A DNA stretch of 64,000 nucleotides, taken from contig JAUSOQ010000062.1 in assembly GCA_030655755.1 (NCBI GenBank), positions 1 to 64,000 on the forward strand. Reading direction: 5' to 3'. The stretch comes from Coriobacteriia bacterium. Lineage in GTDB: Bacteria; Actinomycetota; Coriobacteriia; Anaerosomatales; Anaerosomataceae. The number at the start of each line of letters is the position of its first letter. Positions within the stretch are counted from its first letter, which is position 1. This document shows positions 1 to 64,000 of this stretch, in pieces. The notes beneath the pieces were generated by a model. It had not been told where the DNA came from and searched no databases. It saw only the letters and a program-made list of their open reading frames with translations. Position numbers and translations under genes: made by a program.

Positions 1-2
1 GG

Positions 3-713
3 TCGGTTAACGGAGTAGTAGGCGAAACCAATGATGGTGGCCTTAACAATATAAGGGCAAGATACGTTACTCCCGGGCATGTTCTTGAAGCAATTGATGC
101 AGCCAAAGATGGCAAAGTAGAGGAGGGCGGAGTAGGGGCCGGAACAGGCACGATCTGTTTTGGCTTTAAAGGCGGAATTGGAACCTCATCGAGAGTACTT
201 CCTGCCTCGTTGGGCGGTTATACTGTCGGTGTACTGGTGCAGTCAAATTTTGGCGGTGTGTTGGAGATTGCAGGTGTGCAGGTGGGAAGAATGCTGGGGA
301 AATATGATTTCAAACGCGATGTTGACAAAGATGCCGATGGCTCATGCATGATAGTTGTTATAACTGACGCTCCAATTACGTCAAGGAACCTTGAAAGAGT
401 AGCAAAGAGAGCAATGCTTGGCCTTGCAAAAACCGGAGGCATAGCCTCAAACGGGAGTGGTGACTATGTGATAGCTCTTTCGGTCGCAAAAGAGAACCTA
501 ATTGACGAAAAAAGCCCTTTTTATAACCCTTTTGAGTTGCATAACAGCTCAATGTCTTCACTGTTTCTTGCAACAATCGAGGCAACAGAGGAGGCCCTTA
601 TAAACTCACTCTTTACTGCCAAAACCACAAAGGGGTACAATGGCAGAGTGGTGGAGGAGCTGCCCAAAGAGGTAGTAATAAAAGAGATAAAGCGAATTAA
701 GGGAATTAAGTGA
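3..713 (+). CDS. P1 family (DmpA-like) peptidase, 5' truncated
   Basis: Only the C-terminal ~236 residues are present; the reading frame is open to the window edge. The visible part contains GETNDGG, then GAGTGTICFGFKGGIGTSSR, a hallmark of the DmpA/P1 family of self-cleaving L-aminopeptidases/D-esterases. Family members cleave themselves at a Gly-Ser bond to expose an N-terminal serine nucleophile. The matching site is DGSCMIVVITDAP, with the serine codon near 342, leaving a beta subunit of ~123 residues, close to the DmpA size. Function is likely hydrolysis of N-terminal residues of small peptides or amides. It converges on hflX, which ends 17 bp away on the other strand. Confidence 0.88.
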   Translation, partial: SVNGVVGETNDGGLNNIRARYVTPGHVLEAIDAAKDGKVEEGGVGAGTGTICFGFKGGIGTSSRVLPASLGGYTVGVLVQSNFGGVLEIAGVQVGRMLGKYDFKRDVDKDADGSCMIVVITDAPITSRNLERVAKRAMLGLAKTGGIASNGSGDYVIALSVAKENLIDEKSPFYNPFELHNSSMSSLFLATIEATEEALINSLFTAKTTKGYNGRVVEELPKEVVIKEIKRIKGIK

Positions 714-729
714 GTAGTGCAATAACCTG

Positions 730-1893
730 CTACCAAAAGAAATTGTTGAAAGGGAATCTTCCTGCGTGAATTTCTGCAACCATTTTGTAAAGATCATTCC
801 TCAATTTAGGTAAATTGGTCTTCTCTTTGGCAGATATAAAAATACACGGAGCATGCTCCTTATTCATCCAACTGTTTTTTAGCTCGTCAAGACTGTAGTT
901 TTCCGGCTTTTTGTGCCCAAAATCGAACTCATCCTGAGGCACATAATTGTAGGCATCAATTTTATTAAAAACAAGCAATACCGGCTTATCTTTAGCCCCA
1001 ATTTCGATTAATGTCTGCTCCACAACTGCAATATGTTCCTGGAAATTTGGGTGCGAAATATCTACAACGTGCAATAATATATCAGACTCTCTTACCTCAT
1101 CAAGTGTGCTTTTAAAGGACTCAACAAGCTGATGTGGCAATTTACGGATGAACCCTACAGTGTCACTTAAAAGAAAAGGAACGTTCTCGATAACTACCTT
1201 TCTGACGGTTGTATCAAGTGTGGCAAAAAGCTTGTTCTCGGCAAACACTTCGCTTTTGGCAAGAAGATTCATCAATGTACTTTTACCCACATTTGTATAA
1301 CCAACAAGAGAGATTCGTACAAGGCTTCCCCTGTTACCTCTCTGCGATGCCATCTGTCTGTCAATCTTTTTAAGTTGCTCTTTCAGACGGCTTATTTTTT
1401 CCAGAATTATTCTTCGGTCGGTTTCAATCTGACTCTCTCCCGGCCCTCTCATACCTATTCCTCCCCTCTGTCTTTCAAGGTGGGTCCACATTCTGGTCAA
1501 TCTCGGCAGAAGATATTGATATTGCGCAAGCTCAACCTGTGTTTTAGCGTATGCTGTTTTGGCTCTGTGAGCAAAAATATCAAGAATTAGATTTGTTCTG
1601 TCAAGTATTCTGCACTCAAGCTCCCTCTCAATATTTCTCAACTGAGAAGGGGTAAGCTCATCATCAAAAATTACAAGTTTAATCTCATTCTCGTTGATGT
1701 ACTGCTTAATCTCCTCAAGCTTGCCGCTGCCAAGATATGTCTTGGGATTTGGTTTGTCGAGGTTTTGTATGAACCACTTTTGAGATTTGGCGCCTGCAGT
1801 CTCAGCAAGAAACTCAAGCTCGTCCAAATACTCTCTAAGTTTACTCTCGTCCTCATTGTTGGAGGAGACAGCTACAAGTACGGTTTTTTCCAT
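730..1893 (-). CDS. hflX: GTPase HflX
   Basis: 387 residues, normal for HflX, a ribosome-associated GTPase that splits stalled or heat-damaged ribosomes. The N-terminal HflX domain (about 1-160) includes TRMWTHLERQRGGIGMRGPG and is followed by a helical linker. The G domain has G1 GYTNVGKST, G3 DTVGFI and G4 FNKID, and a short C-terminal extension follows. The ATG at 1893 starts MEKTVLVAVSSN. A terminator-like hairpin lies directly upstream at the end of the tonB gene, so hflX is probably its own unit. All GTP-binding residues look intact. Confidence 0.95.
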   Translation of the reverse strand: MEKTVLVAVSSNNEDESKLREYLDELEFLAETAGAKSQKWFIQNLDKPNPKTYLGSGKLEEIKQYINENEIKLVIFDDELTPSQLRNIERELECRILDRTNLILDIFAHRAKTAYAKTQVELAQYQYLLPRLTRMWTHLERQRGGIGMRGPGESQIETDRRIILEKISRLKEQLKKIDRQMASQRGNRGSLVRISLVGYTNVGKSTLMNLLAKSEVFAENKLFATLDTTVRKVVIENVPFLLSDTVGFIRKLPHQLVESFKSTLDEVRESDILLHVVDISHPNFQEHIAVVEQTLIEIGAKDKPVLLVFNKIDAYNYVPQDEFDFGHKKPENYSLDELKNSWMNKEHAPCIFISAKEKTNLPKLRNDLYKMVAEIHAGRFPFNNFFW

Positions 1894-1905
1894 CTATTAT
1901 ATAAA

Positions 1906-1933
1906 AAAGACTGCTTCTCTCGAGGCAGCCTTT
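1906..1933 (-). terminator. Intrinsic terminator of the tonB gene
   Basis: Read on the minus strand, AAAGGCTGC pairs with GCAGTCTTT (one G-U pair) around a short loop and is followed by a run of Ts. It lies 25 bp past the tonB stop and 12 bp before the hflX start. Confidence 0.7.
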
Positions 1934-1958
1934 ATGTTTTATTGTTTGTGTGATTACT

Positions 1959-2651
1959 CTACCTGAGCTGGAAAATCACAGGAAACTGATAAATAACCCT
2001 TACGGCCTTGTTTCTCTGCCTTCCAGGAGTCCACTTAGGTGACATAGAAACTACACGAACTGCCTCTTTATCAAGTGATGGGTCTACTCCCCTCAAAACT
2101 TTCACATCGCTCACACTACCATCTGTATTTACACGGAATGAAAGATAAACACGACCTTGTACGCCATTCTCCTTTGCAATTTCCGGGTAAACCAGTCTTT
2201 CTGCTACCCATTTTGTAAAGTTATTTTCGTCGCCACCCTGAAATTTAGGTTTCTCCTCTACAAACATAAATGGGATATCTTCCTCTTCAACTACCTCTTC
2301 TTTTCTACCCTGAACATACTCTTTGATTTCAACACCAAGATTTTTGTTGTCCTCTGTGCTGATAATTAGATCTGAAGTGATCTTCATATCGTCGTCAACA
2401 ATAATAATTTCGTCAGATACAATTGGAATCTTTGGCATTTCCGGTGGTGGAGGCGGAGTTTCATTGGTAATTGGTATCATCTCATCTTCAACCAGGGCTG
2501 CATTGTTGCCACCAAGTTCAGAGAGACTCTTCTCGTAGGTCTTATATTCAAAACCTGCTAGAACTATAAGCAATGTAATTATCAGACCTATTTCTCTGAA
2601 TAACAACTTCTTGCTCTCGAGATTTGCCTTAGGTGTTTTCTTTACTTCCAT
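1959..2651 (-). CDS. TonB-family energy transducer
   Basis: About 230 residues. After a charged cytoplasmic head there is one membrane segment (LLFREIGLIITLLIVLAGF). A periplasmic stretch follows with a proline-rich spacer (NETPPPPPEMPKIP) and a long acidic region. The last ~90 residues are a TonB C-terminal domain (YPEIAKENGVQGRVYLSFRV to WTPGRQRNKAVRV). TonB proteins pass proton-motive energy from ExbBD to outer-membrane receptors. The start MEVKKTPK at 2651 is preferred over an upstream in-frame ATG at 2699 because the upstream residues do not resemble a TonB N-terminus. exbB/exbD are not in this window, so its receptor partner is unknown. Confidence 0.85.
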   Translation of the reverse strand: MEVKKTPKANLESKKLLFREIGLIITLLIVLAGFEYKTYEKSLSELGGNNAALVEDEMIPITNETPPPPPEMPKIPIVSDEIIIVDDDMKITSDLIISTEDNKNLGVEIKEYVQGRKEEVVEEEDIPFMFVEEKPKFQGGDENNFTKWVAERLVYPEIAKENGVQGRVYLSFRVNTDGSVSDVKVLRGVDPSLDKEAVRVVSMSPKWTPGRQRNKAVRVIYQFPVIFQLR

Positions 2652-2711
2652 AACTGTATGACTGTTCAGATTAAATTTGGATTGTAAAATTAAAAACAAT
2701 TAATTATTTAC

Positions 2712-2719
2712 CAAAAGTA
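2712..2719 (-). promoter_or_regulatory. Putative -7 box of the tonB gene
   Basis: TACTTTTG on the minus strand matches the Bacteroidetes primary-sigma -7 consensus TAnnTTTG, 61 bp upstream of the chosen tonB start. No clear TTG sits at the -33 position, so this rests on one element. Confidence 0.4.
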
Positions 2720-2801
2720 ATTGTTAATAAACTTGGTGTAAATAATTATAAGTGCTACATTATTAGCGTAATAGTTTTCATTAAAAATTGTTAAAAACTC
2801 G

Positions 2802-2875
<74 letters not shown>

Positions 2876-2914
2876 CTAAAAATCGCCGTGCAAAGATGCG
2901 AAAATATTTTGAAT

Positions 2915-3856
2915 TCAAATAATATTCATATCGCTAAGAACCTTATTTGTAGACCTGACGGCGTCAGAACTTTTGCTAAACAGTTCAAATTCACTCTCTG
3001 TCAGATCAAACTCAACAATCTTTTCCCATCCGTTTTTGCCAACCGTAACCGGTACTCCAATGCAAATATCCTTCTGTCCGTATTCCCCGTCAAGATATAC
3101 ACAACATGGGTATAGCTTCTTTTCGTCAAGGATAATTGCTTTTACCAGAACGGCTCCGGCAGCCCCGGGAGCGTACCAGGCAGATGTTCCGAGCATTTTT
3201 GTCAAAGTTGCGCCTCCAACCATAGTGTCTGCAATAACTTTGCCAAGCTTCTCAGCAGAGAGAAGTTTGTTAACCGGAATGCCTTTATAATTAGCAAAGC
3301 GAGCCAGTGGAATCATTGTTGTGTCGCCATGGCCGCCAATCACCATTCCATCAATATCACTCGAAGGAACATCAAGTGCAATACTCAAATAATCTGTAAA
3401 GCGACTACTATCCAAAATTCCACCCATACCAATTATTCGGTTTTTAGGTAGACCGGTCTTTTTCAAAGTGAGGTAGGTCATTGTATCCATTGGATTGGAT
3501 ATCACCACAAGAACGGCGTTCGGAGAGTATTTCAGAGAGTTTTCAACTACATTGCTGACAATATTTGCATTTGTTTCAATAAGTTCTTCTCTTGTCATGC
3601 CGGGTTTACGAGGAATTCCGGAGGTAATAACAATTACATCAGAATCGGCAGTGGCCTCATAGTCCATTGTAACTCCCTTAACTTTAGTGTAATACTTGTA
3701 AAGTTTGGCAGTCTGCATCATATCTGTTGCTTTCCCCTCTGCTAGTCCCTCTTTAATATCAAGCAGTACTATTTCAGAAGCAAACTGCATATTGGCCATG
3801 GCATTAGTGCAAGTTGCACCCACATTTCCCGCTCCGATTACCGTTATTTTTGACAT
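2915..3856 (-). CDS. mdh: Malate dehydrogenase
   Basis: 313 residues, oxidising malate to oxaloacetate with NAD in the TCA cycle. The Rossmann motif is VIGAGNVGATC near residue 5 (GxGxxG). Further landmarks are the substrate-binding TSGIPRKPGMTRE, the nucleotide contact VISNPMD and the catalytic His in GGHGDTTMIP, which pairs with a preceding Asp. The TSG-IPRKPG form is the bacterial LDH-like MDH. Start MSKITVIGAG at 3856 is chosen because the Rossmann fold begins at once; an upstream in-frame ATG at 3910 would add 18 unrelated residues and run into the divergent promoter region. Confidence 0.96.
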   Translation of the reverse strand: MSKITVIGAGNVGATCTNAMANMQFASEIVLLDIKEGLAEGKATDMMQTAKLYKYYTKVKGVTMDYEATADSDVIVITSGIPRKPGMTREELIETNANIVSNVVENSLKYSPNAVLVVISNPMDTMTYLTLKKTGLPKNRIIGMGGILDSSRFTDYLSIALDVPSSDIDGMVIGGHGDTTMIPLARFANYKGIPVNKLLSAEKLGKVIADTMVGGATLTKMLGTSAWYAPGAAGAVLVKAIILDEKKLYPCCVYLDGEYGQKDICIGVPVTVGKNGWEKIVEFDLTESEFELFSKSSDAVRSTNKVLSDMNII

Positions 3857-3889
3857 AATTCTAAAGAATTTTAGTTTACTTTTATTTTG

Positions 3890-3897
3890 TAGTTTTG
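3890..3897 (+). promoter_or_regulatory. Putative -7 box for the downstream CMD-family gene
   Basis: TAGTTTTG fits TAnnTTTG and lies 15 bp before the start at 3913, in the gap between divergent mdh and the CMD-family gene. No good -33 TTG is visible. Confidence 0.35.
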
Positions 3898-3912
3898 CAA
3901 AAAATATCAATC

Positions 3913-4266
3913 ATGAATTCGATCGCCCAATTCCGCACATATCGTGCCAAAATGAATAAAGTTATCCTTGATTCCGGCTCTCTTTTTTTCAAAAGATTTT
4001 TCAATCTTGATACCAGAACTTATGAAGAAGGAGCACTCTCTACCCAAACAAAAGAGATGCTTGGACTCGTTTCGTCTCTTGTACTGCGATGCGATGATTG
4101 TGTCAAGTACCATATTGAAAAGTGTTATGAGCTTGGAGTAACCAGAGAGCAGGCCTTTGAGGTATTTGCAGTTGCAAACCTCGTAGGTGGGTCAATTGTT
4201 ATACCTCATACCAGAAGAGCAATTGAATACTGGGACATTCTGGAAGAGAACAACAAACAGCAATAA
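3913..4266 (+). CDS. Carboxymuconolactone decarboxylase/AhpD-like protein
   Basis: 117 residues, all-alpha CMD/AhpD fold. RCDDCVKYHIEKC carries the CxxC plus downstream His seen in AhpD-type thiol-disulfide proteins. GALSTQTKEMLGLVSSLVL matches the helix that precedes it in the family. AhpD relatives act as peroxidase reductants, while other members have no assigned role, so the substrate is open. The start MNSIAQFRTYRAKMNK is preferred because the family typically begins with this helix; a further ATG lies six codons upstream. It stands alone between mdh and ybeY. Confidence 0.82.
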   Translation: MNSIAQFRTYRAKMNKVILDSGSLFFKRFFNLDTRTYEEGALSTQTKEMLGLVSSLVLRCDDCVKYHIEKCYELGVTREQAFEVFAVANLVGGSIVIPHTRRAIEYWDILEENNKQQ

Positions 4267-4302
4267 ATTTAAAACAAATTTCTTTAAGAAGGGTTTACCT
4301 TA

Positions 4303-4776
4303 ATGATTAAATATTTTAAAGAGGACACTACTTTTAATTTTAAAAGTAAAAGAGAGTGTAATTCATGGATTAAAGCTGTTGCTGATAATCTTTTACCGAA
4401 TGAAGAAATAACTTGTAATTCTAAAATCTGCAAGACTAGCTCATCAGTAGGGGATATTAACATAATATTTTGCAGTGATAGCTATATACTTGATATTAAC
4501 AACAAATATCTTAAACATAACTACTACACAGATGTTATAACCTTCGATTACTGTGAAGGTAAATACTTAAACGGTGATATTATAATTAGTATTGACACTG
4601 TTAAGGCAAATGCAGTTTTGTACAAAACAACTTTCGAAAACGAGCTTAACAGAGTAATAATTCACGGAGTTCTGCACCTAATGGGCTATAAAGATAAAAA
4701 CACAAAGGAGAAAGCGATAATGAGAGAAGCTGAAGAGCAAGCTCTTAGGATAAGAGAGGAGATGAAAATTAAATGA
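4303..4776 (+). CDS. ybeY: Endoribonuclease YbeY (16S rRNA maturation)
   Basis: 157 residues. The C-terminal half holds the zinc-binding motif [16 protein letters not shown]. Most YbeY proteins read HGxLHLxGYDH, so the third metal-ligand His appears replaced here, which occurs in some Bacteroidetes but should be compared. YbeY trims the 16S rRNA 3' end and takes part in ribosome quality control. Its stop overlaps the mnmG start by four bases (ATGA), implying translational coupling. Confidence 0.88.
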
Positions 4777-6722
4777 GAGACAAATTTGATATAATTGTAA
4801 TTGGTGCAGGACATGCGGGATGTGAGGCAGCGTATGCTGCAGCTAAAATGGGCTCAAAAGTTTTGCTGCTTACTATGGATATGGGTAAAATTGCCCAAAT
4901 GTCATGTAATCCTGCTATCGGAGGCATAGCTAAAGGACAAATAGTCAGAGAGATAGATGCTCTAGGTGGTTATACCGGGCTGGTTACAGACGCATCAACC
5001 ATACAGTTCAGAATGTTAAACAGATCTAAAGGCCCTGCTATGTGGAGCCCAAGAGCTCAATGTGACAGACAACATTTCTCAATGAACTGGAGATATGTTC
5101 TGGAGCACACTCCCAACTTACATATATGGCAGGATACCGTAAATGAATTTCTTTTCGAAGGAGAAAATGTTGTCGGTGTAAAAACAGAAATGGGGGCGAC
5201 ATTCAAATCGAAGGCAACAATTCTAACGGCAGGCACCTTTCTAAATGGCAAACTTTTTATTGGTCAGAATAGCGCTGTTGGTGGCAGAATAGGGGAGATG
5301 CCCTCTTTGCATCTCTCTGAACAACTCTTTGCTATGGGTTTTGTTGTTGACAGAATGAAAACCGGCACACCACCCAGAATTGATGCAAGATCTATTGATC
5401 TCACAAAAATTCAAATTCAGGAGGGGGATCAGAATCCCGAAAAATTCTCGTTTTTAAATATTCCCTCACCCATACAGTTTCACAAAAACCAAATGTGCTG
5501 TTATATGGTTCATACCAATTCAACAGTTCACGACATACTCAAAGAGGGCTTCGAATTTTCACCACTATTCTCAGGCAAGATCTCCGGCATTGGTCCCAGA
5601 TATTGCCCAAGTATAGAGGACAAGCTAAGGACGTTCTCAGATAAAACCAGTCACCAGTTATTCCTTGAGCCCGAAGGATGGAATACCAATGAGTATTATC
5701 TACAGGGATTCTCATCTTCTCTTCCTTTGGAGATTCAATATTCTGCATTAAGAGCAATACCCGGTTTTGAGAATATTGTAATTTTCAGACCTGCTTATGC
5801 TGTAGAGTATGATTATTTCCCGCCGACTCAACTTCATCACACATTGGAGACAAAACACATTTCGAATCTTTATTTTGCCGGGCAGATAAATGGAACCACC
5901 GGTTACGAAGAGGCAGCGGCGCAAGGCTTAATGGCAGGTATAAATGCTCACCTTAAAATTCAAAGTAAAGAACCTCTTGTTCTAAAACGGGATCAAGCCT
6001 ATATTGGAGTACTTATAGACGATCTTGTAACAAAGGGTGTGGATGAACCTTATAGGATGTTTACATCAAGAGCAGAGTACAGAATATTGCTAAGGCAGGA
6101 TAACGCTGACCTTCGCTTAACAGAAATTGGATACAATTCGGGATTGGCAACTGCCGAAAGGCATGATCTAATGTTGAGAAAATACATCTCAGTTGAAAGT
6201 CTTACAAATTATATGCAGAACACCTCAATCTCTCCTGATGAAGTTAACGCATATCTGGAATCTGTAGATTCTGCACCCATATCGCACAAAAAGAAACTTG
6301 CGGACATTCTTACCAGGCCACAGGCCACAATTGATCCTCTTTTACTAAATGTTCCACGCGAAACATTTTTCGATCATTTCTATCATCCTGAGAGTGTTAC
6401 GCCACTTCCATACCAACCTGAAGTGCCAAAAGACGACAATATTTCCACTGAGATTGTCCTCAAGGAGATTTTAGAGGCCGTAGAGATACGAATAAAGTAC
6501 AAAGGATACATTGAGAGAGAGAAGAGAATTGCAGACAAAATTTTAAAACTGGAAGAGATTGCTATCCCGGATAAGTTTGATTACAATGCTCTAAAATCGA
6601 TATCTACTGAATCCAGACAAAAGCTTTCCAAACACAGACCAAAAACAATATCACAGGCGTCACGCATTCCGGGAGTCTCTCCGGCTGACATTTCTGTACT
6701 GCTTGTCTATTTTGGAAGGTAG
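4773..6722 (+). CDS. mnmG: tRNA uridine-34 5-carboxymethylaminomethyl synthesis enzyme MnmG
   Basis: 649 residues, slightly longer than E. coli MnmG. FAD-binding [12 protein letters not shown] is at residue ~9. The family signature [20 protein letters not shown] and [18 protein letters not shown] are intact, as is [15 protein letters not shown] in the C-terminal half. With MnmE it installs the cmnm5/mnm5 group on the wobble uridine of several tRNAs. It is the last gene of a two-gene unit with ybeY, followed by a strong bidirectional hairpin. Confidence 0.97.
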
Positions 6723-6811
6723 ATAATTTTTTGTCTCTTGATGTTATGAAGTAAAGCATCACGTTTAAATAGAGTAAATAAATCCCATATAGTATTGAAA
6801 TATAGAAAAAT

Positions 6812-6840
6812 AAAAGATGTTCCTCGTGGAACATCTTTTT
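6812..6840. terminator. Bidirectional terminator between mnmG and the GNAT gene
   Basis: AAAAGATGTTCC and GGAACATCTTTT form a perfect 12-bp stem around TCGT, flanked by A and T tracts on both sides. It lies between two convergent genes and can serve both. Confidence 0.85.
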
Positions 6841-6858
6841 TGCTTTGTAGGATTTAGA

Positions 6859-7791
6859 TTATTCCATGGGCAGAGAAAGCCTGAGTTTTTTCAGGTGTTT
6901 ATTAAACCCGGGATCTTCTTCGAATGATTTAATTAATGCCGACTTTATTTTTTTTGTACTACATCTCTTAGCAACAATGGGAGGAAGATTAATAAATTGG
7001 TAGTATTTTATGTTAGGAAATATAGAACTATTTTCATCGATAAAATCATCTAATGTGCTGCCATTATCTATATTATGGTCTATTATGTGAACCAAAGAGT
7101 CACTTTGTTCAGAAGGGTAGTATATATAAAAAACCTGGTCCTCCGGCGATTTAGAATAATAAAATGAGTAAACAGATCCGTTTCTGAATGATATCTCCTT
7201 AATTGCGTATGATAATATCTCTTTATTCCAAAGAAGACTTTTATCAGAGAGAAAAATCTCTCTCAGTTTGTGCAAATATTCAATTTCCGGATCCCGTGTA
7301 AATGACATGCTAATATCATTTTTATCACACATGATTAGCCCATCGGATGTGTAGTTATAGCTCCTTTTTGGATAAATTCTTGTTACCCGCTCATAAAGGG
7401 TAGTGTCAAAAGAGAGCTTTGAATATAGCTCATATAGAGACTCTGTTGCCGGTTTTACAACAAGAAAGGAGAGTTTTTCGTTACGGGCATGGCTAAATGC
7501 CTCTTCGGTCAGATATTTTGAGTATGATTTTCCTCTATGTTCCGGCAGTGTTCCTACCGCATAAACATAGCCTCCAGGGTAATTTATACCATTATAGTTT
7601 GTATAGCAGGGCAGAACTGAGAGTGAAGCCACCGCATTAACTTCGTTTTTGGGAGTCAGCAGAAAGGTTTTGGTGTGAGGGAAACAGTTGTCTAAAAAAT
7701 TATTGATATAATTGGTATCATCAGTAAAGCACTCACTCCATATTTTTGATATGGAGTGAGTGTCTTCAGATGTGGCAAGATGAATTTTCAT
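6859..7791 (-). CDS. GNAT family N-acetyltransferase
   Basis: 310 residues. The N-terminal half is a GNAT domain with the acetyl-CoA loop in VGTLPEHRGKSYSKYL and the preceding strand GGYVYAVGTLP. The C-terminal half (from ~140) is a second, poorly conserved domain, as in Eis-like two-domain acetyltransferases. The acceptor cannot be told from sequence. It begins three bases after the acyl-CoA ligase stop and is probably co-transcribed with it and with the aldolase gene. Confidence 0.8.
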   Translation of the reverse strand: MKIHLATSEDTHSISKIWSECFTDDTNYINNFLDNCFPHTKTFLLTPKNEVNAVASLSVLPCYTNYNGINYPGGYVYAVGTLPEHRGKSYSKYLTEEAFSHARNEKLSFLVVKPATESLYELYSKLSFDTTLYERVTRIYPKRSYNYTSDGLIMCDKNDISMSFTRDPEIEYLHKLREIFLSDKSLLWNKEILSYAIKEISFRNGSVYSFYYSKSPEDQVFYIYYPSEQSDSLVHIIDHNIDNGSTLDDFIDENSSIFPNIKYYQFINLPPIVAKRCSTKKIKSALIKSFEEDPGFNKHLKKLRLSLPME

Positions 7792-7793
7792 AA

Positions 7794-9569
7794 CTAACTT
7801 TCTGTGTTGAAAATTTCGTTTATCAAATTCTGGTATTTTGCCTTAATATTATGCCTCTTTAGCTTTAATGTTTGAGATAACAGATCATTAAGTGGAGTCC
7901 ATTCGTCTGCCACAAGTTTAGCTCTTTTAATCTGCTCATGTGTAGCAAGCTTTTTATTAATGATGTCTATCTCTTTGTAAATCTTTGCAATAACGTCAGG
8001 ATTCTTAATTAATTCTGCATTATCGTTGTAATGAATTTTACTTTTTGCTGCCCAGAAATGAAGCCTGTTAAAGTCAGGGATGATAATTGCCGATGCAAAC
8101 TTCTGATTTTCACCTACAACCATACAATTTTCAATGAATGAAGACTCTTTTAGCATGTTTTCAATTACCTGAGGAGCTACATATTTTCCGGCAGAGAGCT
8201 TGAATATCTCTTTTTTGCGGTCAGTAATCTTTAGGAATATAGTATCTACCATAACACCAATGTCTCCGGTATGTAGCCAACCATCGCTGTCAATAATCTC
8301 TTTTGTATATTCAGGATCTTTATAATAGCCCAACATAATGTGAGGTCCGCGTGTAAGAATTTCTCCATCAGGGGCAATCATCATCTCTGTGCCTTCCATT
8401 GCCTTTCCAACGGTTCCAATCTTAATTATCATCTCACGAGGGTTGTTAACGGCAATGATAGGAGAGGTTTCTGTCATTCCGTAACCTTCGAATATATAAA
8501 GCTTTGCAGCTGTAAACAGACGAATAATTTTGGCCTGAATAGAAGATCCGCCGGAAACAATAAGCATCTCTTTACCTCCGAGTTTCGCCCTCCATTTACT
8601 ATAAACTAGTTTATCTGCAATTTTGTATTTGAGATCGTAGAAAAAGCCCTGCTTGTCGTAGTCAAATTTGCATGCAATTGAAAAGCACCACTTGTATATA
8701 ATCTTCTTTATGCCTTTCAAATCTTTTCCTGCAGCCTCCAGTTTGTTGAACATCATCTCTAAAACCCTTGGTACTGAGCAGAAACCATCTGCCTGGCAGT
8801 CGGCAAGATCAGATGCGATTGTTGAAAGACTTTCGGCATAATAGGTACTTATACCCATATATTGATAATCGTAGTTCATACTCCTCTCATAAATATGACA
8901 TAGAGGAAGGAAGCTTAGCATTTTGTGCCTATGGTCTCTAATTTGCTGATTTGCAGAACCAATAAAGGTAAATGCCAAATTTTTGTGAGACAACATAACC
9001 CCTTTTGGAGTTCCGGTAGTACCAGAGGTATAAATAATTGTTGCCAGCTCGTTTTCGTCAATATTTTTCTTGTTCTCCTCTACAGCCTCTTCAAATTCAG
9101 CCTCTTTGTCTTTGCCTAATTCATAAAGTGAGTCTATTGACTTTAACCCCTCACTCTTGTCTATGGAAAAGACCATTATCTCTCTGTCGAGCTGCGGGAT
9201 TAAGGGGGTGATCTTTTTTACAACAGCTTCACCACCAAGGAATATTGCTTTTGCATCGCTGTGGTTAAGAATGTAGAGATAGTCATCGTTGCTAAGCGTA
9301 GAGTAGACAGGGACATGAACGCAATTTGCCAAATTTAGTCCCATATCAATAAAGTTCCACTCTGGTCTGTTATTGCTTATGGTTATTACTTTATCCTCTT
9401 TCCTGAAACCAAGAGCCAGAAAGGCGTATGCGAGCAGATGCGAATGTCTGTAGTAGCTGTCAGAAGAGTATTTAATCCATTTGCCGTTGACTCTTCTGCT
9501 TAGAATATCATCTTTTGGATACTCCTTAACAAGCTTTTCTAAAAGGTCGAATGTTCTTTTTACTTCCAT
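7794..9569 (-). CDS. Long-chain fatty acid-CoA ligase (AMP-forming)
   Basis: 591 residues, ANL superfamily. The AMP-binding P-loop is TIIYTSGTTGTPKGV (~residue 173); the adenine motif is YGMTETSP; TGDIG and ITDRKKEIFKLSAGKYV (hinge and catalytic region) follow. Length and the internal ERSMNYDYQYMG region match the FadD15-like bacterial/eukaryotic-type long-chain ligases. It activates fatty acids to acyl-CoA for lipid synthesis or degradation. It sits 18 bp after the aldolase-like gene in a three-gene run. Confidence 0.92.
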   Translation of the reverse strand: MEVKRTFDLLEKLVKEYPKDDILSRRVNGKWIKYSSDSYYRHSHLLAYAFLALGFRKEDKVITISNNRPEWNFIDMGLNLANCVHVPVYSTLSNDDYLYILNHSDAKAIFLGGEAVVKKITPLIPQLDREIMVFSIDKSEGLKSIDSLYELGKDKEAEFEEAVEENKKNIDENELATIIYTSGTTGTPKGVMLSHKNLAFTFIGSANQQIRDHRHKMLSFLPLCHIYERSMNYDYQYMGISTYYAESLSTIASDLADCQADGFCSVPRVLEMMFNKLEAAGKDLKGIKKIIYKWCFSIACKFDYDKQGFFYDLKYKIADKLVYSKWRAKLGGKEMLIVSGGSSIQAKIIRLFTAAKLYIFEGYGMTETSPIIAVNNPREMIIKIGTVGKAMEGTEMMIAPDGEILTRGPHIMLGYYKDPEYTKEIIDSDGWLHTGDIGVMVDTIFLKITDRKKEIFKLSAGKYVAPQVIENMLKESSFIENCMVVGENQKFASAIIIPDFNRLHFWAAKSKIHYNDNAELIKNPDVIAKIYKEIDIINKKLATHEQIKRAKLVADEWTPLNDLLSQTLKLKRHNIKAKYQNLINEIFNTES

Positions 9570-9587
9570 AGTTGTAGTGTTTAGAGT

Positions 9588-10610
9588 TTAAAGAAGCGCT
9601 GTGAGATCTGTTATAAATTTGTCAATATCATCTTTTTTGGTATTCCATGAGCACATCCATCTTACTTCGCCGGTCTCTTCATCCCAAACATAGAAAAAAT
9701 GTTTTTCCATGAGCTTATCGGTTATTTTTTTGTCCATAATGGCAAAGACGCCGTTAGTTTCAACAGGCCGGGAAATCGTTACTTCAGGAATATCTTTAAG
9801 TTTTGCCTCCATATATTTAGCCATGGCATTTGAATGGGAAGCGAGGCGAATATTCAATCCGTCTTTTAAAAACTCGGTAAACTGTGCTGCAATGAATCTG
9901 TTTTTAGAGAAAAGTTGTGCAGCTTGTTTTCTTAAGTAAAGAAAATTTTCTGCCAGCTCTTTTTTGAAGAATACAACAGCTTCTCCAATGAGTAATCCGT
10001 TTTTGGTGCCGCCAAATGAGAGCGCATCTACACCAAGATCTGAAGTAAATTCTCTGATATTCAGGTTTAACGCAGCTGCAGCATTTGAAATCCGGGAGCC
10101 GTCAATGTGAATATATCCATCATGGCTATGCATAAGATCGGCAAGCTCTTTAATCTCTTTTGGAGTGTAGAGGGTTCCGAGTTCGGTAGGTTGTGAAATT
10201 GAAAGTACTTTTGGTTGAGAGTGGTGTTGAAAACCAAAGCCTTTAAGCTCTTTTTTTACAGATTCAACAGAGACCTTGCCGTTAAAAGATGCTATTGGAA
10301 CAAGCTTGCATCCTGTTAGTTTTTCGGGAGCACCGCATTCGTCAACATTAATATGAGCAGAATCGGCACAAAGAATTGAATTGAAGGTGTTTGTAAGGGC
10401 TTTTAATGCTAAAATGTTTGCTCCTGTTCCGTTAAACACGAAAAACACCTCAGTTTGAGGACCAAAATCTCTTTTGAAAAGATCCTCGGCCTCTTTTGTA
10501 AAGGGGTCTTCTCCATAAGCTACGGCAAAAAAGGAGTTAGCTTTTGAAATTGCCTCCATAATCTGTGGTGCCGCTCCGGAGTGATTATCACTCCCAAAAC
10601 TGTGAATCAT
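9588..10610 (-). CDS. Low-specificity threonine aldolase/beta-eliminating lyase family protein
   Basis: 340 residues, PLP-dependent fold type I. SFGGTKNGLL carries the Schiff-base Lys, and HIDGSRISNAAA the Asp that contacts the pyridine nitrogen. The opening SFGSDNHSGAAPQIMEAI matches the threonine aldolase family, which splits L-threonine or allo-threonine to glycine and acetaldehyde. A gcvH gene lies next upstream, so glycine metabolism is a sensible context, but gcvH has its own terminator. Exact substrate specificity is not visible. Confidence 0.87.
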   Translation of the reverse strand: MIHSFGSDNHSGAAPQIMEAISKANSFFAVAYGEDPFTKEAEDLFKRDFGPQTEVFFVFNGTGANILALKALTNTFNSILCADSAHINVDECGAPEKLTGCKLVPIASFNGKVSVESVKKELKGFGFQHHSQPKVLSISQPTELGTLYTPKEIKELADLMHSHDGYIHIDGSRISNAAAALNLNIREFTSDLGVDALSFGGTKNGLLIGEAVVFFKKELAENFLYLRKQAAQLFSKNRFIAAQFTEFLKDGLNIRLASHSNAMAKYMEAKLKDIPEVTISRPVETNGVFAIMDKKITDKLMEKHFFYVWDEETGEVRWMCSWNTKKDDIDKFITDLTALL

Positions 10611-10653
10611 ATCTGTTGAATAATGTAAATAATGGTAAATTTATTAAAAAATA

Positions 10654-10685
10654 AAAACCCGCTGACATTTTTGACAGCAGGTTTT
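10654..10685 (-). terminator. Intrinsic terminator of gcvH
   Basis: On the minus strand AAAACCTGCTG pairs with CAGCGGGTTTT (one G-U pair), followed by a T-rich tract. It lies 33 bp past the gcvH stop. Confidence 0.8.
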
Positions 10686-10717
10686 AAAAGTAAATGCGGT
10701 TTTGAGTGCGATAATAT

Positions 10718-11092
10718 TTAGATAATAGCACCGTATGCTTCTGCATCCATCAGTGAGTCCAACTCAGAAAGGTCGCTCATCTCGATTTTAACCATCCATC
10801 CCTCACCATAAGGGTCTTTGTTTACTGACTCCGGGGAACCTTCAAGACTGGCATTAATCTCAATAATTTTACCTGATACCGGCATAAGGGCGTCTGCTAC
10901 TGTTTTAACTGCCTCAATAGCTCCAAAAACATCAGATTTTGAAAGAGTCTCTCCCTCAGAAGGGATGTCAACAAACACCACGTCACCAAGCTGGCTCTGT
11001 GCAAAATCGGTAATACCAACTGTTGCAATGTTACCATCAACTTTTACCCACTCGTGATCGTGAGAATACTTAAGATTTGCTGGAATATTCAT
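10718..11092 (-). CDS. gcvH: Glycine cleavage system H protein
   Basis: 124 residues, the usual length. The lipoyl-attachment Lys is in GAIEAVKTVADALMPVSG. The opening KYSHDHEWVKVDGNIATVGI and NKDPYGEGWMVKIEM near the end are family landmarks. The lipoylated arm carries the aminomethyl group between the P and T proteins. gcvP and gcvT are not in the window, so the gene is separate from the rest of the system here. Confidence 0.97.
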   Translation of the reverse strand: MNIPANLKYSHDHEWVKVDGNIATVGITDFAQSQLGDVVFVDIPSEGETLSKSDVFGAIEAVKTVADALMPVSGKIIEINASLEGSPESVNKDPYGEGWMVKIEMSDLSELDSLMDAEAYGAII

Positions 11093-11113
11093 CTTTTTAC
11101 GTTTAAATTTTTA

Positions 11114-11121
11114 CAAATGTA
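11114..11121 (-). promoter_or_regulatory. Putative -7 box of gcvH
   Basis: TACATTTG on the minus strand matches TAnnTTTG, 22 bp before the gcvH start, in the short gap after ruvA. The -33 element is not clear. Confidence 0.4.
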
Positions 11122-11139
11122 TGAAATTAAAAAATTATT

Positions 11140-11733
11140 CTATAGTCTTTTCAGAGAAAGCTTGATAAGCTCCTCAAGAGAGTAGGAGGGGTTTTCTTTA
11201 ATTAGCGTATCGAGCACCTTTTCAACATTAGTTTTTGAAAAACCAAGAAGAACAAGTGCAGACGAAGCTTCATCTCTCTGGCGGTTAGCCTGAGTTAAAA
11301 CAAATGTTCCTGAGAAATCGTCTCCAGAACCTCTTTTAACCATCTTGTCTTTTAACTCGATAAGCAACCGTTGGGCCGTTTTAAGGCCTATCCCTTTAAT
11401 GCTCTTGAGCTTGTTTACATCTCCGGAAATTATGGCACCCCTTATTTCGTCAGAAGATAAAGATGACAGCATCATTCTGGCACTGTTTGGACCAATTCCC
11501 GAAACCTCAATCAGATTGGAGAAAAGAGATCTCTCGTCTTTATCATAAAAGCCGTAAAGCTGTTCATTATCTTCTCTAAGATGATGATATATGAAAAGTT
11601 TGGTGCTCTCAGCCATTTTTAGCTTTGAGTAGGTTTGAAGGGATATAAGTATTTTATAGCCTATCTGATTGTTTTCCAGAACTACCTCGGTTGGTGTAAG
11701 CTCGGTAAGTTCTCCCTTGATATAATCGTACAT
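11140..11733 (-). CDS. ruvA: Holliday junction DNA helicase subunit RuvA
   Basis: 197 residues. N-terminal OB fold (MYDYIKGELTELTPTEVVLE), central tandem helix-hairpin-helix motifs (LIEVSGIGPNSARMMLSSL and LKSIKGIGLKTAQRLLIELK), and a C-terminal three-helix domain (ASSALVLLGFSKTNVEKVL) that contacts RuvB. RuvA tetramers hold the four-way junction during branch migration. ruvB is not adjacent. Divergent from sufS. Confidence 0.97.
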   Translation of the reverse strand: MYDYIKGELTELTPTEVVLENNQIGYKILISLQTYSKLKMAESTKLFIYHHLREDNEQLYGFYDKDERSLFSNLIEVSGIGPNSARMMLSSLSSDEIRGAIISGDVNKLKSIKGIGLKTAQRLLIELKDKMVKRGSGDDFSGTFVLTQANRQRDEASSALVLLGFSKTNVEKVLDTLIKENPSYSLEELIKLSLKRL

Positions 11734-11758
11734 GCCCGGGGGATATAAACTTTTGATG

Positions 11759-11789
11759 CAAATTTATGTTTTTAAGGTATAAACGGCAA
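11759..11789 (-). promoter_or_regulatory. ruvA promoter, Bacteroidetes type
   Basis: On the minus strand TTG (11789-11787) and TAAATTTG (11766-11759) are 20 nt apart, close to the -33/-7 spacing of the Bacteroidetes primary sigma factor. It lies 26 bp before the ruvA start. Confidence 0.55.
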
Positions 11790-11800
11790 CTTTGTTTTGT

Positions 11801-11808
11801 TAATTTTG
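11801..11808 (+). promoter_or_regulatory. Putative -7 box of sufS
   Basis: TAATTTTG is a full match to TAnnTTTG, 31 bp before the chosen sufS start. The -33 TTG is not evident. Confidence 0.45.
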
Positions 11809-11838
11809 CAGCGACAACTCTCACATAGTAATTATCAG

Positions 11839-13065
11839 ATGAATAAAATAGCGGACATAAACCAGATAAGATCTCTCTTCCCGGCATTGGAACAGAGTGT
11901 TAACTCCAAAACACTTGTATATCTTGATAACGGAGCAACATCTCAAAAGCCAAAACAGGTTATTGATCTGGTAAACATGATGAATTCCGGAGTTAACGGC
12001 AATATTCACAGAGCTGTTCACGAATTGAGTTCTAAAACGACAGAGCTTTACGAGGATTCAAGAGAGGCTATAAGACAGTTTATCAATGCTGCTCACAGAG
12101 ATGAGATAATATTTACATCAGGAACTACTGCCTCAATTAATCTGGTAGCGGCCAGCTACGGAGGGAAATACCTGAGAAAGGGAGACTCAGTATTGGTTTC
12201 AGAGGCAGAGCATCACTCCAATATTGTACCCTGGCAATTGATTTGTGAAAGCAAAGAGGCAAATCTGAGAGTTCTTCCGGTTGATGAAAATGGGAACTGG
12301 AGAATGGATATGCTTGACAATCTTCTCGACAGATCCGTTAAAATTGTTTCTGTTTCTCATGTCTCAAATGTACTGGGGTTGATAAACCCTGTAGAAGAGT
12401 TGATTTTCAAGGCGCATGCAAAGGGAATTCCGGTATTGATTGACGGAGCGCAGAGTATTGTTCACATTGAAACTGATGTACGCAAACTTGATTGCGACTT
12501 TTATGTCTTTTCCGGACACAAACTCTACGGGCCAACCGGAACAGGGGTATTGTACGGCAAGAGGGAAATTCTTGATAGTATGCCACCCTGGATGGGAGGA
12601 GGAGATATGGTAGAGACAGTTACTTTTGAGAAGACAACATATGCCCCTCTCCCCTTAAAGTTTGAGGCGGGTACGCCCAATTTTATTGGTGCAGCAGCAA
12701 TGTTGGAGGCAATAAGGTTTGTAGAGTCAATTGACAAAAAATTTCTGGAGAACACAGAGCGGTCTATAGTGGAATATATGACAGAGGAGCTTTTAAAAAT
12801 CGAAGGATTAAGACTTTATGGAATGGGAGAGAGTAGAATTTCTCTTTTTTCGTTTACCGTAAGTGGTGCACACCCCTCAGACCTGGCAATGATTATGGAC
12901 AAAATGGGAGTTGCATTGCGCTCGGGACAAATGTGTGCCGAACCTCTTATGAAAAGATACGGAGTTGAATCAATGCTTCGTGCATCCTTTGCCGCATACA
13001 ATACAATTGAAGAGGCAAAGTACTTTATAACCTCTTTAAAAAGAGCAATTAAGATGTTATCATAA
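11839..13065 (+). CDS. sufS: Cysteine desulfurase SufS (class V aminotransferase)
   Basis: 408 residues. VYLDNGATSQKPKQV opens the protein, AEHHSNIVPWQ carries the catalytic His that stacks on PLP, FSGHKLYGPTGTGVLYG the PLP Lys, and RSGQMCAEPLM the persulfide-forming Cys in the short group II loop typical of SufS. It takes sulfur from cysteine for Fe-S assembly. Start MNKIADINQIRS at 11839 follows the -7 box. sufE and a DUF59 gene follow ~150 bp later, but sufB, sufC and sufD are not in the window. Confidence 0.95.
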   Translation: MNKIADINQIRSLFPALEQSVNSKTLVYLDNGATSQKPKQVIDLVNMMNSGVNGNIHRAVHELSSKTTELYEDSREAIRQFINAAHRDEIIFTSGTTASINLVAASYGGKYLRKGDSVLVSEAEHHSNIVPWQLICESKEANLRVLPVDENGNWRMDMLDNLLDRSVKIVSVSHVSNVLGLINPVEELIFKAHAKGIPVLIDGAQSIVHIETDVRKLDCDFYVFSGHKLYGPTGTGVLYGKREILDSMPPWMGGGDMVETVTFEKTTYAPLPLKFEAGTPNFIGAAAMLEAIRFVESIDKKFLENTERSIVEYMTEELLKIEGLRLYGMGESRISLFSFTVSGAHPSDLAMIMDKMGVALRSGQMCAEPLMKRYGVESMLRASFAAYNTIEEAKYFITSLKRAIKMLS

Positions 13066-13215
13066 TTGAGATATTTGCTTGTTATAGAGCAGATTATTCA
13101 CAACAGATATGAAACAGGCGTTCTAATGAAAAATAAAATTGGGTATAGCTTAGTTTAAATGTATCAACGAATAAGGTAAATAGTAATAAATAATTTAATA
13201 ATAATAATTTATATA

Positions 13216-13629
13216 ATGACAATTAAAGAAGTTGAGCAGCAAATTGTCGAGGAGTTCTCGATTTTCACAGATTGGATGGATAAATATGAATATTTGATAG
13301 AATTAGGGAAATCGCTGCCAATAATAAAAGAGGGTGAAAAACTTGAAGGGAACCTAATAAAGGGATGCCAATCAAGGGTATGGCTAAACGCAGAATTTAA
13401 AGATGGCCTCATCTATTTTACTGCTGACAGCGACGCAATTATTACAAAAGGAATAATATCACTGTTGGTTAGGGTTTTCTCGGAAAGAACACCTGCTGAG
13501 ATAATTAATGCTGACTTGAACTTTATTAAAGAGATTGGTCTTCAGGAGAACCTCTCTCCAACAAGAGCAAACGGCCTGCTATCGATGATAAAACAGATAA
13601 AAATCTATGCAATGGCCTACTCTGCATAA
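13216..13629 (+). CDS. sufE: SufE-like sulfur acceptor
   Basis: 137 residues. LIKGCQSRVWL holds the Cys that accepts persulfide from SufS. The flanking WMDKYEYLIELGKSLP and the C-terminal LSPTRANGLLSMI are standard SufE landmarks. It stimulates SufS and relays sulfur to the SufBCD scaffold. It follows sufS after a 150-bp AT-rich gap with no visible terminator, and precedes the DUF59 gene by 14 bp. Confidence 0.93.
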   Translation: MTIKEVEQQIVEEFSIFTDWMDKYEYLIELGKSLPIIKEGEKLEGNLIKGCQSRVWLNAEFKDGLIYFTADSDAIITKGIISLLVRVFSERTPAEIINADLNFIKEIGLQENLSPTRANGLLSMIKQIKIYAMAYSA

Positions 13630-13643
13630 AAATTTTTAATATT

Positions 13644-13946
13644 ATGAGCGTAGAAAAAAATATTGTACTGGCCCTTAAGCAGGTTTATGACCCGGAGATA
13701 CCCGTTAATGTGTATGATTTAGGGCTGATTTATGAAATCAGGGTTGATATAAATCGTAAAGCTTTTATCAAAATGACTCTAACCGCACCCAACTGCCCAA
13801 TGGTAGATGAGTTGCTGCAAGATGTCCATGATGCAGTTTCAATGGTGCCATCTATTGATGACGTGGCAATTGAGCTCACATTTGACCCGCCATGGGACAG
13901 AGACAGAATGAGCGAAGAGGCTCTTTTTGAGCTGGGTATGCTATGA
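13644..13946 (+). CDS. DUF59/MIP18 (SufT-like) Fe-S maturation protein
   Basis: 100 residues, whole protein is a DUF59 domain: QVYDPEIPVNVYDLGLIYEI, LTAPNCPMVDELL with the conserved Cys, and LTFDPPWDRDRMSEEA at the end. Such proteins aid Fe-S cluster delivery (SufT, PaaD, Cia2 relatives). It sits between sufE and folK and shares an ATGA overlap with folK, so it is translated from the same message. Confidence 0.9.
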   Translation: MSVEKNIVLALKQVYDPEIPVNVYDLGLIYEIRVDINRKAFIKMTLTAPNCPMVDELLQDVHDAVSMVPSIDDVAIELTFDPPWDRDRMSEEALFELGML

Positions 13947-14476
13947 AAACAATACTTCTGCTAGGAAGCAACAGAGGAGATAAGCTTTCGCTAATTGAGA
14001 GGGCAACAGAGATGGTATCAGATCTCTCATCGGGAGAGTGCATCCTCTCATCACTATTTGAAAGCGAACCCTGGGGTTTTAAAGCAGATGAATGGTTTTT
14101 GAACAGAGCGGTGCTTATTGATACAGAGTTCAGACCGGAAGAGCTGCTTGAAAAGGTTCTTAACATTGAAAAAAAACTGGGAAGGGTGAGAGGAGAGGAG
14201 ACCAAGAACAACAAGAAGGATGAAGAGAAAAGTAACGCGGAGAGAGAATACGGCTCCAGAGAGATAGACATTGATATCATATTTTATGGTAATTTGGTGT
14301 ATCAGAGTGAAACCCTCACATTACCACACCCAAGAATGCACTTGAGAAGGTTTGTGTTAGAGCCTGTTTCCCAAGTAGCACCCAATTTTATTCATCCGGA
14401 TTTGGGAGTTTCCGTTGAACATCTGCTTAGCGAATGTGAAGACAACTCTGCAGTAAACAAGATAACTCTGAAGTAA
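13943..14476 (+). CDS. folK: 2-amino-4-hydroxy-6-hydroxymethyldihydropteridine pyrophosphokinase
   Basis: 177 residues. LLGSNRGDKLSLIERA starts the fold, FESEPWGF follows, and YGSREIDIDIIFYG carries the two Asp that bind Mg-ATP. LPHPRMHLRRFVLEPVSQVAP is the classical signature. It makes the pyrophosphorylated pterin used by dihydropteroate synthase in folate synthesis. A Lys/Glu-rich insert near residues 80-100 is longer than in E. coli HPPK. It overlaps the DUF59 gene by four bases. Confidence 0.95.
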   Translation: MKTILLLGSNRGDKLSLIERATEMVSDLSSGECILSSLFESEPWGFKADEWFLNRAVLIDTEFRPEELLEKVLNIEKKLGRVRGEETKNNKKDEEKSNAEREYGSREIDIDIIFYGNLVYQSETLTLPHPRMHLRRFVLEPVSQVAPNFIHPDLGVSVEHLLSECEDNSAVNKITLK

Positions 14477-14585
14477 TAAAGGAAACTCTGTGTTAATCAA
14501 GAAGTTGTGTAATAACTATGATATCTCATTAATGCTATAATAAGTTATGTAAAGATTATTATGGCTCATTGGTAATCAGTAAAGC

Positions 14586-15521
14586 ATGAAAAATTCGTTT
14601 TTTACCGAATCAGTTGCAAACGCGATCCCCTCTTTTGATCTGTATCACGAGGAGTCGCCTGTTATGTTTGCCTATAGGACAATGGAGGAGATCTGGGAGG
14701 AGACAGGTGGTGAGTCTGATGAACCACACAGACATAACTTTTATACTATTATTTGGGTAAAAGAGGGTACCGGCTTTCACATGATTGATTTTACATCACA
14801 TGAAATGAAGCCCGGCAGACTCTTTTTTCTCTCACCCGGGCAGGTTCACCAGGTAGTCTCACACACCGAACCATTAGGACTTGTACTAATGTTTACCGGA
14901 GATTTCCTCTGTAAATACAACATTAATCATGATTTTCTTAAAGCCCTTTCACTTTTTGAGCCAGGAAACACCTCTCTGCCACTGGATATAAAGGATGGAG
15001 ATGAGATGATGCTTGAATTGGCAGGAAAAGAGATAGTCTCTGTTTTTAACTCCGAAATAAATAAGGGCAATGCAAATTGTGAAAGATTTAAGAACGAGGC
15101 AGTTGCTTCATGGCTTAAGATATTCCTGATTGAGTGTTACAAACACAAACCTGCCGATAAAAACTCTAACACACAATATACTCAAACTGAAAAATCTGTT
15201 GTGGGAAGTTTTAAAGAGCTATTGGAAGAAAATTTCAGTAAATGGCATCTGGTTTCACATTACGCCATAGAATTAAGCATTACGGCAGACTATCTAAACA
15301 ATGTTTTAAAGGATTCAACAGGCATTAATGCAAAAGAGATGATTCAGCAGAGAATAGTATTGGAGGCAAAGCGATTGGGAGTTAATACATCTTTCTCCTC
15401 CAAAGAGATTGCATACACCTTGGGCTTCAAAGATCCCGCCCATTTCAGCAAATTCTACAAAAGCGTAACAGGAGAAAACTTTACCGATTTTCGTTCCGGA
15501 ACGGATTTATACAACAAATAG
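14586..15521 (+). CDS. AraC family transcriptional regulator
   Basis: 311 residues. An N-terminal cupin-like sensing domain (HRHNFYTIIWVKEGTGFHMI, then LSPGQVHQVV) is followed by a C-terminal double helix-turn-helix, with SSKEIAYTLGFKDPAHFSKF as the second, well-conserved HTH. The ligand is unknown. It lies immediately before a pirin and a nitroreductase gene on the same strand. The pirin promoter carries a 9-bp inverted repeat, so this regulator is the obvious candidate to act there, though that is inference. Confidence 0.92.
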   Translation: MKNSFFTESVANAIPSFDLYHEESPVMFAYRTMEEIWEETGGESDEPHRHNFYTIIWVKEGTGFHMIDFTSHEMKPGRLFFLSPGQVHQVVSHTEPLGLVLMFTGDFLCKYNINHDFLKALSLFEPGNTSLPLDIKDGDEMMLELAGKEIVSVFNSEINKGNANCERFKNEAVASWLKIFLIECYKHKPADKNSNTQYTQTEKSVVGSFKELLEENFSKWHLVSHYAIELSITADYLNNVLKDSTGINAKEMIQQRIVLEAKRLGVNTSFSSKEIAYTLGFKDPAHFSKFYKSVTGENFTDFRSGTDLYNK

Positions 15522-15534
15522 AGGGAATATTACA

Positions 15535-15602
15535 TTGACCGGCAACTCCTGACCCCATACCTTTGTGCTATAATTAATATGGAAATAATATAAAGCACAA
15601 AG
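15535..15602 (+). promoter_or_regulatory. Pirin-gene promoter with 9-bp inverted-repeat operator
   Basis: TTG (15535-15537) and TACCTTTG (15558-15565) with 20 nt between them form a Bacteroidetes-type promoter. CTTTGTGCT (15561-15569) and AGCACAAAG (15594-15602) are a perfect 9-bp inverted repeat with a 24-bp AT-rich centre. The left arm overlaps the -7 box and the right arm ends two bases before the pirin start. This could be an operator or an mRNA hairpin at the ribosome-binding region. Confidence 0.55.
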
Positions 15603-15604
15603 CG

Positions 15605-16339
15605 ATGAAAACACCGGATACAAAATATACAATCATAAGAGCCAACAGCAGAGGCGGTGCCGATCACGGCTGGCTCAAAGCAAACCACTCATTTTCATTT
15701 GCAAACTATTATGACCCTGAAAGAGTCCATTTTGGAGCACTCAGGGTATTGAATGATGATTGGGTAGCACCGATGGAGGGATTTGGGAAACACCCGCACG
15801 ACAATATGGAGATTATTACAATCCCTCTCAAGGGAGAGTTGTCTCACGTGGACAGTATGGGGAACAGTTCAGTAATTACTACCGGAGAGATTCAGGTAAT
15901 GAGTGCCGGCAGTGGCGTTTTCCACAGCGAGATGAACAACAACAAAGAGGTAGCAGCGGAGCTACTGCAGATTTGGGTATATCCCGACACAAAAAGTGTT
16001 GAACCAAGGTATGATCAGAGAAAGCTTGATGACTCTAAGATGAAAAACAGCCTCCTCAACATAATAAAGCCATTTGGTGACAATAACGAAGAGGGTATAC
16101 CGATCTACCAGCAGAGCTGGTTTTATCTTACCAAACTTGACCAAGGCAGGAGTATTGAATACAAAACCAAAAAAGAGGGTAATGGCTTATATGTTTTTGC
16201 TATAGAGGGGAATATATCTATTTTGGGAAACAAGTTGTCACATAGAGATGCAATTTCAGTTACAGAGGCTGTTTCATTAGAGATTATTGCAGAAAATGAG
16301 GCAAAGATTCTGATTATTGATGTCCCTATGAAATGGTAA
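15605..16339 (+). CDS. Pirin family protein
   Basis: 244 residues, bicupin. Metal ligands of the N-terminal cupin are visible: two His in GKHPHDNME, one His in GSGVFHSE and the following Glu. HGWLKANHSFSFANYYDP is the usual opening. Bacterial pirins include quercetinase-like dioxygenases (YhhW) and redox-linked regulatory proteins; the substrate cannot be read from sequence. It sits between an AraC regulator and a nitroreductase, a common pairing in stress or quinone detoxification loci. Confidence 0.92.
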   Translation: MKTPDTKYTIIRANSRGGADHGWLKANHSFSFANYYDPERVHFGALRVLNDDWVAPMEGFGKHPHDNMEIITIPLKGELSHVDSMGNSSVITTGEIQVMSAGSGVFHSEMNNNKEVAAELLQIWVYPDTKSVEPRYDQRKLDDSKMKNSLLNIIKPFGDNNEEGIPIYQQSWFYLTKLDQGRSIEYKTKKEGNGLYVFAIEGNISILGNKLSHRDAISVTEAVSLEIIAENEAKILIIDVPMKW

Positions 16340-16402
16340 TTCAAACAAAAACCAAATTAAACTGTTAACAAGGGGCAACCCTACTAAAATAAATGAATAG
16401 AT

Positions 16403-17032
16403 ATGAAAATTATAGATAGCTTAAAGTGGCGCTATGCTACAAAGAAATTTGATACCACAAAGAAGGTAAGCAGTACAAATATTGAACTGTTAAAAGAGGC
16501 TGTGAACCTGACTGCAACTTCATACGGACTGCAGCCATACAAGGTGCTTATTATTGAGAATCCTGAGATTCGTGAAAAACTTAAAGCTGCCTCATGGGGA
16601 CAACCTCAACTGACAGAAGCATATGTGCTGTTTCTTTTTTGTAATTACACAAACGTAGGAGATAAAGAGGTTGACAATTACCTGGGGCTAAGAGCAAAAA
16701 TAAACAATCTTGATGTTTCTGATTCTGCCGATTACGGCAACATGATGAAGTCTCATATGGGTTCAATGAGTCCAGAGCAGATGAAGGTGTGGACTTCAAA
16801 ACAGACCTATATTGCTCTTGGAACACTTATGGCTGCCGCTTCTGAGCTGGGAATTGATTCAGGCCCGATGGAGGGATTTGACAAGGAGAGTTTTGATAAG
16901 ATACTTGGGCTGAAAGAGAAAGGGCTTACAGCATCTGTTATGTGTGCTCTTGGATACAGGTCACAAGAAGACCCATTCCTGGCTTTCAAAAAAGTAAGGA
17001 AGCCATTGGAAGAGATGTACGAAACCGTATGA
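16403..17032 (+). CDS. Nitroreductase family NAD(P)H-dependent oxidoreductase
   Basis: 209 residues, FMN flavoprotein fold. WRYATKKFDTTKKV near the N-terminus supplies the FMN phosphate contacts, SYGLQPYKVLIIENPEIREK and QTYIALGTLMAAASELGIDS are family helices, and MCALGYRSQEDPF is near the end. Relatives reduce nitroaromatics or quinones. It follows the pirin gene by 63 bp without a terminator, so co-expression is likely. It converges on dsbD. Confidence 0.9.
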   Translation: MKIIDSLKWRYATKKFDTTKKVSSTNIELLKEAVNLTATSYGLQPYKVLIIENPEIREKLKAASWGQPQLTEAYVLFLFCNYTNVGDKEVDNYLGLRAKINNLDVSDSADYGNMMKSHMGSMSPEQMKVWTSKQTYIALGTLMAAASELGIDSGPMEGFDKESFDKILGLKEKGLTASVMCALGYRSQEDPFLAFKKVRKPLEEMYETV

Positions 17033-17065
17033 TTCAATAAAATCGTGTGATTTTAAAAGCTAAGA

Positions 17066-17100
17066 TTTAACCGCCTTCTTTATTAAAGTTGGCGGTTAAA
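17066..17100. terminator. Hairpin between convergent nitroreductase and dsbD genes
   Basis: TTTAACCGCC and GGCGGTTAAA form a perfect 10-bp stem with a 15-nt loop. The stem includes the last codons of dsbD. No strong T tract follows on either strand, so terminator function is likely but not certain. Confidence 0.5.
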
Positions 17101-19077
17101 TGCTTCTATACCGCCATTAAGAAATGCCAAAAATTCTGTTAAAGAACTTTCTCCGATAGGTTTAATCAATACTTGCTCATTATGGTCAACAAGAACATAA
17201 TAGGGCTGTGAGGCAACTCCAAAGCGACTTAGCTGATAGTCGCGATATTTTCTACCCAGAGTGTTCTTTAATTTTCCATCAACTACAGAGGTTACCTGCT
17301 CTTCAAGAGGAAGCTCGGTGCGGTCGTCAACATAGAGACTCACCAGAACAACTTTGTTTTGCAGTATATCCAATACGGCAGGATCACTCCATACCGTTGC
17401 CTCCATCACCTTGCAGGCACTGCATGTGACAGCCTTGAATGATAGTAAAAGTGGCTTGTTTTGCTCTTTTGCACATTCGATGGCCTCCTTTATGTCATAG
17501 TAACTATTAAGGCCGTGTGGAGCTCTGTTTTTTGCCGTTGCGTATTTTGCCTCTGAGCAAAGTCCGGTGCTTGGTTCAGTAGATGTGGCTGAAGATGCAG
17601 CTCCTGTTGCCGAACCTGAAATTACCATCGTACTTTGATCAGGAGGAGGCAAGAGACCCGAGAGCGAAGCAAGGGGTGCACCAAAGAGTCCCGGAATAAG
17701 ATAAACCGCAAAAGCGAAGGAGGCTATCGCAAAGATAATCCTCGATACGCCCACTGACTCAACCTTTGAGTCGTGTGATGTAGTTATCTTGCCAAGAAGG
17801 TACATTCCCAACAGAATTGCAATTACAATCCAGATTGAGATAAATATTGCGCGGTTTAGAATACCCCATCCAAAGTATGCATCAACCGTGTAGAGATATT
17901 TGAGAGCAAAAGCTATGAGGATAAATGCAAATACCACCTTAACAACATTGAGCCATCCGCCCGACTTAGGCATCTTTTTCATTAGTGAAGGGAAGAATGA
18001 GAAGATCACAAACGGCAGCGAAAATGCAAGGCCGAATGCAAACATTCCCAGAATTGGCTTAAGTGCAAGACCTCCGGTTACTGCAGCAGCCAGAATTGAA
18101 CCTACAAACGGGCCTGTACATGAGAATGAAACAATAACCATTGCAAAGGCGACAAAGAAAGAGGCAATGTAGCCACCTTTATCTGCCTGTGCATCTGCTT
18201 TATTTGCAAGACCTGTTGGGAGTGTAATTTCAAATGCACCAAGAAAAGATATAGCAAATGTGATAAAAAGAGCGGCAAAAAGAAAGTTTGGTATCCAGTG
18301 GGTTCCCATGAAATCAGTTGCATCTGTGCTCTGGAATAGGGCAACAATAACACCAACCATTGTATAAATGAGTGTAACCGAGAGTCCGAAAATTAAACCC
18401 TTGATTATACCTGCCTTTTTAGCGCCTGTGCCACCTATGAAAAAACTTACAGTCATTGGAATCATTGGGAATACGCAAGGTGTGAAGACGCCACCAAGGC
18501 CCGCTGCAAATGCAATCAAAAGAAAAACAAGCAGCCCCTCTGTTGCTCCCTTATTGCTTCCACCTGAAGTACTCTCTCCATCTCCGGCTGATATCGGGAT
18601 CATCTCCTCCTCTGTGTATTCAGCCACCTCTCCGGCTGGGATATTAAATACAACATCCAATTCGTCCATCAGGCACTCAGACCCATTACAGGTCTGGAAG
18701 GTAAGAATTCCCTCTACTTTGAAACTCCCTGCATCTGTTCTTCTAATTGTCTGAACAAAAGAGCCTCTCTCTTCAAAAATCTTAACCTCAACACCAAAGG
18801 CATCATCCATTTTGGTCTTAGCCTTCATGTTGTCTCTGAGTTTTCCTACGGCAACAAAACCGTTGTTACCTTTTATTTCAAATGTAGTTGGCAGCGGACC
18901 GTTTGGAATGAGGTCGGCATTGTACATATACCAGGTTTTCTCGATATCGGCATTGAAAATAAGGTCAATTGTGCCATCGCCGTTGTCTTTTTGCTGGTAA
19001 CTCCAAACCGCCGTTATCTGTGCATTTGTGGCAGTTATCAGGAACAGCGAAAATAATATCAGTATAAATCGTTTCAT
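17083..19077 (-). CDS. dsbD: Thiol:disulfide interchange protein DsbD
   Basis: 664 residues with a signal peptide (LILFSLFLITATNA). The periplasmic alpha domain (to ~150) carries a Cys pair in FQTCNGSECLMDEL. The central eight-helix membrane domain includes GGVFTPCVFPMIPMTVSFF and FSCTGPFVGSIL with its redox cysteines. The C-terminal thioredoxin-like domain has the active site AVTCSACKVME. It moves electrons from cytoplasmic thioredoxin to periplasmic partners. A Ser/Thr/Ala-rich linker near 480-500 joins the membrane and gamma domains. It stands alone, divergent from glyS. Confidence 0.94.
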   Translation of the reverse strand: MKRFILILFSLFLITATNAQITAVWSYQQKDNGDGTIDLIFNADIEKTWYMYNADLIPNGPLPTTFEIKGNNGFVAVGKLRDNMKAKTKMDDAFGVEVKIFEERGSFVQTIRRTDAGSFKVEGILTFQTCNGSECLMDELDVVFNIPAGEVAEYTEEEMIPISAGDGESTSGGSNKGATEGLLVFLLIAFAAGLGGVFTPCVFPMIPMTVSFFIGGTGAKKAGIIKGLIFGLSVTLIYTMVGVIVALFQSTDATDFMGTHWIPNFLFAALFITFAISFLGAFEITLPTGLANKADAQADKGGYIASFFVAFAMVIVSFSCTGPFVGSILAAAVTGGLALKPILGMFAFGLAFSLPFVIFSFFPSLMKKMPKSGGWLNVVKVVFAFILIAFALKYLYTVDAYFGWGILNRAIFISIWIVIAILLGMYLLGKITTSHDSKVESVGVSRIIFAIASFAFAVYLIPGLFGAPLASLSGLLPPPDQSTMVISGSATGAASSATSTEPSTGLCSEAKYATAKNRAPHGLNSYYDIKEAIECAKEQNKPLLLSFKAVTCSACKVMEATVWSDPAVLDILQNKVVLVSLYVDDRTELPLEEQVTSVVDGKLKNTLGRKYRDYQLSRFGVASQPYYVLVDHNEQVLIKPIGESSLTEFLAFLNGGIEAFNRQL

Positions 19078-19116
19078 CTTATGTTTGTTTTAGTCACTTT
19101 AGGGATTATTGACAGA

Positions 19117-19124
19117 CAAAAGTA
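19117..19124 (-). promoter_or_regulatory. Putative -7 box of dsbD
   Basis: TACTTTTG on the minus strand is a full TAnnTTTG match 40 bp before the dsbD start, in the divergent gap with glyS. A clear -33 TTG is missing. Confidence 0.45.
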
Positions 19125-19175
19125 TTAAATTTATATAAAAAGCACTAATTTCGCAGTTTATAAACAATTGTAATT

Positions 19176-20714
19176 ATGACACAGGAGGAGTTATTCAAGA
19201 GTCTAATAGCACACGCAAAGGAGTATGGTTTCATTTTTCAGTCCAGTGAGGTTTACGATGGCCTGAGTGCAGTGTATGACTACGGACAGTTGGGGGTGGA
19301 ACTCAAGAATAACATCAAGAAATACTGGTGGGATGCAATGGTTCGTCTTAACGAAAATATTGTTGGGATTGACTCTGCAATATTCATGCATCCTAAAATT
19401 TGGGAAGCCTCGGGACACGTTGGTGCATTTAACGACCCTTTGATTGATAACAAGGATTCAAAAAAGAGATACAGAGCAGATGTCTTGCTTGAGGACTACA
19501 TTGCAAAGCTCGAAGAGAAGATTGAGAAGGAGGTTGAGAAGGGAAAGAAGAAGTTTGGTGAAACCTTTGATGAGGCTCAGTTTCGTGCAACAAATCCCAA
19601 TGTTTTAAGGAACAGGGTTAAGGCCGACGAAGTGACTGCCAAAATGAACGAGTCTCTTAACAGCGGTGACCTTGAAGCTGTAAGACAACTTATAATTGAC
19701 TGTGAAATAGCTTGTCCGGTTTCGGGTTCAAGAAACTGGACCGAAGTGAGGCAGTTTAACCTTATGTTCTCTACCCAGATGGGCAGCGTAAGTGAAGATG
19801 CCGGGACAATCTACCTCAGGCCGGAAACGGCTCAGGGTATCTTCGTAAACTTTTTGAATGTTCAGAAGACCGGCAGAATGAAGATTCCATTTGGTATTGC
19901 CCAGATAGGCAAAGCCTTTAGAAACGAAATCGTAGCCCGTCAATTCATTTTCAGAATGAGGGAGTTTGAGCAGATGGAGATGCAGTTTTTTGTTCGCCCC
20001 GGAGAAGAGATTTCGTGGTTCGAGAAGTGGAAAGAGGCGCGCCTGAAGTGGCACTTAGCGCTAGGCTTAGGTGAGAGTAAATACAGGTTTCACAATCACG
20101 AGAAACTGGCACACTACGCAAATGCTGCTGCCGATATCGAATTTGAGTTTCCATTCGGCTTCAAGGAGCTTGAGGGAATTCATTCAAGGACCGACTTCGA
20201 CCTTTCGCAGCACCAGAAGTTTTCGGGCAAAAAGATGCAGTACTTCGATCCTGAAACAAACGAGAACTATGTTCCTTATGTAGTTGAGACATCCATTGGC
20301 CTTGACAGAACATTCCTAGCAATATACTCCTCTTCGTATTGTGAAGAGAAGCTGGAAAACGGAGAGGATAGGGTAGTTTTAAGGCTTCCTGCTTTTCTTG
20401 CACCGGTTAAACTTGCTGTTTTGCCTCTTGTTAAAAAGGACGGTCTTCCGGAGTTTGCAAGAAAGATTATGGACGATCTCAAGTACGACGTTAATTGCCA
20501 ATATGACGAAAAGGACAGCATAGGAAAGAGATACCGCCGTCAGGATGCTATTGGTACCCCGTTCTGCATCACAATCGATCATCAAAGCTTAACCGACAAT
20601 ACAGTTACAATCCGTTACAGGGATTCAATGGAACAAGAGCGCGTTCCTGTTGAAGATTTGAGAAAAATAATTGAGGAGAAGGTAAGCATGAGAAAAGTAT
20701 TGGAACAAATTTAA
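19176..20714 (+). CDS. glyS: Glycine-tRNA ligase (dimeric type)
   Basis: 512 residues, the alpha2-type GlyRS used by Bacteroidetes, actinobacteria and eukaryotes. Class II motifs are present: RPETAQGIFVNF (motif 2 region), GIAQIGKAFRNEI, FIFRMREFEQMEMQFF, and GLDRTFLAIY (motif 3). The C-terminal anticodon-binding domain contains LAPVKLAVLPLV and RYRRQDAIGTPFCITID. It charges tRNA-Gly. The next gene begins 13 bp downstream, so the two may share a transcript. Confidence 0.96.
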   Translation: MTQEELFKSLIAHAKEYGFIFQSSEVYDGLSAVYDYGQLGVELKNNIKKYWWDAMVRLNENIVGIDSAIFMHPKIWEASGHVGAFNDPLIDNKDSKKRYRADVLLEDYIAKLEEKIEKEVEKGKKKFGETFDEAQFRATNPNVLRNRVKADEVTAKMNESLNSGDLEAVRQLIIDCEIACPVSGSRNWTEVRQFNLMFSTQMGSVSEDAGTIYLRPETAQGIFVNFLNVQKTGRMKIPFGIAQIGKAFRNEIVARQFIFRMREFEQMEMQFFVRPGEEISWFEKWKEARLKWHLALGLGESKYRFHNHEKLAHYANAAADIEFEFPFGFKELEGIHSRTDFDLSQHQKFSGKKMQYFDPETNENYVPYVVETSIGLDRTFLAIYSSSYCEEKLENGEDRVVLRLPAFLAPVKLAVLPLVKKDGLPEFARKIMDDLKYDVNCQYDEKDSIGKRYRRQDAIGTPFCITIDHQSLTDNTVTIRYRDSMEQERVPVEDLRKIIEEKVSMRKVLEQI

Positions 20715-20727
20715 CACCACATAAACT

Positions 20728-21705
20728 ATGTCAAATCTTTCAGTTAACTACCTCGGGCTGGCACTAAAATCGCCAATCCTTGCGGCAAGCTCCGGACTTA
20801 CGGCACAATTGGACAGGGTTGCAGAATTCGAGAGGGCAGGAGTGGGTGCAATAGTGGTAAAATCACTATTTGAGGAGCAGATTGTAAACGAGGCAGAGTT
20901 TCTAAACTCACAGTCACATGACTATCCGGAGTCGGCAGATTATCTTCACCACTACTTGCGTCAAAACTCCATTGACAGATATCTGAAATTGATTGAGGAT
21001 GTAAAGAGGACTGTTTCGGTTCCTGTCATAGCAAGCATAAACTGCTTTTCTACAGGCGAATGGACACTCTTTGCCAAAGAGATAGAGAGTGCCGGTGCAG
21101 ACGGACTGGAGCTTAATATATATTCGCTTCCTTTGAATGTGCACAAAAAATCTGACGATATTGAAAAGGAGTATTTCAATGTGGATTCAAAGGTTTCAAA
21201 AAGCATTGGAATTCCTGTAGCGGTAAAAATAGGCTCAAATTTTACAAACATTCCTGGGTTCGTAAGCAACCTAAAAGCTAATGGTGCAAAGGGAGTTGTT
21301 ATGTTCAACCGTTTTTACAGCCCCGATATTGACATAAAGAAATTGAGGATTTTCCCTGCTGATGCCTTCTCTCATCCTGACGAGTACCTTAAGGAGCTTC
21401 GTTGGATGGGTATAGTTTCGGCACTCGTTCCGGGTATTGACCTTTCTGCAAGCACCGGTATTCACAACGGAACAGTAGTTCTGAAACAGATTCTTGCAGG
21501 TGCTGCAACTGCTCAGATGTGCACTGCGCTTTATAAAAAAGGTGGCGATGCAATATCTAACGCTATTGCAGATCTTAACCTCTTTATGGATTCACAAGGG
21601 TTTAAAAACATCTCTGATTTCAAAGGCAGGCTTAATTATTCAAACATTGAGAACCCGGAAAAATTTGAAAGGGTTCAGTTTATGAAGAGTTTCGGGAGTA
21701 AGTAA
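20728..21705 (+). CDS. Dihydroorotate dehydrogenase-like protein
   Basis: 325 residues, FMN-dependent TIM barrel. NYLGLALKSPILAASSGLTA opens the barrel, INCFSTGEWTLFAKEIESAGADG covers the active-site loop, and VAVKIGSNFTN holds the FMN-contacting Lys. Proteins of this subtype are annotated as DHODH-like and are distinct from PyrD, so a pyrimidine role is not assured. It follows glyS closely on the same strand. Confidence 0.85.
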   Translation: MSNLSVNYLGLALKSPILAASSGLTAQLDRVAEFERAGVGAIVVKSLFEEQIVNEAEFLNSQSHDYPESADYLHHYLRQNSIDRYLKLIEDVKRTVSVPVIASINCFSTGEWTLFAKEIESAGADGLELNIYSLPLNVHKKSDDIEKEYFNVDSKVSKSIGIPVAVKIGSNFTNIPGFVSNLKANGAKGVVMFNRFYSPDIDIKKLRIFPADAFSHPDEYLKELRWMGIVSALVPGIDLSASTGIHNGTVVLKQILAGAATAQMCTALYKKGGDAISNAIADLNLFMDSQGFKNISDFKGRLNYSNIENPEKFERVQFMKSFGSK

Positions 21706-21729
21706 TTTTTGAATTAACTTAATTGTCGA

Positions 21730-22170
21730 TTATTTACGCTGCTGCTCATTTACACCTCTTTTCATAATGAAAAAGAGAACCAGATAGAGCAATGGCAGAT
21801 TGATAATGTTAAGCACAAGAAAAGCAATAAACCCCTGTCCGTAGATAAAAAGGATAACAAATAACTGTATCAAAAGATTGATAAAGAAGGCATAACGCAT
21901 TGCGTCATGCCTTTTTTGCATTATCCCCACACCCTCATTCCTCTCTTTTGAAAATATCATAAGAGCCAAACCTGTCAGGTAAAGAATGAGTATAAGTTCA
22001 TCGGCAAAATTTGTTTTGAAGAACGCAAACATTTTGGTTTCAAAGAAGGCAGAGTGCACTGCAAACACTGTCATCTCAAAGCGGAAGTTAAACCCAAAAT
22101 ATAGTACAGTAAACGCCACAGCCACCAGGACAATAGTAAGACCTAAATATTTAAAGCGATAATTTATCAT
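21730..22170 (-). CDS. Small integral membrane protein of unknown function
   Basis: 146 residues with about four predicted membrane segments: near 8-26, 55-72, 93-112 and 114-134. The C-terminus is short and basic. No motif I recognise. It starts 16 bp after the radical SAM gene on the same strand, so it is probably the last gene of that unit. Confidence 0.7.
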   Translation of the reverse strand: MINYRFKYLGLTIVLVAVAFTVLYFGFNFRFEMTVFAVHSAFFETKMFAFFKTNFADELILILYLTGLALMIFSKERNEGVGIMQKRHDAMRYAFFINLLIQLFVILFIYGQGFIAFLVLNIINLPLLYLVLFFIMKRGVNEQQRK

Positions 22171-22186
22171 ATCAGAAAGGTGTATT

Positions 22187-23461
22187 TTAATGTTTGTTGG
22201 TTTTGAATCTGTTTCCGGCGTGTAGCAGCCAGAAGAGAATATTAATCATCCTCTTTTCTGATTTTGGAATACCGGCAAATATTTTATCTGCCACCGGCCT
22301 CCATTGCTTTGCGATAGGCATTGTCTTTGAGGCTAATTCTTTGGCACTTTCGGGATGGTACAGGTGGGTTGACCTCACATTCTCTCCTTCGGTCAGTTCA
22401 ACAATTGCTTCAGGCAGATCCATCATAGGGCAGGGAGTTAGATAATTTTTTGAAAAGGGCTTTTTCTGACGGAATCTGTCTAAAAACGGAGATTGCAATG
22501 CTTCAAGGAGTGAAATGTTACTAATGTTTGTATCTGAATAGTGGCAAAACGCACATGGTTCAACATCACCGTTTGAATTAATGTGTAAAAAATCGGTTCC
22601 TGCAGCAACGCACCCCATAGACTTATGTCCCGTATTAGCAAAATCGATAAGCGTATACTGATATCTTTTATGGTAATCTTTAATCTTCTCCATCACATAC
22701 GCTCTTTGTTCAGCATTGCAGCAAAGAGAGACATCAGAGTCGCTTCCTATAGGCATGTAGTTGAAAAGCCAGCCCAGCCATGCTCCCTTTTCTCTCATGA
22801 AATCAAGAAATTCATCACTGCAGATTGTCTTATAGTTTTTTGAGTGATAACAAACCGAAAAACCAAAGCCGTGATCTCTCTCCTTAAGTAAATCCATTGC
22901 TTTCAATACTTTGTCATACGTTCCTGATCCCCTTCTGAAATCTGTATCTTCTCTGAACCCCTCAATGCTGATGAATAGGTTTAGATTTCCAAGCTCCGAG
23001 AGGGTATCTGCAAATTGCTCATCTACCAGAGTACCATTTGTGAACATTGCAAATGTGATATCGCTGTGCTTTTTTACCAGTTTAACAATATCATCCTTCC
23101 TCATTAAGGGCTCCCCTCCCGACATTACAATCTCCATAACCCCAAGAGATTTGGCGTCAGTGATTATTTCATCAAGTTTTTCAAAAGAGATATCGCTGTT
23201 TTTGCTATAATCGGCCGCCCAGCAACCCTTACACCTGAGATTACATCTGCTGGTAGGATCAATCAGGAGATCTCTCGGTATAGCACAGTCATATCGTCTC
23301 TTCATTCTTACCTCTTTGACGAACCTCATATGCCCATTAATAGTAAGAAAAGAGTACAGGTTTTTAACGGCAAAAAACCTGTAGCACCTGTAAACATAGT
23401 CTTTATGATGGGGATATGGTGGGATCTTTTTCTTCTCACCATTTATCAGTAGATACCTCAT
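22187..23461 (-). CDS. Radical SAM/SPASM domain protein
   Basis: 424 residues. The radical SAM cluster motif is CNLRCKGCW at ~residue 73 (CxxxCxxC). MSGGEPLMRKDD is the SAM-binding GGE motif. A C-terminal Cys set (CVAAGTDFLHINSNGDVEPC, CHYSD, then CPMMD) matches a SPASM-type auxiliary cluster region. SPASM proteins modify peptides or maturate enzymes, but no precursor peptide is visible nearby, so no substrate is assigned. A lipoprotein gene precedes it and a membrane protein gene follows, all on one strand with short gaps. Confidence 0.88.
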   Translation of the reverse strand: MRYLLINGEKKKIPPYPHHKDYVYRCYRFFAVKNLYSFLTINGHMRFVKEVRMKRRYDCAIPRDLLIDPTSRCNLRCKGCWAADYSKNSDISFEKLDEIITDAKSLGVMEIVMSGGEPLMRKDDIVKLVKKHSDITFAMFTNGTLVDEQFADTLSELGNLNLFISIEGFREDTDFRRGSGTYDKVLKAMDLLKERDHGFGFSVCYHSKNYKTICSDEFLDFMREKGAWLGWLFNYMPIGSDSDVSLCCNAEQRAYVMEKIKDYHKRYQYTLIDFANTGHKSMGCVAAGTDFLHINSNGDVEPCAFCHYSDTNISNISLLEALQSPFLDRFRQKKPFSKNYLTPCPMMDLPEAIVELTEGENVRSTHLYHPESAKELASKTMPIAKQWRPVADKIFAGIPKSEKRMINILFWLLHAGNRFKTNKH

Positions 23462-23498
23462 TATGTTTTTTAAAAGAAATTCTTATTCCGGAAATCCG

Positions 23499-24140
23499 CT
23501 AATTATTGGCACTGCTGTAAATTGGAATTTGTGCTGTAGTCCCGTCATCAAACTCAAACTTAATAGACACCAGACCCCATTTATGATTTCCATAATAGGT
23601 TATCTTTTTTATACCTTCTCTGTTGACATTCTCTTCTACTTTCATCACTTTTATTAGCATTCCCCCCCAGTAGAAATCGTCGCTTGAAGATTTTTCTGTA
23701 ACAATTCGTTTTCCGGATGAGCCAAGAATCTCATATTGATCACCAACGCTTGAGCTATATTTGAAAATAATTCCCGGCGCAAAACCCGTTACGCTTTCAA
23801 TACCTTCTGACGTATTTTTGAATTTAAAACCGGTAAATGTAACGGTGTTTCCACTAAAACTGAATCCCGGCACATTTGACAAAGTGTTCTTAAAGGAGGT
23901 GTTAGAGACAGAGGCGGTTCCGGAAAATGATGAAACTCCCCCGCTAAGATTTGTGACCGAGGCTTGAATATTGCTTACACCATTTATGGCTGTGCTTGAA
24001 GATGTTACAGTAACGCCGACCTGTCCCATGGGTGACTGTGTTCCGCCGAGTTTAGACCCTGTGATTGCCTCCTCAATAAGGTCACAAGAGGTGAGAAGAA
24101 AGAGAGAGGAGATAACTACTAATTTCAGAAGATTTTTCAT
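23499..24140 (-). CDS. Predicted lipoprotein of unknown function
   Basis: 213 residues. The N-terminus is a lipoprotein signal peptide, VVISSLFLLTSC, with the lipobox Cys near residue 19. The mature part is rich in Ser, Thr, Gly and Asn with alternating hydrophobic residues, suggesting beta structure. No known domain recognised. It lies 37 bp upstream of the radical SAM gene on the same strand. Confidence 0.72.
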   Translation of the reverse strand: MKNLLKLVVISSLFLLTSCDLIEEAITGSKLGGTQSPMGQVGVTVTSSSTAINGVSNIQASVTNLSGGVSSFSGTASVSNTSFKNTLSNVPGFSFSGNTVTFTGFKFKNTSEGIESVTGFAPGIIFKYSSSVGDQYEILGSSGKRIVTEKSSSDDFYWGGMLIKVMKVEENVNREGIKKITYYGNHKWGLVSIKFEFDDGTTAQIPIYSSANN

Positions 24141-24153
24141 AGCAAAAAAGATT

Positions 24154-24192
24154 AAGGGTTAACTAAATTATGAGTAAAATTAGTCAACCCTA
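24154..24192 (-). terminator. Putative terminator of asnA
   Basis: On the minus strand an ~12-bp stem (AGGGTTGACTAA with TTAGTTAACCCT, one mismatch) is followed by a T-rich tract. It lies ~80 bp past the asnA stop and just before the lipoprotein gene. Confidence 0.55.
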
Positions 24193-24269
24193 AGCCTTTT
24201 TTGATTTCAATGTGTCAATTTCTCGGGTTATTTACGATTTGGTGATAAGTAAAATGCCGGGAAATGCAG

Positions 24270-25307
24270 TTACATTAGCTCAATGCCTGCTTTTTTACAC
24301 TCATTTTTTATCTCATCTGTCCATATGCTGCATTGGATTTCACCAATGTGGCACTTACGTAAAAGGAACATACAAAGCCTTGATTGTCCGATACCTCCGC
24401 CTATTGTGTAAGGGAGATTGCCTGCCAGCAACTCTTTGTGGAACATCAACTCCTTTTTCCACTCCTGATTACGGATTTTCAGCTGTTTTTCCATTGCTGA
24501 CTCATCAACGCGTATTCCCATGCTGGAAATCTCAAATGAACTTTGCAAAACAGGATTCCATAGCAGAAGGTCGCCATTCAGGCCATAATAACCATCTTCG
24601 TTTTTGGTGCTCCAATCGTCGTAGTCTGCTGCTCTTCCGTCGTGAGGGTTGCCATCTGTAAGTTCGTGTCCTATTCCTATTACAAAAACAGCCTTATATT
24701 TCTTTGTAATCTCATTCTCGCGCTCTTTTGGAGTCAGGCCCGGATACATCTCCAGCAACACCTGTGCGTGAATGAAGAACAGATCTTCCGGTAATGATGG
24801 TACAATCTGGGGGTACTCTACATATATTCTGTTTTCAGTTACTCTAATTGCTTCGTAAATTCTTCTTACAGTGCTTCTAAGGAAAGAGAGGTTTCTGTCC
24901 TCTTTGCTGATGACCTTTTCCCAATCCCACTGATCCACATAAATAGAGTGGATATTGTCCATCACCTCGTCCGGACGGATTGCGTTCATATCTGTATAAA
25001 TTCCACGATTATGATTCATCTTCATTTCTGACAACTTCACCCTCTTCCACTTGGCAAGAGACTGAACTACCTCTGCAGGTGCCTCATTAAGGTCTTTAAC
25101 GGGAAAGGTTACTGGCCTCTCTACTCCGTTAAGATCGTCATTGATACCGGTCCCTTTAAGCACCATAACAGGTGCAGTGACTCTGAGAAGAACCAGCTGA
25201 GCGGACAGGTTACTCTGGAACATGTCCTTAACCAGCTTAATACCCTTTTGGGTATTCTCTACATTTTCAAGGATATTTCTATATCCTTTTGGAATTAATA
25301 CTGACAT
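24270..25307 (-). CDS. asnA: Aspartate-ammonia ligase (asparagine synthetase A)
   Basis: 345 residues, close to E. coli AsnA (330). YVDQWDWEKVI and the long class II synthetase-like core are diagnostic. IGHELTDGNPHDGRAADYDDW and YTIGGGIGQSRLCMFLLRK are the ATP/aspartate-binding regions. It makes asparagine from aspartate, ammonia and ATP. It starts 20 bp after the histidine kinase stop, but a separate -7-like box (TATATTTG, 25320-25313) lies just before the ATG. Confidence 0.96.
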   Translation of the reverse strand: MSVLIPKGYRNILENVENTQKGIKLVKDMFQSNLSAQLVLLRVTAPVMVLKGTGINDDLNGVERPVTFPVKDLNEAPAEVVQSLAKWKRVKLSEMKMNHNRGIYTDMNAIRPDEVMDNIHSIYVDQWDWEKVISKEDRNLSFLRSTVRRIYEAIRVTENRIYVEYPQIVPSLPEDLFFIHAQVLLEMYPGLTPKERENEITKKYKAVFVIGIGHELTDGNPHDGRAADYDDWSTKNEDGYYGLNGDLLLWNPVLQSSFEISSMGIRVDESAMEKQLKIRNQEWKKELMFHKELLAGNLPYTIGGGIGQSRLCMFLLRKCHIGEIQCSIWTDEIKNECKKAGIELM

Positions 25308-25327
25308 TGGTACAAATATATTTGGGG

Positions 25328-27007
25328 TTAGAATTTATGTGGAATTGTAAAACTGAAGCAGGAACCCTTACCTGGTTCGCTCTCCACCTTAATGCTGCCT
25401 CCTAACAGTTTTACGTTTGCCTTTGCAATTGCAAGGCCAAGACCTACTCCGCTAAAACTTTTATTCAGAGAGGTTTCGCCTTGGATGAAATAGTCAAAAA
25501 TTCTTTCATGCAGTTCTGAAGGAATGCCTATTCCCTGGTCCTTTACATAAAATCTGATAAATGTTATTGTCTTTTCAAAACCGTATTCAATTGTTCCCTC
25601 CGGAGAGTATTTAATAGCGTTATTTATCAGATTGTCAATTATCTGACACACCTTTTCGCGGTCAGTATAGAGAATGACATCATCAGAAGAGTTCTGGGTT
25701 TTGTTTACCAAAAGGAGCCCTTTACCGGATGCTTTATAATTATGGTTAGTGTGGATGTTTACCATCATATCTTTTAGCGAAAAAGGAGATTCGTGAATCT
25801 CTTCCTGTCCTGACTGAAGCCGGGATACATTCATCAGATCGCCTAAAAGCTCCATCATTTTCAAACTGTTGGAATGGATAATCCCAACATATTGCATCCT
25901 TTGCTCCTGTGTAAGGTCAGGGTCATTCAAAAGTTCAGAGAACCCCATAATGCTGTTCATTGGTGTTCTTGTTTCGTGGCTGATATTTGCAAGAAATCTG
26001 GTTTTGAGTGTGTCTGCCTGCTCTGCCAACTCTTTTGCCTGCTTAATCTCCTCCTCCTGCTTTTTGTAATTTTCGAAAAGAGTGGCTATCTGAGCAAACT
26101 CACCGGGAGCCTTCTTTAACATACTAATATCATTTGAACTCTCTCTCTTAAGTATGTTCTCAACATGCTTAAGAGGCTTAATTACCCAGAGACGGGTCGC
26201 GTATCTGATTGTAATCCAGACAAAAGAAAGCGATATTATAAGAACTACCATCATATAAACCGAGCTGCTGTTGTAAAGCTTAAACACAGGATTCTCTCTA
26301 AGAAATAGTGCTCCGCCAATATTAGCGCCATTATATCCGGGAAAGGCTATATTACTGTGAAGAATGTAATCTTTATGGTCATCATTGCTAACAGACTTGC
26401 CAATAGTTATTTGGGATGATGTAAACTCAGATAGATACTGTACCGTTTTAGCGTCCCAAAGTTTTCCGACAAATATATAGCCGGAAGGTTTTGTTTCGGT
26501 TCTGTTCTGGTCAAAAGTGGGGTGAATTGAAGCAGAAGCAATCTCCATATAACCCTCAGTTGTTTCAATAAAGAAGTTTAAAAGTCTCTTTTTATCGAGT
26601 AACTCAAGAACTCCCTCAGGAATAACCTCCTTTAAGCGGTAATCTTCAGAGCAGCGTTCGTATAAAAGCTCGTTTGAAATACTATAAACAGCCACATAAT
26701 CATAGTCATAAGAGGTAAGAATGGTTAGTATATTTTGATCAAACCATGTTGAGTTCCCTCCTTTAGACATAATCTCGGTAAACTCGTCCCAGTATGTATA
26801 GTCAAAGACGATTTGTCTAAGTCCTTTGCTGTTAAGATTTATTATTGATGTGATTTCCCGGTGAAACTGTTCATCGGATTCTTCATGAATCATTTTTGAC
26901 TGCCTTTTTTGTAAAGTAAGCAGGGTTGTAAAGAGCAGCAAAAAAATCGCACCTGTATAGGTAATCAATAAAAATAATCTGTTGTTTAATCCGGGACTCT
27001 TTTTCAT
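25328..27007 (-). CDS. Membrane sensor histidine kinase
   Basis: 559 residues from [10 protein letters not shown]. Two membrane helices (about 8-28 and 250-270) bracket a ~220-residue extracytoplasmic domain resembling CHASE4. A HAMP-like linker and coiled coil precede HisKA with the phospho-His in [23 protein letters not shown]. The ATPase follows with [13 protein letters not shown] (N box), DQGIGIP (G1) and [10 protein letters not shown] (G2). The start at 27007 is preferred because AGAAGGA lies 9 bp upstream. No response regulator is adjacent, so the partner is unknown. The preceding gene encodes an outer-membrane protein 10 bp from the upstream in-frame ATG. Confidence 0.9.
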
Positions 27008-27050
27008 GTTATTAAAATCCTTCTGTTTAATCATTATCAAAAAGCAAATA

Positions 27051-27794
27051 CTAAAACCCGACTGCTATGGCAAAAAATGTTTTCTTAAGTGCCGGATTTG
27101 CTGTTAAGGAAAAAGAGATAAATGTAGAGTATTTTCCAAAATCCCAAAGGTATCTTAAATATGAGCAGCCAATATTCACAAATCCGCTATGCGGAGCATA
27201 GTATTCTCCCTTGAACTGATAACCGGCTACAAGGGCTATTTCATTTTTTCCAAACTCTCTAACATACTCAACCTCTCCATAGAGACTTTTGGTGGGATCT
27301 GCTCCCAAAAACAGAGAACTTAGCATAAGATTAAATTGATTTCTCTCACCGGTTGAATAAATTATCTGTCCTTCAAACATATGAGAGGTTGTAGCGGAGT
27401 TGTAGTCGAAATACTGTGTTCGTATGGTCTTGTCATAAGACCAATAATCCCATAATGCGAATGTAAATTTACCCGCCTCTTTTGAGATATAAAAATCAAG
27501 CTCGGGCTCTCCCTCCCCTGCAATTTTTAACGCACTCCACGCACCCAAAGTAAAACCTCTCCAGGACAACTCGGCACCCGGCTGAAATGACGGGGCGTGT
27601 CCGTAATCCTGACCTCTCCACAAATATCGACTTACCAATTGTGCATTTGCCGTGAATTCAACATTTGCTGATTTCTCAATTTTAGCAGAATCATTAGCGT
27701 TTAAAAACTCATTACCCTCTTCATTGTGTGCTATAAGAGAGGCCGGTACGAGCAGCAAAACAGAAATCACAATAAACGGCAGGTACCGAGTCAT
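27051..27794 (-). CDS. Predicted outer-membrane beta-barrel protein
   Basis: 247 residues. A signal peptide ([17 protein letters not shown]) is followed by alternating hydrophobic/polar strands rich in aromatic residues and a C-terminal Phe, typical of outer-membrane barrels. [23 protein letters not shown] resembles the opening strands of TorF/porin-like families. The ligand is unknown. Upstream of the sensor kinase and probably co-transcribed with it. Confidence 0.72.
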
Positions 27795-28061
27795 AAAAAA
27801 ATGTAAGCGATTAGTAATAAATGGGCGGATAAAGATATGAAAATATTTTAGTGAAACACACGAGTAGCTTGCATTTTCAGCATTTTTAAAAACATGAAAT
27901 ATTTAAGACCCGAACAACCAAGGCAACAACTTCACAGTGCTTTATGGCATACAGTATTTCTTCGTATGAGTATAGAGTCTAGTTTGCTAGCACGAAATTA
28001 GCCGGGTCGCTTTTGTGCAAAAGTGTGTTAATATAGGTTTTTACAATACAAGTGTGGGAAT
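27795..28061. other. AT-rich non-coding stretch before the junction
   Basis: No convincing gene. A 35-codon plus-strand frame begins at an ATG near 27893 but matches nothing I recognise and has no good ribosome-binding site. CTTTTG-TG-CAAAAG (28010-28023) is a short perfect palindrome. Base composition is still of the Bacteroidetes type. Confidence 0.5.
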
Positions 28062-28107
28062 AAAAAAAGCTTGATAACCTGCATACGCATTAGATTATCA
28101 AGCTTTT
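28062..28107 (-). terminator. Terminator downstream of tRNA-Pro
   Basis: On the minus strand AAAAGCTTGATAA pairs with TTATCAAGCTTTT around a 17-nt loop and ends in a T tract. It lies four bases after the tRNA-Pro 3' end. Composition marks it as part of the Bacteroidetes piece. Confidence 0.85.
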
Positions 28108-28110
28108 ATG

Positions 28111-28184
28111 TCGGGGTACTCCGACTCGAACGGAGGACCCCCTGCTCCCAAAGCAGGTGCGCTACCAAACTGCGCTACGGCCCG
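28111..28184 (-). tRNA. Chimeric tRNA-Pro (anticodon TGG) at the assembly junction
   Basis: D-arm (GCGC/GCGC), anticodon stem CCTGC/GCAGG with loop TTTGGGA (anticodon TGG), and T-arm CTCCG-TTCGAGT-CGGAG all pair. The acceptor does not: 5' CGGGCCG against 3' TACCCCG pairs at four positions, then gives C-C and C-A mismatches. The 5' half would pair with CGGCCCG and the 3' half with CGGGGTA, so each half looks like part of a different, normal tRNA-Pro. The flank on the 5' side is GC-rich, on the 3' side AT-rich. The crossover must lie in the conserved core, about 28,130-28,177. No CCA is encoded. Confidence 0.85.
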
Positions 28185-28284
28185 ACCGCACGCTCAAGAC
28201 CCTTGGTCATACGGGGCGCAGGAGCGAAGAACAGTATAGAGGCGCGCCGAGGGTGACACAACCGCTCCGGGAACGGTCTTCTTT

Positions 28285-28896
28285 TTAGAATGCTTCTGGA
28301 GCCAGCGCCTTACGTAGCGCCAGAAGCGCTGCGCCGCGGTGACTGATCTTGTTCTTCTCCTCAAGCGTCAGTTCCGCCATCGTACGTCCTCCTGCTGCGA
28401 GCGGCCGGAACAGCGGGTCGTAGCCAAAGCCGCCCTCGCCTCTCGGCGTGCGTGCAATGACTCCCTCACACGCGCCCTCCGCCACCGTCTCGGTTCCCTC
28501 AGGGTGTACCAGAACGACCACACTACGAAACCGCGCAGTGCGATCCGGCTCGGCGACCGCAGCAAGCGCTTCGAGCAGCTTACGGTTGTTCGCAGCATCA
28601 TCACCATCCACGCCCGCATAGCGCGATGAGTACACGCCAGGCTCACCATCCAGAGCGTCGACCTGCAGACCACTGTCATCGGCGAGCGCGGACATCCCGA
28701 AACGCTCGGCGTACGCTCTAGCTTTCAAGCGAGCATTCTCAAGGAACGTCGTGCCCGTCTCTTCCACCTCGAGCGGCTCGAAGCCAAGGTCAGCGGCGGT
28801 TGTGAACTCGAAACCCGGCAGATCGACGGTGGACCGGATCTCGGCCAGCTTGCCCTTGTTCGACGTCGCGACTATCACGAGCAGGGGCTCATCCAC
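28285..28896 (-). CDS. rdgB: Non-canonical purine NTP pyrophosphatase, RdgB/HAM1 family
   Basis: 203 residues. VIVATSNKGKLAEIR is the opening substrate loop, ALADDSGLQVDALDGEPGVYSSRYAG the catalytic Asp/Glu region, and GEGGFGYDPLF the base-recognition loop. It hydrolyses ITP, XTP and dITP to keep them out of nucleic acids. A GTG at 28896 is taken as start since it overlaps the rph stop and gives the usual short lead into the first strand; a TTG at 28920 is the longer option. It is the last gene of the murI-MBL-rph-rdgB run. Confidence 0.94.
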   Translation of the reverse strand: MDEPLLVIVATSNKGKLAEIRSTVDLPGFEFTTAADLGFEPLEVEETGTTFLENARLKARAYAERFGMSALADDSGLQVDALDGEPGVYSSRYAGVDGDDAANNRKLLEALAAVAEPDRTARFRSVVVLVHPEGTETVAEGACEGVIARTPRGEGGFGYDPLFRPLAAGGRTMAELTLEEKNKISHRGAALLALRKALAPEAF

Positions 28897-29632
28897 CGTA
28901 CGTCTCAAATCCTCCGGCAATGACCTGTCGCTGCAGATCGATCAGCCGACCAGCTCCGGCAAGCGAGAGATCCAGCAGTTCATCGAGGCGCTTGCGGTCG
29001 AACGGCGTGCGTTCACCGGTGCCCTGGATCTCGATAAGGCGACCCTTGCCGTCCACGACCACGTTCATGTCCACCTCGGCCACACTGTCCTCAGAATACT
29101 CGAGGTCCAGCAACACCTCGCCGTCGACCACACCGACCGATGTCGCAGCAACGAAGTCGATCAACGGTAGCGACTCGATACGACCCGCATCCCGCCAGCG
29201 TGCGAACGCATCCTGCACAGCGAACAGGGCGCCGGTGATGGCGGCTGTCCGCGTGCCGCCATCTGCTTGGATCACGTCGCAGTCGACGTTCATCGTGTAC
29301 TCGCCGCCCATGCCACCCATGTCGACGACGGTGCGCAGAGACCGGCCGATGAGCCGCTGGATCTCGTGAGTACGACCTCCGGGAGCACCCTGATTCACTT
29401 CGCGACGCGTCCGCGTGTGCGTCGATGCCGGGAGCAGCGAGTACTCGGCGGTCACCCAGCCGAGCCCCGAGCCGCGTCGCCAGCTGGCGACCTGCTCGGA
29501 GATGTTCGCGGCGCACAGCACCTTCGTGTCACCCAACTCGAACAGACACGAACCGTGCGCGTGCTTCAAGTAGCCTCGCGTCAGCCGGACCGGTCTTAGT
29601 TCATCGTTCGCACGTCCACCGCTGCGCTGCAT
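28889..29632 (-). CDS. rph: Ribonuclease PH
   Basis: 247 residues, standard size. GSCLFELGDTKVLCAANI, YSLLPASTHTR, EIQRLIGRSLRTVVD, and NVDCDVIQADGGTRTAAITGA are conserved RNase PH blocks, the last holding phosphate-site residues. It trims tRNA 3' ends phosphorolytically. Overlaps rdgB by eight bases and follows the MBL gene by 13 bp. Confidence 0.97.
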   Translation of the reverse strand: MQRSGGRANDELRPVRLTRGYLKHAHGSCLFELGDTKVLCAANISEQVASWRRGSGLGWVTAEYSLLPASTHTRTRREVNQGAPGGRTHEIQRLIGRSLRTVVDMGGMGGEYTMNVDCDVIQADGGTRTAAITGALFAVQDAFARWRDAGRIESLPLIDFVAATSVGVVDGEVLLDLEYSEDSVAEVDMNVVVDGKGRLIEIQGTGERTPFDRKRLDELLDLSLAGAGRLIDLQRQVIAGGFETYGG

Positions 29633-29645
29633 CGGCTATGCCCCC

Positions 29646-30395
29646 TTATGGAAACGTCAGGTCAAAAAGCTCATCGGCCACGATAACACGGCCGCAGAAG
29701 ATCTCACTGGCCTCACGAGCGGCAGCCGCTCTATCTACGGTAGGCCACAGGTGTGACAGCACGAGTGTGCGCACATCCGCTTTCACGGCAAGTTCGGCCG
29801 CCTCCCCTGCTGTCATGTGCGCCACCTTGCCGCGATACGCCGGTGGCAGCGTGGCCTCGGCAAGTAGCACGTCTGCATCATGTGCAGCAGCGATCACCGC
29901 ATCCCCGGGAGCCGTGTCGGCGGTGTAGCACAGCATGGCGCCGTCATCGATCGCAACGAGGGCGAAGGTAGGCTCGACGTGATCGACCTTATGCGGGATG
30001 ACGGTGAGATCGCCGATACCGATGACCCTATCCTCCTCGAGTTCACGCACGAGGAACGCCTCGGCCAGCTCGATACGACCGCGCTGCGAGAGCACCGCGC
30101 CCATCCGTTCGAACAGACCTGGAGGTACATGCAGCGGCATCGGCGGACGCGGACCGTCGGGAGCGTAACGCAGCGCGGCCTGCAACGCATAGACGTCTGC
30201 GAAGTGGTCGACGTGCTCGTGTGTGATGAACACCGCATCAAGCGCGAGAGGGTCCATCACCTTGCCGAGATTGGAGAGCACGCCGTTGCCGCAGTCGAAG
30301 AGCACCGCGGTCTCACCGCTGCGTATAAGATGTCCGGAACACGCACGGCCCGCATCGGCGAAGCTCGCCGCCGAACCGAGGACCGTCAGTCGCAT
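29646..30395 (-). CDS. Metallo-beta-lactamase fold hydrolase (RNase Z-like)
   Basis: 249 residues. FITHEHVDHFADV is the HxHxDH zinc motif, GSAASF at the start and LLAEATLPP plus LVLSHLWPTV supply later ligands. Closest in layout to the short RNase Z/arylsulfatase-like MBL group, but it lacks the long RNase Z arm, so tRNA processing is only a possibility. It overlaps murI by ten bases and precedes rph, a context seen in other actinobacteria. Confidence 0.85.
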   Translation of the reverse strand: MRLTVLGSAASFADAGRACSGHLIRSGETAVLFDCGNGVLSNLGKVMDPLALDAVFITHEHVDHFADVYALQAALRYAPDGPRPPMPLHVPPGLFERMGAVLSQRGRIELAEAFLVRELEEDRVIGIGDLTVIPHKVDHVEPTFALVAIDDGAMLCYTADTAPGDAVIAAAHDADVLLAEATLPPAYRGKVAHMTAGEAAELAVKADVRTLVLSHLWPTVDRAAAAREASEIFCGRVIVADELFDLTFP

Positions 30396-31309
30396 GCCGA
30401 CTCGCCCGCATCGAATGCTCGCAAAGCCTCACGCAGCCGTCCATCCAAGAGAGCCTCGAGTTCACTGAGCGACACCTGCGCGACATCGGTGGTACGCCGA
30501 CGCAGCACGCGCCCACCCAGCCGCGCGAACTCGTCAACATCGCCGGTCGTGACGTAGCGCTCGAATCGACCTTCGTCCGAGGCGAGCTGGTCTCGTGCCT
30601 CCAGGGTGGCCGCCACCTCGCGCGCCGTTTCCTCAGCGGAAGAGATCAGACGGACGTTGGCGCCGACAACCTGCTGGATCGCCGCTGAGAGCAACGGGAA
30701 GTGCGTACAGCCGAGGACGAGGGTGTCGATACCGTTGCGTTTGAGTGGATCGAGATAGTCGCGAGCCATCTCGTAGAACGAGGGACGGATGAAGACATCC
30801 GACGACTCTGAGAGCCAATCCTCGAGCGTGCCCGGACCCATGCGCAGCCCCTGCTCGACCACATCGACAAAACGCGGCGTCGCCACCGAGAACACCGTGG
30901 CTCCCGCATCGAGCAGCCTGACGGCAGCACTGTATACGCCGGAATCTACCGTACCGACCGTCCCGATGACACCGACTTTGCGATTGATGGTCGCCTTGAC
31001 AGCAGCCCGGGCGCCCGGCTCGACAACACCCACGACGGGCACATCGAACACCTGCTGCGCAAGTGCAAGCCCCGCTGCCGTGGCGGTATTGCAGGCGATG
31101 ACAATGAGCTTCACCGGCTGGCGAGCTAGCCACGACCCTATCTGCAGCACGAATTCGCGGACCTCGTGAGGCTGCCTTGGACCGTAGGGGCAGCGCGCCG
31201 TGTCACCGAAGTAGACGACGGACTCCTCGGGCAGCGCACGCATGATCTCACGCGCGACCGTCAGACCGCCGAGTCCGGAATCAAAGACACCTATGGGTAG
31301 CGTATGCAT
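30386..31309 (-). CDS. murI: Glutamate racemase
   Basis: 307 residues. GVFDSGLGGLTVAREI carries the first catalytic region, VIACNTATAAGL the first Cys, and LVLGCTHFPLL the second Cys with its His. It makes D-glutamate for peptidoglycan. Start MHTLPIGVFDSG at 31309 is preferred over an in-frame codon 11 positions upstream because the fold begins at once. It follows cheB by 29 bp, linking the chemosensory genes to the murI run. Confidence 0.95.
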   Translation of the reverse strand: MHTLPIGVFDSGLGGLTVAREIMRALPEESVVYFGDTARCPYGPRQPHEVREFVLQIGSWLARQPVKLIVIACNTATAAGLALAQQVFDVPVVGVVEPGARAAVKATINRKVGVIGTVGTVDSGVYSAAVRLLDAGATVFSVATPRFVDVVEQGLRMGPGTLEDWLSESSDVFIRPSFYEMARDYLDPLKRNGIDTLVLGCTHFPLLSAAIQQVVGANVRLISSAEETAREVAATLEARDQLASDEGRFERYVTTGDVDEFARLGGRVLRRRTTDVAQVSLSELEALLDGRLREALRAFDAGESACD

Positions 31310-31338
31310 GGGAGCAGTATATCTCTCTGAAGAGGGCC

Positions 31339-32397
31339 TCACACGAGACCGGCAAGGCGCTCGAGTTCGGCACCGATATCCTGAACACCGAGGACCTTGC
31401 GCGCGGCGCCGGCTTCGATCGCGGCCTTCGGCATCCCAAACACGATCGAGGTCTCCTCGTCCTGCGCAATCGTGAAGCCGCCTGCATCGAACAGCGCCTT
31501 GAGCCCGACGGCGCCATCGGCGCCCATGCCGGTGAGCAGAACACCAACACCCCGCTCATGACACGACCTGGCCACAGATTCGAACAACGTGTTCGCCGAG
31601 GGAATGTAGAGCTGGTCCTTCTTCGGCTTTGTGAAATGCACGCGATCGCCGGAGACCTCGGTGTTCATGCCGGTCGGCGCGACATAGGCACGGCCTGCGG
31701 CAAGCTCCTCACCATCCACTGCCTGCACGATCTTGATCGCACAATTCCCGTCGAGCCATGACACGAGGCCGGGCACAAAACCGTCGGCGATGTGCTGTGC
31801 GATAACGATGGGCAACGGGAAGCCAGGGCGCAACCTACCAAGTACGGACAGGAGTGCCGAGGGGCCACCCGTGGACGAGCCGATCGCCACAAGTGATCGA
31901 GAGCTGATCGGCGGCCCTGCAGCAGCAGAACGCGCGCCTCCGACCAGCTGATCGCGCTTGCCACGTATATGCGTGATCACCTTGACGCGAGAGAGCACGC
32001 GCACCCTACGGATCATGGCGCGACCGATGCTGTCCAGCTCTGCCCAGTCGCGAGGCTCGGGCTTCTTCACGACCTCCAGAGCTCCGGCGGACAGTGCATC
32101 GAACGCCCGGCCCACACCCTCACCATGCACAGAACTCGACACCACCAGGATCGGCGTCGGCGTGTATGCCATTATCCGCTCGGTCGCGGCAAGACCATCC
32201 ATCTTGGGCATATGGATGTCCATCGTCACAAGATCGGGGCGCAGCCGCTCGACCATCTCGACGCCCTCGGCACCGTCGTGTGCCATGCCGACGATCTCGA
32301 TATCTGGGTCGCTGCTCAGTATCTGAGCAAGCATCTCACGGGCTACGAGCGAATCATCAACGATCAGCACTCTGATGTGGCGCGGCAAGTCCAACAC
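31339..32397 (-). CDS. cheB: Chemotaxis protein-glutamate methylesterase CheB
   Basis: 352 residues. An N-terminal receiver (VLIVDDSLVARE, phospho-Asp in VTMDIHMPKMDG) is joined by a linker to the methylesterase domain, with Ser in GSSTGGPSAL, His in IAQHIADGFVPG and Asp in LTGMGADGAVG. It demethylates receptor glutamates and opposes CheR. It lies 26 bp after cheA at the end of the chemosensory set. Confidence 0.96.
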   Translation of the reverse strand: MLDLPRHIRVLIVDDSLVAREMLAQILSSDPDIEIVGMAHDGAEGVEMVERLRPDLVTMDIHMPKMDGLAATERIMAYTPTPILVVSSSVHGEGVGRAFDALSAGALEVVKKPEPRDWAELDSIGRAMIRRVRVLSRVKVITHIRGKRDQLVGGARSAAAGPPISSRSLVAIGSSTGGPSALLSVLGRLRPGFPLPIVIAQHIADGFVPGLVSWLDGNCAIKIVQAVDGEELAAGRAYVAPTGMNTEVSGDRVHFTKPKKDQLYIPSANTLFESVARSCHERGVGVLLTGMGADGAVGLKALFDAGGFTIAQDEETSIVFGMPKAAIEAGAARKVLGVQDIGAELERLAGLV

Positions 32398-32423
32398 GCT
32401 CTCCTTCTCCCGGCGGCACGGCG

Positions 32424-34685
32424 CTAGCGGATAAGACGCTCCACCGTCTCGAGCAGCGTGTCTTGATTGAACACGGACTTCGTAATGTAGGCATCCGCAC
32501 CTGCGTCGATCCCCTCGGCCTTTTCCTCATCACGCTCAAGGGAGGTGACGATAGTCACTGGCAAATGCTTGAGTGTCTCATCGGACTTGATGGCCTTCGT
32601 AAGTTGAAAGCCTGTCATGTTCGGCATCTGCACGTCGGTGACGACCGCGTCTACCTTGAGCCCGTCGCGCAGCATCGCAAGACCGAGCGCGCCGTCGGTG
32701 GCCGTCTCGACCTTGTAGCCGGCAGCTTCGAAGATGGAGCGCTCAAGTTCGCGTGTCGTGAAAGAGTCTTCACAGATGAGGATGCACTTTGGCTCGGTCG
32801 ACTTCTCGTTCTTCTTCCCATTCGACTCCCGGACACGCATCCCGGCCATCCGACGACCGTTCTCCATGAGTTCGGGGACATTGAGGATCGGGATCACTTG
32901 CCCCGCTCCAAGCACGGTGACCCCGGCGATGTTGTCCACGTGACGCAGGTGCGTGCCGAGGTTCTTGATCACGATCTGCTGCTCGCCCACCAGGCTGTCG
33001 ACGATGAATCCGATTCGATGACCGGAGAAACCCACAGTCGCGATCGGAATCTTGCCGCCATCACTGGGCGCGCCCTCGATACCGAGAACGTCACATAAGC
33101 GCACCAACGGGACAGTCCGACGTTGACGACGAATGACCTCGTGACCCTCTACCTTGATGGTCTCAGACGCCGAGACACGCAGGGTCTCCTCGATGGATGC
33201 GGTCGGCAATGCGAAGGTACGGTCACCGACCCGAAGCATGAGAGCGCGGATGATAGCGAGTGTGAGCGGTATCGTAAGGTGGAAGGTCGTACCCTCGCCG
33301 GGCGTCGACAGCACGTCTAGCGAACCCTTGAGTCTCTTGACGACGAACTCCCGGACGACGTCCATGCCCACACCGCGACCGGATATCTCGGTGATGATCG
33401 CGTTGGTCGAGAATCCGGTTTCGAAGATCAGGTACTGCGCCTCGCGATCGCTCATCGCCTTAGCTTCTGACGCCGTGATGTAGCCCTTGCGAACCGCCGC
33501 TGCCTTGACCTTCTCGGGATCGATACCCGCGCCGTCATCGGAGATCTCGATCACGATGTGATCGCCCTCCTGCCTGGCGGCGAGATGGATGGTTCCGGCG
33601 GCCGGCTTGCCCATCCCGACACGCTCCTCGGCCGGTTCCAGCCCGTGATCGACGGCGTTTCTCAAGATGTGGACGAGCGGGTCGTTGATCTCCTCCAAGA
33701 CTTTCTTGTCGAGTTCGGTGTCTCCGCCCTCGATCACGAGCTCAACGTCTTTCTTGTACTGATGTGCAAGATCGCGCATAGCCCGCGGGAAAGCGTTGAA
33801 CACTGTGCTCACAGGCAGCATGCGGAGCGACATCGAGTGCTCCTGCAGGTCCGCAACGACCGTCGATGTCCTGGCAGTATCATCGATATAGTCCTTGGCC
33901 GTCATGACGACGAGCCGCTTCAGGTCCGCCATCTGCTCGCCAAGGAACTCCGCATCGTCGCCGAGCTGGTCTCCACGCTCGGCTAGAAGGCTCACGTACT
34001 GTGCCTTCATCCTGGCCCAGAACTGCGAGATCTCGTTGACCAGTCCCTGCATGCGCCGAAAGTCCTTCACCCGTTGTTCGGCCTTGATCTGACTGATAAC
34101 GACCTCACTCACGAGATTCAACAAGTGGTCGACCTGTGCGATCCGTATCCGAACCGTATTCTGAGCCTTGGACTGAAGCTTCTCCTCTCGAACAGCTTGT
34201 ACCGAATCGGGCGGCACTGCCTCAGAGACGGATTCTGCAGCTCCGGCAGTGGACGACAGCGTCGGAGCGGACGACGGCATCGGGGCATCCGACTTCCCTC
34301 CCTCAGACACCACCGCAAGTCGTGCGATCAGGTCCGTGATGTCGACCTCGGCCGCTACGGGCTTGCCCGCGTTCTCGCAGAGGAACACTATCATGTCGAG
34401 CGCCTCGAACAGACCGTCCGACATGTCTGGCGTGTAGACCATAGCTCCGTCGCGGACCTTCACCATGATGTCTTCGAGCTTGTGGGCGACATCGGCGATC
34501 TCCAGCAGACCAACCATGCGCGAGCTGCCCTTGAGCGTGTGTGCGTCACGCAACATCTGGTCGATGAGTTCCCGATTGCCCGGGTCCCCCTCCAGCATGA
34601 TGACGCCCTCATTGAGCCGCTGCAGGTACTCCGTTGCCTCCTCTTGGAACTTGCCTATGAACGCTGACCGGTCGAACTCGACCAT
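32424..34685 (-). CDS. cheA: Hybrid chemotaxis histidine kinase CheA with C-terminal receiver
   Basis: 753 residues. Hpt domain with phospho-His in RDAHTLKGSSRMVG (~50). A ~50-residue Ser/Ala/Pro-rich linker follows with no recognisable P2 (CheY-binding) domain. Next are the dimerisation helices, the ATPase with ILRNAVDHGLE and DDGAGIDPEKV, a CheW-like domain (residues ~490-620), and a receiver with phospho-Asp in VVTDVQMPNMTG. One Hpt and one receiver recall a minimal form of the ChpA/FrzE-type kinases. The receiver may be a phosphate sink or an output. Confidence 0.95.
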   Translation of the reverse strand: MVEFDRSAFIGKFQEEATEYLQRLNEGVIMLEGDPGNRELIDQMLRDAHTLKGSSRMVGLLEIADVAHKLEDIMVKVRDGAMVYTPDMSDGLFEALDMIVFLCENAGKPVAAEVDITDLIARLAVVSEGGKSDAPMPSSAPTLSSTAGAAESVSEAVPPDSVQAVREEKLQSKAQNTVRIRIAQVDHLLNLVSEVVISQIKAEQRVKDFRRMQGLVNEISQFWARMKAQYVSLLAERGDQLGDDAEFLGEQMADLKRLVVMTAKDYIDDTARTSTVVADLQEHSMSLRMLPVSTVFNAFPRAMRDLAHQYKKDVELVIEGGDTELDKKVLEEINDPLVHILRNAVDHGLEPAEERVGMGKPAAGTIHLAARQEGDHIVIEISDDGAGIDPEKVKAAAVRKGYITASEAKAMSDREAQYLIFETGFSTNAIITEISGRGVGMDVVREFVVKRLKGSLDVLSTPGEGTTFHLTIPLTLAIIRALMLRVGDRTFALPTASIEETLRVSASETIKVEGHEVIRRQRRTVPLVRLCDVLGIEGAPSDGGKIPIATVGFSGHRIGFIVDSLVGEQQIVIKNLGTHLRHVDNIAGVTVLGAGQVIPILNVPELMENGRRMAGMRVRESNGKKNEKSTEPKCILICEDSFTTRELERSIFEAAGYKVETATDGALGLAMLRDGLKVDAVVTDVQMPNMTGFQLTKAIKSDETLKHLPVTIVTSLERDEEKAEGIDAGADAYITKSVFNQDTLLETVERLIR

Positions 34686-34715
34686 CCGGGTGTTCCTTCC
34701 TTCGCAGTCCGATTG

Positions 34716-35939
34716 CTAGCCGACGATCCTGAAGGCGCCGCCCACCTGGCTGGACTCCTTCGCGATGCCTGCAAGCTGCTCGGCCGCGCTGGCTACCTGC
34801 TTACTGCCTGCCGCCGTCTGCTGTGCCACCGCCGCGACCTCACGCATCGCGCTGACGACCTGCTCGGTAGCGCTCTTCTGCTGCTGCGTGGCAGCCGATA
34901 TCTCCTTGGCAGCAGTGGTAGTCTCTTCGATCATGTCGAGGATCTGCTCCAGGCTGTCGCCGGTCACTCCCGCAAGGTCGACGCCTGACTGCACCTGACG
35001 CAGTTCGGCCTCCGTGGAGATCACAAGGTCGTTCGCCGCACCCTGGATCTCGGTCATGATGATCTCGATCTCCCTCGTCGATTCGACGACCGACTCGGCC
35101 AGTTTGCGAATCTCGATGGCCACGACCGAGAATCCTTTACCCGCTTCACCGGCCCGCGCAGCCTCAATGGCTGCATTCAACGCGAGTATCTTCGTCTGGT
35201 CTGCAATGCTGTTGATGATAGTGAGTACCTGGCCGATCTGTTGACTACGCTCGCCCAACGACAGGATCTTGTTGGCCGACGACTGCGAACGACTCTTGAT
35301 CTCCTCCATCGCACTCAGGGTGTTCATGACAGCCTGCTGGCCGGACTCCGCGCTACCGAGAGACGCCTCGGCCATGCGCACCACCTGATCGGCGTTCTCG
35401 GCGATCTGGCGATATGTCGCCGCAAGCTCCTCCATCGTCGCCGTGGTCTGGCTGATCGAGGCGGCCTGCTCGGCAGCCCCAGAGGCCTGCTGCTCGGTGG
35501 CCGAGAGGATCTCGCTCGATGCCTGGTCAAGCCGGTGCGAGGACTCCTGGGTCTGCTTGATGAGGTAGACGATGAGATCGAGCATCTGGTTGTAGGAACG
35601 CGCCAGCACGCCGAACTCGTCTTTCGACTCGCATTTGACCTTGCGTCCGATATCGCCATCGCACGCGGCAGACACGCTCATGGCGACCTCGGTGAGCGGC
35701 GCCATGAAGTGCATACCGATCCTCACATACGCGTACACGAATACGATGGCCGAGATGGCGAACGCGCCCGACACGATCAGGACATCGGTGACGAGACCGA
35801 CCCGATCGGTGAAGCGCTCTTTGAACACGAGCCACGCGACGATGACCGCGAACGTGTTGAGAAGTAGGACCAATCCGAGGTTCACCAGCGAGTATTTCAG
35901 CAGGAAGGTGCCCCGAATCTTATCGATGAGTCGCCGCAT
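34716..35939 (-). CDS. Methyl-accepting chemotaxis protein without a sensory domain
   Basis: 407 residues. Two membrane helices (about 13-35 and 48-70) are separated by only ~13 residues, so there is no periplasmic ligand domain. A HAMP segment follows, then the signalling coiled coil with its hairpin tip in the region of [20 protein letters not shown] and [20 protein letters not shown]. Start [10 protein letters not shown] at 35939 has GGAGAG 4 bp upstream. Input may come through the membrane, a partner protein or the HAMP. Confidence 0.93.
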
Positions 35940-35956
35940 GGTCTCTCCGCTCCTCG

Positions 35957-36523
35957 TCACTCGTTCTCGCCAATGGGTGTCAGTATCTTCTCGAGATTGA
36001 TGACGCCTACGAGACGCCCGTCAAAGTACACAGAGCCGCTGACCCAATCTGCCTGCCCGCGGTCTGCAGTTGCAAGCGATGGCTCCAGCGCGTTTGCGGG
36101 CACTTCGACGATGTCGCCTATCTCGTCCACAAGCAAGGCGCTCACGCATTCCTCCGTTGAGGCGACGATCACGCTGGACTGCTCGGCATCCATAGTGTGC
36201 TCCAACTGACCCGACATGTGCATCAACGCCGCCAGGTCGGTGACCGAGACGATCTCTCCCCGGATGTTCACGATGCCGCGAATATAGTCTGGTACGCGCG
36301 GAATCGGTGTGATGCTGTAGTCGTTGTAGATCTCACGGACACTCTCGATACGGATCGCATACCACTCGTCAGCCAGCCTGAAGAGTAGCAGCGACATCAA
36401 GTCGACCTGTGCCTCACCTTGACCCTCGCTCGCAAGGGACTCGGCACGGCGTCGCAAGATGTCGATCGCCGCATCCGAGAACCCGTCAAAACCCCTGGAA
36501 GTCACTTCGCTCATCGCTCCCAT
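35957..36523 (-). CDS. CheW-type coupling protein (copy 1)
   Basis: 188 residues with a ~40-residue N-terminal extension. The CheW fold runs from [15 protein letters not shown] through [22 protein letters not shown] to GVINLEKI at the end. It bridges MCP and CheA. A second ATG at 36514 overlaps the stop of the preceding cheW in ATGA, and could be the true start. It ends 17 bp before the MCP gene. Confidence 0.93.
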
Positions 36524-37080
36524 CCCTGGACGAGGTCATCCACAGAAGCGAGGGCGTCCTCCGGAACGAGGCGCTGTGAGTCAAGGACGAAAAGCAACCC
36601 GTTATTCAGGCGGGCCACCCCGATGAGTCTCTCTGAGATGGTGTACAGGCGCGATGGCGCCTGCAGCGGTATACCGGTGAGATCTACGACATCGTCGACC
36701 TCATCGACAAGGTACGCCACAAGACGCCCCCCGACATGCGCGAACACCAGCGGAGTGTCGAGACGATACGGCGCCGCAGGCATAGCGAGCAGCAGCCTGA
36801 GGTCGATAAGCGGTACGACCGTACCGCGGAGATCGATCATCCCCACAAGTGCAGCCGCAGTACCCGAAACGGACGTATATTCGACGATCTGCTGAATCTC
36901 CTGGACCGCCTCGATGGGCAGCGCGTAACGCTGTCTGTCCACCATGAACACGATCACTTGACCGAGCCCGACCTCGAGATACTCCCCGGTTGACTCGGAT
37001 TCGCTGACTATAGCAGCGGATGCGGACTCCGCGACTGATCCAGTCATCGCCTCGGGTTCTGTTCTCTTCTTTCGCGGCAT
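36511..37080 (-). CDS. CheW-type coupling protein (copy 2)
   Basis: 189 residues with an acidic Ser/Glu-rich N-terminal extension of ~40 residues. CheW core: VIFMVDRQRYALPIEAVQEI, ALVGMIDLRGTVVPLIDL, and VVDLTGIPLQAPS. It differs enough from the neighbouring CheW to suggest a distinct partner or role. Its stop overlaps the next cheW start. Confidence 0.92.
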   Translation of the reverse strand: MPRKKRTEPEAMTGSVAESASAAIVSESESTGEYLEVGLGQVIVFMVDRQRYALPIEAVQEIQQIVEYTSVSGTAAALVGMIDLRGTVVPLIDLRLLLAMPAAPYRLDTPLVFAHVGGRLVAYLVDEVDDVVDLTGIPLQAPSRLYTISERLIGVARLNNGLLFVLDSQRLVPEDALASVDDLVQGWER

Positions 37081-37092
37081 TCGTCCACCCCA

Positions 37093-39021
37093 TCAGCCCG
37101 AGAATCGCAACACTCTGTCGAGCTCTTCAACACTTACCTCGCCCGCCACCACGCGCGCCAGACCGGATGCCACGAGCGATCGCATCCCCGCTTTGGTCGC
37201 TGCGGCGACGATCTCCGCTGCGGAGCCGCTTGCGGCAACCGCCGCGCGTACCGGCTCGGTGAATGGCAGTACTTCGAAGATGCCGGTCACGCCACGGAAG
37301 CCGGTCTTGGCACAGTTGGGACAACCCGAACCGCTCTTCGAGACCAAACCAGCGGGAGCACCCGGGATCTTGGCTGCGAGCGGACTCACGGTCTGGGAGC
37401 TACAGTTGGGACAATTCAGACGCACCAGACGTTGACCCACTCCGAGCGTGAGCGCAGCCGCAAGACTATGGGGCTCTGCGCCGAGATCGAGCATACGCCG
37501 TACACTCGACGAGATGTCTGCGGCGGGGAACGTGGCGATCACCAACTTGCCGAGCCCTGCGGCCTCGACGGCGAGGTGTACATCCTCGACTGTCCGCAGG
37601 CCATCCACAGCGATGACATCGGTGTCCTGACGCAATCCGGCTGCGATGAAGTTCGCGGTTGGAATCGGCGATCCCGGGTTGACCATGACCTGCGCGACCG
37701 CTGGTATCTCATACTCGACGGCACGCTCCACCGAGTAGACCGTCTTACCGACCGATGCGGCATGCGCGATCAGTGCATAGTATGTGGAACTGCCCCCGCC
37801 CGCCACCGGCGCAGCAACCAGCAGTAGTCCACGTCCGCGCTCGACCATCGCCTTGAGCACACGTTCCTCAGCCTCGGAAATACCCAGCTCGGCAAGTACG
37901 CGCGGCTGCGGACGATGCGGCGTAAGACCGATCACGAGACGCTGTCCCGCAATCGTCGGCACGACCGAGATCGTCAGCACGATGTCTTTGTCACCGATGC
38001 GTGTGTGGACACGACCGAGCGCGGGCATCGTAGCCGGCACACCAGCGAGCTTGCCAAAGGACTTGAAGGCGTCAACCAGTGCACCCTGCATAGACAGTGG
38101 GGCGCTGCCCGCCTTCTCAAGGCCGCCCTTCACACGGTAGACCAGGAAGAAGTCCTCCTTGTAGGGGAGTAGATGTATACGTGATGCACCATTCGCGACC
38201 GCGTCCTCTAAGATCTCCGTGACCAGCATCGTGACCTTGCGAACATCCGCGACGGCGAGCACGTCGAGGTCGATCGCGGGACGGCCTTCAGCTGGTGTCG
38301 CCTCGGCAATCGTCTTGATCGACTCGGTGGGCACGGGCTGCTCCAGCGTCGGAGTCTCAGCGGCCGACTGTGCCGGCGCCGACGACTCGCCTTCAATCGT
38401 GAACTCGTCGGCTGTCGGTATGACCGGCTCCTCCTCGACGATCGACGGCGCGGGAGGCGCTTCATAGCCGAATGCAAGCTCCAGCGCGGGTTCGGGCTCC
38501 AGCTCGAGTTCGGACGCCTCTGCGACGACGTGAGTCTGCTCAACCACCGGTGTGGCTGGTGCTACCTCCACAGCAGAATCATCGCCGTAGTACTGCACGA
38601 TGGCGCCAAGCACAGACGCAGAGTCCGCGAGCACCGGCTCAAGCTCGAGTCCGATCTCAGCTGAGACGTCGTCCAGCTTGAAGACATCCATGGGATCACC
38701 GATGGCCACGGTGAGCATGCCCTCGATCTCGAAGAGCGGCAGCAGCCCACGGGCACGTGCGACCACTGCGGGCACGAGAGCAAGCGCTTCGTCCTCCGGC
38801 GCGTAGCTTGAGAGATCCACGCTCGGCACGCCCATCTCGTGCTCGAGCACGGACGCTACGTCGGCGCCCGTGACGAATCCACGCTCGTGCAGCACGGACC
38901 CTATATCGGTCCCGCGCTCGCGGGCGACATCGCCCACGCTCGCCAGCTGTTCGACCGTAATGAGCCCCGCAGTCACAAGGCTGTCGAGCACGCGGGTCGA
39001 GATGTCCGTTGACTCTGGCAT
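37093..39021 (-). CDS. PilB/GspE-like pseudo-ATPase
   Basis: 642 residues. The N-terminal ~150 residues are a GspE/MshEN-type domain (GSVLHERGFVTGADVASVLE). A ~120-residue Glu/Pro/Ala-rich linker follows, then a full T2SS/T4P ATPase-like fold ending in a tetracysteine zinc motif (CPNCSS and CPNCAKTGFRG). The catalytic motifs are all altered: Walker A reads APVAGGGSST where PilB has GPTGSGKTT (Lys to Gly), the Asp box reads SVERAVEYEIP, the Walker B/GEIRD block reads VIAVDGLRTVED, and the His box reads ATFPAAD. ATP hydrolysis is therefore unlikely. The start at 39021 has AGGAG 10 bp upstream. It sits inside a chemosensory operon between a CheY-like gene and two cheW genes. Confidence 0.9.
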   Translation of the reverse strand: MPESTDISTRVLDSLVTAGLITVEQLASVGDVARERGTDIGSVLHERGFVTGADVASVLEHEMGVPSVDLSSYAPEDEALALVPAVVARARGLLPLFEIEGMLTVAIGDPMDVFKLDDVSAEIGLELEPVLADSASVLGAIVQYYGDDSAVEVAPATPVVEQTHVVAEASELELEPEPALELAFGYEAPPAPSIVEEEPVIPTADEFTIEGESSAPAQSAAETPTLEQPVPTESIKTIAEATPAEGRPAIDLDVLAVADVRKVTMLVTEILEDAVANGASRIHLLPYKEDFFLVYRVKGGLEKAGSAPLSMQGALVDAFKSFGKLAGVPATMPALGRVHTRIGDKDIVLTISVVPTIAGQRLVIGLTPHRPQPRVLAELGISEAEERVLKAMVERGRGLLLVAAPVAGGGSSTYYALIAHAASVGKTVYSVERAVEYEIPAVAQVMVNPGSPIPTANFIAAGLRQDTDVIAVDGLRTVEDVHLAVEAAGLGKLVIATFPAADISSSVRRMLDLGAEPHSLAAALTLGVGQRLVRLNCPNCSSQTVSPLAAKIPGAPAGLVSKSGSGCPNCAKTGFRGVTGIFEVLPFTEPVRAAVAASGSAAEIVAAATKAGMRSLVASGLARVVAGEVSVEELDRVLRFSG

Positions 39022-39031
39022 GACGCGGCTC

Positions 39032-39412
39032 CTACCCCTCCACCTTCGACAACTCTTCTGCGACGGCCGCAAGCAGTGTGTCCGGGTCGACGGGCTTGGT
39101 CAGGTACTGGTTGGCGCCCGTGCGGATGCCGGTAGCCATCGCCTGCTCCTCGGTCTTGGCCGTGAGCATGATGATGGGGATGTTCTTGTAGTTCTGGTCG
39201 AACTTCAGCAACCGACACACACGGTAGCCGTCAAGCTTCGGCAGCATGACATCAAGGAGAATGAGGTCGGGCTTTTCTGCACGCGCTGTCTCCAGCGCCT
39301 CTGCCCCGTCGGCTGCAGTGATGACTTCGTATCCGCCCGCCTCGAGGATCGCCTTGATCATCTCCAAGATGGTCGGGCTGTCATCGACCGCAAGTACGCG
39401 CGCGCTAGCCAT
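39032..39412 (-). CDS. CheY/PilG-like single-domain response regulator
   Basis: 126 residues, receiver only. Acidic pocket in VLAVDDSPTI, phospho-Asp in LILLDVMLPKLDGYRV, Thr in IIMLTAKTEE and Lys in YLTKPVDPD. It most resembles PilG/CheY-type regulators of twitching or chemotaxis. It lies directly upstream of the PilB-like gene (10 bp), so a role in controlling that protein is plausible but not shown. Confidence 0.93.
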   Translation of the reverse strand: MASARVLAVDDSPTILEMIKAILEAGGYEVITAADGAEALETARAEKPDLILLDVMLPKLDGYRVCRLLKFDQNYKNIPIIMLTAKTEEQAMATGIRTGANQYLTKPVDPDTLLAAVAEELSKVEG

Positions 39413-39483
39413 GGCCTACTCCCTCCCACGACACGTGCCGTCGTGATGTATCGTCCCATCGGAAGTCGAACTTGAGGCGGCCA

Positions 39484-40986
39484 TCACGCCGCACCCATAG
39501 CCTTCCGACACTCTACCAGACTGCGTTCACACGTCTTTGCGAGTAGGTCGGCTTTGAAGCCACCGAGAAACTCCGTCCATGCTCCCTCGGGACTCCTGTA
39601 AAGAGCCCTAAGTGCATTTTCGTACTCGCGTGCCGCCTGGTCCCACTTGCGCTGCGTCTTGTAGATGTTTGCGAGGTTGAGATGTGCGAGTGCGAAGTCG
39701 GCGTCGATGTACATGGTCTTCTTGAGCTCGCTTATCGCCCGGACGGTGTCACCCTGTCGCTGATAGATGATGCCGAGGATATAACGGGCGACCGGCAAGA
39801 GCGGGTTGATCGAAAGAGCGTGGTGACACGCTTCGAGAGCCTGCTCGTGATCCGCGATGTCGGCGTGTACATATGCCGCGAGCAAGTATGCTTCCGCGTT
39901 GTTGGGATCACGCGCCAGCACCTGCCCCACGAGATCGAGTACACGTTCGGGGTGCCCCTCGGCAAGCGAATGGCGCGCCTGGCCGAGCATCTCGGTACCT
40001 GAAGGCTCAGAGGCCTCCGCAACAGGCTGCGAACGCGTGACAGCATGACGCCGCCTAGATCGCTCTGGCGTCGTCATGGCGGATGTGACTGGCGCCGCAT
40101 GATACTCGGAGCGCGGAGTCGAGATCACAAACCGCTTCTTAGTACGGGTCTTGCGATACAGGAAGACACCGCCGACCTCTATGGGCTCGAACTGATCGCT
40201 GATCGATGTCAGCGTCTCCGAATGGCCGATGAACAGATAACCACCCTCGTTGAGGCTGTTGAAGAAGTTGGAGACCACCCGGCGAGTCGAATCCAGGCGA
40301 AAATAGATGGTGACATTGCGGCAGAAGATGACGTCCCAATTGCCCATCAACGAGAGCGGGTACGGCTCCTTGACGAGGTTGTGATAGCCGAAGTCGACCA
40401 GCCGACGCGCCTGTTCACCCACCCGATACTTGTCATCAACCAGTTCGAAGTGGCGTGCGATCGTCTGCTTGGGAACGTTGAGCATCGCACGCTGGCCGTA
40501 GACGCCCTTCTGACCAACTGCAAGCGCCCTTGTCGACACATCGGTGCCGAGCACTTGCGCTCTCCAACCGAGTCCTTCGATACCAGCGTCGAGCAACGTC
40601 ATCGCAATCGAGTACGGCTCCTCGCCTGTCGAGCATCCGGCGGACCAGACACGAAAATCGCGGTTGGTTTCCGGCTTCGCGGACATGATCTCCGGCAACA
40701 CCCGGTCTTTGAGTGCAGCGAACTGTTGCGGGAAGCGGAAGAAGCTCGTCTCGTTGATGGTCACAAGGTTCATAAGTTCGCTGAACTCTTTGTGATCCCG
40801 GACGAGCAACGCATAGTACTCGTCGAAAGCGGAGAACTCCAGGCGCGTCGCACGGGTCACAAGCGAGATCCGCAGGGAATCGAGCTTCGACTCCTCCAGG
40901 TAGATGCCGGACTGCTGATGGATGAAATCGCGGAAACGCGCGAACTCCTCAAGCGTCAGGTCCTTCGCAAGGCTATCTCTGCCCAC
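39484..40986 (-). CDS. cheR: CheR methyltransferase fused to TPR repeats
   Basis: 500 residues. An N-terminal helical CheR_N domain is followed by the SAM-binding methyltransferase with VWSAGCSTGEEPYSIAM and WDVIFCRNVTIYF. After a basic linker (~285-330) come about four TPR units (residues ~340-460), including AYLLAAYVHADIADHEQALE and ALAHLNLANIYKTQRKWDQA. CheR methylates MCP glutamates. C-terminal TPRs occur in CheR proteins of other alternative chemosensory systems and give a protein-protein docking surface. Confidence 0.95.
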   Translation of the reverse strand: MGRDSLAKDLTLEEFARFRDFIHQQSGIYLEESKLDSLRISLVTRATRLEFSAFDEYYALLVRDHKEFSELMNLVTINETSFFRFPQQFAALKDRVLPEIMSAKPETNRDFRVWSAGCSTGEEPYSIAMTLLDAGIEGLGWRAQVLGTDVSTRALAVGQKGVYGQRAMLNVPKQTIARHFELVDDKYRVGEQARRLVDFGYHNLVKEPYPLSLMGNWDVIFCRNVTIYFRLDSTRRVVSNFFNSLNEGGYLFIGHSETLTSISDQFEPIEVGGVFLYRKTRTKKRFVISTPRSEYHAAPVTSAMTTPERSRRRHAVTRSQPVAEASEPSGTEMLGQARHSLAEGHPERVLDLVGQVLARDPNNAEAYLLAAYVHADIADHEQALEACHHALSINPLLPVARYILGIIYQRQGDTVRAISELKKTMYIDADFALAHLNLANIYKTQRKWDQAAREYENALRALYRSPEGAWTEFLGGFKADLLAKTCERSLVECRKAMGAA

Positions 40987-41001
40987 GACCGCAACCCCGA
41001 C

Positions 41002-41748
41002 TCATTCCCCAGCGCCGTCCACGCCAGACACGACCTTCTCGATAAGACCCGCCGAGTACATCCCGTAAAGGATCTTCGCGGTCTCGAAATCATTGTAACC
41101 CGTGAACTCCACCAGCTCATTGACGGTCCGGCCGCCGTGCAGGTAACACAGCAGCATCCACTCTCGCGGCTTGAGGTGGATCTCCATCGACTTGTCGCCC
41201 GGCGCCGACGCCATGATGAAGGTCGTCTCCAAAGACGGGATCTTCTGACGGATACGCCCCCACAGCTCCAGACGGCGCGAGGACTCCATGATGATATTCT
41301 CGACGGAGACCGAGATGCCGATATCCTCGTCCTCACACATCTCATCGGCCTCAAACCGCAGCTGCCCGTCTTCCCATCTGAAGAGATCGAATAATGTGTC
41401 GTTGATCTGCTCCTGGATGAAGTTCTCGAGCACCTTGGAGTCCAAATAGCCCTCGTCAACGAGGATCTGCCCGAGACGGCGGCCCGCTTTCTCTTTCTTC
41501 TGGATCTTTTGGAGGCCGAGCGCCTGACGCAACTGCTTCTCAGAGATGACGGCTGACTTCACGAGGCGACGACCAAGAGACTCACGATGCCAGTTCGAAC
41601 TCGCAAAGAAGACGCGGCCCTTCTTGAAGCAGACTTTGCCCTGTGCGTCCGAACGCTCGAGGTACAGGGTGCCCGCCTTCCGCCCGGAGGCAAGAAGTCG
41701 GAACATGTCCGCCAGCGAGAAGTCCTTGAGGTTGCCCTCGAGCGCCAA
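41002..41748 (-). CDS. DUF4388 domain protein
   Basis: 248 residues. The N-terminal DUF4388/PatA-type domain starts with EGNLKDFSLADMFRLLASGR. The middle holds an MshEN-like stretch (AGRRLGQILVDEGYLDSKVL), and the C-terminal ~80 residues form a winged-helix-like segment ending MYSAGLIEKV. The TTG at 41748 is the start, with AGGGGG 6 bp upstream. DUF4388 proteins occur with two-component and gliding/chemosensory systems in several phyla. It is the first gene of the chemosensory operon here. Molecular role unknown. Confidence 0.85.
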   Translation of the reverse strand: MALEGNLKDFSLADMFRLLASGRKAGTLYLERSDAQGKVCFKKGRVFFASSNWHRESLGRRLVKSAVISEKQLRQALGLQKIQKKEKAGRRLGQILVDEGYLDSKVLENFIQEQINDTLFDLFRWEDGQLRFEADEMCEDEDIGISVSVENIIMESSRRLELWGRIRQKIPSLETTFIMASAPGDKSMEIHLKPREWMLLCYLHGGRTVNELVEFTGYNDFETAKILYGMYSAGLIEKVVSGVDGAGE

Positions 41749-42215
41749 CGTGATCCCCCTGTCCGGTTCGAATCGACTGCATGCAGGCTTGGCAGCATGA
41801 ATAGCCGGTGCGCTTAAGACCTCTCAGCGCTACCAGTGATCATGCCCGTCAATCGTAGCACGGGCGACAACGCGCTCAAAGCTAGTAGCAGCGGAAACCC
41901 GCCGAGAGAAACACCTGCTTCCTCTTGTGGTCTCCATCACAGACTCTCACTTCCGGCACAAAGAAGGTCGAACAGCTCAAAGCGACCGACACCTCCTTCG
42001 CGTTCGCTACTTGCCCTGCTTAGCGCTGACCGATGTGATATCGAAACACAGTGCAGTGAAACGATCGTAGTGTCGATCCTCATCGAGGTCTCAACCGTCC
42101 CAGAACACTCCCGGTTCGTTCTCCAGGTGAGCTACCGGCCCTTTCGGCGCATGTGACAGCTCACCAGAGTCCCTTCGATCCCCGCTCTCCGACATGCGTT
42201 CGTACGACGCGCGGA
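41749..42215. other. 467-bp non-coding leader of the chemosensory operon
   Basis: No coding sequence with plausible composition or start. Several short inverted repeats are present: GCCCGT/ACGGGC (about 41,844-41,866), TCGAT-GAGG-ATCGA on the minus strand near 42,075-42,090, GGTCG/CGACC near 41,968-41,990, and the repeat listed separately. The promoter of the DUF4388 gene is presumably here. I tried and could not match a known riboswitch. Confidence 0.5.
42126..42155 (-). repeat. Perfect 8-bp inverted repeat with GC-rich centre
   Basis: GGTGAGCT (42126-42133) and AGCTCACC (42148-42155) pair perfectly. It lies 60 bp past the stop of the URO-D-like gene and could be its terminator, though no T tract follows, or part of a structured leader. 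Confidence 0.5.
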
Positions 42216-43055
42216 TCAAGCACCTCTGGCCGCCATGAGCGCGGCGGCGAGCATCGCGACCTGTAGCGGCTCCGTCAGTCCACCATCATCCGCCAACAAC
42301 AGTCCGCCAAGCGCGGCAAGTATGCCTGCCTGACTCCCGAGAGCGGTCGCCTTCGGGAATCCCTGCCCGAGTTCGACGGTCTGCAGGCCACCTATGACGA
42401 CAAGTCCCATCTTGCGCGCCGCCAGGAACAAGCGCTCGAACCCATCGAAGTCCAGACCGCCGCCTGCATGGACCCCACTGAAGCCGGCCTTGAGGATCGC
42501 ACCCAGCAGAAGGCGGATGTCGCCATCCGAATGCAGCACACAGGGGACTCCGGCAGCGGAGGCGATACCGACCAAACGCTGCATTCGGGGAAACAGGACC
42601 TCGATCGCAAAGTCGGGAGCCACCAGCGGGCCCTGCGCTCCAGCCAGATCCTCGGCAATGACAATGGCGCGCGCGCCCAGGCCGACGCCGTGTCGGATCT
42701 GCTCGACGATCGTATCGATGCGCCCGTCGATCCGCGCGGCTACTTCATCCGGGCGCGTGAGGGTCGCGCGCAGACCCTGGGTCACACCGTACTCCTGGAG
42801 CACGGGCCACAACGGCCCGTCGACCGCCCAGAAAGGCGTGACACCCGCGTTGAGTAGCAACTCGAGAGCATCCGCTGACCACTGCTCGCAACAGTGTACG
42901 AACGCGAAGTCGGCCTCCAGCTCCCGGCAGGCGTCTACGAGCGCCTGAGCGGGTTCGACGTCGTGGTGAGACAGCAGATCAAGAGCCTCGGCGGGGACGA
43001 ACGTCAACCCGAAGGCAAGCGAGGTTCGTGAGAACAGAAGCGCGTTGTGAGCCAT
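42216..43055 (-). CDS. Uroporphyrinogen decarboxylase (URO-D) family protein
   Basis: 279 residues, short for HemE (~350). The URO-D TIM-barrel C-terminal half is clear: VAPDFAIEVLFPRMQRLV, then GVPCVLHSDGDIRLLLG and GFSGVHAGGGLDF. This resembles the MtaA/MtbA corrinoid methyltransferase branch more than heme synthesis. The N-terminal part is poorly conserved. No corrinoid protein is adjacent, so the methyl donor or acceptor is unknown. It precedes the 467-bp gap and follows a small membrane protein gene. Confidence 0.8.
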   Translation of the reverse strand: MAHNALLFSRTSLAFGLTFVPAEALDLLSHHDVEPAQALVDACRELEADFAFVHCCEQWSADALELLLNAGVTPFWAVDGPLWPVLQEYGVTQGLRATLTRPDEVAARIDGRIDTIVEQIRHGVGLGARAIVIAEDLAGAQGPLVAPDFAIEVLFPRMQRLVGIASAAGVPCVLHSDGDIRLLLGAILKAGFSGVHAGGGLDFDGFERLFLAARKMGLVVIGGLQTVELGQGFPKATALGSQAGILAALGGLLLADDGGLTEPLQVAMLAAALMAARGA

Positions 43056-43082
43056 GTGACAAGTGTAGCAGCCAGCGGAATA

Positions 43083-43547
43083 CTAGAGCAGGCTCACGCC
43101 GGCGAGAACTCCTTCGGCCAACACCCATACCAGCACGAACGCCACACACACACCCAAGGACACACCGAGAAACGCCTTCTTGCGCTCCATGCCCAAGAGC
43201 CACGCAGCGGCGGTGCCAGAATAGGCGCCTGTGCCCGGCAGTGGTATCGCGACGAATACGGCCAGCCCGAACACGCCGTACTTCTCGACAAGTGGGTGGG
43301 CCTTGGCCCTGATGCCCTCGAGTTTGCGATGCAACCAGGAGCCCTCCGGTATGTGATGGTAGACGCGATCGAGAAAGAGTGAGCCGGGCCAGAAGATAGC
43401 GAGGTTGGCCAACAAGATGAGTGGCAGATAGACCTGCTCGCCCTGCTGGACTGCCAGCGGTATGGCCGCACGCAACTCGATCCATGGCACCCATGTGAGC
43501 GCGATGTACTTGAGATACGACGGGAGCTGCAACAACAGTTCTCTCAC
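43083..43547 (-). CDS. Small multidrug export-type membrane protein (COG2426-like)
   Basis: 154 residues. About four membrane segments, with LTWVPWIELRAAIPLAV near the N-terminus and VFVAIPLPGTGAYSGTAAAWLLG in the middle, a pattern of the small multidrug export family. Function in that family is poorly tested. Overlaps the preceding gene's stop by four bases. Confidence 0.82.
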   Translation of the reverse strand: MRELLLQLPSYLKYIALTWVPWIELRAAIPLAVQQGEQVYLPLILLANLAIFWPGSLFLDRVYHHIPEGSWLHRKLEGIRAKAHPLVEKYGVFGLAVFVAIPLPGTGAYSGTAAAWLLGMERKKAFLGVSLGVCVAFVLVWVLAEGVLAGVSLL

Positions 43548-43927
43548 TTGGACTCCCTAGCCCAGACGACGAATATCTTCTCGACCTCGGACTCCCAGAA
43601 CGCGCGCGGACCACTGATGTCTCTGCCCAGACGCTCGGCATGCCGGAAGTACCCTGCACCCGGCAGCCCGTCGCCACCCTTCCTGGTGACAAGCGAGGCG
43701 AGCATCGTGCCACGAGCGGCATCTTCCTCGCTGCACACCTCTCCGAGCATCGCCATCAGAGCCCACGAGTAGGGACGCATGGCGATAACCGTGACGTCAG
43801 CACACAGTCCCGAGTACGTCGTGGTCTCACGACGACGAGCGTGCTCTATGAGGATGTCTTTGACCTGGCGCTTCGCAGCACTCCAGTCCTCGCGCTTAAA
43901 GCCCCAACGGGTGTTCTTATCAGCCAT
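43544..43927 (-). CDS. Conserved-looking hypothetical protein
   Basis: 127 residues, soluble. It has [11 protein letters not shown], a Trp-containing middle helix ([11 protein letters not shown]) and [19 protein letters not shown], a block that recurs in small uncharacterised bacterial proteins as far as I can recall. No catalytic motif is obvious. Start [12 protein letters not shown] at 43927 is preferred over the upstream ATG at 43948. Overlaps the membrane-protein gene by four bases and is divergent from the release-factor-like gene. Confidence 0.7.
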
Positions 43928-44000
43928 GGGCACAGTATCGCACAGCATGAGCCAACGAGATCCTTACAGCGCGAGTATAGAGACGGCGTATCATTGGTGC

Positions 44001-44360
44001 ATGGATCCCGACTACACCACACCCGACTCCGATCGAGCCCTGCTCGCGGAATGCGACGTGCAGGTCTTCCGCGGCACAGGTCCGGGCGGCCAGAGCGTCA
44101 ACACGACCGACAGCGCCGTGCGACTGAAGCACCGACCGACCGGCATCGTCGTGACATGCCGCCGTGAGCGCAGCCAGTACCTCAACAAGAAGACATGTCT
44201 GAGCCGTTTGCGCCAGCGCATCGCTGAAGCGCAGCATGTCGACCCGGAACGCATTCCCACCAGGAAATCACGAACCGTCAAGCGGGCCATGGTGGAATCG
44301 AAGCGGGTTACCGCACGCAAGAAAAGTCTTCGCAAGCCGGTCGCGACCGACGAGGAGTGA
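44001..44360 (+). CDS. Small GGQ release-factor-like protein (ArfB-like)
   Basis: 119 residues: essentially the GGQ domain of a class I release factor ([20 protein letters not shown]) with a basic C-terminal tail ([12 protein letters not shown]). Codon-recognition domains are absent. This layout matches peptidyl-tRNA hydrolases such as ArfB/YaeJ that rescue stalled ribosomes by placing the tail in the mRNA channel. The tail is shorter than E. coli ArfB's. The start at 44001 fits the start of homology; the open frame extends upstream without it. It lies 49 bp from the tmRNA 3' end, on the opposite strand. Confidence 0.87.
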
Positions 44361-44371
44361 AACGTGCAGAA

Positions 44372-44399
44372 GGGTCCGCCGGCTGCTGCCGACGGACCC
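44372..44399. terminator. Hairpin between the release-factor-like gene and tmRNA
   Basis: GGGTCCG-C-CGGC and GCCG-A-CGGACCC form an 11-bp stem with one mismatch around TGCT. It can end both the plus-strand gene and the minus-strand tmRNA; no long T tract on either side. Confidence 0.7.
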
Positions 44400-44408
44400 C
44401 GTCATAGT

Positions 44409-44757
44409 TGGTGGAGGCGCGGAGAATCGAACTCCGGTCCACAATAGACCCCTAGGAAGCATCTCCAGGCTCAGTCACCGCTTGGGTTTCGGTCGGGGTG
44501 ACGCGCCGTGACCGGCGTACCCTTCCCTAGATGGATCACATTCCCTGATCGCACACCATCATCAGCGATCCCGGTAGTCCCCTGAGTGACGTCGGGGCCG
44601 GTGACGGGGACGCTCACCGGGCGACGTCGCTACTTAATTAAGCAGCGAGGGCGTAATTATTGTCGACGTTTAAGCGTCGGTACCCCTGTTTAACGAGGCG
44701 AGGAGACCTCGGCCTGCTTCTTCCCTCAGACCTATCGTGTCGAATCCAGTCGCCCCC
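44409..44757 (-). ncRNA. ssrA: tmRNA
   Basis: 349 nt. The 5' end GGGGGCG-ACTGGATTCGAC and the encoded 3' end GTTCGATTCTCCGCGCCTCCACCA form the tRNA-like domain; all seven acceptor positions pair with one G-U. The tag frame ends ...N-N-Y-A-L-A-A-stop (AATAATTACGCCCTCGCTGCT then TAA). In that frame there is no Ala codon at the usual resume position; the preceding codons read CGC TTA AAC GTC GAC. smpB lies 100 bp upstream on the same strand. Confidence 0.96.
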
Positions 44758-44857
44758 GGAATCGACGTTGTCAACGTCCGTCCCGCACGTGCGCGGGTGC
44801 ATCAGTATATACCACCCGCTGAGTATGCCGTGCGTAATGAAGCAAGAACCGCGCCCG

Positions 44858-45325
44858 CTAGCCGCGTGTGCGCTCCTTGAGCGCGCGCTCGACATCCCGC
44901 TTATGATCGCGATCAGCGAGCGAATCCCGCTTGTCATAGAGCTTCTTGCCGCGAGCCAGCCCGATCTCCACCTTCACAAGGTTGTTCGCCGAGAAGTAGA
45001 TCTTGAGGGGCACAAGCGTGTACCCTTTCTCCTTCGTCTTGCCGATGAGATAGCGGATCTCCTTCTTGTGCAACAGGAGTTTGCGGTTGCGATCCGGCTG
45101 GAGATTGGAGCGATTGCCATGGCTATATGCCGCAATGTGCACGTTATGGAGCCACACCTCGCCTTTGCGGACGATCGCGAAGGTATCACGAAGTGTCGCG
45201 CGGTTCTCTCGGAGGGACTTCACCTCAGTACCCGAGAGCGCGATGCCCGCCTCAAAGGTCTCGTCCACGAAGTAGTCGTGGAAGGCCTTCTTGTTGCTGG
45301 CTATGAGCTTCTCTTCACGTGGCAC
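44858..45325 (-). CDS. smpB: SsrA-binding protein SmpB
   Basis: 155 residues. [22 protein letters not shown] opens the OB-like fold, [17 protein letters not shown] is the tmRNA contact region, and the C-terminal basic tail ends [12 protein letters not shown]. It brings tmRNA to stalled ribosomes. It is 100 bp upstream of ssrA and follows the broken histidine kinase gene by 29 bp. Confidence 0.97.
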
Positions 45326-45354
45326 AGGCGGTCCTCAAGGCGTCGGGCGATATC

Positions 45355-46650
45355 TCAGCCGATGGGCAACGCGAGCGTGAATGCCGATCCGGATCCCAGC
45401 ACGCTCTTGACGGTGATATCGCCACCCATAAGCCTAGCGAGCCTACGCGAAACTGCCAGCCCAAGTCCAGCCCCCGTGACGTTGTGTGACGTTGTGTGCA
45501 CTCTCCGGCGTGACACGGAAGTAGTCGTCGAAGATCCGCTCGATATTGCAGGAGGCGATCCCACAGCCGGTGTCCGCCACCTCCACGACGACTCGCGATC
45601 TCTCACGGCGAGCGCACACGTCCACATGCCCGGTCTCGGTGTACTTCAGCGCGTTGCCGACGAGGTTCAGTAAGATTTGCTCGACACGATAGCGATCGCC
45701 CACGATGTCACCGAGATGCTCGGTGCCGCTCAACCGCATCTCGACACCACTCGACCCTATCACCGGTCTCAGGGTCTCGACCGCACGATCGATGACCTCG
45801 CCCACCCCGTAGGGCTGTTCCTCGAGTTCCATGTGACCCGAGTCGATCCGCGCGATGTCGAACATCTCCTCGACGAGATGAAGGACGTGCCGACCGGATT
45901 CGCCGATGAGCCCGATCTGCTTGCTTTGCTCCTCATTGAGTTCTCCTGCCAGACCATCGCGCAGTATGTCGGCGAACCCGACGATCGCGCCGAGCGGCGT
46001 CCGAAGCTCGTGACTCATGGCAGCCAGGAAGCGCACGCGCATGGCGTCACGATTGTGCAGCTCGTTGTTGAGTTCCTCAAGCAGGGAGTTGGATTCCTGG
46101 AGTTCCTCGGCAAACGCCTCGAGCTCCTCGGCAGCCTCGTTGAACCGTCTTCCGGCGATCACGCGCGCGGTCACGTCGGTGAGCACCGCATAGACATAGT
46201 GGCGCCCGTCGAGCACAAGGTCGGTGCACTGGGAGTCGACGACACTCTCACCCGATGCGGTCAGCTGGTTGATCGGCACAGTAGATCCCAGGGGTGTCTT
46301 GTCATCGGGGGTGGCCAAGTCACGCAGACTGCGTCCGATGAGTTCAGCTTCCGGGAAGCCATAGAGGTGAGATGCGCCACGGTTTGCCTCGGCAATGATT
46401 CCCGTCTCGGCGTCGATCAACAGCATCGCCGCGCCGTGATCCGAGAACATCGCCTTGAAACGGGTACCCACCCGCTCCGCCTCACAGCGGCAGACGACTA
46501 TCTCCTTGAACAGCGGGCGGATGAACACCATGGCCGCCGAAAGCAGTACCCAAGCCGACTGGAACCTCGTGGTACGTATGAGAAGGAGCGCGGCGATGCA
46601 GCAAGGAGGGCACACACAATGGCCGCAGTCAGAACCACCGTTACCAGCAT
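45355..46650 (-). pseudogene. PAS-type sensor histidine kinase broken by two frameshifts
   Basis: Two membrane segments, a PAS domain (FKAMFSDHGAAMLLIDAETG), a coiled coil, HisKA (FLAAMSHELRTPLGAIVGFADI) and an ATPase with [13 protein letters not shown] and DTGCGIA. The frame breaks twice. Near 46,597 a missing base separates the true-looking start (46650, AGGTGG 6 bp upstream, encoding MLVTVVLTAAIVCALLAA) from the second membrane helix. Near 45,476-45,498 a 10-bp tandem duplication shifts the frame before the G2 box; removing one copy restores [18 protein letters not shown] through to the C-terminus. It is either a decayed gene or carries sequence errors. smpB follows. Confidence 0.85.
45476..45498. 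repeat. 10-bp tandem duplication causing a frameshift
   Basis: GTGACGTTGT occurs twice in direct succession followed by GTG, 2.3 copies. Because 10 is not a multiple of three it breaks the kinase frame; deletion of one unit restores it. Confidence 0.9.
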
Positions 46651-46721
46651 AGCGCCACCTTTGCGGTTCGTTCCCCCTCAATTGTCAGGACTCCCCGCAT
46701 CTAGCCTAACACGCTGAGAGC

Positions 46722-47783
46722 CTACGGCGTGAAGTCTGTACCAGGCTGAAGACGCAGCACGAATGCGGCGAGTAGCTTCGCAGTGTTCTCCAGGTCTTCG
46801 ATCGACAGCACCTCGGTTGGCGTGTGCATATAGCGCAGCGGTACGCTCACGAGAGCTGCCGCCTTCCCGCCGCGAGAAAGCTGGATGGCGTTCGCGTCAG
46901 TCCCCGTGCCGCGCGGCGCACCCTCCACCTGATACGGGATGTTCTCCGCATCAGCAGCCGAACACAGGAGCTCGAACACGCGTGGGTTGATGTTCGCTCC
47001 GCGAGAGATCGCGGGGCCGCTACCACACTTGATCTCGCCGTGCTTGCGCTTGTCCACATCAAGATAGTCGGTGGCGTGCGTGACCTCTACTGCAATGCCC
47101 ACAACCGGGTCCACGCCGTACGCAGAGGTGGTACCGCCGCGCAGCCCGATCTCTTCCTGTACGGTGGCTGCCGCTATCAGATCACCCTGCGCGCCGCCCG
47201 CCTCACGAACGAACCTGAGCGTCTCGGCCACGATCCAGACACCCATCTTGTCGTCGAAGGCCCGGGAGACCGCCATGCCCTGCCCGAACGTCTCCATGCC
47301 GACGGCATAGGTCACGGGGTCACCGATGTTGACACGCTTCTTGACCTCCTCGGCGGAAAGACCGAGATCGATGAACATCTTGTGCATCTTGACGACCTGC
47401 TTGCGTTCTTCCTCGTCGAGTAGGTGGATCGCCAACCTGCCGAGAACGCCGAGCAAAGGACCATCGGTCGTATGTACCGTCACACGCGCTCCGGGCAGGA
47501 TCTGCGGATCATGACCACCGATCGGCTGGAATGCACAGAAGCCGTCATCGGTGATGTAGGTGACCATGAAACCGATCTCGTCGATGTGTCCCGCAAGCAT
47601 GACGCTGGGACCATCAGCCGTGCCATTGAGGGTGGCATGTACCGACCCCATGACGTTTGTCTCGACGGTGTCCGCATAAGGCGCGATGTACTCACGAAAG
47701 ACCTTCGCGGCAGGCTGCTCATATCCCGAGGGCGACGGTGCTTCAACCAGTGTGCGCAGGAACTCGAAGGATTCAGAACGCAT
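46722..47783 (-). CDS. M42 family metallopeptidase
   Basis: 353 residues. Metal and catalytic sites: AGHIDEIGFMVTYI (His-x-Asp), AFDDKMGVWIV (bridging Asp), TVQEEIGLRGG (Glu pair) and EVTHATDY (Asp). A dodecamer-forming aminopeptidase (glutamyl aminopeptidase/TET/FrvX family) that trims peptides. The start MRSESFEF at 47783 has AAGGAGG 7 bp upstream, which rules out the ATG seven codons earlier. Confidence 0.93.
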   Translation of the reverse strand: MRSESFEFLRTLVEAPSPSGYEQPAAKVFREYIAPYADTVETNVMGSVHATLNGTADGPSVMLAGHIDEIGFMVTYITDDGFCAFQPIGGHDPQILPGARVTVHTTDGPLLGVLGRLAIHLLDEEERKQVVKMHKMFIDLGLSAEEVKKRVNIGDPVTYAVGMETFGQGMAVSRAFDDKMGVWIVAETLRFVREAGGAQGDLIAAATVQEEIGLRGGTTSAYGVDPVVGIAVEVTHATDYLDVDKRKHGEIKCGSGPAISRGANINPRVFELLCSAADAENIPYQVEGAPRGTGTDANAIQLSRGGKAAALVSVPLRYMHTPTEVLSIEDLENTAKLLAAFVLRLQPGTDFTP

Positions 47784-47854
47784 TGAAATGCCTCCTTGTT
47801 GCATATCGTGACGTGCAACACAGTGTAGCGCCGCTCAGCCACATCCGGCCAGTC

Positions 47855-49951
47855 TCAGGCTACCTCAAAGTCGATCCGGCGATCGCTTACACTCACATCC
47901 AGCAGGCGGACCTTGATCCTCTGGCCGAGTCGATAGGTGTTGCCTTTGTTCTCACCCTGAAGCATGAAGCGCTCGGCGTTATAGCGATAGTAGTCGTCGC
48001 TCATCGTCTGCACGTGCACAAGGCCCTCTGCGGTGTTGTCCAGCTGCACGAACATGCCGAAGCTCGCAACACCGGTGATGATCCCCTCGAACACTTCACC
48101 AAGGTGGTCACCCATCAGCTGCACGAGTTTCACTTTCGTCGACTGGTCTTCTGCCGACTCGGCCTCTCGCTCCATGATCGAGCAATGCTCGGTGAGCCAC
48201 TCGAGTTCGTCAGCCATGGAGGCGGTCGGCTCCTTCTCGAGCGCACCGGTAAGCTGGGCTCTAAGCAGCCGGTGGACGATCAGGTCGGGGTAACGGCGGA
48301 TGGGGCTCGTGAAGTGCGTGTACGCTTCCGAGGCAAGGCCGAAATGCGGCGCCAGGTAATCGACATAGCGGGCGCGCTCAAGAGAACGCAACATGAGTGA
48401 GTTGATGAGGAGCTCTTCGGGGCGACCTTTGGCGAAGGCGATGATCCGCTGGAACGTCTGCGGACTCGCTCCGTGAACGTCTTTGATGGGATAGTCGAAC
48501 TCCTTGAGGATGACGGCGACCTGGGCCAGCGCGTCCGGATCAGGATCCTCATGTATGCGAAAGACCATCGGCGCAGCTGCCTCGACCATGTGACGAGCGA
48601 CGACCTCATTGGCGAGGATCATCGCCTCCTCGATCATGTTGGTCGCTGCGGTACGCTTGCGAAGCACGACATCGATCGGCTTGCCGTCCTCGTCCAGTCG
48701 CACTTTTGCTTCCACGGTGTCGAAGTCCAGGCCACCGCGGTCGATGCGCTGTTTGCTCAGCGCTTCAGCTACCTTGCGAAGCTCCGTCAAAAGACGCTCG
48801 CTCTCGGCGTCGGGAAAACCGCCGTGGTCGAGCCACTCCTGCACCTGCCCGTAGTCAAAGCGGCGATCGCTTCTGATGACCGAGGGGTAGAGCCGGTGTG
48901 CCTCGACGTGCGCATTGCGATCAAGGTCCATCTCAACGGTGAAGCACAACCGCTCCACACCCGGATTGAGCGAACATATCTCATTGGAGAGCTTCTCGGG
49001 CAGCATCGGCAGGACGCGGTCGACGAGATAGACGGACGTCGCGCGTTGTACCGCCTCGTTGTCGATCATGCTCCCCCAGGGCACGTAGTGACTGACGTCG
49101 GCGATGTGCACCCACAGTCGCCAGCGTCCCTCGATCCACTCCAACGAGATCGCGTCATCGAAATCCTCCGCATCGGCGGGATCGATCGTCACCGTGAACA
49201 CGTTGCGGAGATCGGCACGACCGGCCGCTATCTCGGACTCGGTACCTTGCTCCAGCCGAGCGGCTGCCTCCTCGACTTCCGGTGGGAACTCCGTGTGTAG
49301 TCCGTGCTCGCGTATCACGATCTCGATGTCGACGCCGGGGGCGCCAGCAGGTCCAAGCACTTCTTCTATAACGCCTTGCATGGAATCACGCTGTGTCGCA
49401 TAGCGCGTGATGCGTGCGACGACCATGTCGTTCGGCGCAGCGGCGGAACCGGTATGAGACTTCAGGTCCACGAAGAGGTCACCCAGGACGCGTGCGTCCG
49501 TCGGCACGACGATGCCGAGTGCACCGTGCCGCTCAAAACGACCGACCACCTGTGTCAGAGAACGTTCGAGCACCTGAACGACCTCGCCCGAACGTCCCAT
49601 GTGATGACGTTTCTGCTCGAGTCTCACCGCGACGGTGTCGCCGTGCATCGCGCCGCCGGTGTCCCGACGACCGACGTAGATATCGCCCGCTGGTGTGGAG
49701 ACGAAGGCGAATCCCCTGCGGTTCATCGACAGTCGTCCAACGGTGAGATTGCGTTCCCTCAGCGCAACATAGCGCCCGGCTTTCGCCTCGATGATGCTTC
49801 CCGACTGCACCAACTGCTCCAGAACCGAACGCGTCTTTGCTTCCGTGACGCCCTGGCCCTCACGCTCGAGCGCCGCCGTGACTTCCTCGACGGTCATCCC
49901 CTTGCTTGCGGAGCCGCGAAGCATCTTCATGACCAGTTTCTCAGGTCTCAA
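47855..49951 (-). CDS. rnr: Ribonuclease R (RNB family exoribonuclease)
   Basis: About 698 residues. N-terminal winged helix, OB cold-shock domains (SMNRRGFAFVSTPAGDIYVG), RNB catalytic domain with TIDPADAEDFDDAISLEWIE (Mg-binding Asps), FTSPIRRYPDLIVHRLL, and a C-terminal S1 domain (GVASFGMFVQLDNTAEGLVHV). It degrades structured RNA and, with tmRNA, faulty messages. A TTG at 49951 with GAGGGGG 4 bp upstream is taken as start; an ATG at 49990 lacks a ribosome-binding site and one at 49930 is weaker. Confidence 0.94.
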   Translation of the reverse strand: MRPEKLVMKMLRGSASKGMTVEEVTAALEREGQGVTEAKTRSVLEQLVQSGSIIEAKAGRYVALRERNLTVGRLSMNRRGFAFVSTPAGDIYVGRRDTGGAMHGDTVAVRLEQKRHHMGRSGEVVQVLERSLTQVVGRFERHGALGIVVPTDARVLGDLFVDLKSHTGSAAAPNDMVVARITRYATQRDSMQGVIEEVLGPAGAPGVDIEIVIREHGLHTEFPPEVEEAAARLEQGTESEIAAGRADLRNVFTVTIDPADAEDFDDAISLEWIEGRWRLWVHIADVSHYVPWGSMIDNEAVQRATSVYLVDRVLPMLPEKLSNEICSLNPGVERLCFTVEMDLDRNAHVEAHRLYPSVIRSDRRFDYGQVQEWLDHGGFPDAESERLLTELRKVAEALSKQRIDRGGLDFDTVEAKVRLDEDGKPIDVVLRKRTAATNMIEEAMILANEVVARHMVEAAAPMVFRIHEDPDPDALAQVAVILKEFDYPIKDVHGASPQTFQRIIAFAKGRPEELLINSLMLRSLERARYVDYLAPHFGLASEAYTHFTSPIRRYPDLIVHRLLRAQLTGALEKEPTASMADELEWLTEHCSIMEREAESAEDQSTKVKLVQLMGDHLGEVFEGIITGVASFGMFVQLDNTAEGLVHVQTMSDDYYRYNAERFMLQGENKGNTYRLGQRIKVRLLDVSVSDRRIDFEVA

Positions 49952-50075
49952 TCGTCCCCCTCGGTTATGGTCCGCAGGACGCAACAACATGGGTATGGCG
50001 ATACCATGGACCTGCTTGCGCCGGTGCTAGAATGACGGTATGGTGCTACCTTACACCTGAGCCAGGGGAGAACCC

Positions 50076-50498
50076 ATGGATTCCCATCACAATCTCGCAT
50101 CGTGCCTGGTCGGCACGGGAACCCTCACACATCCGCGCGACATGGTTCGCGCGATGGAGACCGTTGAGGCGCTCGACTACACCTACACCGTGGACTCGGA
50201 GACGATCTCCGAGGGGCGGGTGACGCTTGTCAAGATCATGGCGGATCCGGAGTCATCGACGATCCTTGTCAACGGCTGCCTGTTCCTCAACGTCATGAGC
50301 TTCACGTATTTGAACTTCACCACCGACGACGAAGGTGTGACCCATTTCGAACTCCATGCAAACGGCACAGTCTTCAAGATCACGCCCATCGATGAGCCGG
50401 AGTTGCGCACATCCGGTAGACCGATCATCCGCTTGATGGAAGACGGCACATTCGATGCGCAGTCATTCGTGATGCTTGACGATGAGGACGAAGAGTAG
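50076..50498 (+). CDS. Hypothetical protein
   Basis: 140 residues, acidic C-terminus (MLDDEDEE). Begins with AGGGGAG 5 bp upstream. The middle (EGRVTLVKIMADPESSTILV, then SFTYLNFTTDDEGVTHFEL) suggests alternating beta strands. No known domain recognised and no membrane segment. It is one of only two plus-strand genes in the GC-rich half, divergent from rnr and convergent with the CtpA gene. Confidence 0.7.
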   Translation: MDSHHNLASCLVGTGTLTHPRDMVRAMETVEALDYTYTVDSETISEGRVTLVKIMADPESSTILVNGCLFLNVMSFTYLNFTTDDEGVTHFELHANGTVFKITPIDEPELRTSGRPIIRLMEDGTFDAQSFVMLDDEDEE

Positions 50499-50517
50499 CA
50501 GAGCGCTTCGCGAATCT

Positions 50518-51681
50518 TTATCGCAGCAGCTCGGCCGCCTTCCTCAGCTGGATGTCCGTGCCTTTATCGGCCTGGTCAGCCAACTCCATCTCCACCGTCA
50601 CATCAGGCTCAAGACCGACCTTGTCGATCGAGCGTCCCTTCGGCGTGAAGTAGCGAGCGATCGTGAGCTTGAGCGCCCCTCCGAATGAAAGCGCGTCGAT
50701 CGTCTGCACGCTACCCTTGCCGTAGCTCTTCACGCCGACGAGTTCGGCGCGACCGTAGTCTTGTAGAGCGCCGGCCACGATCTCGGATGCTGAGGCGCTG
50801 TTCTCATTGATGAGCACGACGAGCGGCAGGTCGGTGGCGACCTCACCGGTCGCCCGGTGGGACTCCTCTTTGCCTTCACGATCCTTGACGGTCACGACGA
50901 AACCGTCCTTCACGAACAGTGACACGACATCGACCGAGGATGCCAGTAGGCCGCCCGGGTTATCACGCAGGTCGAGTACGACACCCCTGGCGCCATCGGA
51001 TTCCAGCCGTTCGATCTCATCGCGCAGCGACTCGGCGGATCTCTCATTGAACGTATAGAGACGCACGTAGCCGATGGAACCGTCCAGCATCTCGGACTCG
51101 GTGTTCGGCGTCTCGATCTTCGCCCGCGTCACCGTCACCGTGAACAGCTCCTGCTCGCCCCGGTGGATGCCAAGCTCGACGGTCGTCCCCTCGGGACCAC
51201 GGATCAAACTCACGACCTCATCTATGTCCCACTCTGACTTCTGCATGCCGTCGATCGATACGATCTGGTCATCAGCCTTAAGGCCCGACTTCTCCGCTGG
51301 CGTGCCACTCATGACCGAGACGACCGTTGGAATGCCCTCCTTGGTCGTGATGACGACGCCGATCCCATAGAACTCTCCACGAGTCTGCTCGTCAAAAACC
51401 TCGAACTGCGAGGCATCGAAGTAGGCCGCGTACGGGTCATCGAGAGAGTCCAGCATGCCTTTGATGGCGCCCACGGCGACCGACGTATCGCTGCTCGGCT
51501 CGTAAGCTTGGTCTTGAAGGATACCGTGAACCTCACGAACCGCAGACTCAAGCGCAGGTGCGCTCTCTGAAGCCGACGAGGACACGCCGAGACGACCAAG
51601 GACGACACCTGCGCCGAATGAGACCGCCACGAGCGTCGCCGCCACAATAGCGACGACCGCCCACTTCAGGAGTCTGTTCAT
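50518..51681 (-). CDS. S41 family C-terminal processing peptidase
   Basis: 387 residues. N-terminal membrane anchor (WAVVAIVAATLVAVSFGAGVVL), helical bundle, PDZ domain (IGVVITTKEGIPTVVSVMSG), and tail-specific protease domain with Ser in INENSASASEIVAG and Lys in GVKSYGKGSVQTI. Extracytoplasmic. It starts 2 bp after ftsX, a common arrangement (ftsE-ftsX-ctpA) that ties it to cell-wall remodelling during division. Confidence 0.94.
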   Translation of the reverse strand: MNRLLKWAVVAIVAATLVAVSFGAGVVLGRLGVSSSASESAPALESAVREVHGILQDQAYEPSSDTSVAVGAIKGMLDSLDDPYAAYFDASQFEVFDEQTRGEFYGIGVVITTKEGIPTVVSVMSGTPAEKSGLKADDQIVSIDGMQKSEWDIDEVVSLIRGPEGTTVELGIHRGEQELFTVTVTRAKIETPNTESEMLDGSIGYVRLYTFNERSAESLRDEIERLESDGARGVVLDLRDNPGGLLASSVDVVSLFVKDGFVVTVKDREGKEESHRATGEVATDLPLVVLINENSASASEIVAGALQDYGRAELVGVKSYGKGSVQTIDALSFGGALKLTIARYFTPKGRSIDKVGLEPDVTVEMELADQADKGTDIQLRKAAELLR

Positions 51682-51683
51682 GC

Positions 51684-52598
51684 CTACACCTTGAGGTAAC
51701 GGCGCAACGCGAATCCGGAGCCGATGACACCGATGACGATCCCGCTGATGACAAGCAGCAGCGAGATCTGTACCGCCACCGTGCCCGATATCGAGAACGG
51801 CAGGAAGGGCAGCTGGTCGCGCACGATGGGCACTACGTACAGGTTCACGAGCCCAAGCGTGCCGAGCGTCAGAAGAGCGCCGATGAGACTTTGGACAACG
51901 CCTTCCATGAGGAACGGCGTGCGAATGAACCAGTTGGATGCGCCCACAAGACGCATGATGCCGATCTCCTTGCGCCTGGCGTAGATCGCCAGTCGAATCG
52001 AGTTGTTGATGAAGATAAGACTTATGACCGCCAGCATAGCGATGAAGACGACACCGATCGTGCGTAGAATGCGCGTGAACGTGAAGAGCTGGTTCACTAT
52101 CTGCTGTCCGTACTTGAGCGACTTCTCCGGCTCCTCCGGCTTGTCAGCCACGTTCGGGAACGTCGGATTCGCCTTGATGAAGGCAACGACATCCATGACG
52201 TCGCGTGGGTCTTCAAGATCGACGTCGAGCGACGCGGGAAGCGGGTTCACATCGAGCTGGTCGACGATCTCGGGACTGTCTTCCATCGTCTTCTTTAACT
52301 CCTCGAGCGCCTGCTCTTTGGAGGTATATGTCACACCTTTGACGCGCTCGTCTTTGAGCAGAGCGTTCTGTAGGGACTCCACGTCTTCGGGCGCCGCGCC
52401 ATCCTTGAGAAAGATCCGGATGCTGACTTTATCCTCGACAGACTGCACGATGTTGTTGACGACGACGCTCGAACCGATGGACGCGCCAACCAGCAGCAGC
52501 GACAGGTAGATCGTGATGATGGCACCCAGGCTCATCACCCAGTTGCGGCGGAAGCTGACCAACGACTCCCGCACGAAGTAGCCCAGATTAATCGCCAT
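51684..52598 (-). CDS. ftsX: Cell division protein FtsX
   Basis: 304 residues. Opening [21 protein letters not shown], first membrane helix, extracellular ~120-residue domain, then three helices of the FtsX/MacB permease type ([27 protein letters not shown] is the conserved cytoplasmic loop). With FtsE it forms a type VII ABC complex that activates peptidoglycan hydrolases. Overlaps ftsE by 11 bases. Confidence 0.96.
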
Positions 52599-53277
52599 AG
52601 CCGTAGACTCCTCGTGACTGGTCGCGGATGATACGGCCGCCTTCGAGGGCGATCACGCGCTTGCGCATAGAGTCGACCATCTCCCGGTCGTGCGTCGCAA
52701 TGAGTACTGTCGTGCCGGTCTTGTTGATCCGCGACAGGATGCTCATGATGCCGAGCGACGTTGCCGGGTCGAGGTTGCCCGTGGGCTCATCGGCCAGAAG
52801 AAGCGGAGGGCGGTTGACGAACGCGCGCGCGATAGAGACACGCTGCTGCTCGCCACCGGAAAGCTCATCGGGGTAACTCTCCATCTTGTCTTCGAGTCCG
52901 ACCAGTCGCAGTACCTCAGGCACCTGCGTCCGGATGACATGCTTGCTGCGCCCGATGACCTCCAACGCGAACGCCACGTTCTCATAGGTCGTCTTGTTCG
53001 GCAGCAGCTTGAAATCTTGGAAAACGCAACCGATGTTGCGGCGCAGGAACGGCACCTTCCAATTGCGCATCTTGCCCAGATCCTGACCGGCGACAGCGAT
53101 CGTACCGGTCGTCGGCAAGATCTCACGCAGCATCAGCCTGATGAAGGTGGACTTGCCCGAACCTGAGTGTCCAACGAGGAAGACGAACTCTCCCTGCTCT
53201 ATATCGACGTTCACGTCGATAAGCGCAGCGGGCTTGTCTGGAACGTACTGCTTACTCACGTCCCGCATCGATATCAT
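52588..53277 (-). CDS. ftsE: Cell division ATP-binding protein FtsE
   Basis: 229 residues from [16 protein letters not shown]. Walker [15 protein letters not shown], signature [14 protein letters not shown], Walker [14 protein letters not shown]-loop [10 protein letters not shown]. The start at 53277 has GGAG 7 bp upstream and matches the family length; the longer open frame upstream is not protein-like. Pairs with FtsX. Confidence 0.97.
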
Positions 53278-53418
53278 GGGGTGCTCCGTCTCATTGTGCG
53301 ATTCCCGCGATATTCTACCAGAACGCAGCGCTGATCTCGTGCCCCGAGTAGCCATTAGGGCACTTCTCCACACAAACTCCAGAAGTGACCAGCGTGCGAC
53401 CCATGCGCTACCGGCAAC

Positions 53419-54348
53419 CTATTCAAGCAGCTCTCGTGCCGAAGTGACGATATCGAGCGCCGTAAGACCAAAGTACACCATCAGCTCATCTGGCTCACCT
53501 GACGTGCCGAACACATCCTTCACGCCCACCCGACGCAATGGTACAGGGTACGCCTCGCCGAGAAGCTCAGCGATTGCGGACCCCAGCCCTCCGATGATGG
53601 AGTGCTCCTCACAGGTGACGACACGGCCTGTTTTGCGCACCGAGCCGACGAGCGTCTCCACGTCGAGCGGTTTCACGCTCGCGACGTCGATCACCTCGGC
53701 CGAGATCCCTTGAACCGCAAGCAGTTCGGCTGCCTGCAGCGCCTCGGCAACCATCACCCCACACGCGGCGAGCGTCACGTCGGCGCCTTCACGCAATACA
53801 TATGCCTTGCCGAGTTCAAGCTTGAAGTCCGCAGCGTAGACCTGCGGCACGCCGACCCTGCCGAGGCGGATGTAGAACGGGCCGGACGCCTCAGCGGCCA
53901 GGCGCAATGCGCTCTTGGCGGAGTTGTAGTCAGCCGGCACGAGCACGCGCATACCGGGCAGCACGCGCATGAGCGCGATATCCTCGATCATCTGATGACT
54001 ACCGCCGTCCGGACCGACCGTGATACCCGAATGGGTCGGAGCGAGTTTCACGTTCAAGTCCGAGTAGCAGACCGTGTTGCGCACCTGGTCGTAGGCTCGC
54101 CCGGTCGCGAACACCGCGAACGAGCCCGTGAACGCGATCTTGCCCGCAACGGCAAGGCCGGCGGCAACGCCGACCATGTTCGCTTCGGCGATACCGGCAT
54201 TGAAGAAGCGCTCGGGGTTCGCCTCCTGGAAGGTGGCGGTCGTCGTGGACTTCGAGAGGTCCGCTTCGACCGCGACGATGTCGAACCCGTCCGCCACAAG
54301 GTCATTGAGGGTCTCGCCGAAGGCGGCCCTGGTCGCTTTGTCACCCAC
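53419..54348 (-). CDS. Transketolase, C-terminal subunit
   Basis: 309 residues: pyrimidine-binding (PYR) and C-terminal domains of a split transketolase. Landmarks are ADLSKSTTTATFQEANPERF, GIAEANMVGVAAGLAVAGK and the Glu-containing TCEEHSIIGGLGSAIAELLG. It works with the partner encoded directly upstream (overlap of eight bases). Split transketolases are common in actinobacteria and clostridia. It moves two-carbon units in the pentose phosphate pathway. Confidence 0.94.
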   Translation of the reverse strand: MGDKATRAAFGETLNDLVADGFDIVAVEADLSKSTTTATFQEANPERFFNAGIAEANMVGVAAGLAVAGKIAFTGSFAVFATGRAYDQVRNTVCYSDLNVKLAPTHSGITVGPDGGSHQMIEDIALMRVLPGMRVLVPADYNSAKSALRLAAEASGPFYIRLGRVGVPQVYAADFKLELGKAYVLREGADVTLAACGVMVAEALQAAELLAVQGISAEVIDVASVKPLDVETLVGSVRKTGRVVTCEEHSIIGGLGSAIAELLGEAYPVPLRRVGVKDVFGTSGEPDELMVYFGLTALDIVTSARELLE

Positions 54349-55198
54349 GTGCGGCCTCCTTCTCGAGCACGGCGGTCAACTCGGCCACCGCGCGCTGGGT
54401 CTCATCGGCGTTCGGGGCCTTGCCATGCCACCCGGCGTTGCCCTCCATAAACGACACGCCCTTGCCCTTGACGGTACTGCACACGATCACGACAGGTACG
54501 CCACCGCCCAGCGCTGTCTCGGCAGCTTCGAACGCGCGTAGCAGAGCTTCGACATCATGCCCGTCCGCGATGATGGTCCTCCAACCGAAGGCGCCGAACT
54601 TCGCCTCGACATCCCCGAGGCACATCACGTCGCTGCATGCGCCGTCGATCTGCAGGCCGTTATGGTCGACGATCGCGACGAGGTTGTCCACGCCGTGGTG
54701 CGCAGCGAACATCGCCGCCTCCCAGACCTGACCTTCCTGCAGCTCGCCGTCACCCATCAGGCAGAACACACGCGAGGCGCTCCGGTCGAGCTTGAGCCCG
54801 AGCGCGATGCCGTTGGAGATGGAAAGTCCCTGGCCGAGCGACCCGGTCGAGACCTCGACGCCGGGCACCTTCTTGCTGTCAGGGTGTCCCTGCAGTATCG
54901 AGCCGAGCTTGCGCAGGGTGCCGAGGTGTTCGCGGTCGATGTAGCCGGACTCGGCGAGTGCGGCATAGAGTACCGGAGCCGCATGGCCCTTGGAGAGCAC
55001 GAACCGGTCCCTGCCCTCCCAGGACGGATCCGCCGGATCATGCTTCATGACACCGAAGTAGAGCGCAGCCACGATGTCGGCCGCCGACAGCGAGCCACCG
55101 GGATGCCCGCTCCCCGCTTTGGCGATCATCTCGACGACGTCGAGACGCATTTGGGCCGCCATCGAGCGGATGAGGCCCACGTCAGGTGCGTTCGCCAT
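54341..55198 (-). CDS. Transketolase, N-terminal (TPP-binding) subunit
   Basis: 285 residues. GSGHPGGSLSAADIVAALYF, SKGHAAPVLYAALAESGYI, STGSLGQGLSISNGIALGLK, and the thiamine-pyrophosphate motif LMGDGELQEGQVWEAAMFA with IVDHNGLQIDG. The start MANAPDVGLIRSM at 55198 is chosen since it overlaps the preceding stop and the upstream extension has no homology. It pairs with the C-terminal subunit. Confidence 0.94.
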   Translation of the reverse strand: MANAPDVGLIRSMAAQMRLDVVEMIAKAGSGHPGGSLSAADIVAALYFGVMKHDPADPSWEGRDRFVLSKGHAAPVLYAALAESGYIDREHLGTLRKLGSILQGHPDSKKVPGVEVSTGSLGQGLSISNGIALGLKLDRSASRVFCLMGDGELQEGQVWEAAMFAAHHGVDNLVAIVDHNGLQIDGACSDVMCLGDVEAKFGAFGWRTIIADGHDVEALLRAFEAAETALGGGVPVVIVCSTVKGKGVSFMEGNAGWHGKAPNADETQRAVAELTAVLEKEAARG

Positions 55199-55199
55199 T

Positions 55200-56111
55200 C
55201 TAGACTCCGATCTCTTTGAATCCCTCGCCCAACGCTTCATGTACATCGGAGATTATCAGGAACGCGGACGGGTCGACCGCATGCACGATCGCCTTGAGCG
55301 CATCCAACTCCTTACGCGAGACGACCGTGAACACGACCTCGCGCTCCTCGCCGGAGTACAGACCTCGTCCCGCAAGACCGGTCGCGCCTCGCCCGAGTTC
55401 GTTCAGTATCGCATCAGCGATTCGTTGTGACTCGGCGGATATCACATATGCTGCCTTGTCGACCGTGAGCCCCTGTTGCACGACATCGATGACCGAACCA
55501 TTGATGAAGACCGCTACCGCACCGTAGAGCGCAAGGTCAGGGCCGAACGCAAATGCGGCGCACACGGTGACGACCGCATCCGCCAACAGCATAAGCTGAC
55601 CGACACTGAGGTTGACGCGATCGGAGAGCAGCTGCGCCACGATGTCGGTACCACCAGTGTTACCCCGCGCTTTGAAGACAAGCCCCATGCCGATACCGGT
55701 CACCGCGCCACCATACAGCACCGCGAGCAGCAGGTCATGTGCGGCAAGATGTGGAGTGAACGGAGCGAGCACGTCAATGGCGACCGAGAGCGCGACCATG
55801 CCGTAGATCGTCTTGGCCCCGTAGCGCCAACCACGGACCTTGACGGCGATGGCCAGCAGCACCGCGTTCATCGCCAGCATCTGCACGCCGATGGGAAGCT
55901 GTACGGCGCCATTGGTCGCGTCGCTGATGACGTAATGCAAGACGGTCGCGAGACCGGACACGCCGCCGGCTGCAAGCTTGTTGGGGATGAGGAACGCGTT
56001 AAGACCCCACGCCGTGATCACGATGCCCACCGTCATGAGCAGGTAATCCCGGACGCGACGGTGCTTGAGCACCGCACGAGGATCGACTTTCGCCAACATC
56101 CGCTTCACCAT
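55200..56111 (-). CDS. YitT family membrane protein
   Basis: 303 residues. Five or six membrane helices in the first ~200 residues (LLMTVGIVITAWGLNAFLI, then GGVSGLATVL and GNTGGTDIVAQLL), then a soluble DUF2179 domain (AYVISAESQRIADAILNELG). The transport substrate is unknown. The start is the ATG at 56111; a GTG three codons upstream follows the GGGAGGGG site more closely and is an alternative. Almost abuts both neighbours. Confidence 0.88.
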   Translation of the reverse strand: MVKRMLAKVDPRAVLKHRRVRDYLLMTVGIVITAWGLNAFLIPNKLAAGGVSGLATVLHYVISDATNGAVQLPIGVQMLAMNAVLLAIAVKVRGWRYGAKTIYGMVALSVAIDVLAPFTPHLAAHDLLLAVLYGGAVTGIGMGLVFKARGNTGGTDIVAQLLSDRVNLSVGQLMLLADAVVTVCAAFAFGPDLALYGAVAVFINGSVIDVVQQGLTVDKAAYVISAESQRIADAILNELGRGATGLAGRGLYSGEEREVVFTVVSRKELDALKAIVHAVDPSAFLIISDVHEALGEGFKEIGV

Positions 56112-56113
56112 GA

Positions 56114-56869
56114 CTACCACTCCCCTCCCGCATCAAGTCGCGGCCGTTCACGCCTACCGAGAAGGTGCGTGAGCACCGACTCGGCGTCACGGTTCACGAC
56201 TCGCTCCACCGAAAGACCGAGTTCCTCGGCCACCGTAAGCGCACCGTCGAATCGACCGACATGCAGATGGAAGTGCGCGTCGGAATTGATGGCGATGAGC
56301 GCACCGGCATCGAACGCAGCCTGAGCGAACTCCCGCTCGCGTCCGTTGGAGGCATGACGCGAACTGGTGGGATCGAACGAGTGTGCATTCAACTCGAGGA
56401 TGACGCCGTGTTCGACCGCAGCGGCTACGACCGCTTCCTGATCGATCGGGAACTCATCATTGCCCGGATGAGTGATCATATCCACGTACGGATCCGTGAT
56501 GACTCTGAGCATCGCCTCCGTGTTCTTCTCGGCATCGCCACCGTCGAACCCACTGAGCGGGTGCAAACCGACGGCGACGAAGTCGAGCATTCGCAGAAGC
56601 TCGTCGGGAAGATCTATCCCGTTGTCCGTCTCCGGCGATGGGTTCGCCTCCACGCCTTTAAGGATGCGCACACCGTCAAGCACCGAGGGCAGCACTTTGA
56701 GGTTCCAGAAGTACCACGGGTGCGGTCCGTCCGGGACACCGGGGCCGTGGTCGGTCAGGGCGATAAGTTCCAGACCACGGGCTGCAGCGGTCGCGGCAAG
56801 CTCGCTCACTGTCGAGTACGCATGCCCGGATGCTACCGTGTGCGTGTGTAAGTCGGCGAGCAGACGCAT
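56114..56869 (-). CDS. PHP domain phosphoesterase (YcdX-like)
   Basis: 251 residues. Metal-binding motifs along the PHP barrel: LADLHTHTVASGHAYSTV, ALTDHGPGVPDG, GVEANPSPE, ITHPGN, and INSDAHFH. This set matches YcdX-type phosphatases, zinc enzymes of unclear physiological substrate; histidinol phosphatase is the other main possibility. Its ATG overlaps the prfB stop. Confidence 0.9.
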   Translation of the reverse strand: MRLLADLHTHTVASGHAYSTVSELAATAAARGLELIALTDHGPGVPDGPHPWYFWNLKVLPSVLDGVRILKGVEANPSPETDNGIDLPDELLRMLDFVAVGLHPLSGFDGGDAEKNTEAMLRVITDPYVDMITHPGNDEFPIDQEAVVAAAVEHGVILELNAHSFDPTSSRHASNGREREFAQAAFDAGALIAINSDAHFHLHVGRFDGALTVAEELGLSVERVVNRDAESVLTHLLGRRERPRLDAGGEW

Positions 56870-57999
56870 CAGCTGCCTCCTCCCACCGCCGCCGCCGTCT
56901 CGGCACCGACACGCCAGCGATGGAAGCCCAGCACGAACTCCTCGAGCTCACCACCCAAGACGGCGTCCACGTTACCGGTCTCCACGCTCGTACGATGGTC
57001 CTTGACCATCTGGTACGGGTAGAGGACGTAACTGCGAATCTGACTACCGAAAGAGATGTCCTTCTTCTCTCCGCGAAGCACATCCATCTCGGCCTGACGC
57101 CTTTCCTTCTCGAGTTCGTAGAGACGCGAGCGCAAGATCTTCATCGCGGTATCGCGGTTCTTGAGCTGGCTCTTCTCGTTCTGGCAGGTGACAACCAGAC
57201 CCGAAGGCATGTGCGTGATGCGAACGGCCGAGTCGGTGGTGTTCACGGATTGTCCGCCGGGCCCGGATGAGCGGTAGACATCGATGCGCAAGTCCTCGTC
57301 CCGGATCTCCACCTCGATCTCATCGGGAAGCAGCGGGAGGACCTCGATGCGCGCGAACGTCGTCTGACGACGCTTCTTCTCATCGGTAGGGCTGATGCGC
57401 ACGAGGCGGTGGACGCCGTCCTCGGATTGCAACATGCCGTAGGCGTCCTTACCGTGAACCGTGAATACGGCGCGATCGATACCGAGCTCGACGCCCGCAG
57501 GCGCATCGTGCAGGTCGACCCTCCACTTCTTCGACACTGTATATTTGGTGAGCATCTTGAGCAGCATCTCGGACCAATCCTGGGCCTCCAGCCCACCCTG
57601 ACCGGGATTGATCGTGACGATCGCGTCGCCGTGGTCGAACTCACCCGTGAACCATGTGGACACTTCGAGCGCATTGACGGACTTACTGAGGGCCTTGAGG
57701 CTGGCCGTGGTCTCGGCGGCGAGGTCGTCATCTTCATCAGCGACAGCGAGCTCGTTCGCCACCTCAAGATCGTCGAGATCGGTGACCATCGCCTCATACG
57801 AGTTGATCTCGTCACGAAGCTCGGCCGCCTTTGCCATGATCGACTGCGCGCGTGCCTGGTCATCCCAGAAATCAGGCTCAGCAGCCTGTGTTTCAAGCGC
57901 AGTGACATCCTCGCGCTTCGCATCGAGGTGCAGGTACTCGCTGATGCGCTGTACCCGCTCTCGCATTGCAGATATCTGTTCGGTGCGGTCTTCGATCAT
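56869..57999 (-). CDS. prfB: Peptide chain release factor 2
   Basis: 376 residues in one frame, without the autoregulatory UGA frameshift found in many prfB genes. The GGQ loop [18 protein letters not shown] is intact and SQIRSYVLYPYQMVKDHRT marks RF2. The stop-codon recognition tripeptide, SPF in E. coli RF2, reads SPT here (VHRLVRISPTDEKKRR). Start MIEDRTEQISAM at 57999; GGAG lies 11 bp upstream. Between secA and the PHP gene. Confidence 0.94.
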   Translation of the reverse strand: MIEDRTEQISAMRERVQRISEYLHLDAKREDVTALETQAAEPDFWDDQARAQSIMAKAAELRDEINSYEAMVTDLDDLEVANELAVADEDDDLAAETTASLKALSKSVNALEVSTWFTGEFDHGDAIVTINPGQGGLEAQDWSEMLLKMLTKYTVSKKWRVDLHDAPAGVELGIDRAVFTVHGKDAYGMLQSEDGVHRLVRISPTDEKKRRQTTFARIEVLPLLPDEIEVEIRDEDLRIDVYRSSGPGGQSVNTTDSAVRITHMPSGLVVTCQNEKSQLKNRDTAMKILRSRLYELEKERRQAEMDVLRGEKKDISFGSQIRSYVLYPYQMVKDHRTSVETGNVDAVLGGELEEFVLGFHRWRVGAETAAAVGGGS

Positions 58000-58060
58000 G
58001 ATGACAACCACTCCACGTTGCGGACGGACGGAACCTGAGCGCGGCGTAGCGCCGCCCGGT

Positions 58061-60817
<2,757 letters not shown>

Positions 60818-60957
60818 GGATGATCGGTCTCCTGAAAGTGATTCTGAGTGTGTGCGAAGCAAGCCTGATGATAGCACAGGGGGTGCCATTCCCTGCGTGT
60901 GACCGAGGTCCGTGAGACTCCCGTCACCTGAACGATCCGGCATCTTCTACGACAAGC

Positions 60958-60992
60958 GTCGGCCCCCGAAGCACAAGTGCCCGGGGGCCGAC
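60958..60992 (-). terminator. Strong GC-rich hairpin upstream of secA
   Basis: GTCGGCCCCCG and CGGGGGCCGAC form a perfect 11-bp stem with a 13-nt loop. A long U tract is missing on the minus strand. It closes the candidate structured RNA and lies ~140 bp before the secA start, so it may terminate the RNA or attenuate readthrough into secA. Confidence 0.65.
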
Positions 60993-60994
60993 TG

Positions 60995-61160
60995 TCGGTA
61001 GATCTAGGACCCAATTGGCTCGACTAACGACACCGCTCTCTTGGTGCCCCTCAGGAGTCTCCCTCTCCTCACCTGTCGAACGCCGTCGTTGCCGCTGTGC
61101 TCGCGAACGAGAGCCCCTCGAACCCGCCTACCGAACCACGCTGAACTCATCGGCTCAGCT
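60995..61160 (-). ncRNA. Candidate structured non-coding RNA upstream of secA
   Basis: Minus-strand helices seen: a 5' hairpin GCTGA/TCAGC (61159-61155 with 61144-61140); long-range TCGGTAG/CTACCGA (61134-61128 with 61001-60995); nested GGTTCGA/TCGAGCC (61124-61118 with 61023-61017, one G-U); nested AACGAC/GTCGTT (61090-61085 with 61031-61026); innermost GGTG-AGGAG/CTCCT...CACC (61073-61065 with 61057-61043). A CTCG-TTCG-CGAG tetraloop hairpin sits at 61111-61100. GCTCTC/GAGAGC (61114-61109 with 61040-61035) would be an alternative or pseudoknot. The single wobble favours this strand. The family is not identified from sequence; raiA-motif RNA is a possibility. Confidence 0.5.
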
Positions 61161-61166
61161 GATGCG

Positions 61167-61172
61167 ATTCTA
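61167..61172 (-). promoter_or_regulatory. Putative -10 box of the candidate RNA
   Basis: TAGAAT on the minus strand, 7 bp before the predicted 5' hairpin. A good -35 at the proper distance is not seen. Confidence 0.3.
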
Positions 61173-61219
61173 GCGGGTCGACCTGAACAACCACTTAACC
61201 CTGGATTAACAGGTTCCGA

Positions 61220-64000
61220 CTACTTCTGCGGCGGCTCTTCCATGGCAAGGACTTCCTCGTAGAGACGACGGGTCTCAACGCTTGGATCGAGACCAAGATC
61301 CTCTGAAAGGTACGTCCGACATGCAATGAACATGTCGACGGCGCCGCTACGCTGTCCGATGTCGATCTGGTAGCGCATGGCGGCCTGATAGAGATCCTCA
61401 CGCCAGGAGTCATGTTCCAGCCCCGCTCTGATGACCACGAGCGCTTGCTCTGCATCCCCGGCATCGTGACACATCCTGCCGGCACGCAGCATCGCATCAC
61501 CGAACTGGACACGATACCGCTCCCTGAGGGGTCGGAACCAATCGTCGTAAATCTCGGATGGCAATAGATCGGAGCGATAGATCTCTCTGAGACGACGAAT
61601 AGCAGCGAGCGCGGCGGCCAGATCACCTGATGCCTCCGCTTCACCAAGCTCAGCTGCAGCCTGGTCAAAATCGTCAAGATCTGAGCGCACTAAAGGCCGC
61701 ACCACCCGACAGATGCCACCCACATGCTCGACGTACGGACACGACGACACCTTCCCCGCAGACAACAAAGCCCGCTTCATCGCAGACCAGATGACATAGA
61801 AGTTGTTCTTCGCCCGCTCTTCATCCATATCGGGCCATAGGTGCTCCAGCAACAGATCGCGCGGAACGTCCCTACCCTGTCGCGTCACGAGCATCATGAA
61901 CAGCAGCCGCGCCTTACGCTTCTTCCAGGCGCGATCTGGCACGACACCATCGGGAGTCATGACTTCCAGCCCGCCGAACAAGCGCACATTCAGGAGTGGT
62001 TCGCCGAGGACTGAAGCCTCAAGCGTCGCTGCATCCTTCTCGCCGAGGAGTCTCACCGCAAGACGCTTCCATTCAGCCTCATCCAAGACATCGCGAGCCA
62101 GTGGCAGAGCGGCCCGAGCGTACTCGGGCATGATCATCCGCAACATGTGCACCGGCAACTGATCAACACCTGCCGCAGCAGCCACCAGCCCGAGAAGTCC
62201 CGGGAAGGCGCGGACGTACATCGCGGTCATCCAGTTGGCGTTTTCCGAGCGTATGTAGTCGACATCGCTCAGCAGGGTGGCCCGAGCAGCCTTGCCGTCA
62301 CCAGTTTGCCGACAGACTTCTGCCAATACCAAGTGACATTTAAGGATATGCTGTCTGGCACCGAGTTTCTCAACCAGGGAGAGAGCATGTTCAGCATGCT
62401 GCACCGCCGAAGAGACGTCTCCAACAGCAAGTAGGCTTGCCGCCAGCTCGGCCTCCGCCCATCCCTGATTCACCGCAAAACCACCTTTGGCAGCAAAGTA
62501 CCCATACGATCTTTCAGACTCCGCCAATGACTCATCGAATCGTCCTGCAGACCTGAGAATCACACTCAGATAGTTGCGCTCTATTTCTGCGTAATACACA
62601 TCGCCAGATTGCACGCATGCCTCAAGGCAGCAACGCATCATGTCCACCGAGCCTCGCGTGTCTCCCAGACCAGCAAGTACCGCAGCCTGAGTGCCCCTGA
62701 TGGTCTCGGCAGGGAGGACAAGTCCCGTCTTCCTGCATCTATCAGATGCATCCCGGGCTATCTCAAGCGCTCTCTCCAAGCGACCTGTCTCGCAGATCAA
62801 GGCTGCATAGTTCCCGCGTGCCTGGATCGCGAAGCTGAGTGGCACATCTGGGTCTCTGACAAGATCAGCTATTATGTCAGCGCTGGCCTGATAATCTCCC
62901 AGAGCCAGCGCATACGCACCAGCACAGACCATGGAGATTGAACATCTCGCTTGCTGCGACAAACCCGCGAGACCAACAAGCTCCCAAGCCTCGGCCGTGT
63001 AACGCATAGCCTCCTGGACGTTGCCCAAATATGCATGAGCTGTGGCGAGATACCCCAACGCCAGACACCGAAGACTCGGGTCGTCCTGTAGTAAGCGTGA
63101 CTCACTGATATCACCCAGACAGTCTGTGACCTTGGCATACATTCCCAGGTCAACATAGACCCTTGCCATGAGGAGGTCGGCTTCAGTTTCAATACGCCCT
63201 CCGTCTGCAGCCAATCCGCTGGCCTGACGCGCAATGCCTGCAAGCCTCAGGGCCTCGTCAAAATCCAGCATGTACCTATGCGCCGTGGCCTTCACCAAGA
63301 GCAGGCGCGAACTACAGACTAGGCGACTCGACTGGATCCGCTCAAAGAGCTCCATAACGAGAGCACAATGCCCCTCATTGATCAGGTCAAGACCAAGACG
63401 AGCAAGACGTTGCTCGATCTCCTCGATCCTGTTCATATACAGAAGCGACCGGAAGAGACGTTCCAATTGATGGCTGGATTCCAGGAAATCCAGCACGCGG
63501 CAGATAACGTCCTCTGCATCAAAACCCGACCACAATGTGCAGTCCGCTCCACAGAAGACCTCAACCGCTATCTCATGTACGAAGAAAGTCCGACCAGCAT
63601 GCTCTCGTCCAAGGCGCACCAAAGGAATGCACTGAGCCACCCTGGCGAGCCTCTCGTAGTCTCCCTCGCAACCAGCGAGATACGACAACTCCTGACAGTA
63701 TCCCCCGGCCATCATCGCGGCGACCAACAAGACCCGTCTTTCCCCTGCATCAAGATGCGTCTCAGCCAGGTAAAGCAGGTATGAGGAGAGATCGATCGGC
63801 AGCACCACAGAATCGGCTCGAGACAACTCGATCAGACCAGTGTGACGTGCGATCACACAGAATAGGGCGACTTGCCCTCCGCTCGCTTGCACGAGCTGCC
63901 CATGCTCTTCCTCGGTGATTGCCGTGCCCACCAACAAGCTCCCTAGCTCACGAGATTCTCCTGCTTCGAGCAGCAACTCACAGGGTTCCACGCGCCAGAA
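61220..64000 (-). CDS. BTAD/SARP-type transcriptional regulator, 5' truncated
   Basis: The frame is open to the right edge; about 926 codons are visible. Most is a helical TPR-like array (e.g. CLALGYLATAHAYLGNVQEA). After ~residue 665 come a winged helix (VRLFGGLEVMTPDGVVPD, then KARLLFMMLVTRQGRDVPRD) and a BTAD domain (DLDDFDQAAAELGEAEASGD to YLSEDLGLDPSVETRRLYEE). In SARP proteins the DNA-binding part is usually N-terminal; here it is at the C-terminus, as in some large MalT-like regulators. A P-loop ATPase domain may lie beyond the edge. Target genes unknown; the secA region is downstream. Confidence 0.87.
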   Translation of the reverse strand, partial: FWRVEPCELLLEAGESRELGSLLVGTAITEEEHGQLVQASGGQVALFCVIARHTGLIELSRADSVVLPIDLSSYLLYLAETHLDAGERRVLLVAAMMAGGYCQELSYLAGCEGDYERLARVAQCIPLVRLGREHAGRTFFVHEIAVEVFCGADCTLWSGFDAEDVICRVLDFLESSHQLERLFRSLLYMNRIEEIEQRLARLGLDLINEGHCALVMELFERIQSSRLVCSSRLLLVKATAHRYMLDFDEALRLAGIARQASGLAADGGRIETEADLLMARVYVDLGMYAKVTDCLGDISESRLLQDDPSLRCLALGYLATAHAYLGNVQEAMRYTAEAWELVGLAGLSQQARCSISMVCAGAYALALGDYQASADIIADLVRDPDVPLSFAIQARGNYAALICETGRLERALEIARDASDRCRKTGLVLPAETIRGTQAAVLAGLGDTRGSVDMMRCCLEACVQSGDVYYAEIERNYLSVILRSAGRFDESLAESERSYGYFAAKGGFAVNQGWAEAELAASLLAVGDVSSAVQHAEHALSLVEKLGARQHILKCHLVLAEVCRQTGDGKAARATLLSDVDYIRSENANWMTAMYVRAFPGLLGLVAAAAGVDQLPVHMLRMIMPEYARAALPLARDVLDEAEWKRLAVRLLGEKDAATLEASVLGEPLLNVRLFGGLEVMTPDGVVPDRAWKKRKARLLFMMLVTRQGRDVPRDLLLEHLWPDMDEERAKNNFYVIWSAMKRALLSAGKVSSCPYVEHVGGICRVVRPLVRSDLDDFDQAAAELGEAEASGDLAAALAAIRRLREIYRSDLLPSEIYDDWFRPLRERYRVQFGDAMLRAGRMCHDAGDAEQALVVIRAGLEHDSWREDLYQAAMRYQIDIGQRSGAVDMFIACRTYLSEDLGLDPSVETRRLYEEVLAMEEPPQK

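Follow-up and report, generated by a model that had tools for sequence, protein, structure and literature searches.

The window, i.e. the whole stretch of DNA analysed here (64,000 bases), comprises bases 1-64,000 of contig C8 (93,216 bases) of a MAG (G000) with a total size of 2.13 Mb in 81 contigs. It contains two sets of genes that meet at a tRNA-Pro(TGG) gene (Table 1). On the left are found genes for HflX, a TonB-C protein, tRNA-Ala, a malate/lactate dehydrogenase, YbeY, MnmG, RuvA, SufE, HPPK, a dimeric glycyl-tRNA synthetase (GlyRS), AsnA, a sensor kinase and a porin-like protein, all in all an ordinary housekeeping cargo that starts at base 1 of the contig. On the right are found RdgB/Ham1, RNase PH, an MBL-fold protein, glutamate racemase and CheB, followed by CheA, an MCP, a PilB-like ATPase, RNase R and tmRNA. 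The latter was located at 44409-44757 on the reverse strand and encodes the tag peptide VDNNYALAA.

Table 1. Features of the window, with positions counted from its first base and the evidence for each
Feature	Position	Strand	Evidence
Bacteroidetes chromosomal segment, foreign to the MAG, with which C8 begins (assigned by sequence)	1..28137	.	Colinearity with G041:C31 (81-87% nucleotide identity) and G055; protein families
Porin-like protein (Gcw_chp / TorF), last Bacteroidetes gene before the junction	27051..27794	-	Beside tRNA-Pro also in L017, L144 and L145
Terminator-like hairpin of the Bacteroidetes tRNA-Pro, lying downstream of it: AAGCTTGATAATC...GGTTATCAAGCTT and then a T run	28062..28109	-	Sequence; kept in relatives
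Hybrid tRNA-Pro(TGG), 5' part of the host lineage, 3' part of Bacteroidetes	28110..28184	-	ARAGORN, Rfam, informative sites
27-base core common to both parents, TAGCGCACCTGCTTTGGGAGCAGGGGG, holding the switch	28138..28164	-	Parental alignment
MAG's own genome (assigned by sequence)	28165..64000	.	G001 alignment; RNase PH - RdgB - tRNA-Pro order in G001 and family members

A first-pass annotation, made from the sequence of the window, had described an AT-rich, Bacteroidetes-like left part joined to a GC-rich, actinobacterial right part, and had proposed comparing the composition of the two halves and searching each of them separately for its neighbours in related genomes. The GC content is 39.8% to the left of the tRNA-Pro gene and 60.9% to its right, and a fourth-order Markov comparison placed the composition changepoint at 28,109. 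Of the overlapping 1-kb windows, none out of 55 to the left and 70 out of 70 to the right favoured the right-hand model; as both models were trained on these same two sides, these counts locate the break and do not constitute an independent proof of it.

The AT-rich, Bacteroidetes-like character of the left part was borne out by the searches. The entire left segment is colinear with a contig of HGW-Bacteroidetes-7 (G041:C31), mostly at 84-88% nucleotide identity and locally at 72-81%, and AsnA (24,270-25,307) shares 98% amino acid identity with its counterpart in that genome. A second relative, G055, matches at about 91-95% nucleotide identity over most of 16.3-28.1 kb. None of the genomes compared gave a 100% identical match to the left piece, so that none of them is the exact donor strain itself. 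Towards the junction, positions 28,062-28,185 align to Bacteroidetes relatives at 89-94%, and in all four close Bacteroidetes genomes that were read the same intact tRNA-Pro, identical in sequence, is found at this place. In these relatives Bacteroidetes genes continue beyond it: upstream of the tRNA-Pro, the sequences of G055 and G042 show partial colinearity with that of L017, and the window contains nothing of the L017 sequence beyond the tRNA-Pro. Judged by these alignments and its protein families, the window from position 1 to approximately 28,138 is to be assigned to a Bacteroidetes genome.

As for the right part, its GC-richness stood, and matches to a same-genus genome (G001) and to family members identify it as the MAG's own lineage; composition and gene content fit the expectation that it is actinobacterial, while the sequence searches themselves, including a comparison of RNase PH with the PDB, do not name the phylum. 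Positions 28,126-30,991 align to G001 at 76% nucleotide identity, and matches to the right half were obtained throughout the family and in most of the order. In these relatives the gene order is RNase PH - RdgB - tRNA-Pro, followed by tRNA-Gly(TCC), tRNA-Arg(TCT), tRNA-His(GTG) and tRNA-Lys(CTT); in G001, G006 and G008 this tRNA cluster is in turn followed by the genes for trigger factor (tig), ClpP, ClpX and ValS. For G019 and G011 no match to the tig, clpP, clpX and valS protein genes was obtained within the stretch fetched. On the basis of these alignments, the window from approximately 28,164 rightwards is to be assigned to the MAG's own lineage. The continuation formed by the four tRNA genes and tig-clpP-clpX-valS is absent after the tRNA-Pro of the window. 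The separate searches thus found, for both sides, relatives with an intact tRNA-Pro and a continuation of their own lineage.

The tRNA-Pro gene itself is a clean single-crossover mosaic. It obtained an Rfam score of 49.7 bits, compared to 63.2 bits for the tRNA-Ala in the Bacteroidetes part of the window. When the tRNA-Pro genes of G001 and HGW-Bacteroidetes-7 were taken as parents, sixteen informative sites (positions at which the parents differ) followed the pattern AAAAABBBBBBBBBBB, that is, one switch: on the 5' side (tRNA positions 5-20) five out of five sites agree with G001, and on the 3' side (tRNA positions 48-69) eleven out of eleven agree with the Bacteroidetes gene. The switch lies inside the core that both parents share (28,138-28,164), in agreement with the earlier proposal that two tRNA-Pro genes had crossed within an identical stretch; this stretch had been described as a D-to-anticodon core and is now delimited to 27 bases that begin late in the D-loop and include the anticodon arm.

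The consequences of this mosaic are visible in the acceptor stem, where 5' CGGGCCG faces 3' TACCCCG. The first-pass annotation had called this stem non-pairing, which is too strong: the outer four positions form Watson-Crick pairs (C-G, G-C, G-C and G-C), followed by two inner mismatches (C with C and C with A) and one G-U pair. Its hybrid nature was upheld, as was the prediction that each half would pair with the partner expected in place of the one present. Both parental stems pair at seven out of seven positions, and each half of the hybrid forms a complete stem with the partner of its own lineage (3' CGGCCCG in G001 and 5' CGGGGTG in Bacteroidetes). The minimum-energy structure of the hybrid is not a cloverleaf, while those of both parents are.

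The host continuation that is absent at the junction was searched for in the MAG through ClpX, trigger factor and tRNA-His, and an ortholog of none of the three was found. For ClpX, the best match in the MAG reached only 29% identity and 20 bits, while eight out of eight relatives gave matches at 73-100% identity; for trigger factor no match was found in the MAG. The orthologous tRNA-His was represented in the MAG by a match of only 22 bases, compared to matches of 91-100% in eleven of the twelve relatives, and the lost tRNA cluster as such was not found. One locus (C15:16585-16660) was considered as the tRNA-Lys of this cluster and rejected, being a tRNA-Lys(TTT) and not a tRNA-Lys(CTT). A free-living bacterium needs its own tRNA-His, and for this reason the stretch has to be regarded as lost from the bin. 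Such a loss is the expected effect of a wrong exit from a shared tRNA core. The MAG has been rated as 100% complete and 1.93% contaminated, a completeness score that masks the loss of this region as well as the presence of 28 kb of foreign DNA. In addition, two glycyl-tRNA synthetases that are unrelated to each other are present in the bin, namely GlyQ (C41) and the dimeric Bacteroidetes type (C8). MnmG and the dimeric GlyRS are found in the left half only and were considered as possible genes of the host itself; for GlyRS this was rejected, since the host, like its relatives, has a GlyQ, located on C41, and uses the other type of GlyRS.

Taken together, contig C8 is very probably a misassembled chimera of two genomes joined within the core of a tRNA-Pro gene. 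Both genomes could be recognized by their colinear relatives, the junction falls in exactly shared sequence, and on both sides the true continuation is present in relatives and absent beyond the junction. The mosaic, the two parentages and the missing essential genes of the host agree with the first-pass view of a chimeric metagenome contig and not a natural transfer. We infer that the junction arose in silico, most likely by the assembler and not by a chimeric library molecule. Two members of the community, the bin host and a Bacteroidetes related to HGW-Bacteroidetes-7, would both have an equally oriented tRNA-Pro(TGG) gene with the exact 27-base core; an assembler or gap-bridging step may have come into this core out of host sequence and gone on into Bacteroidetes sequence. 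Such a path would have fused the two genomes, produced a tRNA found in neither organism, added 28 kb of Bacteroidetes DNA to the bin, and dropped from it the host's true continuation, i.e. the tRNA-Gly/Arg/His/Lys cluster and tig-clpP-clpX-valS. Counting against misassembly, an overlap of 27 bases falls below the large k-mer sizes of the last assembly rounds, so that one has to suppose a round with small k, low coverage or a gap-closing step.

The same sequence outcome could have arisen in the tube, if templates had switched at the tRNA core common to both organisms, during amplification or while the library was being prepared, and had thereby generated chimeric reads that the assembler then followed. 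The 27-base identical stretch at the junction favours such PCR or amplification switching as well, and the assembly shows no sign either way; however, a single type of chimeric molecule would have had to prevail over the true junctions of the two genomes, and we consider this origin improbable.

A natural transfer, in which the 3' end of the host tRNA-Pro gene served as the integration site for a Bacteroidetes segment, is strongly disfavoured and carries a very small probability. tRNA genes are common integration sites, and C8 resembles tRNA-targeted integrative elements in having its foreign/host boundary inside such a gene. Unlike these elements, C8 carries a housekeeping cargo in its native, Bacteroidetes-colinear chromosomal order, and no integrase was present among the families of the scanned left-half ORFs of at least 120 amino acids. 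When integration is site-specific the tRNA is normally restored, but in C8 the acceptor stem is mismatched, the 3' end is not restored, and neither an att duplication nor a second copy of the tRNA 3' end occurs within the window, the left end of which is the contig end. Moreover, tRNA-His, ClpX and trigger factor would also have to have been lost from the host. A plasmid origin was considered and rejected, as the plasmid collection matched only the tRNA of approximately 80 bp. Very unlikely, too, is a real cross-phylum recombination at tRNA-Pro that placed 28 kb of Bacteroidetes DNA beside rdgB, with the lost essential genes merely unassembled. A genuine hybrid tRNA-Pro of the host, partly mispaired and made by homologous recombination between the tRNA genes of two phyla, would be in line with the clean switch in an identical core, but it demands the same loss of essential genes and a tRNA with two acceptor mismatches that, unlike both parents, does not fold into a cloverleaf, and its probability is negligible.

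Chimeric contigs arising from misassembly have been described as a relatively rare source of error in MAGs (PMC8201837). GUNC was built to detect chimerism at the contig level (Genome Biol 2021, PMC8201837), and phylum-level chimerism has been documented in public collections including GTDB (PMC8201837). The misassembled contig C8 is similar to these cases in that fragments of two sources are combined in one contig with a phylum-level switch of gene affiliation, in a MAG that still passes marker-gene checks. It differs from them in that the bridging sequence, the tRNA core, is readable and the true neighbour that was lost can be identified by name. Conserved tRNA cores can bridge genomes in assembly, of which C8 is a clean example, and it is worthwhile to screen for switches at tRNA genes inside contigs.

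The hybrid tRNA and the apparent gene neighbourhood around it are artefacts and not biology, and neither a hybrid tRNA nor a cross-phylum transfer should be concluded from C8. In the reference MAG the 28 kb should be trimmed, with a cut within 28,138-28,164, because otherwise MnmG, the dimeric GlyRS, AsnA, HflX, YbeY and further Bacteroidetes genes on it would be mistaken for genes that this lineage had acquired by transfer. Within the Bacteroidetes segment, the ORFs at 21730-22170 and 23499-24140 (both on the reverse strand) gave no Pfam match and are conserved in the DNA of Bacteroidetes relatives. Finally, the radical SAM gene at 22187-23461 (reverse strand) shows just 71-72% identity to G055 and HGW-Bacteroidetes-7, with flanks at approximately 84-95%, and lies inside an unbroken alignment of approximately 87% with G042; this pattern may reflect a possible allelic replacement among these Bacteroidetes.

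Follow-up and report, generated by a model that had tools for sequence, protein, structure and literature searches.

A candidate structured RNA gene between a BTAD regulator gene and secA in the order Anaerosomatales

The intergenic region between secA and a gene for a BTAD (SARP-LAL-type) regulator, on the minus strand of the 64,000-nucleotide stretch of Coriobacteriia DNA analysed here (the window), contains a conserved and covarying RNA structure, preceded by direct repeats of the kind bound by SARP proteins. The comparisons make it probable that the region is a stand-alone non-coding RNA (ncRNA) gene of one order, outside Rfam, which is switched on by the adjacent regulator.

Layout of the locus and fold of the RNA

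The gap between the two genes was 400 bases long. It contained on the minus strand, like all window features given below, the nested complementary segments listed in a preliminary description at 60958–61172, including the terminal GC hairpin (60958–60992) and the TAGAAT box ahead (61167–61172). The regulator gene (61220–64000, stop codon 61220–61222) was in a frame that continues past the window to 64597, and secA was an open reading frame at 58061–60817 with its ATG at 60817, whose orthologues adjoin the RNA in relatives. The TAGAAT box is the putative −10 box of the RNA, and transcription would be expected to start near 61160. The 5′ region of the RNA, which differed among lineages in an alignment of upstream regions, was predicted to fold here into a hairpin of its own sequence (61141–61156, GCUGA...UUCAGC type).

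The outer helix P0 closed the region 60995–61134 by seven base pairs between UCGGUAG (61128–61134) and CUACCGA (60995–61001). The conserved core (61007–61125, 88.8 bits with covariance model R1) was composed of P1 (GGUUC/GGGCU type), P2, the hairpin P3, the arm P4/P5, which is variable, and P6, in that order. P3 was the hairpin CUCG-UUCG-CGAG (61100–61111), in which all four pairs showed changes on both sides. The long arm (61021–61094) was formed by P4 (61085–61094 with 61021–61031) and P5 (61078–61083 with 61034–61038), and was capped by the purine-rich hairpin P6 (61043–61073; GGUG-AGGAG-A-GGGAGA-CUCCU-GAGGGG-CACC). Since P2 and P3, and likewise P4 and P2, adjoin with no unpaired base between them, a three-way junction is predicted, with a long arm that ends in a near-invariant P6.

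The minimum free energy of 60950–61180 was −109.3 kcal/mol on the minus strand (z = −3.30; 0 of 200 shuffles as low), compared with z = −2.42 on the plus strand (4 of 200 shuffles as low). The folding energy alone was moderately unusual and would not settle that the RNA is structured; the comparative evidence was stronger. In a plain MAFFT alignment of 30 copies (A1), 92.8% of pair cells could form, against 82.2% in shuffled alignments and 36–49% with the partners slid, and changes on both sides were seen in 19 of 28 pairs (shuffled mean 9.9; 0 of 500 shuffles as high). These counts are not a product of fitting, because the alignment was made without a model, although the structure itself was written by inspection of the same sequences. 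In an alignment fitted to model R1 (A2; 51 rows, 49 distinct), 94.4% of pair cells could form, against 37–52% with the partners slid, and 22 of 28 pairs changed on both sides; each of the five helices counted showed covariation. Helix-preserving compensatory changes were therefore present in both alignments, which supports the structured minus-strand ncRNA of about 200 nt, starting from the TAGAAT box, that had been proposed in the preliminary description; its authors had named a lack of conservation and covariation in relatives as grounds for giving it up, and both were found.

The arm lengths differed among lineages. The two sides of the arm from the same locus paired with a mean of −22.4 kcal/mol, compared with −16.4 kcal/mol for mismatched arms, in the 44 of 50 loci where the core pattern was located; the other six were omitted. 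Their own arms were beyond the mismatched median in 39 of the 44, and beyond the best 5% of mismatched arms in only 11. For P0, a duplex-energy test was weak (5 of 50 loci surpassed the best 5% of cross pairs), and a test of contiguous Watson–Crick runs served better: 17 of 50 loci had a run of at least five near P1, compared with 6.4% of mismatched pairs. Across the 51 rows, most positions of P6 (GGUG-AGGAG-A(n)-GGGAGA-CUCCU-GAGGGG-CACC) were invariant or almost so. The first inner pair of P6 was A-U in 38, U-A in four, and G-C in two of the 49 distinct rows, and was unpaired in five, and these exchanges support the AGGAG/CUCCU stem.

With the gap as BLASTN query, matches were obtained in 46 of 61 genomes, its own included; these were mostly centred on about 31 minus-strand bases. 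With model R1, the RNA was found in 56 of the 69 genomes of the order, including 48 of the 51 of good quality; the 13 genomes with no match to R1 included three of good quality. Over the class, 56 of 296 genomes had the RNA, all within the one order (0 of 227 outside), and model R2 recovered it in 4 of 396 genomes sampled across the phylum, all four in the family of the host; these searches over more than 40 genomes used stricter filters and may miss weak matches. An exact scan of genome contigs with a 19-base core gave 34 places, 27 of which were the RNA by R2; the other seven lay in unrelated taxa and were not the RNA by that model. The taxa named in the scan were Coriobacteriia, Anaerosomatales, and other actinobacterial metagenome-assembled genomes, and the core had no match in viral contigs. 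In the genomes sampled, the RNA was thus limited to one order, which appears to be Anaerosomatales and consists of underground bacteria, and almost every genome in which it matched carried a single copy. Anaerosoma tenue and Parvivirga hydrogeniphila have been described as pure cultures of this order (PMC9686372).

Operator and adjacent regulator

Upstream of the −10 box, three direct repeats with a spacing of 11 bp formed the putative operator (61183–61210): GTTAAT (61205–61210), GTTAAG (61194–61199), and GTTCAG (61183–61188), the last of them 10 nt ahead of the box. When the sequences upstream of the RNA were compared with themselves, free of any motif, 32 of 50 loci had 7-mers repeated at a lag of 11 (against an expectation of 3.1), and none of the other lags from 7 to 23 exceeded six loci. 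With the motif G(G/T)T(A/T/C)AG, which was taken from the same sequences on which it was scored, 43 of the 50 RNA loci had two repeats at lag 11, the last exactly 10 nt ahead of TANNNT, compared with 0 of 45 secA promoter regions. Neighbouring settings gave 11 loci (lag 12, gap 10), 10 loci (lag 10, gap 11), eight loci (lag 10, gap 10), and six loci (lag 12, gap 9), and are attributed to the same repeats being matched out of register. A simple −10 score upstream of the RNA was no better than that of shuffled sequences (mean fraction 0.35; 3 of 50 loci below 0.1), and the promoter was recognisable only through the 11-bp repeats. It had no recognisable −35 box; in its place stood SARP-type direct repeats, at least two in 11-bp units near the −10 box, with the consensus G(G/T)TAAG.

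SARP proteins recognise direct repeats of heptamers, which in the classical case are arranged in 11-bp units near −35, and their BTAD is thought to recruit RNA polymerase (PMC10972967, PMC5930380). The heptamers of PimR are of the GGCAAG type, which is close to the GGTAAG found here. The regulator frame encoded 1125 residues (61220–64597) with AAA/NB-ARC-like, TPR, and BTAD regions, the combination of the SARP-LAL type, although the ATPase matches were below the cut-off (AAA_22, E 1.1e-4, and NB-ARC). The Pfam matches to BTAD (E 1.1e-15) and TPR_12 (E 1.1e-8) were above the cut-off. Trans_reg_C was weak (E 0.0073; 16.8 bits, under the cut-off of 26.2), and EmbR (2fez) aligned across the SARP region (E 3.2e-6), which lies at the C-terminus of the protein. 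Because the 11-bp repeats match the layout of a SARP site, the adjacent BTAD protein is the natural candidate for the activator, and it probably switches the RNA on.

The main alternative is a separate ncRNA whose operator serves a PhoB/OmpR-type response regulator, or another SARP paralogue, and not the adjacent protein. Similar 11-bp direct repeats near −35 are the binding sites of OmpR/PhoB-type proteins. In Streptomyces, AfsR and PhoP have a site in common (PMC5930380, PMC10972967). Against this reading, 44 of the 50 copies of the RNA (from 49 genomes) had the BTAD gene upstream on their own strand, and in one genome (G056) it sits between two copies; moreover, the best of the repeats listed at 30 pstS-type loci of 16 genomes, with start codons unmapped, scored no higher than 6 of 12 with the motif. 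A reader other than the adjacent regulator is therefore considered unlikely, with a small but real chance of being correct.

In G056 (locus L119), the two RNA copies, at 97918–98044 and 101413–101539 of contig C44, flank the BTAD gene, and each has its own operator. Some genomes have an extra gene between the BTAD gene and the RNA; in loci L045 and L047 (G028 and G039) this gene is on the opposite strand, and by eye the C-terminus of its product resembles a cell-wall-binding repeat.

The exact operator pattern gave 20 matches in the 69 genomes, compared with none for a reversed control, and 14 of the 20 were directly upstream of the RNA. In the genome of the window, the only operator match at up to one mismatch was that of the RNA. 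The six exact sites away from the RNA (L133, L134, L139, L143, L148, and L151) each preceded a gene whose product had, as judged by eye, an N-terminus like a signal peptide or a membrane segment, and may represent a possible regulon of exported proteins.

Boundary with secA and relation to known RNAs

The GC hairpin (60958–60992), with a weak U tract behind it, is the likely terminator of the RNA. By simple folding, 49 of 50 loci had a hairpin after the RNA; it was not always terminator-like, and often had few U residues behind it. Between hairpin and secA, a separate promoter-like site with an extended −10 (TGTGC-TATCAT, 60868–60878; TATCAT at 60868–60873) was located. Such a site was present in 45 of 45 loci, 50–84 nt ahead of the start codon (mean shuffled fraction 0.003), and read TGTGCTAGAAT in most loci and TGTGCTATCAT here. 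Since secA has a conserved promoter-like site of its own, it need not depend on the transcript of the RNA. The start of secA was 106–338 nt downstream of the RNA in 45 of 50 copies; of the other five, three had no secA match in the stretch examined, one had secA at 1.3 kb (L019), and one was the first of the two copies in G056.

These positions bear on a cis-acting secA leader, a switch or attenuator that would decide termination at the hairpin before secA. Wherever secA was seen, the RNA lay just upstream of it and shared its strand, and a terminator-like hairpin lies between them, as such a leader would have it. However, the secA −10 past the hairpin argues against transcription of secA solely by way of the element, and the predicted fold accommodates both the hairpin and the RNA. 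Moreover, secA is 1.3 kb off in L019, and one copy in G056 instead lies ahead of the BTAD gene. A leader is thus improbable, and from its hairpin end and the downstream promoter the RNA is predicted to be a gene separate from secA.

A small AfsS-like effector protein encoded in the region, with the structure incidental, would have the position beside a SARP-type regulator that afsS has next to afsR. This is very improbable: the P6 loop was longer by 1 to 4 bases on its 5′ side in some lineages, and indels of this size inside the most conserved part argue against coding, as do the variable arm lengths and the covariation in all five helices. The statement in the preliminary description that no open reading frame explains the gap stands, the overlapping frames of 67 and 73 residues being mechanical.

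The resemblance to the raiA motif RNA (RF03072) suggested there, from size and location in the same hpf–secA neighbourhood, did not survive, since RF03072 had no match in the gap at E ≤ 10 and matched at full length elsewhere in the same genome, so that even a divergent raiA motif RNA has virtually no chance of being correct. In Rfam 15, no family matched the gap at the gathering score, only three sub-threshold matches were returned at E ≤ 10, and 20 loci of relatives gave a single sub-threshold match at E ≤ 0.5. The proposed Rfam comparison thus yielded neither raiA nor another family, and the structured RNA was upheld by covariation instead. The raiA motif RNA of this genome was located at G000:C8:73569–73805, 12.4 kb away and outside the window (162.6 bits; membership threshold 101.3 bits). 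This raiA motif RNA (L002, L055) was about 4 kb from an open frame that by eye resembles an hpf/raiA gene.

6S RNA, SRP RNA, and tmRNA were also ruled out, each being located elsewhere in the genome; the tmRNA gene was at 44409–44757 of the window (minus strand, 161.1 bits). A CsrA-sponge RNA was rejected since CsrA (PF02599) had no match in the host genome; the same search recovered CsrA in E. coli, B. subtilis, and T. maritima. The RNA is undescribed in the titles and abstract openings of literature on secA-linked or Coriobacteriia ncRNAs, a body with few subscription journals and no preprints, and a term search for secA and Coriobacter in three ncRNA-discovery papers (PMC2864571, PMC11109978, PMC6429828) gave no mention. 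By these comparisons, the RNA beside secA is a predicted ncRNA family that is absent from Rfam and previously uncatalogued.

Proposed mode of action and comparison with known systems

In the favoured reading of a stand-alone gene, the adjacent regulator, with its ATPase, TPR, and BTAD regions and a putative winged helix, would bind the repeats and recruit RNA polymerase, and the RNA would be transcribed and would end at the GC hairpin, ahead of an independently transcribed secA. The three-way junction would then present P6 on the long variable arm, where P6 may be bound by a protein or paired with another RNA, and the RNA would act in trans within the program of the regulator. A binding partner for P6 is suggested by its fixed sequence, in contrast to P1–P4 and the arm, which varied but kept their pairing. 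Pairing of the P6 loops with raiA, tmRNA, 6S, or SRP RNA was no better than with shuffled targets, the lowest shuffled-target fraction being 0.10 in one tmRNA comparison. The P6 loops can pair about six bases with a generic anti-Shine–Dalgarno sequence, as can any Shine–Dalgarno-like purine run.

A more speculative extension, which we regard as possible though doubtful, is an activator–ncRNA pair in which the main target of the SARP-LAL-type regulator, and the only recognisable one in its own genome, is the structured RNA, and in which translation or export of envelope proteins is tuned via P6. The RNA would there replace a small effector protein such as that of AfsR–afsS. The likeness to AfsR–afsS and PimR–pimM of Streptomyces lies in a SARP regulator that also has ATPase and TPR regions, in heptameric direct repeats with 11-bp units, and in a target near the regulator gene. 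The present locus differs in that the target is an RNA and not a protein gene, the SARP region is C-terminal, and the −10 is fixed at 10 nt past the last repeat hexamer.

Like the raiA motif RNA (ModT), the RNA is structured, about 200 nt long, intergenic, and in the same genome neighbourhood, and in neither case has a gene been assigned under its control; however, the family model had no match here, and the true raiA motif RNA is a separate locus. The raiA RNA occurs in both Bacillota and Actinomycetota (PMC11706538), whereas the present RNA occurs in one order. ROOL, GOLLD, and OLE are likewise ornate and conserved, with no known partner (PMC12286853), whereas the RNA described here is smaller, limited to one order, nearly always single-copy, and linked to a regulator gene. 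With CsrB-type CsrA sponges it shares GGA in and near the P6 loops; it differs from them in having no repeated GGA hairpins and in a host genome that lacks CsrA.

No precedent for an ncRNA under SARP control was found in the titles and abstract openings of the literature searched. Single-copy structured ncRNAs that are order-wide and have a near-invariant core are uncommon, and often have a basic role in the cell. Because SARP-type repeats stand in the promoter and the regulator gene is next door, the RNA, the operator, and the activator form a small testable unit; if the proposal is true, it would place an ncRNA under SARP control.
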